Shown one piece after another: positions 1 to 52,683 of a stretch of DNA of 52,683 nt. Source of the stretch: Clostridia bacterium (GTDB lineage Bacteria; Bacillota; Clostridia; Oscillospirales; Acutalibacteraceae); the NCBI GenBank assembly GCA_017379935.1, contig JAFNVC010000015.1:1-52683 (forward strand). Direction: 5' to 3'. The position numbers were made by a program, and so were the translations under genes. The notes beneath the pieces are model-generated. The model was not told where the DNA came from. It saw nothing but the letters and a program-made list of their open reading frames with translations, and searched no databases. The first letter of the stretch is position 1. Each line of letters begins with the position of its first letter.

Positions 1-450
<450 letters not shown>

Positions 451-481
451 CTATATGAATTTCTGTAGTACAAGCGTAGGA

Positions 482-3400
482 TTATTCGTAATCGTATTCG
501 TCAGAAGAATCCATACCGAAATCGTCTGCTTCATAGCTCTCTGCAAACATATCGGCAAATTCATCCTCTTCCATCTCGCTTGTGATGGGATTACCCTCTT
601 CGTCCTCAAGCTCGTAGCCTTCTGCGCCGTCAGCATCGTTCACGTGTGTGAATGCCTTATCATCAGAAGGTGCAAAGCCCATATCGTCGTCGAAGTTCTG
701 CTTGAGGTCAATCTCCTGCTGGTCCTTATCGTATACACGAACATCAAGACCGAGTGACTGAAGCTCCTTGACAAGAACCTTGAAGGACTCGGGAATACCC
801 GACTGGGGAACATTGTTGCCCTTAACAATAGCCTCGTAAGTCTTAACACGACCGACAACGTCGTCAGACTTGACTGTAAGAATTTCCTGAAGAGTATATG
901 CTGCACCGTAAGCCTCAAGTGCCCAGACTTCCATTTCACCGAAACGCTGGCCGCCGAACTGAGCCTTACCGCCCAAGGGCTGCTGTGTAACGAGTGAGTA
1001 CGGACCTGTTGAACGAGCGTGAATCTTATCGTCAACAAGGTGCAACAGCTTAAGGTAATACATAATACCTACTGTAACAGGATTATCGAAGCGGCGTCCG
1101 GTACGGCCGTCAATAAGGATTGACTTACCGTCCTCACGAAGACCTGCTTCGCTGAGAGCTGCTCTGATATCTTCCTCGTGAGCACCGTCGAAGACCGGTG
1201 TCATAACCTTCCAGCCGAGATGACGTGCTGCGAAGCCGAGGTTAACCTCAAGTACCTGACCGATGTTCATTCGGGAAGGAACGCCGAGGGGGTTAAGAAC
1301 GATGTCAAGCGGAGTACCATCCTCAAGGAACGGCATATCCTCCTGCGGAAGGATGCGCGAAACAACACCCTTATTACCGTGACGGCCGGCCATCTTATCA
1401 CCGACGGAGAGCTTACGCTTCTGTGCGATGTAGCAGCGTACAACCTTGTTTACGCCGGGGCTGAGCTCGTCAGAGTTTTCTCTTGTGAACACTTCAACGT
1501 TAACAACGATACCGTACTCACCGTGCGGTACGCGGAGTGAAGTGTCACGGACCTCCTTTGCCTTTTCGCCGAAGATAGCACGGAGAAGTCTCTCTTCGGG
1601 AGTAAGCTCGGTTTCACCCTTCGGTGTAACCTTACCAACGAGGATGTCGCCTGAATGAACCTCTGCACCGATACGGATGATGCCTCTTTCGTCAAGGTCC
1701 TTAAGTGCGTCATCACCGACGTTGGGGATGTCTCTTGTAATCTCTTCAGGTCCGAGCTTTGTATCTCTGGACTCTGTTTCGTATTCTTCAATGTGGATTG
1801 AGGTGTAAACGTCGTCTCTTACGAGCTTTTCGTTAATAAGAACGGCGTCCTCGTAGTTGTAGCCTTCCCATGTCATAAAGCCGATAAGAGCGTTCTTACC
1901 GAGTGAAATTTCACCATGATCTGTTGCCGGGCCGTCTGCGATAACATCGCCTTCAGCCACGTGCTGACCAATGCTTACGATGGGCTTCTGGTTGATACAT
2001 GTACCCTGGTTGGAGCGCATGAACTTTGTGAGATTATATCTCTCGATCTGGCCGTCCTTGTCATTACGGATTTCAACATAATCTGCATTGACATGGATAA
2101 CTGTACCCTCGTGACGGCAAAGAACAACAGTACCTGAGTCAACTGCTGCCTTGTATTCCATACCTGTACCGACGATCGGAGAGTCTGTTCTGAGAAGAGG
2201 CACTGCCTGACGCTGCATGTTTGAACCCATGAGTGCACGGTTAGCGTCGTCGTTCTCAAGGAAGGGAATCATAGCTGTAGCAACAGAAACGAGCATCTTC
2301 GGTGAAACGTCCATAAAGCTGACCTTTGAGTTGTCAATCTCGTGGAACTCGTCGCGGTAACGTGCCATGACCTTTCTTCTTGCGAAGCTGCCGTCCTCAT
2401 TGAGGGGCTCGTTAGCCTGAGCAACGATGAACTCGTCTTCCTCGTCTGCTGTCATATAAACAACCTCGTCAAGAACCTTACCGTCCACAACGCGGCGGTA
2501 GGGAGCTTCGATGAAGCCGTACTTGTTGATTTTTGCAAATGTTGCAAGGTAAGAGATAAGACCGATGTTCGGACCTTCAGGAGTCTCGATCGGGCACATA
2601 CGGCCGTAATGGCTGTAGTGAACGTCACGAACCTCGAAGCCTGCACGGTCACGTGAAAGACCGCCGGGGCCGAGTGCTGAAAGACGGCGCTTGTGAGTAA
2701 GCTCTGCAAGCGGGTTGGTCTGATCCATAAACTGTGACAACGGAGAAGAACCGAAGAACTCCTTGATTGCCATAAGCACGGGGCGGATATTGATAAGAGA
2801 CTGCGGAGTGATCTTATCCTCTTCCTCCTGTGCCTGAAGAGTCATACGCTCACGGACAACTCTCTCCATACGTGCAAGACCGATACGGAACTGATTCTGG
2901 AGAAGCTCACCGACACAGCGGATACGACGGTTACCGAGGTGGTCGATATCGTCCGTTCTGCCGACGCCGAAAGCGATTGAGTTAACGTAGTTGATTGATG
3001 AGAAGATATCATCAATTGTGATATGGTTAGGAATAAGGTCGTTGCAGCGCTCCTTAAGAGTTGCAAAGAGAGCTTCATCGTCGCCGTCGTAGGCTTCAAG
3101 AATTTCAGAAAGAACTGCAAATGAAACCTGCTCGTTGATAGCGATTGAATCAAGCTGCTCCTCTGTGAACTGAGGAACGTACGGCTGGATGTCAACCATA
3201 CCGTTGGAGATAACCTTGATTTCCTTATCATCAGCAACCTTGACGTAAACGGTGTTTACACCTGCCTGCTCGATGATGATTGCCTTATCCTTAGAAACAA
3301 CCTCGCCCTCCTCAGCAAGAATCTCACCGGTGAGAGGAGCAACAACGGGCTGTGAAAGTGTTGTACCTACGATACGGTCGAAGAGAGAAAGCTTCTTGTT

Positions 3401-4228
3401 ATACTTATATCTGCCGACTCTTGAAATATCGTAACGGTAGGGATCAAAGAAGAGGTTGTCAAGGTGAGTCTGTGCTGTTTCGAGAGTAGCAGGCTCGCCC
3501 GGACGAAGCTTCTTGAAAACTTCCATAAGTGCTTCTTCGGTGTTCTGTGTTTCGTCCTTCTCGAGTGTTGCCTCGATTCTCGGATCGTAGCCGAAGAACT
3601 CACGGATCTCAGTGTTTGAGCTCAGGCCCAAGGCTCTGATAAAGGTTGTGATATATATTTTTCTGTTTTTATCAATACGGACGTAGAAAATATCGTTAAC
3701 GTCTGTTTCGTACTCAAGCCATGCACCACGGTTAGGAATAACTGTGTTTGTGTAAAGCTCTTTACCTGTCTTATCGTGGGACATATCATAGTATACGCCC
3801 GGTGAACGGACAAGCTGTGAAACAATTGCACGCTCAGCACCGTTAATGATGAAAGTACCGCTTTCAGTCATTATCGGGAAATCACCCATATAAACTTCGC
3901 TTTCTTTTACAACACCTGTCTCCTTGTTGAGAAGCTGTGTTCTGACACGCATGGGTGCGGAATAGGAAGTGTCACGTTCCTTGCACTCTCTGATTGAATA
4001 CTTGGGCTTGTCATCCATACGGTAATCAACAAACTTAAGCACCCAGTTACCTGTGTAATCGGTAATGTCTGCAATGTCTCTGAAAACCTCTTTAAGGCCG
4101 ACATCCAAGAACCACTGATACGAGTCCTTCTGGATTTCAATGAGGTTAGGCATATTCATAACCTCTTTGATCTTTCCGAAACTCATTCTGGTCTTGCTAC
4201 CCCTTGCAACGGGAGAAACATTCACCAT
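482..4228 (-). CDS. rpoB: RNA polymerase subunit beta
   Basis: The beta subunit forms half of the catalytic cleft of RNA polymerase. At 1248 residues it is full length. Around residue 500 the rifampicin pocket reads SQFMDQTNP then [13 protein letters not shown]. It shows none of the common resistance substitutions, so a rifampicin-sensitive enzyme is expected (inference). [24 protein letters not shown] and the C-terminal [18 protein letters not shown] switch-region motif are all present. The last 65 or so residues form a very acidic tail rich in D and E, as in several Firmicutes. The gene has its own promoter (4376-4404) and a leader of about 140 nt. No rplL or rplJ lies upstream, so rpoBC is detached from the L7/L12 genes here. 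rpoC follows after 52 bp. Confidence 0.98.
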
Positions 4229-4375
4229 TGACTAATCACTCCGTTCTTTTTATTTTCGTCCGTGTTTGTTGGAAAAAACAAATGCTTTTTGGGTTGAAAA
4301 TGCTCGTTTTTTCGGCATAGTTGCCCCTACCCCAAAATACGCGAGGACATTTTAAACCATTATAATAGTTGTAAC

Positions 4376-4404
4376 ATTATAGTACAAGTTAAAAAAGATG
4401 TCAA
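4376..4404 (-). promoter_or_regulatory. Sigma-A-type promoter of rpoBC
   Basis: On the minus strand TTGACA (4404-4399) is followed by exactly 17 nt and TATAAT (4381-4376), both consensus. Transcription would start near 4369, giving an rpoB leader of about 140 nt. A second TATAAT-like block lies just downstream, near 4361-4366. Confidence 0.85.
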
Positions 4405-4510
4405 GAAGTAATTTGAAATTTTTTGGAAAATTTTTTCAGGAATAAATATGTACCCTTTTAGTGTTGGCAATATCAGGGAAATTAACGCTTGTTTCTGCTT
4501 TTCGGTTTGT

Positions 4511-4744
4511 TCGATAAATTGGAAGTTTATCGAGATGTTTAATATAATAAAAACTTGCAGTAACAGATGCCTCCCTCTGACGAGGGAGGTGGCAAAACCG
4601 CAGGTTTTGACGGAGGGAGAGATATTTGCAAGCCTTTACTACCCCTCAGTCTTGCCTTCGGCAAGCCAGCTCCCCTGACAAGGGGCGCTTCCTCTTTAAT
4701 CCAAATCACTTCTAATTTGAAACATCCCGACAAATTAAAATTTG
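4511..4744. repeat. Intergenic hairpin-rich repeat, copy 1 (fills most of 4229-4796)
   Basis: This gene-free stretch holds a structured repeat. It opens with hairpin TCGATAAA-TTGGAAG-TTTATCGA at 4511-4533. Internal stems follow: CCTCCCTC/GAGGGAGG at 4570-4589 and CCCCT/AGGGG near 4673-4685. It closes with the near-palindrome CAAATTAAAATTTG at 4731-4744. Copies with the same closing motif occur at 24397-24649 and 52450-52520, each between genes. Short open frames cross it in several frames, but none has a ribosome binding site. Its function is unknown; it could be a non-autonomous mobile repeat. Confidence 0.75.
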
Positions 4745-4760
4745 CTTATCATTATACGCG

Positions 4761-4782
4761 AAAAAGCACCCGTGAGGGTGCT
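4761..4782 (-). terminator. Terminator after the phosphoesterase gene
   Basis: A 7-bp stem AGCACCC/GGGTGCT (4765-4782, loop GTGA) is followed on the minus strand by five T. It ends the minus-strand run that starts at 12045. Confidence 0.8.
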
Positions 4783-4796
4783 TTGAAGATTTGATA

Positions 4797-5816
4797 TTAT
4801 TTTTCGATTGATTCGAAGTCGTACATCGCTCTTGCGGTGTCTGCGGCAGTGTGGATTGTGAGCAACGAGCCCATTACCTTTGTCTGTGCGGCTACATGGT
4901 AAAATGTACCGTTATAGAAGCTGCACTTATTCTCGCTCGGGTGTGCGTGTCCCATAGAAACAAGTCCGACACAGCCTGCGGCAGTAAACACATCGTCAAG
5001 AGGCTTATTCTTTGGGATGTTGTATTTCTCATCCATCTCGTCAAGAGCAGAATAGCCTTCCTTGTATGCCTCGCCGTACAAGCCTGCTTCGGCAAAGGCA
5101 GGTGTATTTTCGTGGATAAAGATGCTCATTGAAATATCGCCGTATTTATCAAGCTTTGAGTTAATCTCGTTTTTACACCACTCAACCTGATCAGCGTGAA
5201 CATAGCCGTAGATGTGTTCATCGTCCCCGTTGTCATAATCCATTGTATCAAGGAAAACAAGTGAGTGGACAACTGTACCGTTATTTTCAATATCTATTGA
5301 ATACTGTGCACCGCCCGAAACATCCTTCACATCAGCGCAAAGGCAATAATCAAACTGTGACAGATAAGCGGTCACATCAGCTGACGGTCCGTGTGCCATA
5401 CCGTCGTTGTTGCCCGGAATATACGCCCAGTACTGCTCAAGCGAATCAAAGAGATTGCCGACCTTATCAAGTACATACTCCTTGTTGAATGCACCCGCTT
5501 CACCGTCATCCAGCATATCACCGAGAACAACAACCAAATCGGGTTTATATTCTTTTATCTGATTTTCCATTGTTCTGAACAGAGAAATATCTCCGTAGGA
5601 AAGTCCTGTTGTGAAATGAGTGTCTGTAAATTGCAGAATACTGAAGTCACCGTTTTCATCAGTTGAGAATACGGGCATTTCTTTATCTGCAATTACAGTT
5701 TCAGAATATCCTGTTATGTCGCCTTTATTGATAAGCTGTTTTAACGAACCTTCCGTTGTGAAAAAATTGAAGATTGCAACGAGTGTTGCAAGGAAAATTG
5801 AGAAAAAGGATTTCAT
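4797..5816 (-). CDS. Exported calcineurin-like metallophosphoesterase
   Basis: This 339-residue protein belongs to the calcineurin-like phosphoesterase fold. The di-metal site motifs are in order: FTDTHF (D65, H67), LGDMLDD (about 99-104), GNND (135-138), then late GHAHPSE. The first 20 residues (K at 3, then a hydrophobic stretch) look like a signal peptide or N-terminal anchor, so it probably acts outside the membrane. The start follows GGAG with 7 nt spacing. It begins 2 nt after the phosphohexomutase stop codon, so the two are translationally close, and it is the last gene of the run. Substrate is unknown; relatives act on nucleotides, phospholipids or wall phosphates. Confidence 0.85.
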   Translation of the reverse strand: MKSFFSIFLATLVAIFNFFTTEGSLKQLINKGDITGYSETVIADKEMPVFSTDENGDFSILQFTDTHFTTGLSYGDISLFRTMENQIKEYKPDLVVVLGDMLDDGEAGAFNKEYVLDKVGNLFDSLEQYWAYIPGNNDGMAHGPSADVTAYLSQFDYCLCADVKDVSGGAQYSIDIENNGTVVHSLVFLDTMDYDNGDDEHIYGYVHADQVEWCKNEINSKLDKYGDISMSIFIHENTPAFAEAGLYGEAYKEGYSALDEMDEKYNIPKNKPLDDVFTAAGCVGLVSMGHAHPSENKCSFYNGTFYHVAAQTKVMGSLLTIHTAADTARAMYDFESIEK

Positions 5817-5818
5817 GG

Positions 5819-7336
5819 TTATTCTCCTATGAATTTTTCAATCGGTGTTATATCAAGAAGGTCGAAGGATTTTATAAACTCATAGAAATCCTTTGCAATC
5901 TGCATAACACCGCCGGCGGTGTTGCTTTCGATATTGAGGGGCATAATCGGGTCGTGGACGCTCAGGCGCAGAAGAAGCCAGCCGTCGCCGTTTTCCTTAT
6001 CCGCGGAAATACGCATTCCCTCGCGGTTATCGTCTGCGATTTTCCAGCCCTGCCTGTTTTCGTAATGCTTTTCAAGCTTCGCGATGATATCCTCACCGTA
6101 AGCCTTGAAATTCTCACAACCTATTGCAAAGCGGAGCTCCTTAGCCTCGGCAGGCTCGGCAAGCGGTGCAAGAATATTCTGAATTGCATTGCCTGTCTTA
6201 TCTTTCGCGAGAAGAATAACGATTTTTGTCATAAGGTACGCGCCATCGTCAAGATAATAGTTCTCCTTGAATGCCGCGTGTCCCGAGGTTTCAATTGCGA
6301 GCGGACAGAACTTACCTTCGTTGTTAAGCTCAATCTGCTTGTTGATAACGTTGCGGTATCCCCTCTTGAAGCGGTAATGCTCTCCGCCGATTGATTCAAT
6401 ATATTCCTTAAGTCCGTCGGAGGTAACTGAATCCGTAACGATTACACCACCATCGTGGCCCTCCATAGCGATATATGAAGCGAGGGCAACGAGGCGGTTG
6501 CGGTTAATCTCCTCGCCGCTTCTGTCAACACAGCCTGCGCGGTCAACGTCGGTATCAAAGATAATACCGAGGTCTGCCTTACTGTTGATGACAGCTGAAC
6601 AGATTGATTCCATTGCCGCAGGATTCTCGGGATTCGGAATATGGTTCGGGAACATTCCGTCGGGCTCGAGGAACTGACTGCCTGTGATATCCGCACCGAG
6701 CGGAAGAAGGACATTTTCGGCATAGAAGCCGCCGACACCGTTACCTGCATCGACGATGATCTTAAAGCCTTCGAGCGGCTTATCGTAATTTTCGGCATTG
6801 ACGCCCTTTTTAATCATATCACGCAGTCTTACGGCATAATCAGACATATAGTCAACTTCGGTGATTTTTTCTGCATTTGCCTTGATGTCCGAAGCATCGA
6901 TGCTCTCTGCATTTGTAAGAAGCTCTGCAATATCACTGCCCTCAAGTCCGCCGTCGGGTGTGAAGAACTTAAGTCCGTTTCTTTCCCATGGGTGGTGGCT
7001 GGCAGTTATCTGCACCGTACCGTCACATTCAAGGTCAAGCGTTGACATAAACATAGCGGGTGTTGATGCGAGAGAGCAATTCTTAACAGTCACGCCGAGC
7101 GCAGAGAGAGTTTCTGCAACCTTGCCCGCGATTCTCGGTCCCGAAACACGGGAATCTCTGCCGACGGAAACGGTAAGGTCTGCACAGGTCTTACCCGTGC
7201 GCTTGCAAAGCCAGTCAGCAAATGCATAAGAAATCCTTGCAACAACCTCGTTGCTGAGATACAGCTTTTCTGACGAATATTCTTCGGCACCGTAGCCTCG
7301 GATATCCGTTCCGCTTTTAAATCCCATTAAGCTCAT
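5819..7336 (-). CDS. Phosphomannomutase/phosphoglucomutase family protein
   Basis: This alpha-D-phosphohexomutase (505 residues) interconverts 1- and 6-phosphates of hexoses through a phosphoserine. All four signature loops are visible: TASHHP with the phospho-serine at 113, the metal loop DTDVDR at 261-266, the sugar-specificity loop ETSGHAAF at 349-356, and a C-terminal phosphate-binding loop RLSVHDP near 466. The ATG at 7336 follows AAAGGA and overlaps the stop of the upstream DUF2461 gene in an ATGA arrangement, which indicates translational coupling. Whether mannose, glucose or glucosamine phosphate is the true substrate cannot be read from sequence. A role in supplying precursors for wall or capsule sugars is plausible. 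Confidence 0.92.
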   Translation of the reverse strand: MSLMGFKSGTDIRGYGAEEYSSEKLYLSNEVVARISYAFADWLCKRTGKTCADLTVSVGRDSRVSGPRIAGKVAETLSALGVTVKNCSLASTPAMFMSTLDLECDGTVQITASHHPWERNGLKFFTPDGGLEGSDIAELLTNAESIDASDIKANAEKITEVDYMSDYAVRLRDMIKKGVNAENYDKPLEGFKIIVDAGNGVGGFYAENVLLPLGADITGSQFLEPDGMFPNHIPNPENPAAMESICSAVINSKADLGIIFDTDVDRAGCVDRSGEEINRNRLVALASYIAMEGHDGGVIVTDSVTSDGLKEYIESIGGEHYRFKRGYRNVINKQIELNNEGKFCPLAIETSGHAAFKENYYLDDGAYLMTKIVILLAKDKTGNAIQNILAPLAEPAEAKELRFAIGCENFKAYGEDIIAKLEKHYENRQGWKIADDNREGMRISADKENGDGWLLLRLSVHDPIMPLNIESNTAGGVMQIAKDFYEFIKSFDLLDITPIEKFIGE

Positions 7337-8013
7337 AACATCGTCCTTTCGTCTGATACTGATTTAAGAAATTTGTACATTCCCGAAAAGCTTTTATATA
7401 TTTCTTTAAGCTCGTCTATAAGATTTTCACTCTGAAGAGTTTCGAAGTCGGTGCGCTGTGCCATAAAAGACATATATTTTATATGATAATACGGCTCAAT
7501 TTCGGGAATCGGGTCGCCCGGCTTAGGCTTTTTATAAAACTCGGGTGAATACATTGCACCCGTTCTTTCAACATCCTCAACCGCCTTCAGAAACTCCTGC
7601 GGTCTTTCGATAAGCGCCTTTCGGTAAAGCTCGAGGTAGGTCGCATCCACCCAGAACATTCCGACACCGTATGACCAGTAATTCTGAGTAACCTCAAACC
7701 ACATACACGGATACTGCTGCCACTCGTGCTTATTGCGCATAAACATTGCCCAGAGATTGTCACGGTAGAGGTGCTTATCCTTTGAGTATCTTGTATCACG
7801 GAAAAAGCGAGACACCATTTTTACGGGGTCAGTCATAACCTTATCATCGATTTCATAGATAATCGGTGCGATTTCCGCCGCAATCTGACGCATCGGTACC
7901 GTGAAGCCCTCTTTTAATTCTTTTTTATGCTCCTCGTAAAACATACGGCTGTTTTCAAATCTGTTCTGCGCCGCGAGGAAGAGTATATCAGGAGAAATTC
8001 CGTTATATGCCAA
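7333..8013 (-). CDS. DUF2461 family protein
   Basis: This 226-residue soluble protein matches the DUF2461 (TIGR02453) family by its N-terminal pattern, in which a short helix precedes FLAAQNRFENSRMFYEEHK. The family's conserved core follows (SRFFRDTRYSKDKHLYRDN, then the aromatic stretch MWFEVTQNYW and a YGVGM segment). The family has no established biochemical role. The start is TTG at 8013-8011, placed directly after the TAA of the upstream PLP-enzyme gene and preceded by AGAGGG. Its end overlaps the phosphohexomutase start by 4 nt. It sits inside a tightly coupled operon, which suggests co-expression but not function. Confidence 0.85.
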   Translation of the reverse strand: MAYNGISPDILFLAAQNRFENSRMFYEEHKKELKEGFTVPMRQIAAEIAPIIYEIDDKVMTDPVKMVSRFFRDTRYSKDKHLYRDNLWAMFMRNKHEWQQYPCMWFEVTQNYWSYGVGMFWVDATYLELYRKALIERPQEFLKAVEDVERTGAMYSPEFYKKPKPGDPIPEIEPYYHIKYMSFMAQRTDFETLQSENLIDELKEIYKSFSGMYKFLKSVSDERTML

Positions 8014-9276
8014 TTAAATCAGCCCTCTTTCTGCCATCTTCTGTGCCGCGAGCATTATACCCATTTTCGCGCTGTGGAAGTTGAGTCCGCCCTGCATCCA
8101 TGCCGCATAAGGCTCGCGCAGAGGTGCATCCGCCGAAAGCTCGATTGAAGCACCGCCGATGAATGCACCTGCCGCCATAATCACCTTGTTATCGTAGCCG
8201 GGCATATCCCACGGCTCGGGTGTTACAAATGCATCAATCGGTGCTCCCGACTGCATACCCTGACAGAAGGCGATGAGGTTTTCCTCATTTCTGAGAAGCA
8301 CGCTCTGAACGATATCAAAGCGCGGATCGGTTGAAGTCGGAGTTGTTTCAAAGCCGAACTGCTCGAAGAGTCCTGCGGTGAAATATGCTGCCTTTATCGC
8401 TTCACTAACAGTATGCGGTGCAAAGAATATACCCATAAACAATTCACGGCTCATTCCGAGAGTTGCACCGACCTCTCTGCCGAGACCCGGGGTTGTGAGA
8501 CGGTATGAAATCTTCTCCACAAGATCGGCACGTCCTGCTACGTAGCCGCCCGTTCTTGCAAGTCCGCCGCCCGCATTTTTGATAAGCGAGCCTGCGATGA
8601 TATCTGCACCGACCTGTGTCGGCTCGATTTTCTGCGTGAATTCGCCGTAGCAGTTATCAACCATTATATCAGCGTCGGAATTCGCCTTGACAACCCTTGC
8701 AATTTCGCCGATTTCCTCACACGAAAGGCTCGGGCGCAGGGAATATCCCCTTGAACGCTGTATGTAAACAAGCTTGATTTTTTCTTTTGTAACAGCTTCT
8801 TTAATTGCTTCAAGATCGGGCTTGCCGTCCTTGAGATCAACCTGCTTGTATATAATGCCGTAATCGGCAAGTGAGCCGTCGCCCTTGCCGTCAATGCCGA
8901 TGACGGAATGGATTGTATCATACGGCGTACCCGTAACACAAAGCATAATATCTCCCGGACGGAGCATTCCGTAAAGTGCGACTGCAAGAGTATGAGTTCC
9001 GCAGGTAAAGTTATGGCGTACAAGTGCATCCTCCGCACCGACAATATCCGCAAACACACGGTCGATAACCTCTCTACCTCTGTCGCCGTAGCCGTAGCCC
9101 GTGCTCTCGGCAAACATACTTTCACTGACGTGGTTATTGATAAAAGCAGAAAGCACCTTCTGCTGATTGTATTCGGCAATTTCGTCGGTTATATCAAACT
9201 GCGGTCTGATTTTTTCGAGCGCAGTCTTTGCCGCTGATTTCACCTTTTCGTCTATTTTAAAAAAGCTTTGTTCCAT
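8014..9276 (-). CDS. Methionine gamma-lyase family protein (aluminium-resistance-type PLP enzyme)
   Basis: This 420-residue fold-type I PLP enzyme belongs to the Cys/Met-metabolism-like group annotated as methionine gamma-lyase family or aluminium resistance protein (YnbB type). The PLP lysine is in SLIKNAGGGLA (K233). The family hallmark YIQRSRGYSLRPSLS lies at 171-185 and the cofactor-binding Asp in IMVDNCYGEF near 207. Family members are widespread in Firmicutes, but their physiological substrate is poorly defined; carbon-sulfur lyase activity is the usual guess. ATG at 9276 has GGAG about 11 nt upstream. Its first 20 nt overlap the end of the upstream GNAT gene, and the next gene begins right after its stop. 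Confidence 0.88.
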   Translation of the reverse strand: MEQSFFKIDEKVKSAAKTALEKIRPQFDITDEIAEYNQQKVLSAFINNHVSESMFAESTGYGYGDRGREVIDRVFADIVGAEDALVRHNFTCGTHTLAVALYGMLRPGDIMLCVTGTPYDTIHSVIGIDGKGDGSLADYGIIYKQVDLKDGKPDLEAIKEAVTKEKIKLVYIQRSRGYSLRPSLSCEEIGEIARVVKANSDADIMVDNCYGEFTQKIEPTQVGADIIAGSLIKNAGGGLARTGGYVAGRADLVEKISYRLTTPGLGREVGATLGMSRELFMGIFFAPHTVSEAIKAAYFTAGLFEQFGFETTPTSTDPRFDIVQSVLLRNEENLIAFCQGMQSGAPIDAFVTPEPWDMPGYDNKVIMAAGAFIGGASIELSADAPLREPYAAWMQGGLNFHSAKMGIMLAAQKMAERGLI

Positions 9277-10021
9277 CTGTAATTAAACTCCATTCGTTTG
9301 TAACTGTAAAGCCGATTGACTTATAAAAATCCACTATACTGTCGGATTTGCAAAGAAGCTCGGCACGGTTGCCTTTTTCAAGCTCCTCATTGGCGAGACG
9401 TGTCACGAGCGCGCGTGCAACTCCCCTGCCCCTGTATTCGGGCACAGTCGCGACTGCACCCAGAAGCGAAGCCTTATCCGTTCTGAAAAGCACCATTGCA
9501 CAGCCTGCATTATTACCGTCAACCGTACCGAGCAGAGGCTTTGCAGTGTCACGGTTGATACGGAATGACGTGTCTGACAGCCACGGAAGGTAATCGCCGA
9601 CACCCGTGAGATTTTCGGCTTTGATTATACTGTATATTTCTTTAAGCTCAAAATTCTTTTTAAGCTTTATTTCTTTGACAAGTGTTTTTTCTTTAAATTC
9701 GACAACATAGCCCCAGAGCGTTTCGTCAGCCGTAAAGCGTTTTGCAACGGCACGCTCGCATTGGATTGTAGAAAATCCGACAATTTTTACGAACTGCAGA
9801 AGCTCCTCGTAATCCGCGTTTTCTGCGGTCAGAGTCATATCGCCGTCAACGCGGCTGATTGCGGCGGTCACATTGCCGTTATCATCGGTCTGCACCCAGA
9901 ATTTTACAAAATCGTAATCCGTTGAGTAACAGTTAAAATACGCCTTGATACGCGTGCCGAAAACATCGCGGTCGCAGAACGAAAGAAAAGCACTGTCCCC
10001 TTTTTCAACACATTTAACCAT
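9257..10021 (-). CDS. GNAT family N-acetyltransferase
   Basis: This is a GCN5-related acetyltransferase of 254 residues. The acetyl-CoA pyrophosphate-binding motif is clear in the C-terminal half (VPEYRGRGVARALV), followed by a typical GNAT ending (LLCKSDSIVDFYKSIGFTV). The N-terminal half (about 120 residues) resembles no domain I can name and may set substrate choice. I place the start at ATG 10021 (MVKCVEKG), because GAGGAG lies 7 nt upstream; a longer frame to 10039 would begin with TTG inside that ribosome binding site. The gene overlaps the ends of its neighbours on both sides, so it is translated as part of the operon. The acceptor substrate is unknown. Confidence 0.86.
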   Translation of the reverse strand: MVKCVEKGDSAFLSFCDRDVFGTRIKAYFNCYSTDYDFVKFWVQTDDNGNVTAAISRVDGDMTLTAENADYEELLQFVKIVGFSTIQCERAVAKRFTADETLWGYVVEFKEKTLVKEIKLKKNFELKEIYSIIKAENLTGVGDYLPWLSDTSFRINRDTAKPLLGTVDGNNAGCAMVLFRTDKASLLGAVATVPEYRGRGVARALVTRLANEELEKGNRAELLCKSDSIVDFYKSIGFTVTNEWSLITDGTKLF

Positions 10022-11030
10022 TTGCAAGCTCCTCGGCAAGCACTCTTATGAGCCTTGCACCTTCGGTTACATCATCCTTATTGAGGACACACGAGGGTGA
10101 ATGCAGATAACGGCAAGGCAGAGAAACGGTAATTGTCTTCACACCGCCTGCAGTCTTATGGATAACACCTGCATTATTTCCGCCCGCAACCAGACTCTTG
10201 ACCTGCGCCTTGATTCCGTGCTTTTTTGCAAGCTCAAAGGCTTTATCAAAAAGCTCCTTCGGGTAAATCGTCCGTCGGTCCATAAAGGATACTACTCCGC
10301 CGTCACCGAGGGCACATACCCTTTTATTTTCGGGCACATCGGCGAGGTCAGCCGCCGTTGTTGTTTCTACCACGATTGCATAATCGGGCTGAACACGGTA
10401 AAAAGCGGTTGTTGCTATACCGAAGCCGACCTCCTCGCCCGCGGCGAAGTTGAAATACATATCGTACGGCAGATCGGATTTTATCATATCAATAAGAATC
10501 GCACAGCCTGCTCTGTCATCAAGTGCCTTACCCTTGATGAGACCGTCACCGAATTCCACAAAATCGGATTTAAAGCAGACATAATCACCGAGTGCGACAA
10601 CCTTTTCTGCTTCTTCCTTTGTGTCGGCACCGATATCGATATACATTGTTTTGGGCATATCGAGCTTTTCGGCAGCGGAAACCATATGAACAGCCTTGAC
10701 ACCGATGACACCGTCAATTTTATTCTCTCCGACCGTCACGGGTCTGCCGAGCATAACGCGCTTATCGATACCGCCGACACAGCTGAACTCGAGCGTTCCG
10801 TCAGAGTTGATATACGTTATCATCATACCGACCTCGTCCATATGGGCATCGAGCATAACCTTGTTTTTCGGTGTTTGCGCACCCTTTTTGAAAACGATGA
10901 GATTGCCGAGCGGATCGGTTTCGATGCTGTCGGCATAGTCCTTCACGGCATTTATGATGTAATTACGGACAGCGTGCTCTCTGCCCGAAACACCGTCAAG
11001 TAATGAAAGCTCTTTAATCATTTCAAGCAT
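10014..11030 (-). CDS. M42 family metallopeptidase (first of two)
   Basis: This is an M42 di-zinc aminopeptidase of the glutamyl-aminopeptidase/TET group, 338 residues. Visible motifs are DAHMDEVG (metal His63, Asp65), LDDRAGCAIL (bridging Asp) and AAGEEVGFG with the paired catalytic glutamates. A VVET metal-ligand segment and a C-terminal YLHSPS segment with the last metal His follow. Such enzymes trim N-terminal residues from peptides in the cytoplasm, usually as large oligomers. The start MLEMIKELSLLDG at 11030 is preceded by GGAGG; the frame continues 25 codons upstream but without a signal. It overlaps the second M42 gene by 8 nt. Confidence 0.92.
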   Translation of the reverse strand: MLEMIKELSLLDGVSGREHAVRNYIINAVKDYADSIETDPLGNLIVFKKGAQTPKNKVMLDAHMDEVGMMITYINSDGTLEFSCVGGIDKRVMLGRPVTVGENKIDGVIGVKAVHMVSAAEKLDMPKTMYIDIGADTKEEAEKVVALGDYVCFKSDFVEFGDGLIKGKALDDRAGCAILIDMIKSDLPYDMYFNFAAGEEVGFGIATTAFYRVQPDYAIVVETTTAADLADVPENKRVCALGDGGVVSFMDRRTIYPKELFDKAFELAKKHGIKAQVKSLVAGGNNAGVIHKTAGGVKTITVSLPCRYLHSPSCVLNKDDVTEGARLIRVLAEELANG

Positions 11031-12045
11031 CGAGACCACCTCCGAGAATATATTGTGCAATAAGCTGTGCGCAGTTTTCGACATCGTTGACGCTGATAAC
11101 CTCAACAGCCGTGTGCATATTCCTTAAGGGAATGGACACAAGACCTGTTTTTATACCGCCGCGCGAGAGTGCGATATGGTCGGCATTGGTACCTGTTGAA
11201 TCACTCATAAGCTCAAGCTGATACGGAATTTCCTTTTCCTTTGCAACAGCCTCCAGCCTTCTGCTGATTTCATAAGAAAGCACGGGAGAGAAGCCTATCA
11301 TCGGCCCTTTATCAAGCTTGCCGCATTTCTTCGACGGCATATCGGGTGCATCCGCAAAGCTGACGTCGACGCTGATACATTCATCGGCATCAATTCCGTA
11401 GCTGCCCGTAACCGCGCCCGTTCCGCCCGTTTCCTCCTGAGCGGAGAAAAGCAGCTTCAGATTCGGAGCATTCTCAGACTGCATTATTATTTCAGCAGCA
11501 CGGATAATAACCGCACAGCCTGCTCTGTCATCGAGTGCGGGGCAGGAAATCCTGCCGTTAAGAAGCTCACATACAGGACTCTTTACCGTGATACGGTCAC
11601 CTGCGCTGATAAGCTTTTCTGCTTCTTCCTTTGAAAGTCCCGTATCGACGAGGATATCGTCAAAATCCTTCGCCTTACCTTCATCCGCGGGAGTCTGCAG
11701 ATGCGGCGGAGTTGAGATAACAACTCCGCAGACAGGTTCTTTACCCCAGACGGTGACATCCTGCGCCGCAAGAACACGCGCATCCATTCCTCCGCATCGC
11801 GCAACACGCAGGAATCCGCCTTCCGTAACAGCAGTAACGATAAGACCGATTCTGTCTGCATGGGCATCGAGAAGATAGGTCTTTCCCTTGCCGTTGAACG
11901 AGGCGATAAGATTGTTGTTTTTATCCTTTTGCGCTGTCATACCCTCAGGAAGAAAGCCGACGAGCTTTTCCGTGATATCGTCCTCGATACCCGGTGTACC
12001 GTTCGCCTGCGACAGCGTAATTATCATATTTTTAAGCTCAGACAT
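11023..12045 (-). CDS. M42 family metallopeptidase (second of two)
   Basis: This 340-residue M42 peptidase is a clear but divergent relative of its downstream neighbour, so the pair looks like an old tandem duplication. Motifs are DAHADRIG (metal His and Asp), LDDRAGCAVI, SAQEETGGTGA with the catalytic EE, ISVDVSFAD and the C-terminal metal-binding NMHTAVEV. The start is ATG at 12045 (MSELKNM), since AGGGTGAG lies just upstream; a GTG three codons earlier would overlap that site. It is the first gene of the seven-gene run, behind a promoter with TTGCAC, 17 nt, TATAAT. The two enzymes could form homo- or mixed oligomers with different residue preferences (inference). Confidence 0.91.
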   Translation of the reverse strand: MSELKNMIITLSQANGTPGIEDDITEKLVGFLPEGMTAQKDKNNNLIASFNGKGKTYLLDAHADRIGLIVTAVTEGGFLRVARCGGMDARVLAAQDVTVWGKEPVCGVVISTPPHLQTPADEGKAKDFDDILVDTGLSKEEAEKLISAGDRITVKSPVCELLNGRISCPALDDRAGCAVIIRAAEIIMQSENAPNLKLLFSAQEETGGTGAVTGSYGIDADECISVDVSFADAPDMPSKKCGKLDKGPMIGFSPVLSYEISRRLEAVAKEKEIPYQLELMSDSTGTNADHIALSRGGIKTGLVSIPLRNMHTAVEVISVNDVENCAQLIAQYILGGGLDA

Positions 12046-12074
12046 AATACTCACCCTATTATAAATTATACTTC

Positions 12075-12103
12075 ATTATACATTTAATCTTTAAAATGTG
12101 CAA
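12075..12103 (-). promoter_or_regulatory. Promoter of the M42-to-phosphoesterase operon
   Basis: Minus strand: TTGCAC (12103-12098), 17-nt spacer, TATAAT (12080-12075). It is back to back with the LCP promoter, so the two transcripts diverge from a region of about 110 bp. Confidence 0.75.
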
Positions 12104-12107
12104 TATA

Positions 12108-12136
12108 TTGATTTTCTTTTTTAATTATTATATAAT
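12108..12136 (+). promoter_or_regulatory. Promoter of the LCP gene
   Basis: TTGATT (12108-12113), a T-rich 17-nt spacer and TATAAT (12131-12136), followed by AAGGAGGA and the ATG at 12157. The leader would be very short. Confidence 0.75.
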
Positions 12137-12156
12137 AACTGCAAGGAGGAATAACT

Positions 12157-13263
12157 ATGGATAACAATAAATATCAATCAATAACCACCGAAAATGACGA
12201 TTATAAAATAACCTCGCAGGATATTGTTGAAGGTAAAAATAAAAACAAAAAGAAGGGTAACGGCGCAGTAAAGGTACTGACAGCCATTGTGCTTATTCTC
12301 GCTATTCTTGTCGGAAGCGGTGCTGTTTTTGTCAACAGCTATCTGAGCAAAATGAACTACGGCGATTCAAAGGGTGAAATCAATCCCGAGCTTGACAAGG
12401 AGGAGTCACTTGTTTTCGACGAGCAGATTGACGCCGATGCCGACATCCATGCAAACCTTGACGACAACATTCTCTGGTACGACGACAGAATATACAACGT
12501 GCTTCTCGTCGGTGTTGACTACGGTGATGAGGAAAAGGTTATGTTTGAGGGTGCATATCTCCCCCGTTCGGACTCAATGATTCTTCTTTCAATCAACACT
12601 ATCGACAACGTTATCAATATGGTTTCCCTTTCGCGTGCCGTTTATGTAGCTATCCCCGGCCACGGCAACAAGCGACTGAACACGGCTCACGCTTACGGCG
12701 GTGCAACAACCCTTGTTGAAACGATTGAGCAGAACTATAAAATAAGAATTGATAAATACGTTACGGTTGACCTTTCGGGCTTCGAGCAGATTATCGACAT
12801 CCTCGGCGGTGTTGAAATTGAAATGACCGCACAGGAGGCAAGCTACATCATCGGTAAATATCAGTCAGGCACATACACCCTTGACGGAGAATCCGCTGCG
12901 GCTTATGCAAGACTGAGAAAGATTGACTCTGACCGTAAGAGAACAGGCAGACAGAGAGCAGTTCTCAACGCCATCGCAAAGAAGCTCACTAACGCTTCGG
13001 TAGCAACTCTCTTCGACCTCCTTGACGATGTTCTTCCGCTCGTAACAACGAGCTTTTCAAAAACGGAGCTTGTAAGTCAGGTTACCAACGCTCCGAAATA
13101 CCTTTCAATGCAGATTAAAGAGGATATTATCCCGCACAATGCAACGTCGCTGACGATGCGCGACGGCAAGGAGGTTCTCATCCTCGACTGGGCAGAGACA
13201 AAATCGTACATTCACGATCTGCTCTACCCCGGAATTATCCCTCAGTCGGCTGAAAATCAGTAA
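12157..13263 (+). CDS. LytR-CpsA-Psr (LCP) family cell-wall ligase
   Basis: LCP proteins transfer undecaprenyl-linked glycopolymers (teichoic acid, capsule) onto peptidoglycan at the outer face of the membrane. This one has 368 residues: a polar, lysine-rich cytoplasmic start, one membrane segment at about 37-60, then the LCP domain from about 113. Key features are NVLLVGVD, the Asp/Arg-containing RSDSM at 137-141, SLSRAVYVAIPG with R160, LNTAHAYGG, and the later AYARLRKIDSDRKRTGRQR, which carries the arginines that bind the lipid pyrophosphate. The ATG follows AAGGAGG. It is a single-gene transcript ended by a 13-bp terminator, with no glycopolymer genes beside it, so the polymer it attaches cannot be inferred. 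Confidence 0.93.
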   Translation: MDNNKYQSITTENDDYKITSQDIVEGKNKNKKKGNGAVKVLTAIVLILAILVGSGAVFVNSYLSKMNYGDSKGEINPELDKEESLVFDEQIDADADIHANLDDNILWYDDRIYNVLLVGVDYGDEEKVMFEGAYLPRSDSMILLSINTIDNVINMVSLSRAVYVAIPGHGNKRLNTAHAYGGATTLVETIEQNYKIRIDKYVTVDLSGFEQIIDILGGVEIEMTAQEASYIIGKYQSGTYTLDGESAAAYARLRKIDSDRKRTGRQRAVLNAIAKKLTNASVATLFDLLDDVLPLVTTSFSKTELVSQVTNAPKYLSMQIKEDIIPHNATSLTMRDGKEVLILDWAETKSYIHDLLYPGIIPQSAENQ

Positions 13264-13269
13264 AAAGCA

Positions 13270-13305
13270 AATCCACTCATTCGCGGTGAATGAGTGGATT
13301 TTTTA
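13270..13305. terminator. Bidirectional terminator between LCP gene and ftsH
   Basis: A 13-bp perfect stem (13270-13282 with 13288-13300) is flanked by T runs on both strands. It lies between the convergent LCP and ftsH genes and is likely to serve both. Confidence 0.88.
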
Positions 13306-15300
13306 TTATTCTTCAATAATTTCAGTTGTGATTTCGGGAGGAACGATTTTTACCTCATCGACGGATTCGATAACCTCGTGGGCTTCTTCCTCCTCAACGA
13401 GAGTTCCCTCCATAAGCTGATTGAACTTTTCGCCGCCGATCTTCTCGTGCTTTACAAGATACTCCGCAAGTGCATCAAGCTTATCCCTGTGCTCGGTAAG
13501 AATCTGCTCTGTACGCTCGTAGGCATTTGAAATAATCTTCTTGATTTCCTGATCAATAGCTCTTGCCGTAAGCTCGGAATAATTCTTCGAATGACCGTAA
13601 TCCTTGCCGAGGAAGACCTGATCGTTGGATTCTGCATAGCATACGGGGCCGAGGTCATCACTCATACCGTACTTTGTAACCATCTTACGTGCGACCTCTG
13701 TTGCACGCTCGATATCGTTGGATGCGCCCGTTGAAACATCACCGCGGACAAGCTGCTCAGCCATTCGTCCGCCGAGGAGTGAAACAAGCTCATCGAGCAT
13801 CTCTGACTTATAACGGTAGGTTTTATCCTCCTTGGGTACATAAAGCGTGTAGCCGCCTGCCATACCGCGCGGAATGATAGAAATTTCGTGAACGGGATCC
13901 TGAGTTTCGAGATAATAACTCGCAACAGCGTGACCTGCCTCGTGGAAGGCTGTCATACGCTTTTCCTTTTCGTTCATCTTGTGGGATTTCTTTTCCGTAC
14001 CGATTACAACCTTACGCGTTGCTTCCTCAATTTCTTCCATTGTGATTGCCTTTTTGCTTCTGCGTGCTGCAAGAAGTGCGGCTTCGTTAAGAAGGTTTTC
14101 GAGGTCAGCACCGACAAAGCCGACCGTTGAATTTGCAATAACCTTAAGATCAACATCGGGTGCAAGAGGCTTGCCCTTAGCGTGCACCTTAAGAATAGCC
14201 TCTCTGCCCTTCGCATCGGGATAGCCGACGGTTACCTGACGGTCGAAGCGTCCAGGACGGAGAAGTGCGGGGTCAAGAATATCAGGACGGTTAGTTGCCG
14301 CAATGATGATAACACCCTCGTTTTTGCCGAAGCCGTCCATTTCGACAAGAAGCTGGTTAAGAGTCTGCTCTCGTTCGTCGTGTCCGCCGCCCATACCGGC
14401 ACCGCGGTGACGTCCGACAGCATCGATTTCGTCAATAAAAATCACGGAAGGAGCTTCCTTTTTGGCCTGACCGAAAAGGTCACGGACTCTCGAAGCACCG
14501 ACACCGACATACATTTCAACGAAATCCGAGCCCGAAATTGAGAAAAACGGAACATCTGCCTCACCTGCGACCGCACGTGCAAGAAGAGTTTTACCTGTAC
14601 CCGGAGGGCCCACAAGAAGCACACCCTTGGGGATTCTTGCGCCGAGAGAGTTGAACTTGTTGGGGCTCTTGAGGAAATCAACCATTTCGCTGAGTTCTTC
14701 CTTTTCCTCATCAGCGCCTGCAACCTGATCGAAGGTTGTCTTGTTCTGCTCATCCTTGGGCTTTTTGGCATTGATTTTACCGAAATTAAGCGTTCTGTTC
14801 ATATCCGAGCCGGCGGAATTCATTCTGCGCATCATAAACACGAAGAAGAGAACAAGGACACCCATCGTAAGAACTGACGGGATAAGGTTCAGAAGCCATT
14901 CTCCCGTTGAGCCTGAAATATATTCGTACTCAATCTTATTTTCTGCAGCTGCCGTCTTGTTGTGTTCACGGACAAGCTCATTGATATCGTTGACGAAAAT
15001 ATTGACGTTGGGAACGCGGTATTCCTTCTCCTTTTCACCCTCACCGACAAGCGTATACTTAAGAGTGCCGCTGCTCAGATTAAGGGTGAATTTGTCAATC
15101 TTACCCTCATCGAAATACTGCACGATCTGATAATACTCGATTTTTTCCGACTTTTCCTTAGCTGTTCTGCCCGCAACGGTGATTGCGCCGACCATTATAA
15201 GCGGAATAAGGATATACGGCAAAAGGGTAAAAATGCGCCTTTTGATTTTATCATTTTTATTATTGTTGTTTTTGTTCGGACTGTTGTTCAATGGTTTCAC
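13306..15300 (-). CDS. ftsH: ATP-dependent zinc metalloprotease FtsH
   Basis: This is a membrane-anchored AAA+ protease that degrades misfolded and regulatory membrane and cytosolic proteins. It has 664 residues: an Asn/Lys-rich start, a first membrane segment at about 25-43, an extracytoplasmic part, and a second segment at about 137-157. The AAA+ module has Walker A GPPGTGKT at 231-238, Walker B IFIDEID at 287-293 and an SRH with Arg fingers in RPGRFDRQ. The zinc protease domain has HEAGH at 453-457. The acidic C-terminal tail is typical. It is the last gene of the tilS-hpt-ftsH group, a common Firmicutes order, and starts 9 nt after hpt ends. Confidence 0.97.
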
Positions 15301-15309
15301 TCCTGTGCA

Positions 15310-15855
15310 TCAGTTGTTTTGGTAGATTTCGGGCTTCAATACGCCGATATATGGAAGATTTCTGTACTTTTCGGCGTAGTCAAGACCGTAGCCTACAACG
15401 AACTCGTTAGGTACAAATGTGCCTGCATAATCCGCCTTCACATTCGACTTGCGGCGTTCGGGCTTATCAAGCAGAGTGCAGATTTTTATACTCGAGGGGT
15501 TTCGGGTTTCAAGCATCCTGCATACATGAGAAAGAGTAACACCGCTGTCAAGAATATCCTCAACAAGAAGAAGGTCCTTACCCTCCAGATTAAGGTCAAG
15601 ATCCTTGATAATTCTGACATTGCCCGATGCCTCAGTACGGTTGCCGTATGCGGAAACGCACATAAAATCGATCTCGCACGGCACGGTAATCTCGCGCATA
15701 AGGTCTGCCATAAAAATAACGGAGCCCTTGAGTATGCTGACAAGAAGAAGATTCTTGCCCTCATAATCCTTGCTGATCTGCGCGCCGAGTCTTTTTACTA
15801 TTTCCGATAATTCTTCTTTGCTGAAGAATACCTTTTCAATATCCTTTTCAATCAT
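15310..15855 (-). CDS. hpt: Hypoxanthine (guanine) phosphoribosyltransferase
   Basis: This enzyme salvages hypoxanthine and guanine to IMP and GMP with PRPP. The 181-residue protein shows the type I PRTase PRPP loop [14 protein letters not shown] at about 97-110, the early [12 protein letters not shown] segment and a C-terminal [20 protein letters not shown] typical of HPRT. I use ATG 15855 ([11 protein letters not shown]), because GGAG ends 9 nt before it; an ATG three codons earlier abuts that site. The start overlaps the end of tilS by 8 nt. TilS and Hpt are known to act together on the ftsH promoter in Bacillus; their adjacency with ftsH here is consistent with that, but regulation is not shown. 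Confidence 0.95.
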
Positions 15856-17167
15856 TGTAAGCATCTCCGATTACAAGTATTTTTTGAGTTTCCTCTGTTA
15901 TTTTTACCCTGTCGGCACAGCCGATACCTTCGACCCACAAAATGCCGAGATCATCAGCGAGAATAAGACGGTTGTTTCTGCCTTCAAGGTGTTTTTCGTT
16001 AAATAATTTTTTCAACGTTTTTGTACACGAGCTGCCTGCAGGGCGGATTTTATCCCCTGCACGGCGGTTGCGGATAACACACTGACCGATTATGCGATCA
16101 TAGTCTATCACTTTATTATGAACAATATGTTTCGGCGGTAATTCGTTTTTGTTAACAATCTCTGCCCTGACCGTTCCGCGCGGAAGCTTCGCACAAAGGG
16201 ATGTGAAATCCGCCTCCCATTCTGCGGCATCATCCCTTTCGGGATTGACGGTAAGAACTGAATTTTTAACGCTGACGACAGTGTTACCGATAATTTCTGC
16301 CGTACCTCCGTCGAGAATCTGCTCAACAAGCTTAAGATGAACAAGCTCGGGAGTTATATCCGCTGTTTCCTTAAGTATATATGCGAGCAGTCTTTTTCTG
16401 ACCGACGGATGTTGATTTTTGATGAAAGCGGTATCAAAGCCGTTTTCTTTTTTTGCTTTTCCGAATGCATCGCGCGTTATCTCTGCAAAATAATCGTCAT
16501 CCTCAATCGCAGATGAAATAAGCCTTGAAACAGCCTTTTCAAAGGACGGATTAATCTTTTTCAGCTCGGGGATAACGTTAAGACGGATGCGGTTGCGCGA
16601 ATAAGCCGGATCAAGATTGGTTTCATCCGTAACGAAGCTGATTTCATTCTCAGCGCAGTAAGCCTCGATTTCCTCACGGGTACAGTCAATAAGAGGTCTT
16701 ATAACATTGCCTCTGACAGCGGGAATTGAGCAAAGACCCCTGAGCGAGGCGCCCCGTGTTTCGTTAAGAAGCAGAGTTTCGCATCTGTCAGAAAGAGTAT
16801 GCGCCGTAGCGATAATACAATCACCCAGAGACTCAAAAAAGCTATAGCGCACCTGTCTTCCGCATTCCTCAAGTCCGAGTCCCATTTCCCTTGCGAGAGA
16901 CGGGACATCAGCGTGAAGCAGATGAAGCTTTATACCTATCTTATCACATTCAGCCTTGACAAACGCCTCATCGCAGTCGGCAGACTGACCTCTGATACCG
17001 TGATTGACATGGCACGCTTCAAGCGTTATATCCAGCTCGTCTCTGAGCGAAAGCAGTGCTCTCAGCAATGCCATTGAATCCGCACCGCCGGAAAGCGCAA
17101 CTATAACGCGCCGGGATTGGGCCGGCATTTTATATTCCGAAATCGCGTGTCTGACCTTACATATCAT
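15848..17167 (-). CDS. tilS: tRNA(Ile)-lysidine synthase
   Basis: TilS attaches lysine to C34 of tRNA-Ile(CAU), changing both its decoding and charging; the enzyme is essential. At 439 residues the length fits. The N-type ATP pyrophosphatase P-loop SGGADS is at 26-31. [19 protein letters not shown] follows, then the family motif [15 protein letters not shown]-terminal domain contains the TilS-C segment ([19 protein letters not shown]). The start overlaps the end of dnaB by 11 nt and the end overlaps hpt, so translation is coupled throughout. Motif order is unambiguous. Confidence 0.96.
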
Positions 17168-18533
17168 TTCTGAGCTTCTCCAGAGTCATAAACAATGTAT
17201 AGTCGCCGTCCCATACCATTTCGACGGTGTCCGTTCTGCCGTGACGGTTTTTGGCAACGATGACCTCAACCTTATTTGCAAGATTCTCCTGCTGCTCCTC
17301 GTCGTTATCATCCTTCTCGCTCGAATAATAATCGGGACGGTAAAGCATCATAACGATATCGGCATCCTGCTCGATAGAGCCTGATTCACGAAGGTCAGCA
17401 AGCTGAGGACGGTGCGAGCTGCCTCTGCCCTCAGTACCACGGGAAAGCTGAGCACAGCAGATGACGGGAATAGCAAGATCCTTCGCCATAAGCTTGAGCT
17501 CTCGGGTGATTTCACTGACCGCCTGAACACGGTTTTCGGTTTTGCCCGCCGGACGGATAAGTCCGAGATAGTCGATAATTACACATTCAACGCCCTTGAG
17601 ACGGCGGATTCTTGCCTTCATCTCCGGCACGGTAATCGAGCTTGTATCGTCAAAATAAAGCTCGACGTTACTCAGAGCATTCGTAGCCATACCGAGTCTC
17701 TGCCAGTCCTCGGCATCAAGCTCACCCGTTCTCATTTTCGCGGAATTGACGCGTGCCTCGGTGGAAAGAACTCTCATCGCAAGCTGCTCCTTCGTCATTT
17801 CGAGCGAGAACATAAGAACGCGTCTGTTGCCGATGACAGCAACGTTTCGTGCAAGGTTCAGAGCAAAGCTCGTCTTACCCATAGCAGGACGCGCACCGAT
17901 GAGAATAAGGTCGGATTTATGTAAACCCGTCAGCACGTTGTCGAGATCTGAAAATCCCGTAGGATAGCCCTTGTAAAGATCCTTGTCGGGTGACGTAAGA
18001 TGCTGAAGGGTTGTGTAAACATCACTGATGATGATATCACCGATTTTTGACGGAGCATTGGTTTTTCTGCCCTGACGGATGTTATAAATCTTCTGCTCGG
18101 CTGATTCAAGCAGCTCGTCAGCGGTCTGCTCCTGAGATGCCGCGGCATCAATCGTCTCCCTCGATGCGTTGATGAGGGAGCGTATATAGAATTTTTCTTT
18201 TACGATTTTCGCGTAGGATTCAACATTTGCCGTTGAGGGTACAACCTGCGCAAGCTGGAAGAGATAATTCTTGCCCGCCGCAGTGTCGTAGACCTTGTCC
18301 TTTACAAGGCTTTCGAGAACAATGAGGGGGTCGATTTTGCCGCCCGTTGCCTCGATTGTAGCCATCGCAGTAAAGATTGCCTTATGCTGAGGAAGATAAA
18401 AATCCTCCGCACTCAGAAGCACCTGCACCTGCGGCATACAGGCTGGGTCAACAAGAAGTGAGCCGAGCACCGCCTGCTCCGCTTCAAGGCTGAAAACGGA
18501 ATCCGTTGCGTTGAAATTATTAAGACTTTCCAT
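17157..18533 (-). CDS. dnaB: Replicative DNA helicase DnaB
   Basis: This is the hexameric 5'-3' helicase of the replication fork (DnaC in Bacillus naming), 458 residues. The N-terminal DnaB domain starts with SLEAEQAVLGSLL (about 15-27). The RecA-like motor has Walker A GARPAMGKT at 213-221 and the VIIDYLGLI Walker B segment. Next come the CCAQLSRGTEGR region, the DLRESGSIEQDAD motif and a C-terminal AKNRHGRTD that carries the arginine finger. No intein or insertion is present. It lies 38 bp after rplI, in the classical gdpP-rplI-dnaB order, and tilS begins inside its last codons. Confidence 0.97.
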   Translation of the reverse strand: MESLNNFNATDSVFSLEAEQAVLGSLLVDPACMPQVQVLLSAEDFYLPQHKAIFTAMATIEATGGKIDPLIVLESLVKDKVYDTAAGKNYLFQLAQVVPSTANVESYAKIVKEKFYIRSLINASRETIDAAASQEQTADELLESAEQKIYNIRQGRKTNAPSKIGDIIISDVYTTLQHLTSPDKDLYKGYPTGFSDLDNVLTGLHKSDLILIGARPAMGKTSFALNLARNVAVIGNRRVLMFSLEMTKEQLAMRVLSTEARVNSAKMRTGELDAEDWQRLGMATNALSNVELYFDDTSSITVPEMKARIRRLKGVECVIIDYLGLIRPAGKTENRVQAVSEITRELKLMAKDLAIPVICCAQLSRGTEGRGSSHRPQLADLRESGSIEQDADIVMMLYRPDYYSSEKDDNDEEQQENLANKVEVIVAKNRHGRTDTVEMVWDGDYTLFMTLEKLRNDM

Positions 18534-18571
18534 AAGTCTTTCTCCTTTGTTTTAGGATTACGGAAAGAGAA

Positions 18572-19015
18572 TTATTCCTCTGTTACCATTACGGTGAAAT
18601 CTGCAGTTACACCCTGATAAAGCTTGACCGTTGCGGAATAGCTGCCGAACGACTTGATATCCGATACGGTAATCTTTCTGCGGTCAATGTCGATTGCATA
18701 GTCCTTTTTGATGTGCTCTGCAATTTCCTTTGAAGTAACTGAGCCGAAGAGTCTTCCGCCCTGACCTGCCTTTGCCTTGATTTTAACTGCCTTGCCTTCA
18801 ATTTTTGCGGCAGCTTCCTTGGCAGCCTGAGTCTCCACAGCAATCTTATGCTTCTTGGAATCCTCTCTGTTTTTAAGCTCTGTCATTGCCTGTGAATTTG
18901 CTTCGATTGCAAGATTTCTCGGGAAAAGATAGTTTCTTGCATATCCGTCAGATGTGTTTACAAGCTCGCCCTTCTTACCGAGTGACTTGACATCCTGCTG
19001 TAAAATAACCTTCAT
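18572..19015 (-). CDS. rplI: Large-subunit ribosomal protein L9
   Basis: This is ribosomal protein bL9, 147 residues, which binds 23S rRNA and reaches out from the L1 side of the subunit. The N-domain starts [19 protein letters not shown] and includes the signature [16 protein letters not shown] long central helix and the C-domain ([17 protein letters not shown]) follow. ATG 19015 is chosen because GAGGT lies just upstream and it gives the canonical bL9 N-terminus; the frame runs 20 codons further without a signal. It is between gdpP (10 nt upstream) and dnaB. Confidence 0.97.
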
Positions 19016-19025
19016 TTTATATACC

Positions 19026-21017
19026 TCATTTCTTATTATACATTTCGTTGTAACGCTCGATGCTGTGCATAACATCTGCCGTTACTGTTTCTATATCGGA
19101 ATCCTTCAGCTGTGCCGCCGCCATAGTCTGATGACCGCCGCCGCCGAGGTATTCCATAATAACCTGCACATTGACCGCACCGAAGGATCGGGCAGAAACA
19201 CAGATTACGTTATCCATTTTAAATATTACAAACGAAGCATCAACACCGCTGATGTTAAGCAGCTCGTCAGCCGCCTGTGCACTTATCATACGGATTTCGG
19301 AGGTCGGCTCATCATTGAGTGCAATTGCACAGTTCTGATACTTCCTCGCGCCGCTGATAATCTTGTTGCGGATATGATAATTTTCGATATCGTTTGCAAA
19401 GAGCTTTTTTACCCTGACAGTCTCTGCGCCCTGAGTTTTAAGATAAGCCGCAGCCTCAAAGGTTTTTGAGCCGACACGAAGGATAAAATTCTTGGTATCC
19501 AGCATAATACCCGCCATAAGAGCATCTGCCGTAAACGAGCCGAGCTGTGTTACGGTGGGGATATATTCCGACAGCTCTGCAACCATTTCCGACGCCGACG
19601 AGGCACTCGGGTCATGGAAAAAGATGACGGAATCCTTAATATAATCAACCGCTTTTCTGTGATGGTCAATTACAACCACCATACCTGCCTTTTCGAGAAG
19701 CTGAGTATCCTCAACCAGACCAGTGATATGGGTGTCTACAACAACAAGAAGATTTTTCTTGCTCTGTGTTATGCCTGACCTTGCCTCTTCAAGCGGAATG
19801 AAAACATCTTCAAGCCCCTGCTTACCGGCAGCCTCAATAAGAGGCTTCGCCATTGTCTGCGATTTATTGGTCGCAATATATGCCTTTTTGCCGAGGCTTT
19901 CTGCGATTTTAACAACACCGATTGCCGCGCCGACAGCGTCAAAATCGGGGAATTTATGTCCCATAACAAAGACATTATCACAGCCCTGTATCAGCTCCGT
20001 GAACGCTGCCGCAACGGTACGGGACTTGACCCTTGTTGTGCTTTCGACACTCTTCGAAACACCGCCGAAGAATTCGTATTTATCCTTCATTCTGATGACC
20101 GCCTGGTCACCGCCTCTGCCGAGCGCCATATCAAGTGCCAGCTTGGCATTGGTTTCGCAATCGGGAAGAGTTGCACCGCAGCCGACACCGATTGAGAGAG
20201 TAACACCGACGTATTTTCCGTCGTAGGTATATTCGCGCACCTTATCGAGCAGGTCAAAGCGGCGCGCCATCATATCGTCAAGGTCCTGCTTTTCGGCTAC
20301 GATATAAAACTTGCTGTCACTCACCTTACTGATAAAGCAGGAATAGTCCTTTATCCAGGTTTCCGCGAGCTTTTCGATGCCGTTACGGATAGCGGCACAG
20401 TCGCTTTCGCGGTAATCCTGCTGAATTTCCGACATATTATCGATGGTCATTATCGCGATTGCGGGACGTGTTTTAACATATTCATCGGCAATTTTTCTGT
20501 ACTTTGTCATATCAGAAAAATACAGCACATAAACGTCCTCATTGTCCTTCTTCGCTCTGTGAGAATACACGGAGAAATGCTTTTCGTCGCAATCGATAAT
20601 CACACCGTCGCGTGCGGAATTAAGAATAGTCTCCATACCGACATCCTTGAAAACTCCCGTAAGCTCGCTGTAGCCCGTGGGATTCGAGCCGATAACATTT
20701 TCTTCAAAAAGATTGTTGTACCATATAATTCCGCCGTCAGGCTTGCATACGGCAACAGGAAGCGGAAAATCCTTTGACGCTCCCGAGCCCATAAAATCAA
20801 GGTCGGATGAAATCTGGCTGAGAAGCTTCTGCTTCCTCGCATTGAAAATATCAAAAAAGACAAACACCAGCACCACAACCGCAGCAAGAATCAACAGCTC
20901 TGCAACCGCGAGCCACTTGCTTGCCGTAAAAAACGTAAGAACAATACACACAAGTGCAAGTGCGACAGCTCCGACCAATATCGGGAAGTTCCGGAGCAAT
21001 GTCTTTAGCCTTTCCAT
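19026..21017 (-). CDS. gdpP: Cyclic-di-AMP phosphodiesterase GdpP
   Basis: GdpP hydrolyses the second messenger c-di-AMP, which controls potassium and osmotic balance and wall stress. The protein has 663 residues. Two membrane segments (about 10-60) come first, then a PAS-like domain ([16 protein letters not shown]), a degenerate GGDEF domain (GRGGDQAV in place of GGDEF), and a DHH/DHHA1 module. That module has [15 protein letters not shown] near 350, VVDTH, VIDHHRK and the C-terminal [13 protein letters not shown]. All metal-binding motifs are intact, so an active enzyme is expected. ATG 21017 is used because GGAGG lies 7 nt upstream; another ATG two codons earlier is too close. It nearly touches the rnj stop codon. 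Confidence 0.96.
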
Positions 21018-21019
21018 AA

Positions 21020-22915
21020 TCATACCTCCATTATTATTGAAAGTATCATCGGGCTGCGCTTTGTACGCTCGTACATAAGGCGCGAAACCTCATCCCTTAC
21101 TGAAGATTTGATTGAATTCCAGTCGCGGATATTATTGTTGATGCAGTTCTCAATCGCATAGCGTGCAACCTCGCGTGCATCATCGATAAGCTCCTCGGAT
21201 TCCTTGACATAAACAAAGCCTCTCGTGAGTATATCGGGGCCAGCAACGATATAGCCCGAATAGCTGTCAATCGAAGCGGCTACCACGATAAGACCGTCCT
21301 CGGCAAGGCGCTTTCTGTCGCGGAGAACGACGTTACCGACGTCACCGACACCTGAGCCGTCAACAAAAATCTGACCCGACTCGATATTTTCGGCTTTCTT
21401 TATGCCGTTTTCGGAAACCTCTATCTGTACACCGTTATCCGCGATGAAGATATTTTCGCTCTTTATGCCCATACTCTCGGCAAGCTGTGCGTGCTTTCTG
21501 AGATGCTTCTGCTCACCGTGAACGGGGATGAAATATTTCGGCTTGATGATACCCATCATCAGCTTGAGCTCTTCCTGACAGGCGTGACCCGAAACGTGGA
21601 TGCCGTTGGTTTTTTCATATATAACATCGGCGCCGAGCTTGAGAAGCTCGTTGATAACCTTGCCGATCGTTTTCTCGTTACCCGGAATGGGAGTTGCGGA
21701 AATAATGACACAGTCATTAGGTCCGACAGCAACCTTCTTATGACCGGAAAAAGCCATTCTTGAAAGTGCAGACATCGGCTCGCCCTGACTGCCCGTAGTG
21801 ACAAGCACCATTTTTTCCGCAGGATATTTATTGATAAGGTCAAGGCTGACGAGAGTGTTTTCAGGGATTTTCAGATAACCGAGCTCGCTGCCGATCGCAA
21901 CAACGTTTTCAAGGCTTCTGCCCGAGAGAGCAACCTTTCTGCCCATTGCGTGAGCCTCGTCGATAATCTGCTGAACGCGGTGGACGTTCGACGCAAAGGT
22001 TGCGATTATAATACGTCTGTCCCCTGCACGCTCGAAGAGAGTGTGGAGGGATTCGCCGACCTTCTTTTCACTTTCGGTATAGCCCGGACGCTCGGCATTC
22101 GTTGAGTCTGAAAGCATACACAGCACGCCTTTTGAGCCGAGCTCGGAGAAGCGGTTGAGGTCAATCATATCGCCGTCAATCGGAGTGCTGTCGATTTTGA
22201 AATCGCCCGTCTGGATGATTGTACCCGCGCCGCAGGTAATTGCATACGAGAGCGAATCGGGAATCGAATGGTTGACGTGGATAGCCTCAACCTGAAATTC
22301 GCCGAGTCCGATAACGTCACCCGGCTGAATGACATTGAGCTTGACCGCACCGAGAAGATGATGCTCCTCGAGCTTACCCTCGATAAGTCCGATTGTAAGA
22401 CGCGTACCGTAAACAGGCACGTTGACGGTTTTAAGCATATATGCAAGACCGCCGATATGATCCTCGTGTCCGTGAGTGATGACGATACCCTTTATCTTTT
22501 CCGCATTCTTTTCAAGATAGCTGAAATCGGGAATAACAAGGTCAACACCGAGCATGTCGGGATCAGGGAAGGCAAGACCGCAGTCAACGAGGATGATATC
22601 GTTTCCGTACTCGTAGACGGTGATATTCTTGCCGATTTCGTTAAGTCCGCCGAGGAAGCCGATCTTAACGGGCTTGACCTCTTTAGGCTTATTGAAATGC
22701 TTGTTATTCCTGTAATTCTGCTTTTTGCCCTTCTGATTTCTTTTCTGAGCATTCTGCTTTTTGAACGCATTCTGTTTCTTATTCTGATTTGTTTTTTCAT
22801 TCTGCTTCTGAGCCTTGCTTTTTGACATTGAAGGCTTGCTGAAGCGCTTGTTCTGCTTCGTCTGCTTCTTCTGTGCAGACTTCTGACCGTTTTCGGTCTT
22901 TTCTTTGTTTGGCAT
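21020..22915 (-). CDS. rnj: Ribonuclease J with long basic N-terminal extension
   Basis: RNase J is a metallo-beta-lactamase/beta-CASP nuclease with 5'-3' exo- and endonuclease activity in mRNA decay and rRNA maturation. Core motifs are intact: THGHEDHIGG (148-156), NHSIPDS, TGDFKID, SDSTNAERPG, and PVHGEQKHL in the C-terminal half. The first 80 or so residues are an extension made almost only of K, N, Q and a few R, S and A, absent from the Bacillus proteins. It is probably disordered and may bind RNA or ribosomes (inference). ATG at 22915 has weak GGAG-like sequence upstream (GAGAAAAAG). It is the first gene of the rnj-gdpP-rplI-dnaB-tilS-hpt-ftsH series. Confidence 0.95.
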   Translation of the reverse strand: MPNKEKTENGQKSAQKKQTKQNKRFSKPSMSKSKAQKQNEKTNQNKKQNAFKKQNAQKRNQKGKKQNYRNNKHFNKPKEVKPVKIGFLGGLNEIGKNITVYEYGNDIILVDCGLAFPDPDMLGVDLVIPDFSYLEKNAEKIKGIVITHGHEDHIGGLAYMLKTVNVPVYGTRLTIGLIEGKLEEHHLLGAVKLNVIQPGDVIGLGEFQVEAIHVNHSIPDSLSYAITCGAGTIIQTGDFKIDSTPIDGDMIDLNRFSELGSKGVLCMLSDSTNAERPGYTESEKKVGESLHTLFERAGDRRIIIATFASNVHRVQQIIDEAHAMGRKVALSGRSLENVVAIGSELGYLKIPENTLVSLDLINKYPAEKMVLVTTGSQGEPMSALSRMAFSGHKKVAVGPNDCVIISATPIPGNEKTIGKVINELLKLGADVIYEKTNGIHVSGHACQEELKLMMGIIKPKYFIPVHGEQKHLRKHAQLAESMGIKSENIFIADNGVQIEVSENGIKKAENIESGQIFVDGSGVGDVGNVVLRDRKRLAEDGLIVVAASIDSYSGYIVAGPDILTRGFVYVKESEELIDDAREVARYAIENCINNNIRDWNSIKSSVRDEVSRLMYERTKRSPMILSIIMEV

Positions 22916-23025
22916 TAAACACTTTTTCTCCTATTCTTAGATTTGCCGATGATATGTAAAGCTGAATTGTTTTTATATCTGTTAAAAAGATGATACTTTT
23001 CCATTTTCGATTCTATAACTAGTAT

Positions 23026-23054
23026 ATAATACTATTAAAGGGCAGAATTGTCAA
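23026..23054 (-). promoter_or_regulatory. Promoter of the rnj operon
   Basis: Minus strand: consensus TTGACA (23054-23049), a 17-nt spacer and TATTAT (23031-23026). The leader to the ATG at 22915 would be about 105 nt. Confidence 0.78.
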
Positions 23055-23166
23055 CTGCCTGAAATATTATTGGAAGAAAAGTTTTGTGATAATCATTGTT
23101 TTTGATTTTGTATTGTGATAAAATACTCCGGAAGGATTACACAATCCGCATTACAGGAGGCAAGTC

Positions 23167-23886
23167 ATGTTTGAAAATATTTCAGAAGGACTATTTATGC
23201 TCGGCGCATCCGGATATCTTTATATCGTCCCCGTTCTCAGATTTTTCGCAACCCTACTGATGCTGATATCCACCTATAAGGTTCTGAAGGTCCGTCAGGA
23301 CTCTCACAAAGGTCAATGGCTTTTAGGAGTCATTGTATTTCCCATTTTGGGCAGAATTGCGTATGAGATTTACCGCAGATACATGGAAAAGAAAGAGCAT
23401 CCGAAGGTGAAAGGCAGCACTTCACTTATGGTTGTGTCTTTATTTATCCGATTTATTGCCGTCATACTGCTCGTTTCTTCTTTCATCTCAATGGGTGCAG
23501 GCTTTATCAGAGGAGAGATTACAGGAGAGTGGGTCTCGACCTATTACGACCTCAAGGGAAATCAATACAGCGATGTTTATGACGTTCCTTTCTATGACAA
23601 AGAAGGAAACCGATACACTTACGAGCCGGAATGGTTCACCTCAGGTACTTACACAGACCAGAAAGGTAATAAGTTGGACGGGGATTACGCTTATATAGAT
23701 GAGAACGGATATTTTTATTACGATAAAAACAATACTTTGAAGCCGCATAACGATTCGTATGATTACTACACCGACGGCGAAAATTTATATTATTCGCTGT
23801 TCTTCCATGTATATTGGGAGGAAAACGGTGAGATGTATGCTTTCGGTTCAAAGTATGATTATAAGCTGTTCGATTTTGATGAATAA
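23167..23886 (+). CDS. Membrane protein with PLDc_N-like domain and tyrosine-rich tail
   Basis: I recognise no named family for the whole 239-residue protein. The N-terminal part has two hydrophobic segments (about 15-35 and 45-60). The second contains the [21 protein letters not shown] pattern seen in the PLDc_N domain of cardiolipin-synthase-like and regulator membrane proteins. A third membrane segment at about 88-112 follows a basic loop. The rest is soluble and built of short aromatic, Tyr/Asp/Gly-rich repeats of the type [24 protein letters not shown] and [11 protein letters not shown], resembling WG- or KWG-like repeat units, probably outside the cell. AGGAGG precedes the ATG. RNase HI follows after 17 bp. 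Confidence 0.6.
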
Positions 23887-23903
23887 CTGACCATGGAGGA
23901 AAT

Positions 23904-24344
23904 ATGAAACACGTTGACATATTCACCGACGGTGCGTGCTCGGGTAATCCCGGCCCGGGCGGTTGGGGTGCAATTTTAAGATATAAGGGTACGGATAAGT
24001 GCATCAGCGGCGGAGAGGCCGAAACAACCAACAACCGAATGGAGCTTTCTGCTGTTATCGAAGCGATGAAGCTGCTTAAGGAGCCGTGCGAGGTTACGCT
24101 CTGGACGGATTCAAAATACGTCGCAGACGGACTCGGCAAGGGCTGGGCGGCAGGCTGGAAGAAAAACGGCTGGCGCAAGGCTGACAAAAAGCCTGCACTC
24201 AATCCCGACCTCTGGGACGAGCTGCTCGGGCTGTACGAGAAGCACAGCGTTACGATACAGTGGATAAAGGGACACGCTTCGCACCCCGAAAACGAGAAAT
24301 GCGACCAAATGGCGGTCGCCGAGTCACAGAAATTTCGGAAATAA
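23904..24344 (+). CDS. rnhA: Ribonuclease HI
   Basis: RNase HI removes the RNA strand of RNA-DNA hybrids (R-loops, primers). At 146 residues it is a complete bacterial-type enzyme. The start [17 protein letters not shown] gives the first catalytic Asp (D9). RMEL has E47, [10 protein letters not shown] has D69, and [13 protein letters not shown] has H124 and D134; the basic handle region ([16 protein letters not shown]) is also present. GGAGG lies before the ATG. It is the second gene of a short operon, ended by a strong terminator at 24357-24384. Confidence 0.97.
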
Positions 24345-24356
24345 ATACAAATTCTG

Positions 24357-24384
24357 CAAGGACGGTTTTCCGTCCTTGTTTTTT
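24357..24384 (+). terminator. Terminator after rnhA
   Basis: A 9-bp stem CAAGGACGG/CCGTCCTTG with a TTTT loop is followed by six T. Confidence 0.9.
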
Positions 24385-24396
24385 ATTGGAATGATG

Positions 24397-24649
24397 TCGA
24401 TAAATTGGAAGTTTGTCGATATCTTTTTAATTTTAAAACAAACTAAAGACAAGCAACCTTCTCTGAAAGGGAAGGTGCCCGACAGGGCGGATGGGTGGAG
24501 CGTCAACGACCAAAAAGTTCTTTGATTTATCTTGCTTCCCTCGTTGCTTCGCACACCCCTTTGTCGCTATGCGACATTTCCCCTTTCAGGGGAAACTGCT
24601 CAAAGTTGGCAACAGCAAAAACAAAACATCCCTACAAATTAAAATTTGT
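24397..24649. repeat. Intergenic hairpin-rich repeat, copy 2 (fills most of 24385-24776)
   Basis: It opens with TCGATAAATTGGAAGTTTGTCGA at 24397-24419, one base different from copy 1 at 4511-4533. It closes with ACAAATTAAAATTTGT at 24634-24649, as in copies 1 and 3. Between them are short GC-rich inverted repeats (CCTTC..GAAGG, CCCCT..AGGGG) but little other identity to copy 1. No gene is supported here. The remaining 127 bases up to the operon promoter are AT-rich and unremarkable. Confidence 0.72.
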
Positions 24650-24776
24650 TACTCAAAAGTTCGTTGCTTCAGCGGTTTAAAATAACAAATTGTATGATTT
24701 GTATAAAATAAATCTAATTTATTGGGCAGTAATGTAATTTTTTTAGTTTTTTGTGCCAAAAAGTGTGTGAATTTGT

Positions 24777-24805
24777 TTGACTTTTATAATTAGTTTTGTT
24801 AAAAT
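24777..24805 (+). promoter_or_regulatory. Promoter of the SCP2/aminotransferase/transketolase operon
   Basis: TTGACT (24777-24782), a 17-nt spacer and TAAAAT (24800-24805). The next strong signal is AAGGAGG before the TTG start at 24857. Confidence 0.7.
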
Positions 24806-24856
24806 AAAATGGCAAATATATTAGTGTATTATTTACACTATAAGGAGGAATACATT

Positions 24857-25615
24857 TTGACAGATGTAAAAACCCTGGCGTACATAAATATGTATGCTAT
24901 TTTAGGCTCACTTGAGAATCTGTGCGAGCTTGACCCGAAGGCAAGCGCACTCATCGCTGACAGAAAGCCTATTTCTATCGGTCTCGAAGTCAAGGACGGC
25001 CCGTCTGCTACGATTACCTTCAAAAACGGCAAGTGCCGTATGGAACAGGGTATCGGCGAATGCGACATCAAGCTCCCCTTCTCTTCATGCGAAAAGTTCA
25101 ACGGTATGATTGACGGTACTGTCACTCCTATCCCCTCAAAGGGCTTTATCCACATCAAGTTCCTTTTGGACACATTCACAAAGCTTACGGATATGCTTTC
25201 TGCTTACATGCGTCCTACAGAAGAGGATCTTCAGGATGAGGAGTTCTTCAGAATCAGCACCTGTCTTCTTTTCTACACAATCTCTGTTGCAATCTCTCAG
25301 ATCGGCAACCACGACGAAATCGGCAAGTTCTCTGCTGACCACATCGTTGACGGTGACATCAAGATGTCTATCAAGGGCGGTCCCGCTTCAACAGTACGCG
25401 CAAAGAACGGTCACCTCATCACAATCAAGCAGGCTCCCGATGAGCCGCGTGCTATTATGGAATTCGGCAGCATGAAGCTCGCTCACGACCTCTTCGACGG
25501 CAAGGTTAACGCTGTTGCTCAGATCGGTGAAGGCACAATTGCTATGCACGGTATGATCAATATGATCGATAACCTCAACCGTATTCTTGACAGAGTTGCA
25601 CTTTATCTTGCTTAA
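24857..25615 (+). CDS. Tandem SCP2-like protein A
   Basis: This 252-residue soluble protein has no signal peptide. Its C-terminal half resembles the sterol carrier protein 2 fold: strand-rich ASTVRAKNGHLITIKQAP, then AIMEFGSMKLAHDLFDGKVNAVAQIGEGTIAMHG and a last helix. The N-terminal half repeats the same pattern (ATITFKNGKCRMEQG through DGTVTPIPSKGFIHIKF), so I read it as two SCP2-like domains joined by a helical linker. SCP2 domains bind lipids or other hydrophobic ligands; the ligand here is unknown. The start is TTG, because AAGGAGG ends 8 nt before it, while the first in-frame ATG lies upstream of the ribosome binding site. Codon use is very biased (GCT, AAG, CTC, GAC). It shares its design with the gene at 28850-29653. 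Confidence 0.68.
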   Translation: MTDVKTLAYINMYAILGSLENLCELDPKASALIADRKPISIGLEVKDGPSATITFKNGKCRMEQGIGECDIKLPFSSCEKFNGMIDGTVTPIPSKGFIHIKFLLDTFTKLTDMLSAYMRPTEEDLQDEEFFRISTCLLFYTISVAISQIGNHDEIGKFSADHIVDGDIKMSIKGGPASTVRAKNGHLITIKQAPDEPRAIMEFGSMKLAHDLFDGKVNAVAQIGEGTIAMHGMINMIDNLNRILDRVALYLA

Positions 25616-25629
25616 GGGAGGAAACAATA

Positions 25630-26895
25630 ATGGCTAATTTTAAAGTTAATCAGTACGACAAAAGCCGTGAGCTTTTCCAGCGTGCTACAAAAGTAATCCC
25701 TTCAGGTGTTTACGGCCATCTCGGCCCTGCTGAAGGTAACTTCATCCCCGTAAGCGCATGGCCCTTCTTCTCAGAGAAGGCTAAGGGTGCATATTTCTGG
25801 GACGTTGACGGTAACAAGTTCATCGACTATATGTGCGCATACGGTCCGAACATCCTCGGCTACAACGATCCCGATGTTGACAAGGCTGCTATGGAGCAGG
25901 CTAAACTCGGCAACTGCACAACCTCACCCTCATACAAGATGGTTGAGCTTGCAGAGCTTATGGTTGACACTGTAAAGACTGCTGACTGGGCATTCTTTGC
26001 AAAGAACGGTAACGATACAACACAGCTCGCTATCATGGCTGCACGTAACGCTACTCACAGAAAAAAGATCATCTTCGTTAACGGCTTCTATCACGGTGTT
26101 TCCGCTGTTGTTCAGAAGATCGACTACCCCGGTGTTCTTCCCGAGGACGTTGCAAACAACCTCTACGTTGACTGGAACGACTTTGACGCTCTCGAGAAGC
26201 TCGTTGCTGAGAACGAGGGCGAAATCGCTGCTTTCATTTCAACACCCTACCTTCACGGTAACTACTTCGACAACGTAACTCCTGCTGACGGCTATTGGCA
26301 GAAGGTCCGTAAGCTCTGTACAGAGAAGGGTATCGTTCTCATCGTAGACGACGTTCGCTGCGGCTTCCGTCTTGACCTTGCAGGCTCTGACGCATACTAC
26401 GGCTTCGAGGCTGACCTCATCTGCTTCTGTAAGGCTATCGCTAACGGCTGGAACATCTCCTGCCTCTGCGGTAAGGAATTCCTTCGTGACGCAGTTTCCG
26501 GTATGTCATACACAGGCTCCTACTGGATGAGCGCAGTCCCCTTCGCAGCTGCTATTGCTAACATCAACAAGATGAAGGAGCTCAACCTTCCCGCAGTTCT
26601 CCGTGAAAAGAGCGTTAAGCTCCTCGACGGTCTTAAGGCTGCAGGTGCTAACAACGGCTTTGACCTTGTCTGCTCAGGTGAGCCCGCACTCTTCTATATG
26701 CGCATAGCTAACGACAACTCAATGATGCTTCATCAGGAATGGATTGCTGAATGTGTCAAGAGAGGTATCTTCTTCTCGAGCCATCACAACCACTTCATGA
26801 ACTATGCAGTATCAGATGCTGATATCAAGCACACAATAGAGGTTGCTGACGAGGCATTCAAGATCGTTAAGAAAGCACATCCCGAGGCATTTTGA
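25630..26895 (+). CDS. Class III aminotransferase, glutamate-1-semialdehyde aminomutase-like
   Basis: This 421-residue fold-type I PLP enzyme is related to HemL and class III aminotransferases. It shows WDVDGNKFIDYMCAYGPNILGYNDP, GFYHG at 152-156, the PLP-ring Asp in VLIVDDVRCGFR (D240-D241) and the Schiff-base lysine in ICFCKAIANG (K268). Two usual motifs differ from HemL: the phosphate loop is KNGNDTT instead of SGTEA, and DEV is DDV. The KNGxD form occurs in HemL-like enzymes of surface-sugar clusters, as far as I recall, so a role in haem synthesis is unlikely, and no other hem gene is near. The operon pairs it with a transketolase, which suggests amination of a sugar-like keto or aldehyde compound (inference). 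Confidence 0.85.
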   Translation: MANFKVNQYDKSRELFQRATKVIPSGVYGHLGPAEGNFIPVSAWPFFSEKAKGAYFWDVDGNKFIDYMCAYGPNILGYNDPDVDKAAMEQAKLGNCTTSPSYKMVELAELMVDTVKTADWAFFAKNGNDTTQLAIMAARNATHRKKIIFVNGFYHGVSAVVQKIDYPGVLPEDVANNLYVDWNDFDALEKLVAENEGEIAAFISTPYLHGNYFDNVTPADGYWQKVRKLCTEKGIVLIVDDVRCGFRLDLAGSDAYYGFEADLICFCKAIANGWNISCLCGKEFLRDAVSGMSYTGSYWMSAVPFAAAIANINKMKELNLPAVLREKSVKLLDGLKAAGANNGFDLVCSGEPALFYMRIANDNSMMLHQEWIAECVKRGIFFSSHHNHFMNYAVSDADIKHTIEVADEAFKIVKKAHPEAF

Positions 26896-26938
26896 TTTAA
26901 CAAATCATTATATAAATAATATTTAGGAGGAAGTACCT

Positions 26939-27808
26939 ATGGCATTAACCAAGACAGAATGGTTAGCTCTTGAAAAAAAGGCTCACGAGCTCCGCAGACT
27001 TTGCCTTGACACCACTTTCTGGGCAGGCAGCGGTCACATCGGCGGCGGTATGAGCGTTATGGACATGATGACCATTCTCTATCACAAGTACCTCAACATC
27101 AAGGTTGACGATCCCAACTGGGAGGACAGAGACCGTTTCATCCTTTCAAAGGGTCATTCGGGTATTGCTTACGCTCCCGTTCTTGTTGACAAGGGCTTCA
27201 ACGATCCCGAGCAGCTCAAGACATTTAACCTCACAAACTCAAAGATGGGTATCCACCTTGACTCAAATAAGGTTATCGGCGTTGACGCTTCAACAGGCTC
27301 ACTCGGCCACGGCCTTTCAATCGCTCTTGGTACAGCTCTTGCTGCACGAGTTCTCGGCAAGGATTACAAGACATACTGTATCCTCGGCGACGGCGAATGC
27401 GACGAGGGTTCAAACTGGGAAGCAGCTATGGCTATCAACGCTTTCAAGGCTACAAACGTTATCTCCTTCGTTGACCGTAACAAGTGTATGATCGACGGAC
27501 GTACAGAGGACGTTATGCCCCTTGAGCCCTTCTGCGACAAGTGGCGCGCATTCGGCTTCCACGTAATCGAGGTTGACGGTCATAACCTCAACGAGCTTTC
27601 AGAGGCTATCGATTACGCTCTCGGCGAGCCCGATGCACCCGTTATGATCGTTGCTAACACCGTTAAGGGCGAAGGCATCGACTTTATGGCTGACGATTAC
27701 CACTGGCATTACGGTGCTATCGACGCTGAAAAATATGAGCTCGCTAAGAAGAGCCTTGAAAACTATTACGAGAAGCGTAAAGCTCGTGCAGAAAAGGAGG
27801 GCATCTAA
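26939..27808 (+). CDS. Transketolase, N-terminal (TPP-binding) subunit
   Basis: This is the first half of a split transketolase, 289 residues. It carries SGHIGGGMSVMD, KGHSGIAYAPVL with a substrate-channel His, STGSLGHGLS, and the thiamine diphosphate and Mg motif GDGECDEGSNWEAA at 150-163, then FVDRNK. Split transketolases are common in Clostridia and can be the main pentose phosphate enzyme, transferring two-carbon ketol units. The next gene, 2 nt on, is the C-terminal half, so the two form one heteromeric enzyme. AGGAGG lies before the ATG, and there is a 43-bp gap after the aminotransferase. Strong codon bias points to high expression. Confidence 0.95.
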   Translation: MALTKTEWLALEKKAHELRRLCLDTTFWAGSGHIGGGMSVMDMMTILYHKYLNIKVDDPNWEDRDRFILSKGHSGIAYAPVLVDKGFNDPEQLKTFNLTNSKMGIHLDSNKVIGVDASTGSLGHGLSIALGTALAARVLGKDYKTYCILGDGECDEGSNWEAAMAINAFKATNVISFVDRNKCMIDGRTEDVMPLEPFCDKWRAFGFHVIEVDGHNLNELSEAIDYALGEPDAPVMIVANTVKGEGIDFMADDYHWHYGAIDAEKYELAKKSLENYYEKRKARAEKEGI

Positions 27809-27810
27809 TT

Positions 27811-28830
27811 ATGGCAGGTGGACTTACATATACAGCTCTTGAATCTACTGAGCTTTCTACTGCTGAAATTTACGGCCAGACTCTTGTTGAGCTCGGTCGT
27901 GAGCATAAGGAAATCGTTGGTCTTACAGCTGACCTCGGCGGTTCAACAAAAATCGGTGTTTTCGGTAAGGAATTCCCCGACCGTTTCTTCAACGTAGGTA
28001 TTGCTGAGCAGAACATGTTCGGTATCGCTGCAGGTATGGCAAAGGCCGGCCTTGTTCCCTTTGTTTCTACCTTCTCAATCTTTGCTGCTCTTCGTTCTGC
28101 TGACCAGATTCACACAGATATCTGCTACCAGAACGTAAACGCAAAGATCATCGCTACACATTCAGGTACATCCTTCGGCCAGGCAGGTTCAACTCACCAC
28201 GCAATCTGCGATATGGCTGTTATCCGTTCAATGCCTAACATCACACTCATCTGCCCCGCAGACGGTGTTGAGACAGCTGAGGCTGTTCAGGCTGCTTACG
28301 AAAACTTCGGCCCGTACTACATCCGTATCAACCGTGGCTTCGACCGCGTTCTTTACGGTAAGGATTACGGCAAGGAGTATAAGTTTGAGGTTGGTAAGGC
28401 TATCGAGGTTAACCCCGGTACAGATATCACAGTTATCGCTTGCGGTTCATGCGTATATCAGGCTTACCAGGCTGCTAAGTTCCTTGAGAACGCTGACGGA
28501 CTTAAGGTTCGCGTTCTTGATATGCACACAATCAAGCCTCTTGACAAGGAAGCTGTTCTTAAGGCTATCCAGGAAACACGCCGTATCATCACAGTTGAGG
28601 ACCACACAATTCTCGGCGGTCTCGGTTCAGCTGTTGCTGAGGTTATGGCTGAAGCAGGTAAGGGCTGTGCATTCACACGTCTCGGTCTTAACGACCAGTT
28701 CGCACCCATCGGTCTCCACGAGGACATCATGTCTATGCTCGGTATCGACTGTAACGGTATCGTAAACGCTGTCCGTGAGGCTATGAATAAGGACTTCGAA
28801 GAAGACGACGATTGGGACGACGAGGTATAA
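27811..28830 (+). CDS. Transketolase, C-terminal (pyrimidine-binding) subunit
   Basis: This 339-residue subunit supplies the second half of the active site. The catalytic glutamate that activates the thiamine ring is in NVGIAEQNMFGIAAGMA (E66), in the position expected for the Pyr domain. SGTSFGQAGSTHHAICD and the transketolase C-domain (VRVLDMHTIKPLDKEAV, VEDHTILGGLGSAVAE) follow. The sequence lacks the features of 1-deoxyxylulose-5-phosphate synthase, which is a single chain. It has a short acidic tail (EEDDDWDDEV). The gene begins 2 nt after the N-subunit stop, with GGAGG inside that gene's end. Confidence 0.95.
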   Translation: MAGGLTYTALESTELSTAEIYGQTLVELGREHKEIVGLTADLGGSTKIGVFGKEFPDRFFNVGIAEQNMFGIAAGMAKAGLVPFVSTFSIFAALRSADQIHTDICYQNVNAKIIATHSGTSFGQAGSTHHAICDMAVIRSMPNITLICPADGVETAEAVQAAYENFGPYYIRINRGFDRVLYGKDYGKEYKFEVGKAIEVNPGTDITVIACGSCVYQAYQAAKFLENADGLKVRVLDMHTIKPLDKEAVLKAIQETRRIITVEDHTILGGLGSAVAEVMAEAGKGCAFTRLGLNDQFAPIGLHEDIMSMLGIDCNGIVNAVREAMNKDFEEDDDWDDEV

Positions 28831-28849
28831 TTGAAAGGGAGGTCTACTC

Positions 28850-29653
28850 ATGGCAAACGAAGTTTTATTGACCAATAAAATCTTCCTCAATGCTGCTTTA
28901 CCTCTCTTGAAGGTTATAGCAAACGACGTTCCGAGTCTTGCAAAGAAATTCGAGAAGGTTCACTGCATTTATCAGGTAAGTGCTATTGATCCCTCTGCTC
29001 CCGAAGGCAAGTTCGCTACACATTTCACCGTTAATGAGGGTGAATGGAAGGTATGTGCCGATAAGGTTGCTACCAACGCTCACGTTGAGCTCGAATTCAA
29101 GAGCATGGAGCAGATGAATGCCTTCTTCAAGGGCAAGATCGGCCCCTCTACCCTTCCGAAGATGAAGGGTGTGCTCAAGAAGCCCGTAGAGTTTGCGGCA
29201 TTTATGATGGTTCTTCTCAAGATGTCATCATTGCTTACAATCACTCAGGCTCCCGAGGACGAGGAGACACAGAAGCTTGCAGTTAAATGCTTCTTCTATC
29301 TTCTCTCATCAGGTATCAGCCAGCTCAACAAGCACGGCCACGAGGGCGTTCACGACTGGGCATCCAAGAGCCCTGACCGTGTTTATGCATGGGCAGTTGA
29401 CGGCTATCCCGAGGTTTCTGCTTTCCTTCGCGTTAAGGCAGGTAAGACACGTTCGGGCCGCGGCACATATAAGAGAGCTATGCCGTTCTTCACAATGAGA
29501 TTCGACTCACTTCCGAGTGCACTCGGCATTCTTCTTTCAACAGACGATATGCTCGAGTCCACAAAGAGAGGTAAGCTCATTATGGACGGTGCTCCCGAGT
29601 TCGGTGCACAGATCGGTGACTTCATGATGCAGGTCGGCGATTACGCAAAATAA
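28850..29653 (+). CDS. Tandem SCP2-like protein B
   Basis: This 267-residue soluble protein is the last gene of the operon. It follows the layout of protein A at 24857: a strand-rich N-half (FATHFTVNEGEWKVCADKV, then VELEFKSMEQMNAFFKGKIG), a helical middle (FMMVLLKMSSLL, then KCFFYLLSSGISQLN, matching LLFYTISVAISQIG in A), and a second strand-rich half ending in TMRFDSLPSALGILLSTDDMLESTKRGKLIMDGAPEFGAQIGDFMMQVGDYA. That last stretch is close to the SCP2 pattern of a ligand-binding fold. No catalytic motif is visible. A GGGAGG site precedes the ATG by 7-8 nt. Proteins A and B may bind and pass on the same hydrophobic compound, or form a complex (inference). Confidence 0.65.
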   Translation: MANEVLLTNKIFLNAALPLLKVIANDVPSLAKKFEKVHCIYQVSAIDPSAPEGKFATHFTVNEGEWKVCADKVATNAHVELEFKSMEQMNAFFKGKIGPSTLPKMKGVLKKPVEFAAFMMVLLKMSSLLTITQAPEDEETQKLAVKCFFYLLSSGISQLNKHGHEGVHDWASKSPDRVYAWAVDGYPEVSAFLRVKAGKTRSGRGTYKRAMPFFTMRFDSLPSALGILLSTDDMLESTKRGKLIMDGAPEFGAQIGDFMMQVGDYAK

Positions 29654-29664
29654 GAAAAAAGTTA

Positions 29665-29701
29665 AGCGGTATCGGAATTCCGATACCGCTTTGATTTTTT
29701 T
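29665..29701 (+). terminator. Terminator of the five-gene operon
   Basis: An 11-bp perfect stem AGCGGTATCGG/CCGATACCGCT with an AATT loop (29665-29690), then TTGA and seven T. Confidence 0.9.
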
Positions 29702-29711
29702 GACTTTTAAA

Positions 29712-30587
29712 TTATAAACTCAACATCGTTATGCTTACCGCTGATACAAGCATTCCGATAATGGTCATAAGCTGTGGCTTTTCCTTGAAGAAAATGAATG
29801 AATAAACAGCGGACAGCAGCAATACGCCACCGTTTTCGACCGTGAAGAGAACGGCTGTATTGACCATCGGGATGACAAGAACGAGAATATTGATTGCCAA
29901 AGCCGCACTTATAAGACACAGTACAAGCGGCAGAACCGCTTTCTTTGACAGGCGGAACGCCTTGAAGGTTTCCTTCTTCTCCTTGAACGCAAGCTGAATA
30001 AACGCGATTACGCCCATAATGCCGTAGGTAAGGATTATCATTTCGTTCTTCTCGTTGACATCGTAGTCCGACTGCATCTTGAGAAGTGTTCCGTACATAC
30101 CGTTGCAGATAAAAAGGAGGGCGCAGAATATGTAATACGTCCACGGTGTATCCTTGAGCTTAAATTCCTTGTAGTTCATCAGCACAAAGGAAACGAGCAT
30201 AAGTGCGATTGCAAGGTACTGATACCATTGCAGAGTGTCACCGAGAAAGGCTGTGGTATAAAGCAGCGGAACAAGGATTCCGCCGAAAAGCAGAGATACA
30301 TTCAGAAAGGCATAAGAGCCCTTTGAGCTTGCCTTTATAAGCGATGTGTTATATCCGAAGAGTGCCACAGCATTAAGCACGCTAAAAAGCAAGGTCATCG
30401 GTGACAAATCGAACTTAAAGCCGATCCACGCCCAGGTAAACAATGCAATTGCAACACTTTCGAGAACACAGAATACAGGCGAAGCATTTTCTGCCTTGCC
30501 CGGGTAGTTTTTGTTATACAGCGTGCAGAAAAGAGTCTGAAAGCTGTACAGTACAACGATTAAAATTATTAAGAGGGTTGAGGTCAT
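29712..30587 (-). CDS. EamA/DMT-type membrane transporter
   Basis: This 291-residue polytopic protein has about ten hydrophobic helices arranged as two halves of five, as in the drug/metabolite transporter superfamily. The half-ends show the EamA pattern, for instance GGILVPLLYTTAFLGDTL near the middle and GGVLLLSAVYSFIFFKEKP near the end. These families export amino acids, nucleosides or other small molecules; the substrate here cannot be told. ATG at 30587 follows AAGGAG. Before insertion of the mobile element, the gene lay directly downstream of tRNA-Leu and its terminator. It is a single-gene unit, convergent with the five-gene operon. Confidence 0.85.
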   Translation of the reverse strand: MTSTLLIILIVVLYSFQTLFCTLYNKNYPGKAENASPVFCVLESVAIALFTWAWIGFKFDLSPMTLLFSVLNAVALFGYNTSLIKASSKGSYAFLNVSLLFGGILVPLLYTTAFLGDTLQWYQYLAIALMLVSFVLMNYKEFKLKDTPWTYYIFCALLFICNGMYGTLLKMQSDYDVNEKNEMIILTYGIMGVIAFIQLAFKEKKETFKAFRLSKKAVLPLVLCLISAALAINILVLVIPMVNTAVLFTVENGGVLLLSAVYSFIFFKEKPQLMTIIGMLVSAVSITMLSL

Positions 30588-30675
30588 AATTGAGTCTCCT
30601 TTTGATAATGTAGTGAAGTTAAGTGTGTCAAATCACTCGCAAAGCAACTTCACGTGCCGTAAGGCAAACATCATT

Positions 30676-30713
30676 GAAAAAACCGATTTGTCTATAGGAC
30701 AAATCGGTTTTTT
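30676..30713 (-). terminator. Original terminator of tRNA-Leu, now behind the left att copy
   Basis: A 16-bp perfect stem (30676-30691 with 30697-30712) with T runs on both sides stands right after the 3' end of the truncated tRNA copy. It is the expected terminator of the tRNA gene before insertion. Confidence 0.85.
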
Positions 30714-30714
30714 C

Positions 30715-30769
30715 TGGTGCCGGTGACCGGGGTCGAACCGGTACGGTATCGCTACCACTGGATTTTGAG
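30715..30769 (-). repeat. Left attachment site: 3' part of tRNA-Leu
   Basis: These 55 bases are identical to 44206-44260, the 3' 55 nt (including CCA) of the complete tRNA-Leu. Identity stops abruptly on both sides. The copy ends inside the anticodon stem-loop and lacks the 5' 32 nt, so it cannot be a working tRNA. It marks the left junction of the integrated element. Confidence 0.96.
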
Positions 30770-30924
30770 GCAAGTAAGGTACGTGTTATTCTGTACCTTT
30801 TCAGCCTCTGAAATCCATCAAAAAGCACCCCTTTTCAAAGAACGCTGCCTTTTTCATAAAACCAACATTGATTATATCAATGTTGAGAAAAAAATGCAAG
30901 TTTTCATTTAAAATCGACCTGATG

Positions 30925-30942
30925 TTAGACATTTATTAGACA
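30925..30942. repeat. Left-end paired TTAGACA motifs (candidate integrase arm sites)
   Basis: TTAGACA at 30925-30931 and 30936-30942 in direct orientation, 11 nt apart start to start, 156 bp inside the left att. The same heptamer pair occurs at the right end (44106-44124). Paired direct heptamers near both ends are typical of arm-type binding sites of tyrosine integrases. Confidence 0.6.
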
Positions 30943-31006
30943 ACTTACATATCATGCAAATTTTTAGAGCTGCGAATTTTCGTGGCTCTTTTTGTTCTCG
31001 TAAAGA

Positions 31007-31039
31007 AAAAGGATGGCACTTCAGAAATGCCATCCTTTT
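31007..31039 (-). terminator. Terminator after the giant LRR protein gene
   Basis: A 12-bp perfect stem AAAAGGATGGCA/TGCCATCCTTTT with a T run on the minus strand, 5 bp beyond the stop codon at 31044. Confidence 0.85.
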
Positions 31040-31043
31040 AAAC

Positions 31044-34000
31044 TTAAGATAACGAAACAGGAATACATCTAACAATCATTTCAAATAGGGCTTTAATAAT
31101 ATCTATAAACCTTTCTATGAAATTAAATATCGTTTCCTGCTCCGGAGTATCTATTCCATCCTCGGTTTCAACATCTACTTCAGGAACAGTTGCTCCTTCT
31201 TCAGCATCAATTCCTGAAGTTTGGTCGATAAGTGAAACATACTCTACATACGCAGATGATGTTTCGAGAAGAATCTCTGTCGGTTTAGATTGGTCAACAT
31301 TTGCGAGGAGCATACCCGCTTGGTTGAGGAGTGCAACATCGGACTCATCAATAACACCGTCATGGTTGCAGTCAGCAGCCATATAAACCGCCTCACTGAC
31401 ATCTTCCTTTGTGAGCATTCCGTTCGCGAGGCAGGAAACAAGAACAGCATCTTGTCCATCGTACCAACCATCACCATTTACATCGCCGAAGATAACAATT
31501 GTATATGCATCTACAATTTCTTCGCCTCGTTCGATGTATATAATCGATTCAGTTCCGAGCGTTGAATAGCTCACACTACATGACGGGTCAGAAATCTCGA
31601 TAAAGGAATCAAGCGAATTCATATTTGAGGAAAGTCCTGTAATTATACCCTTTTCGTGGTCTATCGTCGCTGTAGAAAGAGCTTCTACACCAACAACCTT
31701 AACAATGCAGTAGTCCTTAAGTCCTCCATCCTTAGTCGTTGCAACTATTACAGCCGTACCTGCCATAACACCCTTGATATTGCCGTTTGCATCAACTGTG
31801 GCAATAGATGGATTTGTACTTTCCCAAACAATCTCTTTGTTAACAACATTGTCAGGAGTGATAATACCCGTAAGCTGTTTTGTTGAACCAATCGAGATAT
31901 AAACTTCATCATCACTGAGTTCAAAGTTATCCGCAGAATTATTTACAACGACCACAATTGATGCGTCGAAAGCGTTTCCGTTTTCATCAGTTACTGTACA
32001 TGTAATTGTTGCAGTACCTGCGGACACTGCGGTGATTTTACCATCATTATCAACCGTAGCAACTGAAGTATCGGAGGACAAATAAGAAATTGTATACAGC
32101 ACACCTTCATCCACATCAATGTTGGGAGTGATTGTAATTTCTTCACGCTTATTAAGTGTAACATTGAAACCGAGAGCAACACCGTGAACTTGACCTGCAC
32201 CTGTAACTCGGACATCACAGCTTGCATATAAACCGGTAGATGTCGTAGCTGTAATTGTCGCTTCACCTGCACTCAAAGCAGTGATTACACCATTAGTATT
32301 CACTGATGCAACAGATGGATTGCTGCTTGTCCATATAATTTCAACATCATCCATAAGCGTTGTGTTGAAAGAGGCATTTAATGATGTTGTTTCATCCTGA
32401 GTAAGAACAACAACCTTTCTCTCTATATTAAGACTAATATACTCGACAGAAATATTGTTGCTTATTGCATAGCTTTCAGCGTAAGAGCCTGCATAACACC
32501 AGATTGTGAGATTATCACATCCACTGAATGCACCGTCACCAATCGCAGATACACTCTTAGGAATAATAATCTTTTCAAGATTGGTACAACCTGCAAACGC
32601 ACTTCCGAAAACTCTGTCAACACCTGATGATAACTCAATATTTTTAACTGTTTTATTATCCTTAAAAGCACCGTAACCGATTCTTGAAGCAGCACTTATG
32701 AAAACCGTTTCTGAATTGCCTTTATAAGAAATAAGAACATCATTCTTAATTTCGAAATTAGGACTATCGGTATCATCAACAATCGCAAATTTAATACCAT
32801 TCATCATAGCATAAGAATGCATATATGAATTTTCTTTACAGCAAATCATTGCTTTATAGCTTGCCTGTAAGATATCATTGCCAATTATAATTTCACCTGT
32901 CGAATTAAACCGAACCGTTTCAAGAGCATCGTTATTTGTGAATGCGAAATCTCCGATTTCGGTTACGCTTTCAGGAATAACAATATCAGTGACAGCGTCG
33001 CAATTTGTTATAAAATATGACGGAAGTTTTATAACATTTTCACCAATAACAACATTAGTTAACGTAAAACAACCGTTGAATGCATTATTAGCTGAATCAC
33101 AATTAGTCGCATTGAAATAAAGGTCTGATAAAGTTCCAATATTTCCAAAAGCATTGTAACCTATGTTTTTAACATTGCTTCCAATTGTTATGCTTTTAAT
33201 CTTAGGCGATATATCATATCTGCAAGAATGAGACCCTGTATCACCACAATTTGAACATTCTTCTGTTGTATCACTCCAATAATATTCAGACTTTCCTTCA
33301 AACAATGAATCAGGAATATTCACAACAGCTTCACCAAAAATTACATCTACACCTTCAGTCTCTCTACCGCAATTAACAAAAATATAATCTTTGTATTCTT
33401 CAGGATTAAGGTCACTTGCATTGTAATAAATCTTTTCTACACTTACACAATCAGCAAATGCATAATTTGCAAGACTTGTAAGGCTCTTTGGAATAGTGAT
33501 TTCCGTAACAGATGTGCAGCCCTCGAAAGCTCCATGACATACTGTATATGTGCCATCAGGAATAACAATTTTTTCGAGACCGGTACAGTTTTTAAATGCA
33601 TCCTGACCGATACTTATAATGTCGTTTGGCAAGTTGACTTTTTTTAGATAACTACAGTTTTCAAATGCATTTTCGTTGATGTATGCAACATTGCTGTCAA
33701 CATTATATTCCGTTCTGCTGTTACCTGTCGGGTAGCGAATAAGTCCTGACTTGTTCTTGTTATAAAGAACACCATATTCATCCGTACAGTAATTAATACT
33801 GTTACTTCCGATTGAATAGCTTTCAACACTGTCGCAGCCGTCGAAAACATTATAGTTAATCTGAAGATTCGGGTTGTTACCCAAATCAACAGTTTTCATT
33901 GAAGCACAGCTGTTAAATGCACAATCGCTGATATTCGTTACTGTATCAGGAATAGTGATTTCTTTAAGTGATGAACACTGATAGAAGGCATACGAGCCGA

Positions 34001-37000
34001 TTGAAGTAATGCCTTCGTTAAGGGTTATGTTTTCGATACTTGAACAATTACGGAAAGCATAGTTACCTATCTTTGTCGCATTTGTGATATTGACTGTTTT
34101 AAGAGTCTTTAAGTCATAATAATTATAAGCAAACAGATAACCCAATGTTGATGCAGAATTTCTGTCAGAGCCCAAAAACGGAACGGTTAACTTTTCAATA
34201 TCACTGTTTCCTTCAAGAATAGCATAATCAATGCTTGTAACAGATTCAGGAATAACAAGTTCTTTGATTGATGTATAAGCAAAAGCACGATAACCAATTG
34301 ACTTTAAAGAAGCTGGAAGTTCTATTGCTTCCAAAGAAGCACAAGCATAGAAAGTATTCCTTCCGATTGATTCAACACCATCAGGAATTCTGATTTCTTT
34401 AAGACTTGAGCAACCCTCAAATGCATATTCACCAATTGAATTAACCGATTCTGGAAGTCCTATAGATTTAAGGGATGAACAACCATAAAATGTGTATTTT
34501 CCAATATTAGTGGCATTAGTTATATTAACCGTTTTCAGTGAATTAGGTACAGATGAATAATCCTCATCCCAAGAGTTAAATAAAAAGGATAATCTCCATG
34601 ATAAATTAGAATTATGTCCAATGAAAGGTATCGTTAACATTTCAATGCTATGATTATTATAAAGTATGTCTGCATCCATACTTGTAACCGAATCTGGGAT
34701 AACAAGTTCCTTAATTTCTGTATTTGCAAAAGCATAACTACCAATCGATGAAACTCCATCTTCTATTGTTACACTTGCAATCTCAATCTTTTTTTGTTTG
34801 TTCCACGGTGCTATATTGCTACCACTGCTACTATAGTTATACATTACACCCGTGCCACAAATCGCAAGATTTCCGTCAAAATGTAGCTTCCAATCAAGAT
34901 TCTCTCCGCATTCGCCTGAGAAATACGGATTTGCTGAATCCGAATCAAAAACAACATTACCGTTGTTATAAATGGTTCCTTGTGGAGCTTCAATTCCATC
35001 CCATTGAGACTTTTCGCCTTCATAATATATAACAGCAGTATCTGTTAATGCCCAAGAATTTCCACCATATATATATGTAACACTTTCAGGTATTGTAACA
35101 CTTTCAACTTCGTTTAATCCATAGAAAGCATAACAATTAAGTTTTGTTGTTCCATCAGGAATAACAATATCACCACTGACTACACTGCCATCAATGTAAA
35201 GCGAACCCGTAGCAACCTGCATAGGGTTGGAAGCATAACCTTTAAAATCAACAGAAATCCAATCTAATACACTTCCTGTATAATTCACATCAACGATACC
35301 ACAATGCGAGAAAGCAGAGCTTCCGATGCTTTTAATGCTTTTTCCAATTTGAACACTACTAAGGTTTGAACACTCAGAAAAAGCATAGCCACCAATTTGG
35401 ATTACGCTATCAGGAATAATTATACTCGTAAGACCCGTACAACTAAAGAAAGCTTCCGAACCAATGCTTGTTACGCTGTCGGAAATTAGAATATTTTTAA
35501 TATTTCCGCATTCATAAAATGTAAAGTCACCAATTTCGGTAACACCATCTTGAATTATTATTTCTGTACAAGTATTTTTTTGCCAAGGTGTATTATTGGA
35601 CGAATCCCAGTCATAATCTGCAGCATGTCCATCACCTTTGGTTAAAGTTACTTTTTCTATGCTGTTGCAATCGTAAAAAGTATAATAATTTCGGCCACTG
35701 TTCACAGAAATCGGCACAACAAATTCCGTTACATTAGAACAGTTATAAAAAGCATAATTACCAATGCTGGTTACTCCATCTTCAATAACAATCTTTTTTA
35801 TTGATGAAGCATAACTATACCACGGAGCATAATTTGAAGACGAATAGTCCGTCATTGCTCCGTTACCGCTGATAATAAGCTTCTCGTTATTAATCAGATA
35901 CCAATTTAAGTTTGTACCACATGTACCGGTTACTGTTGTTGCCAAGATTATGTTATTTATAATAGCGTCATTACCTGTAGCATCTATAGCGACTGCATCC
36001 CACTGCTCCTGTGTTCCTGCATAGTACACATTAGTCAACGATGTACATTTGTAAAAAGCATTCTTTGCTATAGTAGTTACCGTATCAGGAATAATAACTG
36101 TTGTAAGTCCTGAACATTTTCCAAAGGCGTAATTTCCTATTGTTGTTACACCTTCCGGAAGAGTAAGCGATGTTAAGGCGGTACAACCATAAAAAGCGTA
36201 ATATCCAAGATTCGTTACACTATTTGGAATAGAAATCGAAGCAAGGCTTGTACAGTCACGGAATGCTGTATTGCCAATTAGCGTAACTGTGTTAGGAATA
36301 TAAACATAAGTAAGATTTTTACAACCTACGAAAGAATCATTACCAACACGTGTAACACCTTCATAAATTGAAACAGATTTAATTTCATCCTTATAAGAAT
36401 CCCATGGTGCGACAGTGGTTGATGAATAGTTGGTCATCTTTCCTGTACCAACTATTTCAAGTTTACCGTCAGTGTTTAAAAACCACTGTAAATTGTCACC
36501 ACAAGTTCCCGAAGCATACGATATATTAAGATATTGATTTAAAACTTCATTTCCTTCACCGATAGATATACTATCCCATTGTTCCTGATTACCAAGAAAG
36601 TTAACATTGCTTAATGAATAACAACTTGAAAATGCATAATCACCAATATAAGAAACGCTATCAGGTATAATAACACCCTTGACATTACTACAATTTGAGA
36701 AGGCATAGTCAGCAATAAGTTCCGTCCCATTTTCAACTGTAAAAGCACCGTTCAAAGCTTCTCTTACGCGAATGAGATAATTGCCAAGATAAAGACCATC
36801 ATTCACCCAATTAGCCGTGTTCATATAGTACTTTGTATCGTACAGCACATTGTTTCCGATACTTGTGATTTCACTTGAAACAGTTATGTCTTCAAGCTGA
36901 TTTGAACCATAAAAAGCATAATCGCCAATAACCTTAACACTTTCAGGAAGTGATATACTTGTTAAATTATAGCAATAGGAAAAAGCATGCTCACCAATAT

Positions 37001-38090
37001 ATTCTATACTGTTCGGCAAGTCTATGGTCAAATTGGAATTGTTATAAAACATATAATCTCCAATCGCCGTTACACCATCTTCAATAATTATTTCGGAACA
37101 ATTACTGATATACCACGGGGTACCACTATGATATGAATTATAATCCGGGTATGTTCCGTCTCCTTTAGTTAAAGTGATTTTTTCTATATTATAACAATGA
37201 TAAAAGGGCGTGTCGCTATTGTCGAAGTAGCTACTATATGCTATCGTCGCTGAAACTGGCATAGTAAGTTCTCGAAGATTGCTACAGTTATAAAAAGCAT
37301 AATTTTCAATATAATTAACACCATCGCCAATTACTACAGTATTAAGGTTAGTGCAATTATAAAACGTGTACGATTTAACACAACTAACTTTATCTGGAAT
37401 TAAAACACTTTCAAGTGATGTGCAATAATAAAATGCTGAGGAATTTATAGCCACTATACTTTCAGGAAATGATATATTACTAAGAAGAGAACAATGCCCA
37501 AAAGCATATCTAGCAATTGTCACTGTTCCGTCTTTAATTACATAATCACCTGAAATTTCCTGATTTGCTTTTATTAAATGATTTCCGATATATAGAACAT
37601 CATTTTCCCAATTATCTTCATTATTATAATATGCTGTATCTTCGAAAGCTTCGCCTCCAATTGTGGTTATGCTGTCAGGTAGTATAATATTTGTCAAATT
37701 AGTACAGCCTAAAAAGGCGAAATCACCGATACTTGTAACCGTGTTTGGCAATTCGATACTGGTTAATTGGGTACAACCTGTAAACGCATCACCACTAATG
37801 CTTGTAACACCATAAGCAATATTAATAGTCTTGATTGAATCTCTATTAGTATACCAAGGCGAAGGAATTGATGTATACATTGAACCCGTGCCGCTTATTA
37901 CAAGCTCTCCGCTACTTGTGTTCAAATTCCAAGTCAGATTATCTCCACAAGCACCGCTATATGTTGCCGCACTTGCGAAAAGATTAAACAAATTCGGCAA
38001 TTCAAGTCCGACAAACCCGCTCAACGGCGCTGCAGTCAGTATCATCACCACTGTCATAATCGTTGCTAACAATCTTTTTATCTTCTTCAT
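31044..38090 (-). CDS. Giant BspA-like leucine-rich-repeat surface protein with Ig-like and dockerin domains
   Basis: This is a secreted 2348-residue protein. The signal peptide MKKIKRLLATIMTVVMILTAA leads into four modules, each opening with a CG-NL-W-L-x-I-x-G-x-G-x-M pattern near residues 45, 525, 720 and 1060. BspA-type repeats follow (units like GVTSIGNYAFYNCSNL). From about 1890 come three bacterial Ig-like (Big_2) domains with WTSSNPSVASV, SSDTSVATV and ESTNPSIATV. From about 2200 a type I dockerin shows two calcium loops, GDVNGDGWYDGQDA and ADCNHDGVIDESDVA. The tail ends in an amphipathic helix. Dockerins bind cohesins, so it is probably displayed on a scaffold; BspA repeats mediate adhesion in known proteins. 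It is element cargo, AT-rich, behind a GGGAGG ribosome binding site. Confidence 0.92.
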   Translation of the reverse strand: MKKIKRLLATIMTVVMILTAAPLSGFVGLELPNLFNLFASAATYSGACGDNLTWNLNTSSGELVISGTGSMYTSIPSPWYTNRDSIKTINIAYGVTSISGDAFTGCTQLTSIELPNTVTSIGDFAFLGCTNLTNIILPDSITTIGGEAFEDTAYYNNEDNWENDVLYIGNHLIKANQEISGDYVIKDGTVTIARYAFGHCSLLSNISFPESIVAINSSAFYYCTSLESVLIPDKVSCVKSYTFYNCTNLNTVVIGDGVNYIENYAFYNCSNLRELTMPVSATIAYSSYFDNSDTPFYHCYNIEKITLTKGDGTYPDYNSYHSGTPWYISNCSEIIIEDGVTAIGDYMFYNNSNLTIDLPNSIEYIGEHAFSYCYNLTSISLPESVKVIGDYAFYGSNQLEDITVSSEITSIGNNVLYDTKYYMNTANWVNDGLYLGNYLIRVREALNGAFTVENGTELIADYAFSNCSNVKGVIIPDSVSYIGDYAFSSCYSLSNVNFLGNQEQWDSISIGEGNEVLNQYLNISYASGTCGDNLQWFLNTDGKLEIVGTGKMTNYSSTTVAPWDSYKDEIKSVSIYEGVTRVGNDSFVGCKNLTYVYIPNTVTLIGNTAFRDCTSLASISIPNSVTNLGYYAFYGCTALTSLTLPEGVTTIGNYAFGKCSGLTTVIIPDTVTTIAKNAFYKCTSLTNVYYAGTQEQWDAVAIDATGNDAIINNIILATTVTGTCGTNLNWYLINNEKLIISGNGAMTDYSSSNYAPWYSYASSIKKIVIEDGVTSIGNYAFYNCSNVTEFVVPISVNSGRNYYTFYDCNSIEKVTLTKGDGHAADYDWDSSNNTPWQKNTCTEIIIQDGVTEIGDFTFYECGNIKNILISDSVTSIGSEAFFSCTGLTSIIIPDSVIQIGGYAFSECSNLSSVQIGKSIKSIGSSAFSHCGIVDVNYTGSVLDWISVDFKGYASNPMQVATGSLYIDGSVVSGDIVIPDGTTKLNCYAFYGLNEVESVTIPESVTYIYGGNSWALTDTAVIYYEGEKSQWDGIEAPQGTIYNNGNVVFDSDSANPYFSGECGENLDWKLHFDGNLAICGTGVMYNYSSSGSNIAPWNKQKKIEIASVTIEDGVSSIGSYAFANTEIKELVIPDSVTSMDADILYNNHSIEMLTIPFIGHNSNLSWRLSFLFNSWDEDYSSVPNSLKTVNITNATNIGKYTFYGCSSLKSIGLPESVNSIGEYAFEGCSSLKEIRIPDGVESIGRNTFYACASLEAIELPASLKSIGYRAFAYTSIKELVIPESVTSIDYAILEGNSDIEKLTVPFLGSDRNSASTLGYLFAYNYYDLKTLKTVNITNATKIGNYAFRNCSSIENITLNEGITSIGSYAFYQCSSLKEITIPDTVTNISDCAFNSCASMKTVDLGNNPNLQINYNVFDGCDSVESYSIGSNSINYCTDEYGVLYNKNKSGLIRYPTGNSRTEYNVDSNVAYINENAFENCSYLKKVNLPNDIISIGQDAFKNCTGLEKIVIPDGTYTVCHGAFEGCTSVTEITIPKSLTSLANYAFADCVSVEKIYYNASDLNPEEYKDYIFVNCGRETEGVDVIFGEAVVNIPDSLFEGKSEYYWSDTTEECSNCGDTGSHSCRYDISPKIKSITIGSNVKNIGYNAFGNIGTLSDLYFNATNCDSANNAFNGCFTLTNVVIGENVIKLPSYFITNCDAVTDIVIPESVTEIGDFAFTNNDALETVRFNSTGEIIIGNDILQASYKAMICCKENSYMHSYAMMNGIKFAIVDDTDSPNFEIKNDVLISYKGNSETVFISAASRIGYGAFKDNKTVKNIELSSGVDRVFGSAFAGCTNLEKIIIPKSVSAIGDGAFSGCDNLTIWCYAGSYAESYAISNNISVEYISLNIERKVVVLTQDETTSLNASFNTTLMDDVEIIWTSSNPSVASVNTNGVITALSAGEATITATTSTGLYASCDVRVTGAGQVHGVALGFNVTLNKREEITITPNIDVDEGVLYTISYLSSDTSVATVDNDGKITAVSAGTATITCTVTDENGNAFDASIVVVVNNSADNFELSDDEVYISIGSTKQLTGIITPDNVVNKEIVWESTNPSIATVDANGNIKGVMAGTAVIVATTKDGGLKDYCIVKVVGVEALSTATIDHEKGIITGLSSNMNSLDSFIEISDPSCSVSYSTLGTESIIYIERGEEIVDAYTIVIFGDVNGDGWYDGQDAVLVSCLANGMLTKEDVSEAVYMAADCNHDGVIDESDVALLNQAGMLLANVDQSKPTEILLETSSAYVEYVSLIDQTSGIDAEEGATVPEVDVETEDGIDTPEQETIFNFIERFIDIIKALFEMIVRCIPVSLS

Positions 38091-38205
38091 TTGGATTCCT
38101 CCCTATGAATATTTATCCTTAATATAATTTAAAACAACTATACATTATAAGTGTAACACTTTCAGTTGGAAAATTCAACCACAATAAAGAGGTATTATAT
38201 ATATC

Positions 38206-38244
38206 AAAAAATCCCGTCCGATTAAGATTTCGGGCGGGATTTTT
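38206..38244. terminator. Bidirectional terminator between cargo gene and rep module
   Basis: A 14-bp stem (38207-38220 with 38231-38244, one G-T pair) has T runs on both strands. It lies between two divergent genes, where no terminator is needed for either, so it probably blocks read-through between cargo and backbone. Confidence 0.8.
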
Positions 38245-38269
38245 GTATTTTGTCCGTTTTTTGAAATCC

Positions 38270-38290
38270 TTTCTAACATATTCATTTTGA
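38270..38290 (+). repeat. TCTAACATATTYATTT motif, copy 1 of 3
   Basis: This pyrimidine-led motif is shared with 42351-42368 and 42633-42651. It stands in the leader of the rep module, about 255 bp before rep. Function unknown; see the two other copies. Confidence 0.6.
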
Positions 38291-38362
38291 CGCACTTAAA
38301 GAGCGTTAATATTTTATAGAAAGGATTGATTCACCTTGATTAGAATCAAAAAATTAAAAACC

Positions 38363-38500
38363 AAATGTGCTAAATGTGCAAACATAGCACCAAACACCTC
38401 AAAAGCCTTATTTATCAAGGCTTTTAACACACAACGCGCCCGAAACAGGGCTTGTGTAGGGCGCGTTGGATTAAATGTGCCAAATGTGCCAAAGCACATT
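38363..38500 (+). other. Candidate double-strand replication origin with iterons and hairpins
   Basis: The region just before rep has four copies of the 9-mer NAAATGTGC in two pairs (38362-38379 and 38472-38489), and an inverted half (GCACATT) at 38494-38500. Between them are two hairpins: AAAAGCCTT/AAGGCTTTT (38401-38425), and CAACGCGCCC/GGGCGCGTTG (38432-38468) with a 17-nt loop. Direct repeats flanking a GC-rich hairpin upstream of rep are the layout of rolling-circle origins of the pMV158 type, where Rep binds the repeats and nicks a hairpin loop. The nick site itself is not recognisable. A short frame (38336-38566) crosses the region but is not convincing as a gene. Confidence 0.6.
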
Positions 38501-38525
38501 AACTTCATTGAAAGGAGGGATTTAA

Positions 38526-39947
38526 ATGACCGAAATTTCAAGCAGATGTTGGGAATTAACAACTAAGCTTATCCATCCGGAAACAGGAAAAACACTCATA
38601 GAGATTGACCAAATCGACAAAATTTCAAAAAATTTTCCTCAGCTCGATTCTTATGCTTGGATTGTTCATGATAAGGATAAAAAAGCTGATGGCACACCTA
38701 TTGAACCACATATTCATCTTTTGATGAATTTCACCAACGCTCAAAAATTATCACCTTTGGCTAAAGCTTTCAATTTCGAGGATAACCCCAGTTTTTTTGT
38801 AAAGAAAAATAACGGACGAGGAAAGCGTTCAGCATACCTTGACAGTCTCGTTTATTTAACTCACGAAGATGAAAAACAGCAAAAATTAGGTAAACATCTT
38901 TATTCTGATGATGAAGTTCATTTTTGGCACGTAAACGGACAAGGTTTCCGCGAGTATGTCATTGAAAAACAAAAATCAGTTAAAACTAATGTAGAAAAAT
39001 ACGGTAGAGCCGAACTTACATTAACAGAAAAGCTTGAACTTTCAGTTTTATACGACGGTGTAAAACCTCGAGATATCCGCCTAAAACATCCGTTTGAGTA
39101 TAATAAGAGTGTAGAGAAATTCAAGAAAAACAGAATTGATTTTCTTAAAAATCAACCAATGCCTCCTTTTAGATTTAATGTATATGTTACCGGTGACGGC
39201 GGCAGTGGCAAGGGTTTGATTTCTCAAGGACTCTCACATGCACTTATTAACCCTGACGGTGAGATGGAAGATGAAGACATTTTCTTCACAGTTGGAGCTC
39301 AAAGCGTAAGTTTTGAAGGTTATAATGGACAACCTGTGATTATTTGGGACGATTGTAGGTCAAATGAGTTGTTTCAAAAATTAGATTCGCGCGGAAATAT
39401 ATTTAATGTATTCGACCCCCATCCTAAAAATATTTCGCAAAACATTAAATACGGTAGTATTAAATTAACTAATACAATTAACATAATTAATTCTGTACAG
39501 CCATTTGAAGAATTTTGCAATAAAATCGCAGGTGAACATATTGACAGAAAAACTGGCGACATCATACCCGCAGAAGATTCGCAAATCAGCCAAATCTACA
39601 GACGCTTTCCGTTAGTTATCGAAATAATCGATGCTGAACATTATAATTTAAGCTACAATATGGCATTTTTTAAGGAAGCGGAAGATTATAAGGAACTTTG
39701 TTGTTACGAAAACATTTATGGTCCTTTCATAAAACTTGTCGAAACTTTCGGAAAGAATTCAGAAGCATATAAGAAACATACAAAAGAATCTTTATCACTT
39801 GTTTGTGACTATTACGAATTTGCAAAAAAAATACATACAGAAAGTCCTGAATTGAATGAAGATTCAATTGATATTGATTTCGGAAGATTAGGTTTGCCAA
39901 ATACCGATGAGCCGTTGCCATTTGATGATATTATCGAAATAAAATAA
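38526..39947 (+). CDS. Replication initiator: HUH nuclease fused to superfamily 3 helicase
   Basis: This 473-residue Rep has two domains. The first 150 or so residues match the Rep_2 (pMV158 RepB-like) HUH endonuclease: WIVHDKDKK, the metal-binding HUH motif EPHIHLLM (H62, H64), and the catalytic-tyrosine segment LVYLTHEDEKQ (Y110). From about 215 a superfamily 3 helicase follows with Walker A GDGGSGKG (223-230), Walker B VIIWDD (271-276) and a motif C region TNTINIINS. This fusion is the architecture of CRESS-DNA virus Reps and of their bacterial relatives, the pCRESS plasmids, often found integrated in Firmicutes genomes. It should nick, unwind and rejoin DNA. AAGGAGGGA lies 6-8 nt before the ATG. 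It converges with the second recombinase. Confidence 0.87.
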   Translation: MTEISSRCWELTTKLIHPETGKTLIEIDQIDKISKNFPQLDSYAWIVHDKDKKADGTPIEPHIHLLMNFTNAQKLSPLAKAFNFEDNPSFFVKKNNGRGKRSAYLDSLVYLTHEDEKQQKLGKHLYSDDEVHFWHVNGQGFREYVIEKQKSVKTNVEKYGRAELTLTEKLELSVLYDGVKPRDIRLKHPFEYNKSVEKFKKNRIDFLKNQPMPPFRFNVYVTGDGGSGKGLISQGLSHALINPDGEMEDEDIFFTVGAQSVSFEGYNGQPVIIWDDCRSNELFQKLDSRGNIFNVFDPHPKNISQNIKYGSIKLTNTINIINSVQPFEEFCNKIAGEHIDRKTGDIIPAEDSQISQIYRRFPLVIEIIDAEHYNLSYNMAFFKEAEDYKELCCYENIYGPFIKLVETFGKNSEAYKKHTKESLSLVCDYYEFAKKIHTESPELNEDSIDIDFGRLGLPNTDEPLPFDDIIEIK

Positions 39948-39950
39948 TTA

Positions 39951-39983
39951 GAATCCTGCGAAGATTAAAGCTTCGCAGGATTC
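39951..39983. terminator. Bidirectional terminator between rep and second recombinase
   Basis: A 13-bp perfect stem (39951-39963 with 39971-39983) and a 7-nt loop lie between the convergent genes, with T-rich sequence to the right. Confidence 0.75.
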
Positions 39984-39984
39984 T

Positions 39985-40989
39985 TCATTTAGCAAGCAAA
40001 TAATTATTTGAGGCAGATAAACGCCAATGAGCCAAACAGAATACATTCGTTGCGAATAAAGCCAATCTATCGAACTCAATATCAAAGCCATCTTCAATCG
40101 CCTTCTTTTTAGTGGCACCTCGTAATTTATATACACCTTTTGTGTTTTTAAACGGGAATGGACGTGGAATACCCGTCTTGGGATTTAAATTATATTTATT
40201 CCACGTAGCAAGCAAATCTCCAATTAACTTCTGCCTATTTTTTTGGTCAAGTTTTTCATTTCCTGTATGCAATAAATCGTAATAAAATTTATAATTTTTT
40301 TGGGCAAATAATGCGCGCAAATGATGGTAATCCATTTTGGGGGAAAAGTCCTCTTTTTTAAACAATCTCTCATTACTATTAGATTTGTTGAAGTATTGTT
40401 TTACAAATTCAATATCTTCAGAAAAATTGAGCCTCTGTTTATGGAATCGACCACCCTTTCCGCGTTTGATACGGATAGCATAGCCTATTTCATCTTGTAT
40501 CAAATCATCCATACACAATCTCATCAACTCAGACCGGCGGATTCCTGTGCGTGTTTGAATTTCCGCGACATAAGAATATTTGGGATTACCATACCTCTGT
40601 TGGGTGTGTTGATATTTGTTTGCTCGTTCACGACTTCTTATATTCTCGCTAACTCTTCTGATAGGTTTGGTTATTTCTGACATAGAAATACCGTGGAAAC
40701 TACATATCGGGGCGATGTAAGTATGAATCGTACTCGCAGTTTTTCCTTGTTCCTTTAAATAATCCGCGTATTCCTGAATGAATTTGGAACAATCCTCTTT
40801 ACTCTTAGAATTATGATATTTTCTACAATAACAGATATATCGCTTATAGTTTTTTTCATAAGCCTCTCGGGTTACATCGTTTTTGAATTTTTTGAAATAC
40901 TCCCGGGCCTCATTCATCATAACTTTATCAATAGACAACTTTTTATTGTTGCACTTTTGCTTTTGTCTGCGCTCGGTGCATCGTGCCAT
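39985..40989 (-). CDS. Divergent tyrosine recombinase
   Basis: This 334-residue protein has the layout of a phage-type integrase. An N-terminal core-binding domain includes REAYEKNYKRYICYCRKYH and STIHTYIAPICSFHG. The catalytic domain has box I RTGIRRSELMRL (R151), YHHLRALFA (His222 or 223, Arg225), and near the end CLAHWRLSASNNY with H321 and the nucleophile candidate Y330. Spacing between boxes is unusual, with an insertion of about 90 residues between the HxxR box and the last His, so it is not the element's typical integrase. It may resolve multimers or invert DNA. ATG 40989 has GAGGTGA upstream. It is expressed toward rep. Confidence 0.72.
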   Translation of the reverse strand: MARCTERRQKQKCNNKKLSIDKVMMNEAREYFKKFKNDVTREAYEKNYKRYICYCRKYHNSKSKEDCSKFIQEYADYLKEQGKTASTIHTYIAPICSFHGISMSEITKPIRRVSENIRSRERANKYQHTQQRYGNPKYSYVAEIQTRTGIRRSELMRLCMDDLIQDEIGYAIRIKRGKGGRFHKQRLNFSEDIEFVKQYFNKSNSNERLFKKEDFSPKMDYHHLRALFAQKNYKFYYDLLHTGNEKLDQKNRQKLIGDLLATWNKYNLNPKTGIPRPFPFKNTKGVYKLRGATKKKAIEDGFDIEFDRLALFATNVFCLAHWRLSASNNYLLAK

Positions 40990-41182
40990 TATGTTCACCT
41001 CTATTTTAAAATAATTTTTGAACACTTCAATATAATCGGTGTATTCTGACCGCCATAAGTTCAACGTTCGTGGGCTTCAACAGCTACGATAATTTCGCAC
41101 TCGATGGGGAACAGTGCACCGAGCCAACCGCAACGGATGCGGACGTGCTCTTTAAAACACGATTTTTCTCCTTAAAAGGAAC

Positions 41183-41230
41183 CGCTAATTGGTTATTCTC
41201 CTTGATAACCAAGAAGAATAACCATTAGCG
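41183..41230. other. Long imperfect hairpin, candidate single-strand origin or RNA element
   Basis: Arms 41183-41204 and 41210-41230 pair over 20 bp (7 + 9 + 4, interrupted by one bulge and one mismatch) around a 5-nt loop ATAAC. It lies in the 445-bp gene-free stretch 40990-41434, which is less AT-rich than the rest of the element. The stretch also has an open frame of about 54 codons from 41070 without a start signal. Rolling-circle elements need such a hairpin for lagging-strand synthesis. No T run follows, so it is not a simple terminator. Confidence 0.5.
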
Positions 41231-41422
41231 CACAGACAGCACTTTGGAGGATTTGAAAGAAGGTCAGAAAAATCAAAACTGTGCAGTCTGCATTGTGTGG
41301 CTATATGTAATGCGGAAAAAAAAGAAAGGATAGGAAAAAACCGCTTACCACCATTTTAAATCCTATTGTCATATTTCTCATAAAAAATATGTAATAAAAC
41401 TCAATTTTTAATAAAAGCAAAG

Positions 41423-41448
41423 CCCGCTGTGAACTTAATCACAGCGGG
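41423..41448 (-). terminator. Terminator after the OB-like gene
   Basis: A 10-bp perfect stem CCCGCTGTGA/TCACAGCGGG overlaps the last codons of the gene and is followed on the minus strand by CTTTGCTTTTATT. Confidence 0.7.
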
Positions 41449-42118
41449 TTAAATCTTTGAGGTCATCTTTAAATAGCACGGCAAGAAAAATTGTGCTATG
41501 CACATTGAGGAAACTAAAAATCTCTTCTGACAAGCCTTTAGTGTTTTCTCGAATCGGCTCTAACAAATTCAAAACGCAAAGAGTGAATAATGATTCAAAA
41601 TCAATATGAGTGTGTGCTTTTGAAAAACCTTCAAAAGCTTTAACAAGAGAATATGTTGCATACAATTCACCTTCATATTTATATCCGTGCAAAATACATT
41701 TATTTTTATTTTTAAGCAAGTCGTCCTGATGAAGTTTAAGTAGTGTAAACAACACATCCGCTATAGCACACGAATCAAACTTATTCAAAGTTTTTTTGAA
41801 ATCATACAGGATTTCCTCTGCTGTAATCTTTGTTATAGGTTCAACATTAAAATCTTTAAGTGCTATAAATGCCGGACAGATATTTGATGCCATAATCTTA
41901 CCGTGCTCACCGACGTATCCATTGACCTGTACCATCATTCCTTCCAACTTACGCATATCAAAATCTTTAATAGGATAAAACAACACAGCCGGATGCAGTA
42001 CATTTCCATCTGACATCAAAAACATTTTTACTACGTCACCATAAGTTTTATCATAACCATACTTGATTTCCCGGATTATGAAAAACGAGTTAATTTTTTC
42101 ACCTTTTTTAAAATACAT
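41435..42118 (-). CDS. Element protein of unknown function, OB-fold and HD-like pattern resembling YhaM
   Basis: I do not firmly recognise this 227-residue protein. The N-terminal 90 residues (KKGEKINSFFIIREIKYGYDKTYG through GMMVQVNGYVGEHGKIMAS) run like the OB-fold of the YhaM 3'-5' exoribonuclease. The middle segment (ILHGYKYEGELYATYSLVKAFEGF) lines up with the start of its HD domain. Where YhaM has the metal HD pair, this protein has CVLNLLEP, so the catalytic dyad is absent and the protein would bind rather than cut nucleic acid. This is pattern comparison by eye and could be wrong. AAGGA lies 11 nt before the ATG. It diverges from the small-protein/excisionase/integrase genes. Confidence 0.45.
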   Translation of the reverse strand: MYFKKGEKINSFFIIREIKYGYDKTYGDVVKMFLMSDGNVLHPAVLFYPIKDFDMRKLEGMMVQVNGYVGEHGKIMASNICPAFIALKDFNVEPITKITAEEILYDFKKTLNKFDSCAIADVLFTLLKLHQDDLLKNKNKCILHGYKYEGELYATYSLVKAFEGFSKAHTHIDFESLFTLCVLNLLEPIRENTKGLSEEIFSFLNVHSTIFLAVLFKDDLKDLTRCD

Positions 42119-42350
42119 ATATTTTCAATCCTTTTAAATTAATTATTCTGACCTACTCATCATTTAAGTTCCTTTAGACTTAAATTCAATAAAAATATGT
42201 AATTTAAAAGATTTTTGAATCCTATAAAATTTAAAAAAGTTTACCAATTCATCGAGAAGTTTTTAGTGAAAAATCGAAAATATTTTAAATTTTTTCTGTT
42301 TTTTAATAAAAATGGCTCGAAAATTGTTTTAAAACGCACTTTTTTAAATT

Positions 42351-42368
42351 TTTCTAACATATTCATTT
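42351..42368 (+). repeat. TCTAACATATTYATTT motif, copy 2 of 3
   Basis: It matches copy 1 over 18 bases and lies 30 bp before the small-protein start at 42398, following a T-rich run. It may be a leader or promoter element. The stretch 42119-42350 before it is very AT-rich and holds no gene. Confidence 0.6.
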
Positions 42369-42397
42369 CAAATCAATGAAATCGAGGTGAAATGAAT

Positions 42398-42583
42398 ATG
42401 TCTAATCCATTGTTTTTAAAATTTAAATCGAGTAACGAAATCAATGATTTCAAACAATCACTGTTGCTTCAGACGGGTCAATATGCAGAAGATTTTGAGA
42501 TTTATACTCAAGCCGACCTCGACCAAGCTGTGGAAGAGTGCAAAGTCGTTTTTCAAAACGGAATATGTATTCTTTTCATTTAA
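42398..42583 (+). CDS. Small element protein, unknown function
   Basis: This is a 61-residue acidic protein, MSNPLFLKFKSSNEIND at the start and CKVVFQNGICILFI at the end, with no motif that I recognise. Support for its reality is a good GAGGTGA ribosome binding site 8 nt before ATG 42398 (an ATG two codons earlier is too close to it), its place at the head of the excisionase/integrase module, and the conserved motif in its leader. A weak hairpin AGACTCC/GGAGTCT (42592-42609) follows it. It could be a regulator of the module. Confidence 0.55.
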   Translation: MSNPLFLKFKSSNEINDFKQSLLLQTGQYAEDFEIYTQADLDQAVEECKVVFQNGICILFI

Positions 42584-42632
42584 AACAAAACAGACTCCCT
42601 TTGGAGTCTTGATAACATTATTTTTTCTTCTG

Positions 42633-42651
42633 TCTAACATATTTATTTTGA
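42633..42651 (+). repeat. TCTAACATATTYATTT motif, copy 3 of 3
   Basis: Third copy, 80 bp before the excisionase-like gene. It is followed by AGGAGG (42664-42669), 6 nt and ATGTAG, a start codon directly followed by a stop codon at 42676-42681. Confidence 0.6.
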
Positions 42652-42730
42652 AAATATGTCAACAGGAGGAAAAATATGTAGGTTTTTATTAAATATCACT
42701 TCAATACAAAAAGAAAGCAGGAAATTAATT

Positions 42731-42931
42731 ATGTTCGATTCATATGATGATATTTTAACGGTAAAAGAAGCTCGTGAAGCTTTAAAAATCGGAAGAAACA
42801 AGATTTACGAGAAATTAAAGAACAAAGAAATTAAATACTTTATGGATGAAGGTAAATACTACATTCCAAAATTTGCACTTATTGACTATGTCAATAACAA
42901 AATGAATGTAGACGCTCTTGTCGTAAATTAA
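42731..42931 (+). CDS. Excisionase-like helix-turn-helix protein
   Basis: This 66-residue protein has the winged-helix excisionase layout: ILTVKEAREALKIGRNKIYEKLKNKEIKYFMDEGKYYIPKFALIDYV. The helix-turn-helix spans about 9-30, and a short beta wing with basic residues follows, as in the HTH_17/excisionase family. It lies 22 bp before the integrase gene, the usual place for a recombination directionality factor. I start it at ATG 42731, with AGGAA 7 nt upstream. The open frame extends 25 codons upstream to an ATG at 42656 that lacks a ribosome binding site. Confidence 0.82.
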   Translation: MFDSYDDILTVKEAREALKIGRNKIYEKLKNKEIKYFMDEGKYYIPKFALIDYVNNKMNVDALVVN

Positions 42932-42953
42932 TACTGAGAAAGGAGTATTTCTA

Positions 42954-44132
42954 ATGATAACCGGTTCAATTCAGCCTAAACGAGGAATTTGGCAAACGGT
43001 AATAAATTTAAAAGATAATTCAGGAAAAAGAAAGCCAAAATGGGAAACAACAGGTCTCCCCATAAAAGGTAACAAGAAAAAGGCTGAACAAATACTGAGA
43101 GAAAGAATTGCTTTTTACGAATTGCAAGAAGGTATAGTTTCACCTGATACACTTTTTACTGATTATATTAAGCTATGGCTTGATAGGAAAAAACCGTATA
43201 TTGAAATCGATACATATGAAGGTTATGAAACGATAGTAAACTCTCACCTCATACCATATTTTGAACCTAAAAAAATCAAACTGTGTGAACTTACCTCAGC
43301 ACAGCTTCAAAAATATGCCGATTTCAAACTGAAGAACGGTCGTGCAGATGGGAAAGGTGGTCTTTCAGCCACAAGCGTTAAATCTCATTTTAGAGTAATC
43401 AAACAGATTTTAAAGAAAGCGGTAAAAGAAAACTATATTTTAAAAAATCCAAGTGATGATGTCACATTACCTAAACCTCAAGCTTATAAAGCTGAAATTT
43501 ATACTGAACAGCAACTAATCGAGTTGCTTAATAAAATCAAAGACGACCCTTTAATCTATTTGATTATATTAACTTCATTTTTAGGATTGAGAAGGAGTGA
43601 AGTGCTTGGCCTAAAATGGAATAGCGTAAATTTTGAAACTAAAGAAATTCTAATTAAAGAAACCGTCGTCAGAAACAAAACAACCATATCAAAAAAGAAA
43701 ACAAAAAACGAATCAAGTTATCGCTCATACCCACTTAGCGACGACATTTTTAATATCATCTTACTTTTAAAAGAAGATGAAAAGAAAAATGCAAAAAAAT
43801 GGGGCAGTAAGTACAACAAAAATGATTACATATTTAAACATTCTGACGGTAGACCATTTACGCCAAACTACGTAAGCCAACATTTTAAACTGATTTTAGA
43901 AAAGAACAGTTTTAAACATATACGTTTTCACGACCTGCGTCATAGTTGTGCAAGCTTGTTTTTAGCAAAAGGCCACTCTCTCAAAGAAATCCAACTATGG
44001 TTGGGGCATTCAAACTTCAGCACAACTGCTGATATTTATGCTCATTTAGACACAAACAGCAAGAAAAATATGGCTGAAACAATGTCTGAAGTAGGAAAAA
44101 TAGCGTTAGACAAAACGTTAGACACCGAGTGA
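42954..44132 (+). CDS. int: Tyrosine integrase of the element
   Basis: This 392-residue integrase belongs to the Tn916/phage type. An N-terminal arm-binding region (QPKRGIWQTVINLKDNSGKRKPKWETTGLP) leads into a SAM-like core-binding domain with DTYEGYETIVNSHLIPYF. The catalytic domain shows FLGLRRSEVLGLKW (R213), HDLRHSCASL (H326, R329), LWLGHSNFSTTADIYAHL (H352, Y362). All five key residues except the hairpin lysine can be placed with confidence. It ends 73 bp from the 3' end of tRNA-Leu, as expected for an integrase that targets the tRNA 3' part. AAAGGAG lies before the ATG. The last codons contain the right-end TTAGACA pair. Confidence 0.95.
   Translation: MITGSIQPKRGIWQTVINLKDNSGKRKPKWETTGLPIKGNKKKAEQILRERIAFYELQEGIVSPDTLFTDYIKLWLDRKKPYIEIDTYEGYETIVNSHLIPYFEPKKIKLCELTSAQLQKYADFKLKNGRADGKGGLSATSVKSHFRVIKQILKKAVKENYILKNPSDDVTLPKPQAYKAEIYTEQQLIELLNKIKDDPLIYLIILTSFLGLRRSEVLGLKWNSVNFETKEILIKETVVRNKTTISKKKTKNESSYRSYPLSDDIFNIILLLKEDEKKNAKKWGSKYNKNDYIFKHSDGRPFTPNYVSQHFKLILEKNSFKHIRFHDLRHSCASLFLAKGHSLKEIQLWLGHSNFSTTADIYAHLDTNSKKNMAETMSEVGKIALDKTLDTE
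44106..44124. repeat. Right-end paired TTAGACA motifs (candidate integrase arm sites)
   Basis: TTAGACA at 44106-44112 and 44118-44124, direct, 12 nt apart, inside the last codons of the integrase gene. They match the left-end pair at 30925-30942. Confidence 0.6.
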
Positions 44133-44157
44133 TTTCCAAGGTTTAAAAACAAAAAGT

Positions 44158-44201
44158 AAAAGCCTTGATTCACTCAGAAACCTAAGTAAATCAAGGCTTT
44201 T
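44158..44201. terminator. Terminator serving integrase and the reconstituted tRNA
   Basis: A 13-bp perfect stem AAAAGCCTTGATT/AATCAAGGCTTTT with an 18-nt loop and T-rich flanks on both strands lies between the integrase stop and the tRNA 3' end. Confidence 0.75.
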
Positions 44202-44205
44202 CGGT

Positions 44206-44292
44206 TGGTGCCGGTGACCGGGGTCGAACCGGTACGGTATCGCTACCACTGGATTTTGAGTCCAGCACGTCTGCCAATTCCATCACACCGGC
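44206..44292 (-). tRNA. tRNA-Leu(CAA), rebuilt at the right junction of the element
   Basis: This 87-nt class II tRNA is read on the minus strand. The acceptor stem is GCCGGTG/CACCGGC with encoded CCA, the D-arm includes GGAATTGGCAGACG, and the anticodon arm CTGGA-CTCAAAA-TCCAG gives anticodon CAA (codon UUG). A variable arm and the T-loop GGTTCGACCCC are also present. The 3' 55 nt are the attachment repeat shared with 30715-30769, so this part comes from the element and the 5' 32 nt from the chromosome. The gene is complete and should function. Confidence 0.97.
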
Positions 44293-44344
44293 ACATAACG
44301 GGGTTTATTATAAACTAATATCATTTAAAAATCAAGTCTTTTTT

Positions 44345-45016
44345 TCAATTTTGCACGGCATCGTAAATTACTTTTGCAATTTCCGCCGCCATAGCATCGA
44401 AATTCTTATCAAAAGCCTTATTGTCCTCTGCCGAGCTGATAAACGCGACCTCAAGAAGCACGGACGGCATTCTCGTGTTTGCATTGACATAATAATTATT
44501 CGCCGTATTATCGCGGAAGCCCGTCTTGACTCCCCTGTCCTCGAGACCCGTTGCCCGACTGATTGCCTTTGTCAGCTTTTTGGCAATTTTATTTTCCGCA
44601 TCCTTCGGACGCTTTGCTATCCACGCTTCTATACCCGTGCCTTTAGCAGAGCTGTTGCGGTGAAGGGAAACGAACAAATCCGCGCGCTTTCTGTTGGCGG
44701 TCTTGCATCTGTCCTTAAGTGAGACGGTTGTATCATCCTCACGGGTCAGCACGGTATTAACGCCCATTGCCTCAAGCTCATCTCTGACCTTCAGGGTAAG
44801 ACGAAGATTGTCGTCCTTTTCATACCGCTTGCCGTCCGTCGAGGTTGCACCGACGTCCGTACCGCCGTGACCCGCATCAAGGCAGACGATAATTTCGTTA
44901 TCGTAATGCTCGGTCACGACATTTGAGAGCAGCTTAACCGCTATAAGGAAGCTCACAATCACAAGCACAACGGCAATTATGAGTGATGTATTCTGTTTTT
45001 TTGCCTGTTGTTTCAA
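44345..45016 (-). CDS. N-acetylmuramoyl-L-alanine amidase (Amidase_3, CwlD-like)
   Basis: This zinc amidase cuts between the glycan chain and the peptide in peptidoglycan. The 223-residue protein has one membrane segment at about 11-31, so it is anchored with the enzyme outside. The Amidase_3 motifs are CLDAGHGGTD (zinc His in AGH), the metal Glu in RYEKDDNL, SLHRNSSAKGTG with the third ligand, and the catalytic Glu in LLEVAFISS. It is close in size to CwlD, which makes spore-cortex muramic lactam, but a vegetative role is equally possible. TTG at 45016 is chosen because AAGGGG lies 8 nt upstream; an ATG at 45034 has no such signal. Confidence 0.9.
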   Translation of the reverse strand: MKQQAKKQNTSLIIAVVLVIVSFLIAVKLLSNVVTEHYDNEIIVCLDAGHGGTDVGATSTDGKRYEKDDNLRLTLKVRDELEAMGVNTVLTREDDTTVSLKDRCKTANRKRADLFVSLHRNSSAKGTGIEAWIAKRPKDAENKIAKKLTKAISRATGLEDRGVKTGFRDNTANNYYVNANTRMPSVLLEVAFISSAEDNKAFDKNFDAMAAEIAKVIYDAVQN

Positions 45017-45049
45017 TGTGCCTGTCCCCTTCATAAAAATGCTGTTATC

Positions 45050-45078
45050 ATTATACTATAAAAATATAAAATACGCAA
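45050..45078 (-). promoter_or_regulatory. Promoter of the amidase gene
   Basis: Minus strand: TTGCGT (45078-45073), a 17-nt spacer and TATAAT (45055-45050). Confidence 0.65.
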
Positions 45079-45084
45079 ACTTCA

Positions 45085-45113
45085 TTGACTTAAAGATTTA
45101 AAAGTAGTAAAAT
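45085..45113 (+). promoter_or_regulatory. Promoter of the phosphoesterase/EIIC operon
   Basis: TTGACT (45085-45090), a 17-nt spacer and TAAAAT (45108-45113), then AGGAGG before ATG 45144. It diverges from the amidase promoter. Confidence 0.7.
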
Positions 45114-45143
45114 ATTTCTAATTTATTCAGGAGGTTTTTTATT

Positions 45144-46367
45144 ATGTATAATACAGATTTCAAGCCATGCTTAAGATTTATGGTTGTCAGCGATATCCAC
45201 ATCAAGGACGAGCACAGCGTTGAGCGCGAGCGCTTCGAAAAGGCTATCCGTGACGCTTATGCTATCGCAAAAAGCAACAAGCATTATCAGAAGCTTGACG
45301 TTATCGGTATGGTCGGTGACTTTGCAACCTACGGTACTCCGACACAGTTCAAGGCGGCACGGGATATCGTCGACGCTAACGTTGACCTTGATGAAACAAC
45401 CGTTATCGCTTCAATCGCAAGCCACGAGTTTATGAATGAAGGCGTTGAAGCTGCCTACAAAAACTTCCGTGAGATTTTTGGCGGAGAGCCTGATACACAT
45501 GCTGTTGTAAACGGCTTCCACTTCGTTTCAATCACTCCGTCAAAGGGCTGTAACTATGATGACGATAAGAAGGAATGGATGGCTAAGGAGCTTAACGAGG
45601 CTGCAAAGGACGGCAGAAAGAAGCCGATTTTCGTCTTCCAGCATCCGCACAACACCGGTACGGTTTACGGCAGTACCCTCTGGGGCGAGGACGACCTTAT
45701 TCCGATTTATATGAACTATCCGCAGATCATTCATTTCTCAGGTCACTCACACGCACCTATCAACGATCCGCGTTCAATTCATCAGCAGCATTTCACTTGT
45801 CTCGGTACGGGCACACTCAGCTATTTTGAGCTTGACGAATTCGACAAGATTTACAGTACTATCCCCACCAACAAGGAGCAGGCTGCTCAGATGCTTATCG
45901 TTGAGGTTGACGAAGAAAACCGTGTCCGCATTTATCCTTACGACGTTCTTACGGGCAACTTCTTCCCCTATGTCTGGGAGATAGACACACCGTCCGATCC
46001 TTCAACCTTCAAATACACAGGCGAGCGCTATAAGACAACAGCTGCTCCCTTCTTCGCTGAGGATGCGGAGGTTGCGATTTCTGCAGTAACAGAAAATTCA
46101 TTCCGCGTTGATTTTCCGCAGGCAAATCCTGCAGAGTGTGACAAATATGTCAACAGCTATGATATCATTGTAAAGAACGCTGACAGCGAAATAATAAGAC
46201 AGTTAAGTATATGGTCAGAGTATTATTTTTATGATATGCCCGCAACGCTCGGCGTTGACGTAAGCGACCTTGATTCCGACAGCGATTACACGGTCGAAAT
46301 CCGTGCTAACAGCTTCTGGATGACCTCATCCAAGGAAAACATCAAAGCAACAGTTCATACCAAATAA
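45144..46367 (+). CDS. Cytoplasmic calcineurin-like metallophosphoesterase with C-terminal domain
   Basis: This 407-residue protein has a metallophosphoesterase domain of about 290 residues: VVSDIHIKD (first Asp and His), GMVGDFATYG (bridging Asp), ASHEFM in the place of GNHD, FVFQHPHNTG and SGHSHAP (last two His). In ASHEFM the usual Asn is replaced by Ser, which may alter the site. The C-terminal 110 residues look like a beta-sandwich (fibronectin III-like, SYDIIVKNADSEIIRQLS). No signal peptide is present. Codon bias is clear, suggesting good expression. It is followed after 17 nt by the EIIC-like gene, so a link to a phosphorylated sugar is possible (inference). Confidence 0.82.
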   Translation: MYNTDFKPCLRFMVVSDIHIKDEHSVERERFEKAIRDAYAIAKSNKHYQKLDVIGMVGDFATYGTPTQFKAARDIVDANVDLDETTVIASIASHEFMNEGVEAAYKNFREIFGGEPDTHAVVNGFHFVSITPSKGCNYDDDKKEWMAKELNEAAKDGRKKPIFVFQHPHNTGTVYGSTLWGEDDLIPIYMNYPQIIHFSGHSHAPINDPRSIHQQHFTCLGTGTLSYFELDEFDKIYSTIPTNKEQAAQMLIVEVDEENRVRIYPYDVLTGNFFPYVWEIDTPSDPSTFKYTGERYKTTAAPFFAEDAEVAISAVTENSFRVDFPQANPAECDKYVNSYDIIVKNADSEIIRQLSIWSEYYFYDMPATLGVDVSDLDSDSDYTVEIRANSFWMTSSKENIKATVHTK

Positions 46368-46384
46368 CACAGAAGGTGACAAAA

Positions 46385-47446
46385 TTGAATAAGTTCAAGG
46401 AATTTTTAAAACGTAAGGACATTGAATTTTCCGCCAAGAGGTACGGCATTGATGCCCTCGGTGCTATGGCGCAGGGACTTTTCGCTTCGCTTCTTATCGG
46501 CACAATTCTTTCAACTATCGGTAAGCAGTTTTCGATTGATTTTCTCATTGAAATAGGCGACTTTGCTTCTGCTGTCAAGGGCAGTGCGATGGCAATCGCC
46601 ATCGGTTACGCATTAAAAGCTCCGCCGCTTGTTCTTTTTTCTCTTGCTACGGTCGGCTATGCTTCTGACACACTCGGCGGCGCAGGCGGTCCGCTTGCGG
46701 TTCTGATTATCACAATCGTTGCCGCAGAGCTCGGCAAGGCAGTAAGCAAGGAAACGAAGCTCGACATTCTCATTACGCCTATCGTCACAATCGTTTCGGG
46801 CTGTGCGCTTTCGATGCTGTGTGCTCCGTACATCGGCAAGGCGGCAAGTGCCGTCGGCAACGCGATAATGTGGGCAACGGAGCTTCAGCCGTTCTTTATG
46901 GGAATTATCATTTCCGCTATCGTCGGCATTGCTCTGACTCTGCCGATAAGCAGTGCGGCAATCTGTGCGGCGCTCGGTCTTACGGGACTTGCAGGCGGTG
47001 CGGCACTCGCAGGCTGCTGTGCGCAGATGGTAGGCTTTGCCGTTATGAGCTTCCGCGAAAACAAATGGGGCGGACTTGTCTCACAGGGACTCGGAACGAG
47101 CATGCTCCAGATGGGTAACATCGTTAAAAATCCGAGAATCTGGATTCCGCCGACACTCGCTTCGATGATTACGGGACCGATCGCAACCTGTATTTTCAAG
47201 CTTGAAATGAACGGTGCGGCTGTTTCCTCGGGTATGGGTACCTGCGGACTCGTCGGACAGATCGGTGTTTATACCGGTTGGGCAAACGATGTGGCTTCAG
47301 GCGCAAAGGAGGCAATCACAGCATTCGATTGGTTTGGTCTTGTGATGATCAGCTTCGTGCTTCCCGCAATACTTTCAGTTATTTTCTGCGAAATCCTCCG
47401 CAAAATCGGTTGGATTAAGGAAAACGATCTGAAATTAGGCTTATAA
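46385..47446 (+). CDS. PTS EIIC-like membrane protein (PTS_EIIC_2 family)
   Basis: This 353-residue protein has about nine to ten hydrophobic segments rich in Gly and Ala. It matches the PTS_EIIC_2 family (stand-alone EIIC-like permeases), with KRYGIDALGAMAQGLFASLLIGTI at the start, LPISSAAICAALGLTGLAGGAALAGCCAQM in the middle and GMGTCGLVGQIGVYTG late. No EIIA or EIIB domain or gene is nearby, so it either uses distant partners or works without phosphorylation; the substrate is unknown. The start is TTG at 46385, since AAGGTG lies just before it and the GTG at 46376 overlaps that site. It is the second gene of the operon. Confidence 0.85.
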   Translation: MNKFKEFLKRKDIEFSAKRYGIDALGAMAQGLFASLLIGTILSTIGKQFSIDFLIEIGDFASAVKGSAMAIAIGYALKAPPLVLFSLATVGYASDTLGGAGGPLAVLIITIVAAELGKAVSKETKLDILITPIVTIVSGCALSMLCAPYIGKAASAVGNAIMWATELQPFFMGIIISAIVGIALTLPISSAAICAALGLTGLAGGAALAGCCAQMVGFAVMSFRENKWGGLVSQGLGTSMLQMGNIVKNPRIWIPPTLASMITGPIATCIFKLEMNGAAVSSGMGTCGLVGQIGVYTGWANDVASGAKEAITAFDWFGLVMISFVLPAILSVIFCEILRKIGWIKENDLKLGL

Positions 47447-47453
47447 AAAATTA

Positions 47454-47488
47454 CACGCTTACATCCGAGGATGTAAGCGTGATTTTTT
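47454..47488. terminator. Bidirectional terminator between EIIC-like and MATE genes
   Basis: A 13-bp perfect stem (47454-47466 with 47469-47481), loop GA, with A and T runs on both sides, lies between convergent genes. Confidence 0.9.
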
Positions 47489-48848
47489 ATTTATGCTGCT
47501 GATCTCTTTTCCACTTGCCCGTGGCGTAATAGACAACACCGATGAAGAATGGCGTAAAGCCTGCAACGGCATCGCCGAGCCAGAAGCCGTAATGCTTCAT
47601 ATTAAATACAAGTCCGAACAGCACGGCAAGTCCGATTCGCATTATTATGCCGTCGAGAATTGCTGTTACGAAATTGATTTTATAATTACCGCTGCCGTTC
47701 AGCAGTGCATTCATAACCGCACGCAACGCACTTCCGAGGAAGAGAAGAATCGCAATCGGGATAAAGCCTATCGCAATCGAAAGAACCTCGGGCTCAGTTG
47801 TAAAAATTCCGAAAATCTGCTCGGGGAACAGGACGATGAGCACGGAGAAAACGGATGCGACGGAAAGCGTGATTGCCGCAAGGTTTTTGAGGATGCTCTT
47901 GACTCTTTCAAACTCCCCTGCCGCAAGATTCTGACCGACCATTGTTGAGCCGCCCGTGTTGATAGCCGCCGAGACAAGATTGCTGATATTCGCAACCTTG
48001 TTTGCAATTCCCGAAAAAGCAGAAACCGCAACGCCGTAGGAATTAACCCACGAGTTTACAAAGAGCTTCGAGAATTGGATTGATGCGGTTTTGATTGCCA
48101 TCGGTGTGCCGAGCTTAACAAGCTCCGACAGCATCGTTTTATCCCATTTTATAAAGTGCTTAAGCTTAATATTGAGTTCAAACTGCTTTTTGTTTTTTGC
48201 AAGAAATATCGCACAGGATATAAAGCTGACCGCCTGACTGATTACCGTTGCGAGTGCCGCTCCGCCCGCGCCAAGCTCAAATCCGACGACGAAAATGACA
48301 TCAAGAATAAGATTGAGAACGGCGGCGATACTGATAAAAACAAACGGGTGCTTCGAGTCGCCCATTCCGCGGAGAATTGCGCTGACAACATTATATCCGT
48401 AGATAAATACAAGTCCTGTCATACACACCGTTGAATAGCTCACCGCGCCGTCATAGCTTTCCGCAGGAGTGTTCATAAGATTCAGGAGAGTATCCTGAAA
48501 AACAAGTCCGAGTGCAGTCAGTACGAGTGAGCATGCGAGCAGAAAACCGCACATTGTGCCGACAAAGCGACCGATTTTGCTACGCTCCCCTGCGCCGATA
48601 TAGCGCGCGATAAGCACCTGTCCCGCATTCGCAAAGCCCATTGAAATAAACGTGAGCAGGTGGCTGACGTCACCGCCGATGGAAACGGCAGAAATGCCGA
48701 CCTTACCGAGGACGTTCCCGACGACAATCATATCGACCATATTGTAGACAACCTGTAACAGGTTTGATAGAAACAGCGGCCAGACGAAAATGAGGAGCTG
48801 TTTAGTTATTTTTCCTTTTGTAAAATCCTGAATCTGCGATTTTTGCAT
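47487..48848 (-). CDS. MATE family efflux transporter
   Basis: This 453-residue, 12-helix transporter belongs to the MatE family (Na+- or H+-coupled export of drugs or metabolites). The two halves both show the family pattern, such as PLFLSNLLQVVYNMVDMIVVGNVLG near the start and AFSGIANKVANISNLVSAAINTGGSTMVGQN in the second half. The polar charged tail KWKRDQQHK is typical. The ribosome binding site is weak. It is transcribed away from the hydrolase terminator at 48898-48920, so it may have its own promoter. The exported compound cannot be predicted. Confidence 0.93.
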   Translation of the reverse strand: MQKSQIQDFTKGKITKQLLIFVWPLFLSNLLQVVYNMVDMIVVGNVLGKVGISAVSIGGDVSHLLTFISMGFANAGQVLIARYIGAGERSKIGRFVGTMCGFLLACSLVLTALGLVFQDTLLNLMNTPAESYDGAVSYSTVCMTGLVFIYGYNVVSAILRGMGDSKHPFVFISIAAVLNLILDVIFVVGFELGAGGAALATVISQAVSFISCAIFLAKNKKQFELNIKLKHFIKWDKTMLSELVKLGTPMAIKTASIQFSKLFVNSWVNSYGVAVSAFSGIANKVANISNLVSAAINTGGSTMVGQNLAAGEFERVKSILKNLAAITLSVASVFSVLIVLFPEQIFGIFTTEPEVLSIAIGFIPIAILLFLGSALRAVMNALLNGSGNYKINFVTAILDGIIMRIGLAVLFGLVFNMKHYGFWLGDAVAGFTPFFIGVVYYATGKWKRDQQHK

Positions 48849-48897
48849 TTAAAACATCTCTTTTCTGCGGATATTATAGCACGGTCCTGCAAAAAAG

Positions 48898-48920
48898 AAA
48901 ACCCCGAAAATCGGGGTTTT
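48898..48920 (-). terminator. Terminator after the alpha/beta hydrolase
   Basis: A 10-bp stem AAAACCCCGA/TCGGGGTTTT with an AAA loop and a T-rich minus-strand tail separates the fucosidase operon from the MATE gene. Confidence 0.85.
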
Positions 48921-48922
48921 AG

Positions 48923-49858
48923 TTATTTATCAAGCCACTCAAAAATCATCGACCAGACTCTTTCATCCTGAGCGGTCATACGTTTCCAATCGAAGCTCGA
49001 AACAAAGGCTTTTTTCTGCTCGGCAGTTTTTAATTGCTTCTGCTTTTTGTTAAGCTCTGCAAGGTATTCGCCGAGGTATTTCACCGCATCAGCGGTATAA
49101 TTCGGGTTGTGGTCCTTGCCTTTTTCCAACAAGAAAAAGGTGTTTTCTCTGTCAGCAAGACCTGCCTTAAGATAATCAAAATGCTGTTCTTTATTCACCA
49201 TTTTATCGTTATCGGAATAGATAAGCAGAGCCTTTGCCCTTGTATTTTTCAGAGACTTTACGCCGTCGCAATCGGCATATACGGGATTTGCCTGCTTTTC
49301 GATTTCACGGACGGACTTCTTGAGCGGGCCGAACTGCTCGGTGATTCTTTCGACCGAGACGGGACCTGAAAGAACAACAACGTGAGTCAGGTCGGGATGA
49401 AATGCGGAGATATTAAGCGTCGAATATCCGCCCCAGCTGTGACCGATAACCGCGAAGGACTTGTCCTTGTATTTTTCGTCAGCCTTGAGCGTTTTCAGCG
49501 CACAATCGAGGTCTGCAAGCGACTGAGTAAAGCCGACGGTGTTCTCACCCTCCGATTGCATACAGCCCGTATGGTCGTAGGCAAAGACCTTATATCCGTG
49601 CCTTGCGAGCTCTTCAATCTCGCGCATATACGAAAGGTGTCCGCCGCCCATTCCGTGGTCAAAGACAACAATTCTGTCGGGATTATAGCCTTCATAATAA
49701 TAAAAATTACCGCAGAGCTTCTGTCCCTTGTTACCCTTGAAGGTATACGGCTCGGCTGTGATGCCGTCAAAGTCCTTTGCGGAAAAATAGTATGCCGTAC
49801 CCTTATCGTCGCAACGGGCGAAAACAAAGCTGTTGTATATTTTTTTAATAAATTTCAT
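48923..49858 (-). CDS. Alpha/beta hydrolase
   Basis: This 311-residue hydrolase has the oxyanion-hole motif DHGMGGGH (67-74), then FAYDHTGCMQSEG and the nucleophile elbow VIGHSWGG with Ser141. The later LIYSDNDKMV holds the acid Asp, and the His is in GKDHNPNY. It has no signal peptide, so it is cytoplasmic. It starts 6 nt after the flavin reductase gene and probably shares the promoter at 51756-51784. The combination with a fucosidase suggests esterase action on an acylated glycan fragment, but that is a guess. The ribosome binding site is GGAT-like and weak. Confidence 0.86.
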   Translation of the reverse strand: MKFIKKIYNSFVFARCDDKGTAYYFSAKDFDGITAEPYTFKGNKGQKLCGNFYYYEGYNPDRIVVFDHGMGGGHLSYMREIEELARHGYKVFAYDHTGCMQSEGENTVGFTQSLADLDCALKTLKADEKYKDKSFAVIGHSWGGYSTLNISAFHPDLTHVVVLSGPVSVERITEQFGPLKKSVREIEKQANPVYADCDGVKSLKNTRAKALLIYSDNDKMVNKEQHFDYLKAGLADRENTFFLLEKGKDHNPNYTADAVKYLGEYLAELNKKQKQLKTAEQKKAFVSSFDWKRMTAQDERVWSMIFEWLDK

Positions 49859-49864
49859 AAAACG

Positions 49865-50425
49865 TCATCCAATCTTTTTACCGTCGGAAAAAGCCTTGCC
49901 CACCCTTTCGCCGAGTGTTATATAGGTATGGTACATCGGGTCAAAGGTAATGGGATTGAGCTTTTTATAGTCGATGTTGCCGTTTTCATCAAGGATTTTT
50001 TCGTCAGCGCTGACATTGACAATTTCACCGATAAGGCAGTCTGTTTTCTCATCGAAGTTTATGAGCTTACACTCGAGAGCCATATGTAATTCCTCGATAA
50101 GAGGTGCGTTGACTAAGTCACTTTTGAAGGTATGAAAGCCTGCTTTTTCGAGCTTATCGGGTACCTTATTGCCCGAAACGACACCGACATAGTCGCACTC
50201 AACAACATGGTCGGCATCCGCCATACTGACGGTGAACGCACCTGTTTTAAGAATATTCTTAACTGTCTTATGTCCTGCTGAGAGACACATTGTAATACGG
50301 TCGGATTCCGCGATACCGCCCCACGCGGCATTCATCGCATTGGGCACTCCGTTTTCGTCATAAGCGGCCACGATAAAAACGGGCTGGGGATATGTCATCG
50401 GTTTTGCGCCGAAGCTTTTACGCAT
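49865..50425 (-). CDS. Flavin reductase family protein
   Basis: This 186-residue FMN-binding split-barrel protein belongs to the flavin reductase family. It opens with PMTYPQPVFIVAAYDENGVPNAMNAAWGGIAESD, the standard FMN-phosphate loop, followed by KTVKNILKTGAFTVS. The family passes electrons from NAD(P)H to flavins or oxygen; many gut anaerobe members have no known substrate. It lies 9 nt after the fucosidase gene. It has no evident tie to fucose use beyond co-transcription. ATG 50425 has AGGTG 7 nt upstream, inside the intergenic gap. Confidence 0.88.
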   Translation of the reverse strand: MRKSFGAKPMTYPQPVFIVAAYDENGVPNAMNAAWGGIAESDRITMCLSAGHKTVKNILKTGAFTVSMADADHVVECDYVGVVSGNKVPDKLEKAGFHTFKSDLVNAPLIEELHMALECKLINFDEKTDCLIGEIVNVSADEKILDENGNIDYKKLNPITFDPMYHTYITLGERVGKAFSDGKKIG

Positions 50426-50434
50426 AGAAACACC

Positions 50435-51718
50435 TTATTTCGTAAGCTTAATTGTATAAAGATAATTGCTGTCAACTGTATCGGGGTTGATTGCAGGGAA
50501 AACAATCTCTGCCTTGCCGTTGTTATCAACGATTGAAAGTTCAGCATCACTGCCGAGAAGCTCAGCCTTGAGAGAAGCATCGTAATCAACGAGGTCAAGC
50601 ACCTGTGAGCCGAACGGGAAGCTGTTGATGATTGCAAACACATCATCGCCCTTCTTCGTATAGTAAACGCCGTCCTGAGACTTCTTTGAATAAAGTCTTG
50701 TGCCGTAGATTGCATCGCCGTTGACACGAAGCCAGTCGCCCATCTGAAGAAGTCTTTCCTCCATAATTACGGGGATTGTGCCGTCTGCTGCAGAGCCGAT
50801 ATTAAGAAGGAAGTTACCGCCCTTTGAAACGAGGTCGCAGAGCATTTCGAGAAGCTCCTTTGCGCTCAGGTAATCGCAAAGCTCCTCGTTACGGTTGAAG
50901 CCGAAGGATCTGCCGATACCGCGGCATTCCTCGAACGGACGATCGAGCTCGACATCCTCGATTTTTCTGCCTTCCTCGATGTAGCCGTACTCTGTCGTAA
51001 AGTTACCGCCCATTCTGCCTCGGGTTTCCTTACCCCAGCGGTCATTGGGAACGATGAAATCCTTAACGCTTGACTCGTTGTAAAGCCACTGAAGGAACTC
51101 TGTTGAGTGCCATACGTCTGAGGGATGCTCCCATTCACCGTCGGTGAAGAGAGTATTCGGCTGATATTTTTCGATAAGCTCCTTAAGCATCGGGATAAGA
51201 TGCTCGGTTGCATATTCCTCGGGATTTCTGAGATAAAGCGGGTGGAACCACTCGTATACGGAATGGTAAACACCGAAGCGGACGTCTGTATCAGCAAGAG
51301 CATCCTTCAATTCCTGAAGAAAATCGCGGTGCGGACCGACGTCAACGGTGTTCCAGTTCCACGCGTAATCTGTCTTATAAAGGCAGTAGCCGTCGTGGTG
51401 CTTTGAAACGATGTTCATATATTTTGCGCCGCTCTTCTGAAAGAGGTCTGCCCATTTTTTTGCATCAAAAAGCTCAGCCTTGAAGCCGCTGACAAAATCC
51501 TCGTACTTGGTCTTATCGCCGTAAACGCGCTCGTGGAATTTATAGGTCTCGGTCTCCTTGTCCTCGATCTGGCGCATATACCATTCGGCATAATCACCTT
51601 TTTTTGTGTAAGCGGGAACTGAATATAAGCCCCAATGGATGAAGATACCGAACTTAGCATCGGCAAACCATTCGGGTACGGGACGGGAATTGAGTGATTC
51701 CCAGTTATTTTCGTACAT
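50435..51718 (-). CDS. Alpha-L-fucosidase, GH29
   Basis: This retaining glycosidase removes alpha-linked L-fucose. At 427 residues it is compact: the catalytic barrel with a short C-terminal beta domain. Motifs are FGIFIHWGLYSVPAY (fucose-binding HWG), SKHHDGYCLY (106-114), VYHSVYEWFHP and the nucleophile Asp in LFTDGEWEHPS (D193). GNFLLNIGSAADG ends the barrel. No signal peptide is present, so it would act on small imported fucosides in the cytoplasm. ATG 51718 has AGGAG 8 nt upstream; a GTG three codons before it overlaps that site. It is the first gene of a three-gene operon. Confidence 0.94.
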   Translation of the reverse strand: MYENNWESLNSRPVPEWFADAKFGIFIHWGLYSVPAYTKKGDYAEWYMRQIEDKETETYKFHERVYGDKTKYEDFVSGFKAELFDAKKWADLFQKSGAKYMNIVSKHHDGYCLYKTDYAWNWNTVDVGPHRDFLQELKDALADTDVRFGVYHSVYEWFHPLYLRNPEEYATEHLIPMLKELIEKYQPNTLFTDGEWEHPSDVWHSTEFLQWLYNESSVKDFIVPNDRWGKETRGRMGGNFTTEYGYIEEGRKIEDVELDRPFEECRGIGRSFGFNRNEELCDYLSAKELLEMLCDLVSKGGNFLLNIGSAADGTIPVIMEERLLQMGDWLRVNGDAIYGTRLYSKKSQDGVYYTKKGDDVFAIINSFPFGSQVLDLVDYDASLKAELLGSDAELSIVDNNGKAEIVFPAINPDTVDSNYLYTIKLTK

Positions 51719-51755
51719 TTTAAGCACTCCTGTCTTGTGTGAAAGTTGTAATTAA

Positions 51756-51784
51756 AATATAACATTTAGCGTATTTAAAGTCAA
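51756..51784 (-). promoter_or_regulatory. Promoter of the fucosidase operon
   Basis: Minus strand: TTGACT (51784-51779), a 17-nt spacer and TATATT (51761-51756). Confidence 0.72.
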
Positions 51785-51792
51785 CAAATCTG

Positions 51793-51821
51793 TTGATAAA
51801 ATATCCTGTTTATAGTAAGAT
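51793..51821 (+). promoter_or_regulatory. Promoter of the nitroreductase gene
   Basis: TTGATA (51793-51798), a 17-nt spacer and TAAGAT (51816-51821). It diverges from the fucosidase promoter 8 bp away, so one regulator could act on both. Confidence 0.65.
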
Positions 51822-51858
51822 ATCTGCATAATATTTTATTTCGGAAGGAAAAGAAAAA

Positions 51859-52377
51859 ATGGACTTTTTAACACTTGCAGAAAAAAGATATTCGGTAAGA
51901 AAATTCAAAAATATACATCTTCCGCAAAATGTGATTGACGAAATATTGAAGGCAGGTCATCTTGCGCCGACGGGCTGTAATTATCAGCCGCAGAGAATAC
52001 TTGTTATCAACACGGATGAGTCTGCCGAAAAGCTGAAGCTTTGCACCAAATGCCATTTTGACGCGCCGACGGCTATGCTTGTCTGCTACAACAAAAACGA
52101 ATGCTGGACACGCAAGTATGACGGCGCGGTCAGCGGAATTGTTGATGCAAGCATTGTTGCAACGCACCTGATGCTCAAAGCCGCCGAAATCGGAATCGGC
52201 TCAACGTGGGTAATGCACTTTGACCCGTTTAAAATGCGTGAGGAATTCAGTATTCCCGAAGAAATCGAGCCTGTTGCCCTTCTTGTTATGGGCTACCCTG
52301 CCGACGATGCAGAGCCGATGCATCTGCACAGTGAATACAGGGATGAGAGTGAGATTGTGGTTTATGAGAGGTTCTGA
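51859..52377 (+). CDS. Nitroreductase family protein
   Basis: This 172-residue FMN enzyme of the nitroreductase fold starts MDFLTLAEKRYSVRKFKN, with the RxSxRxF FMN-phosphate motif. APTGCNYQPQRILVI (substrate pocket) and the IGIGSTWVMHFDP helix follow, then LVMGYPADDAEP near the end. Short members like this lack the C-terminal extension of the larger NfsA type. They reduce nitro compounds, quinones or flavins with NAD(P)H. GGAAGG lies before the ATG. It is a single gene, followed directly by the third copy of the intergenic repeat. Confidence 0.9.
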   Translation: MDFLTLAEKRYSVRKFKNIHLPQNVIDEILKAGHLAPTGCNYQPQRILVINTDESAEKLKLCTKCHFDAPTAMLVCYNKNECWTRKYDGAVSGIVDASIVATHLMLKAAEIGIGSTWVMHFDPFKMREEFSIPEEIEPVALLVMGYPADDAEPMHLHSEYRDESEIVVYERF

Positions 52378-52449
52378 GCCGAACAGCGGGAGCAAGCCCG
52401 TGCCCTGGCGCTGATACTTGAATATATCCCTCCACCGCTTACACGGTCC

Positions 52450-52520
52450 CCCTCCCTTTAGGCAAGGGAGGCTTAGTTGCTACAATAGTTTAAATCACCC
52501 CGACAAATTAAAATTTGTTG
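52450..52520. repeat. Intergenic hairpin-rich repeat, copy 3 (short)
   Basis: It has the hairpin CCTCCCTT/AAGGGAGG (52451-52471) and the closing near-palindrome CGACAAATTAAAATTTGT (52501-52518), shared with copies 1 and 2. The opening hairpin is missing, so it is truncated or a variant. Confidence 0.6.
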
Positions 52521-52558
52521 CATAAAAAAACCGCCGCGGCAATGTGAAAGAGTAAACT

Positions 52559-52683
52559 AAAAGTAGACACAAAAAAGTGTCTACTTTTTCTTTTTGTGAT
52601 ATAGTAAAACAAAGGAGTGATAACATGAGAAAAAACAGAATATATACAGCTGAATTTAAGATAGAGGTTGTAAGAAAAATAAT
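52559..52683 (+). mobile_element. Left end of an insertion sequence (cut by window end)
   Basis: A 12-bp hairpin AAAAGTAGACAC/GTGTCTACTTTT (52559-52588) stands 37 bp before a transposase start. The hairpin lies where an IS inverted repeat would be. The element's right end is outside the window. Confidence 0.6.
52625..52683 (+). CDS. Transposase N-terminus, IS3-family OrfA-like (partial)
   Basis: Only 19 codons are visible: MRKNRIYTAEFKIEVVRKI, with AGGAG before the ATG. The YTAEFKxEVV pattern is the start of the helix-turn-helix of IS3-type OrfA transposases, which bind the IS ends; OrfB would follow outside the window. The family call rests on a short stretch. Confidence 0.65.
   Translation, partial: MRKNRIYTAEFKIEVVRKI

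What the first reader, a model, noticed from the sequence alone, without database searches (positions are those of the whole stretch)
24857..29653. Five-gene operon: aminotransferase plus split transketolase bracketed by two paralogous SCP2-like proteins
Seen: one promoter, five tightly spaced genes, one strong terminator. First and last genes share a two-lobed, SCP2-like layout with a matching helical middle; the three inner genes are a class III PLP aminotransferase and both transketolase halves. Known: transketolase moves two-carbon ketol units, class III enzymes aminate or shift amino groups, SCP2 folds hold hydrophobic ligands. Inference: the operon could build an amino-sugar-like or aminolipid compound, with the SCP2 proteins as carriers of a hydrophobic intermediate. 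I know of no described system with this composition.
Basis: partly seen in the sequence, partly recalled or inferred. Interest (0 to 1): 0.82.

Follow-up and report, generated by a model that had tools for sequence, protein, structure and literature searches.

The report
Transketolase–aminotransferase operon with lipid-carrier-fold proteins
A conserved five-gene operon in gut and environmental Bacillota pairs a modified sugar-handling enzyme and an amino-group enzyme with two lipid-carrier-like proteins, which suggests an undescribed pathway that makes or breaks a greasy amino-alcohol, possibly of the sphingolipid kind.

Summary
Observation confirmed. g1-AT-TKN-TKC-g5 stands in this order in 51 of 73 related loci; the other 22 show the start of the same order and end with the sequence. 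The order recurs in distant Bacillota. g1 and g5 are ancient paralogues with SCP2 folds.

The host has a second, canonical split transketolase. The operon's copy lost the acceptor-site Asp (Ala in 55 of 55 close and 14 of 14 distant copies) but keeps catalytic and donor-side residues. In E. coli transketolase that Asp is the one changed to accept propanal. The aminotransferase's best solved relative is FumI, which acts on a sphingoid-like 2-amino-3-ol.

Best reading: ketol transfer to a non-polar aldehyde, then C2 amination to a 2-amino-1,3-diol, each enzyme with its own SCP2-fold carrier. Substrate, direction and chain length are inferred. Against it: no fatty-aldehyde source found, and transporters of small solutes lie near relatives and near 13 of the 73 loci.

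The parts
24777..24805 (+). promoter-like site TTGACT-17-TAAAAT with TG before the second hexamer
   Evidence: consensus match only, 12 sites found against 6.5 expected in the region
24842..24849 (+). ribosome-binding site AAGGAGGA in front of the TTG start of g1
   Evidence: sequence
24857..25615 (+). g1: two-lobed SCP2-fold protein, 252 aa, goes with the aminotransferase
   Evidence: a homologue passes the Pfam SCP2 cut-off
25630..26895 (+). AT: class III PLP aminotransferase of the FumI-like kind, 421 aa, PLP lysine K268 (position by motif)
26939..27808 (+). TKN: ThDP-binding half of a split transketolase, 289 aa; acceptor-pocket Arg replaced by N97
27811..28830 (+). TKC: pyrimidine-binding and C-terminal half of the split transketolase, 339 aa; catalytic E66 kept, acceptor Asp replaced by A125, phosphate Arg by A18
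28850..29653 (+). g5: second two-lobed SCP2-fold protein, 267 aa, ancient paralogue of g1, goes with the transketolase
29664..29701 (+). intrinsic terminator: 12-pair hairpin and T tract

Best explanation
The operon is a dedicated two-step pathway for a hydrophobic 2-amino-1,3-diol. The split transketolase takes a ketol (C2) unit from an ordinary ketose donor and adds it to an aldehyde that is non-polar and has no hydroxyl at C2, giving a 1,3-dihydroxy-2-ketone. The FumI-like PLP aminotransferase converts the ketone to a 2-amino-1,3-diol, the head group of a sphingoid base. The SCP2-fold proteins hold the water-insoluble intermediates, g5 at the transketolase and g1 at the aminotransferase. 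Shown: gene content and order, folds, paralogy, pocket changes, a second canonical transketolase, strong codon bias in this lineage. Inferred: substrate polarity, chain length, the carrier role, and the synthetic direction (favoured over breakdown at about 60:40).
Against: No fatty-aldehyde source: no LuxC-type reductase in the window's genome or in 22 of 24 carriers (own included) among 60 relatives; the other two have hits of 26 bits against a cut-off of 21. No acyltransferase or other lipid gene stands out among the linked genes looked at. An MFS_2 'sugar transport' gene lies within the stored flanks of 13 of the 73 close loci, at varying places. FumI-like genes on plasmids lie next to an ABC substrate-binding protein in 4 of 5 regions read (not 69), and g1-AT pairs in three genomes follow an amino-acid permease: both hint at imported, perhaps small, substrates and at deamination. 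Three of four phosphate ligands (S45, H117, R175) are kept, and the phosphate Arg is Arg or Lys in 3 of 14 distant copies. N97, and loss of the acceptor Asp, are also seen in L203, a transketolase among sugar-like genes. The codon bias is not seen in distant L117.
Confidence: 0.36

Rival explanations
1. Same chemistry, opposite direction: the aminotransferase deaminates a sphingoid-type 2-amino-1,3-diol and the transketolase passes its C1-C2 ketol unit to a sugar phosphate, releasing the aldehyde. The operon would be an anaerobic breakdown route for sphingoid bases or similar amino-alcohols.
For: FumI works as a deaminase. FumI-like plasmid genes and the permease-g1-AT loci lie beside transporters; two of the plasmid regions also hold a gene annotated as a fused alpha-ketoacid dehydrogenase. 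An MFS_2 transporter lies near 13 of 73 close loci. Both enzyme types are reversible (established knowledge). TetR regulators lie beside three clusters; the two that were scanned resemble the fatty-acid regulator FadR, far below its cut-off.
Against: No importer inside the operon. g1 present in 17 of 18 congeneric genomes and strong codon bias look more like a core function than an optional catabolic one.
Confidence: 0.24
2. The substrate is a small or short-chain amino-alcohol or deoxy-amino-sugar, for instance one built on a fermentation aldehyde, and the SCP2-fold proteins are enzyme partners rather than lipid carriers.
For: Three of four phosphate ligands are kept. Transporters of small solutes lie beside AT homologues and near some operons. 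A divergent split transketolase among sugar-like genes, L203 of G372, also lacks the acceptor Asp and the pocket Arg, so these losses are not specific for lipids.
Against: Several SCP2 structures in the lists were solved with long hydrophobic ligands (titles). Two conserved SCP2 proteins are hard to explain for a water-soluble substrate.
Confidence: 0.24
3. The genes are co-transcribed but serve separate steps: a spare transketolase for pentose phosphates, an unrelated aminotransferase, and SCP2 proteins of another role.
For: g1-AT stands without adjacent transketolase genes in five genomes; in the three of them searched whole, no operon-type transketolase was seen.
Against: A canonical split transketolase was seen besides the operon-type copy in 8 of 10 genomes checked. 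All 51 loci that hold the whole stretch have all five genes, and the order persists in distant lineages.
Confidence: 0.1

Closest known systems
Engineered transketolase plus transaminase cascade to 2-amino-1,3-diols (biocatalysis; partly recalled; PMC5073344 and PMC10787763, passages)
   Same: Ketol transfer to a non-polar aldehyde and conversion to an aminodiol; the acceptor Asp (D469 of E. coli) is the residue changed in the laboratory and in this operon.
   Different: The laboratory route uses engineered parts. Here the enzymes are natural neighbours in one operon with SCP2-fold proteins, and Ala, not Thr, stands at the site. Activity is not shown.
FumI aminopentol aminotransferase of Sphingopyxis (PDB 6hbs; PMC2933618, passages)
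   Same: Closest solved relative of AT by a wide margin; shares the YGH and [YF]WxS stretches.
   Different: FumI acts in mycotoxin breakdown; no transketolase or SCP2 partner appears in the passages read. Substrate of AT unknown.
Split transketolase of Carboxydothermus hydrogenoformans (PDB 6yaj, 6yak)
   Same: Two chains with the same domain split; best solved relatives.
   Different: Carboxydothermus and the host's own second copy keep the Arg and the Glu-Asp pair; the operon copy does not.
SCP2-fold carriers: UbiJ, animal SCP2, C-terminal domain of alkylsulfatase SdsA1
   Same: Lobes of g1 and g5 have this fold.
   Different: Two lobes in one chain with a helical middle; sequence below the Pfam cut-off.
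Serine palmitoyltransferase route to sphingoid bases (recalled)
   Same: Same type of head group, if the long-chain reading holds.
   Different: No alpha-oxoamine synthase in the operon, and no TIGR01825 match over 23.9 bits in 17 of 17 operon genomes of the window's family.

Membership tests
SCP2 (sterol carrier protein 2) superfamily | sequence score over Pfam PF02036 gathering cut-off | tested here: not met
   g1 12.9 bits against 21.3, g5 no match; of three homologues scanned, L121 g1 passes with 28.4 bits, L117 g1 and g5 have no match; L092 g5 has none either
SCP2 (sterol carrier protein 2) superfamily | SCP2 fold | tested here: met
SCP2 (sterol carrier protein 2) superfamily | binds a hydrophobic ligand | not testable with these tools
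   no coordinates were available for a pocket analysis; needs a binding assay
Transketolase | ThDP-binding, pyrimidine-binding and C-terminal domains with catalytic Glu and donor-side His residues | tested here: met
   Pfam; E66, H129 and H33, H106, H257 kept
Transketolase of the pentose phosphate pathway | acceptor Asp and phosphate-binding Arg of canonical transketolase | tested here: not met
   A125 in 55 of 55, A18 in 54 of 55; A125 in 14 of 14 distant copies, position 18 variable and Arg or Lys in 3
Class III aminotransferase | Pfam Aminotran_3 and PLP lysine | tested here: met
   134.2 bits against 30.5; K268 invariant in 26 close rows and kept in 19 of 19 distant ones
Glutamate-1-semialdehyde aminomutase (HemL) | curated HemL equivalog score | tested here: not met
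   TIGR00713 203.6 bits against 527.3
FumI-like aminotransferases | closer to FumI than to HemL; shared YGH stretch | tested here: met
   287 against 171.7 bits; YGH in 18 of 18 distant copies that cover it, one more does not reach it
FumI-like aminotransferases | acts on a long-chain 2-amino-3-ol | not testable with these tools
   needs an enzyme assay
Serine-palmitoyltransferase-type sphingolipid synthesis | alpha-oxoamine synthase gene | tested here: not met
   no such gene in the operon; TIGR01825 at most 23.9 bits in 17 of 17 genomes of the window's family, 79-99% complete; full-length members do occur in 4 of 8 other operon genomes

The most novel reading that the evidence does not exclude
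A natural route to sphingoid-type bases that does not use serine palmitoyltransferase: a transketolase adds a ketol unit to a fatty aldehyde and a FumI-like aminotransferase installs the C2 amine, with one dedicated SCP2-fold carrier per enzyme, in anaerobic Bacillota without an evident alpha-oxoamine synthase.
Probability: 0.2. Interest if true: 0.93.

Novelty: categorically new. Interest (0 to 1): 0.72.

Why it matters
If the chemistry holds, nature uses a transketolase/transaminase aminodiol cascade like the one chemists built by hand, and little-studied gut and digester Bacillota may make or destroy sphingolipid-like amines by an independent route. That would bear on where sphingoid bases in the gut come from and go to, and would give natural transketolases for non-polar aldehydes. 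Even if the substrate is short, a strongly conserved, codon-biased operon with an unassigned product is a clear gap in the metabolism of uncultured bacteria. Novelty is judged at the level of the gene system; every single enzyme belongs to a known family or fold.

Tried and rejected
Rejected: HemL function for AT (far below the equivalog cut-off). Rejected: the transketolase as the cell's sole one. Tried without support: LuxC-type fatty-aldehyde maker (6 of 60 genomes, two of them carriers with hits just over the cut-off).

Neighbours of the close loci (ORFs picked mechanically, 107 clusters, 28 printed with a sequence start, 15 with places): besides the operon, a class II aldolase next to a HemL-like aminotransferase, divergent from g1, recurs in 20 loci; an MFS_2 transporter in 13, at varying places and on either strand; an M24 peptidase in 11; others in 9 or fewer, among them polynucleotide phosphorylase and ABC ATPases. 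Clusters 6 and 10 look like antisense ORFs over the operon. Inserts between AT and TKN in L092 and L098 are an Exo_endo_phos and a Beta-lactamase family gene; other inserts were not annotated. I had first written that no importer is shared by the neighbourhoods; searches show the MFS_2 gene, so I lowered the best reading from 0.38 to 0.36 and raised the small-substrate rival from 0.22 to 0.24.

Plasmids: AT relatives of 33-39% identity lead the list of 1342 records (25 shown); in the five regions opened no transketolase or SCP2 gene is annotated near AT (the gene table there is incomplete).

Not counted as operon copies in the 14: L203 (34% TKC identity, sugar-like surroundings; Ala at 124, Leu at 125) and the second TKC of G524 (L139, 51% identity, two stops in frame, Arg 18, Asn 124, Gly 125). 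The partial TKC of G524 at the contig end (L156) has A18, Q124, A125 and is not among the 14 either.

Literature, listings only unless said: transketolase with sphingoid and aminotransferase (3 papers), transaminase and aminodiol, SCP2, aminotransferase and operon, sphinganine (12 listed), 'split transketolase' (none), sterol carrier protein, operon and Clostridia (none), fatty aldehyde, aminotransferase and sphingolipid; sphingolipids or sphingoid bases with Firmicutes (13 papers); fumonisin aminotransferase (10 listed). None of the titles listed describes this gene set. Most subscription papers are not held. PMC5073344, PMC10787763 and PMC2933618 were read in passages. E. coli residue numbers H26, H261 and R358 and their roles are recalled; D469, S385, R520, R91, H100 and H473 are named in the passages; the offset of the E. 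coli row (51-248 to 395-592) fits A125 = D469.

Limits: most genomes here are metagenome assemblies. Background ORFs were picked mechanically. The name RpoB for window 482-4228 is recalled from its sequence. The set of 73 was gathered with g1.
Full report
What is there. g1 starts at TTG 24857 behind AAGGAGGA; the longer ORF from ATG 24809 is not supported, since orthologues in the alignment begin at or within three residues of the TTG position. The window lies in a 1.84-Mb assembly, 85% complete.

Is it more than chance? g1 was found in 24 of 60 relatives: 17 of 18 congeneric genomes (own included), 7 of 19 others of the family, 0 of 23 of other families. A scan of one genome per species gave 73 loci. 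In 51 of them all five genes follow in the same order; the other 22 show a prefix of the same order and end at most 324 bases later. No locus contradicts the arrangement. The set was gathered with g1, so it says nothing on copies without g1.

Reach. The g1 profile found two further carriers among 341 genomes of the class (3 with the own). The AT profile found six further among 398 of the phylum at E up to 1e-75. A wider g1 profile matched 4 of 198 genomes in the order of G610 and 13 of 97 in the class of G772, centres and earlier finds included; G987 and G1000 matched only through a g5-like gene. All five genes in the same order are seen in L117, L118, L121, L189-L195 and L197. L120, L200 and L201 are cut by contig ends. 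G553 holds g1-AT and TKN-TKC-g5 at two separate places. L196 has g1 on the other strand next to TKN-TKC, without AT. g1-AT without adjacent transketolase is seen in L108, L109, L119, L198 and L199. In G372, G381 and G610, the pair-only genomes searched whole, neither g5 nor an operon-type transketolase was found. The pattern suggests two modules, g1 with AT and g5 with the transketolase.

The SCP2-fold proteins. Models of g1 and g5 have mean pLDDT 93.7 each and the same order of elements: a lobe of helices and four strands, a helical middle, and a second such lobe. Structural matches are SCP2 proteins of insects and mammals, UbiJ, and the C-terminal domain of alkylsulfatases. For g5 both lobes are matched; for g1 mainly the C-terminal one, and the N-terminal lobe rests on the Pfam match of L121 g1. 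A tree of 43 rows puts 24 g1 and 19 g5 on two sides of one branch with full support, so the duplication precedes the spread over the lineages sampled; the tool warns that long branches meet there. hhalign gives probability 91% and E 1e-6 for the pair, and the g1-family profile also finds g5 genes.

The transketolase. The host has a second split transketolase with canonical residues. Among 55 operon TKC rows Ala stands for the acceptor Asp in all, Gln for its Glu neighbour in all, Ala for the phosphate Arg in 54; among 58 TKN rows Asn stands for a pocket Arg in all and Met for a polar residue in 57. In 14 distant operon copies Ala 125 holds in all, Gln 124 in 7, and position 18 is A (7), G (2), S, T, K (2) or R; the Met of TKN is Cys or Ser in most of them. 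Residues for ThDP chemistry and ketol donors are kept, as are three of four phosphate ligands. Among 10 genomes with an operon-type copy, a canonical split copy was seen in 8; in G553 a full-length transketolase-like ORF lies near g1-AT, and in G772 none was seen by that search. In E. coli transketolase D469T is called propanal-accepting and gives a hydrophobic surface (PMC10787763, passages), and S385Y/D469T/R520Q was reached by walking from phosphorylated to non-polar aldehydes (PMC5073344, passages). This is the main ground for a non-polar acceptor without a C2 hydroxyl; it is an inference by homology. L203, a split transketolase among sugar-like genes, lacks the Asp and the pocket Arg too, so these changes do not by themselves prove a lipid substrate.

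The aminotransferase. AT is class III with its PLP lysine, scores far below the HemL cut-off, and is nearest to FumI among solved structures. FumI moves the C2 amine of hydrolysed fumonisin B1 to pyruvate (PMC2933618, passages). Relatives on plasmids (33-39% identity in the leading rows) stand next to an ABC substrate-binding protein in Variovorax, Agrobacterium, Pseudosulfitobacter and Shinella, with permease genes in the Variovorax and Pseudosulfitobacter regions and a gene annotated as fused alpha-ketoacid dehydrogenase in the Agrobacterium and Shinella ones; the Streptomyces region has ABC genes about 5 kb off. The subfamily is therefore probably broader than long chains.

Surroundings. 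No transporter lies in the operon. An MFS_2 gene (Pfam 'MFS/sugar transport', one member tested) lies within the flanks of 13 of 73 close loci, upstream or downstream; the window itself has a weak EamA-like gene, convergent, after the terminator. Three pair-only loci have an amino-acid permease directly before g1.

Expression. By effective number of codons AT, TKN and TKC (34.7, 33.9, 31.9) are the three lowest of 37 ORFs in the window, below an ORF that reads as RpoB (38.1) and below the host's canonical transketolase halves (38.3, 40.0). In the 35 loci of at least 15 kb with all five genes and at least four background ORFs, TKC lies under the local median in 35, TKN in 34, AT in 31, g1 in 27 and g5 in 26. 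The distant locus L117 shows no such bias. This suggests a bulk function in the window's lineage.

Mechanism. A 1-hydroxy-2-ketone is what a transketolase makes or splits, and a C2 aminotransferase turns it into a 2-amino alcohol. With a hydrophobic acceptor the product is a 2-amino-1,3-diol with a non-polar tail, the head group of a sphingoid base. SCP2-fold proteins could keep such molecules in solution. In the 17 operon genomes of the window's family no alpha-oxoamine synthase scored over 23.9 bits, while four of eight other operon genomes have full-length members. Against a long-chain reading: no fatty-aldehyde source (LuxC), no evident acyltransferase, and the transporter contexts above. 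Direction is not settled; near-universal presence in the genus and the codon bias favour synthesis, FumI's known reaction and the transporters favour breakdown.

Verdict. The operon is real, old and strictly kept; its product is unknown. No described system with this composition turned up in the searches listed under Tried and rejected.

Noticed in passing
window 31044-44132: A low-GC block (about 30-36% from 32 kb on) after the operon: a 2348-aa BspA-type leucine-rich-repeat protein with Big_2 and dockerin domains, a protein with Rep_OBD and RNA_helicase domains, and a tyrosine integrase; probably an integrated Rep-coding mobile element with a giant surface protein.
   Followed up: partly
L055 7105-9814 and similar loci, 20 in all for the aldolase: Divergently transcribed upstream of g1: a HemL-like class III aminotransferase below the HemL cut-off and a 406-aa protein with class II aldolase domains.
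   Followed up: partly
L083 16350-17807 and 12 other close loci: An MFS_2 transporter gene near the operon, at varying places and on either strand.
   Followed up: partly
L119, L198, L199: g1-AT pairs directly behind an amino-acid permease, with a gene of about 910-940 aa nearby that is shared by the three loci.
   Followed up: partly
L117 6128-6778, L118 5600-6250, L197 14484-15161: TetR-like regulator downstream of g5; two of them tested, both weakly like the fatty-acid regulator FadR.
   Followed up: partly
L203 9734-11498 (G372): Another divergent split transketolase without the canonical acceptor Asp, among genes whose sequences look like sugar-related ones (not annotated by a call).
   Followed up: no
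L092 2760-3806; L098 6749-7849: Single genes inserted between AT and TKN: an Exo_endo_phos and a Beta-lactamase family protein.
   Followed up: partly
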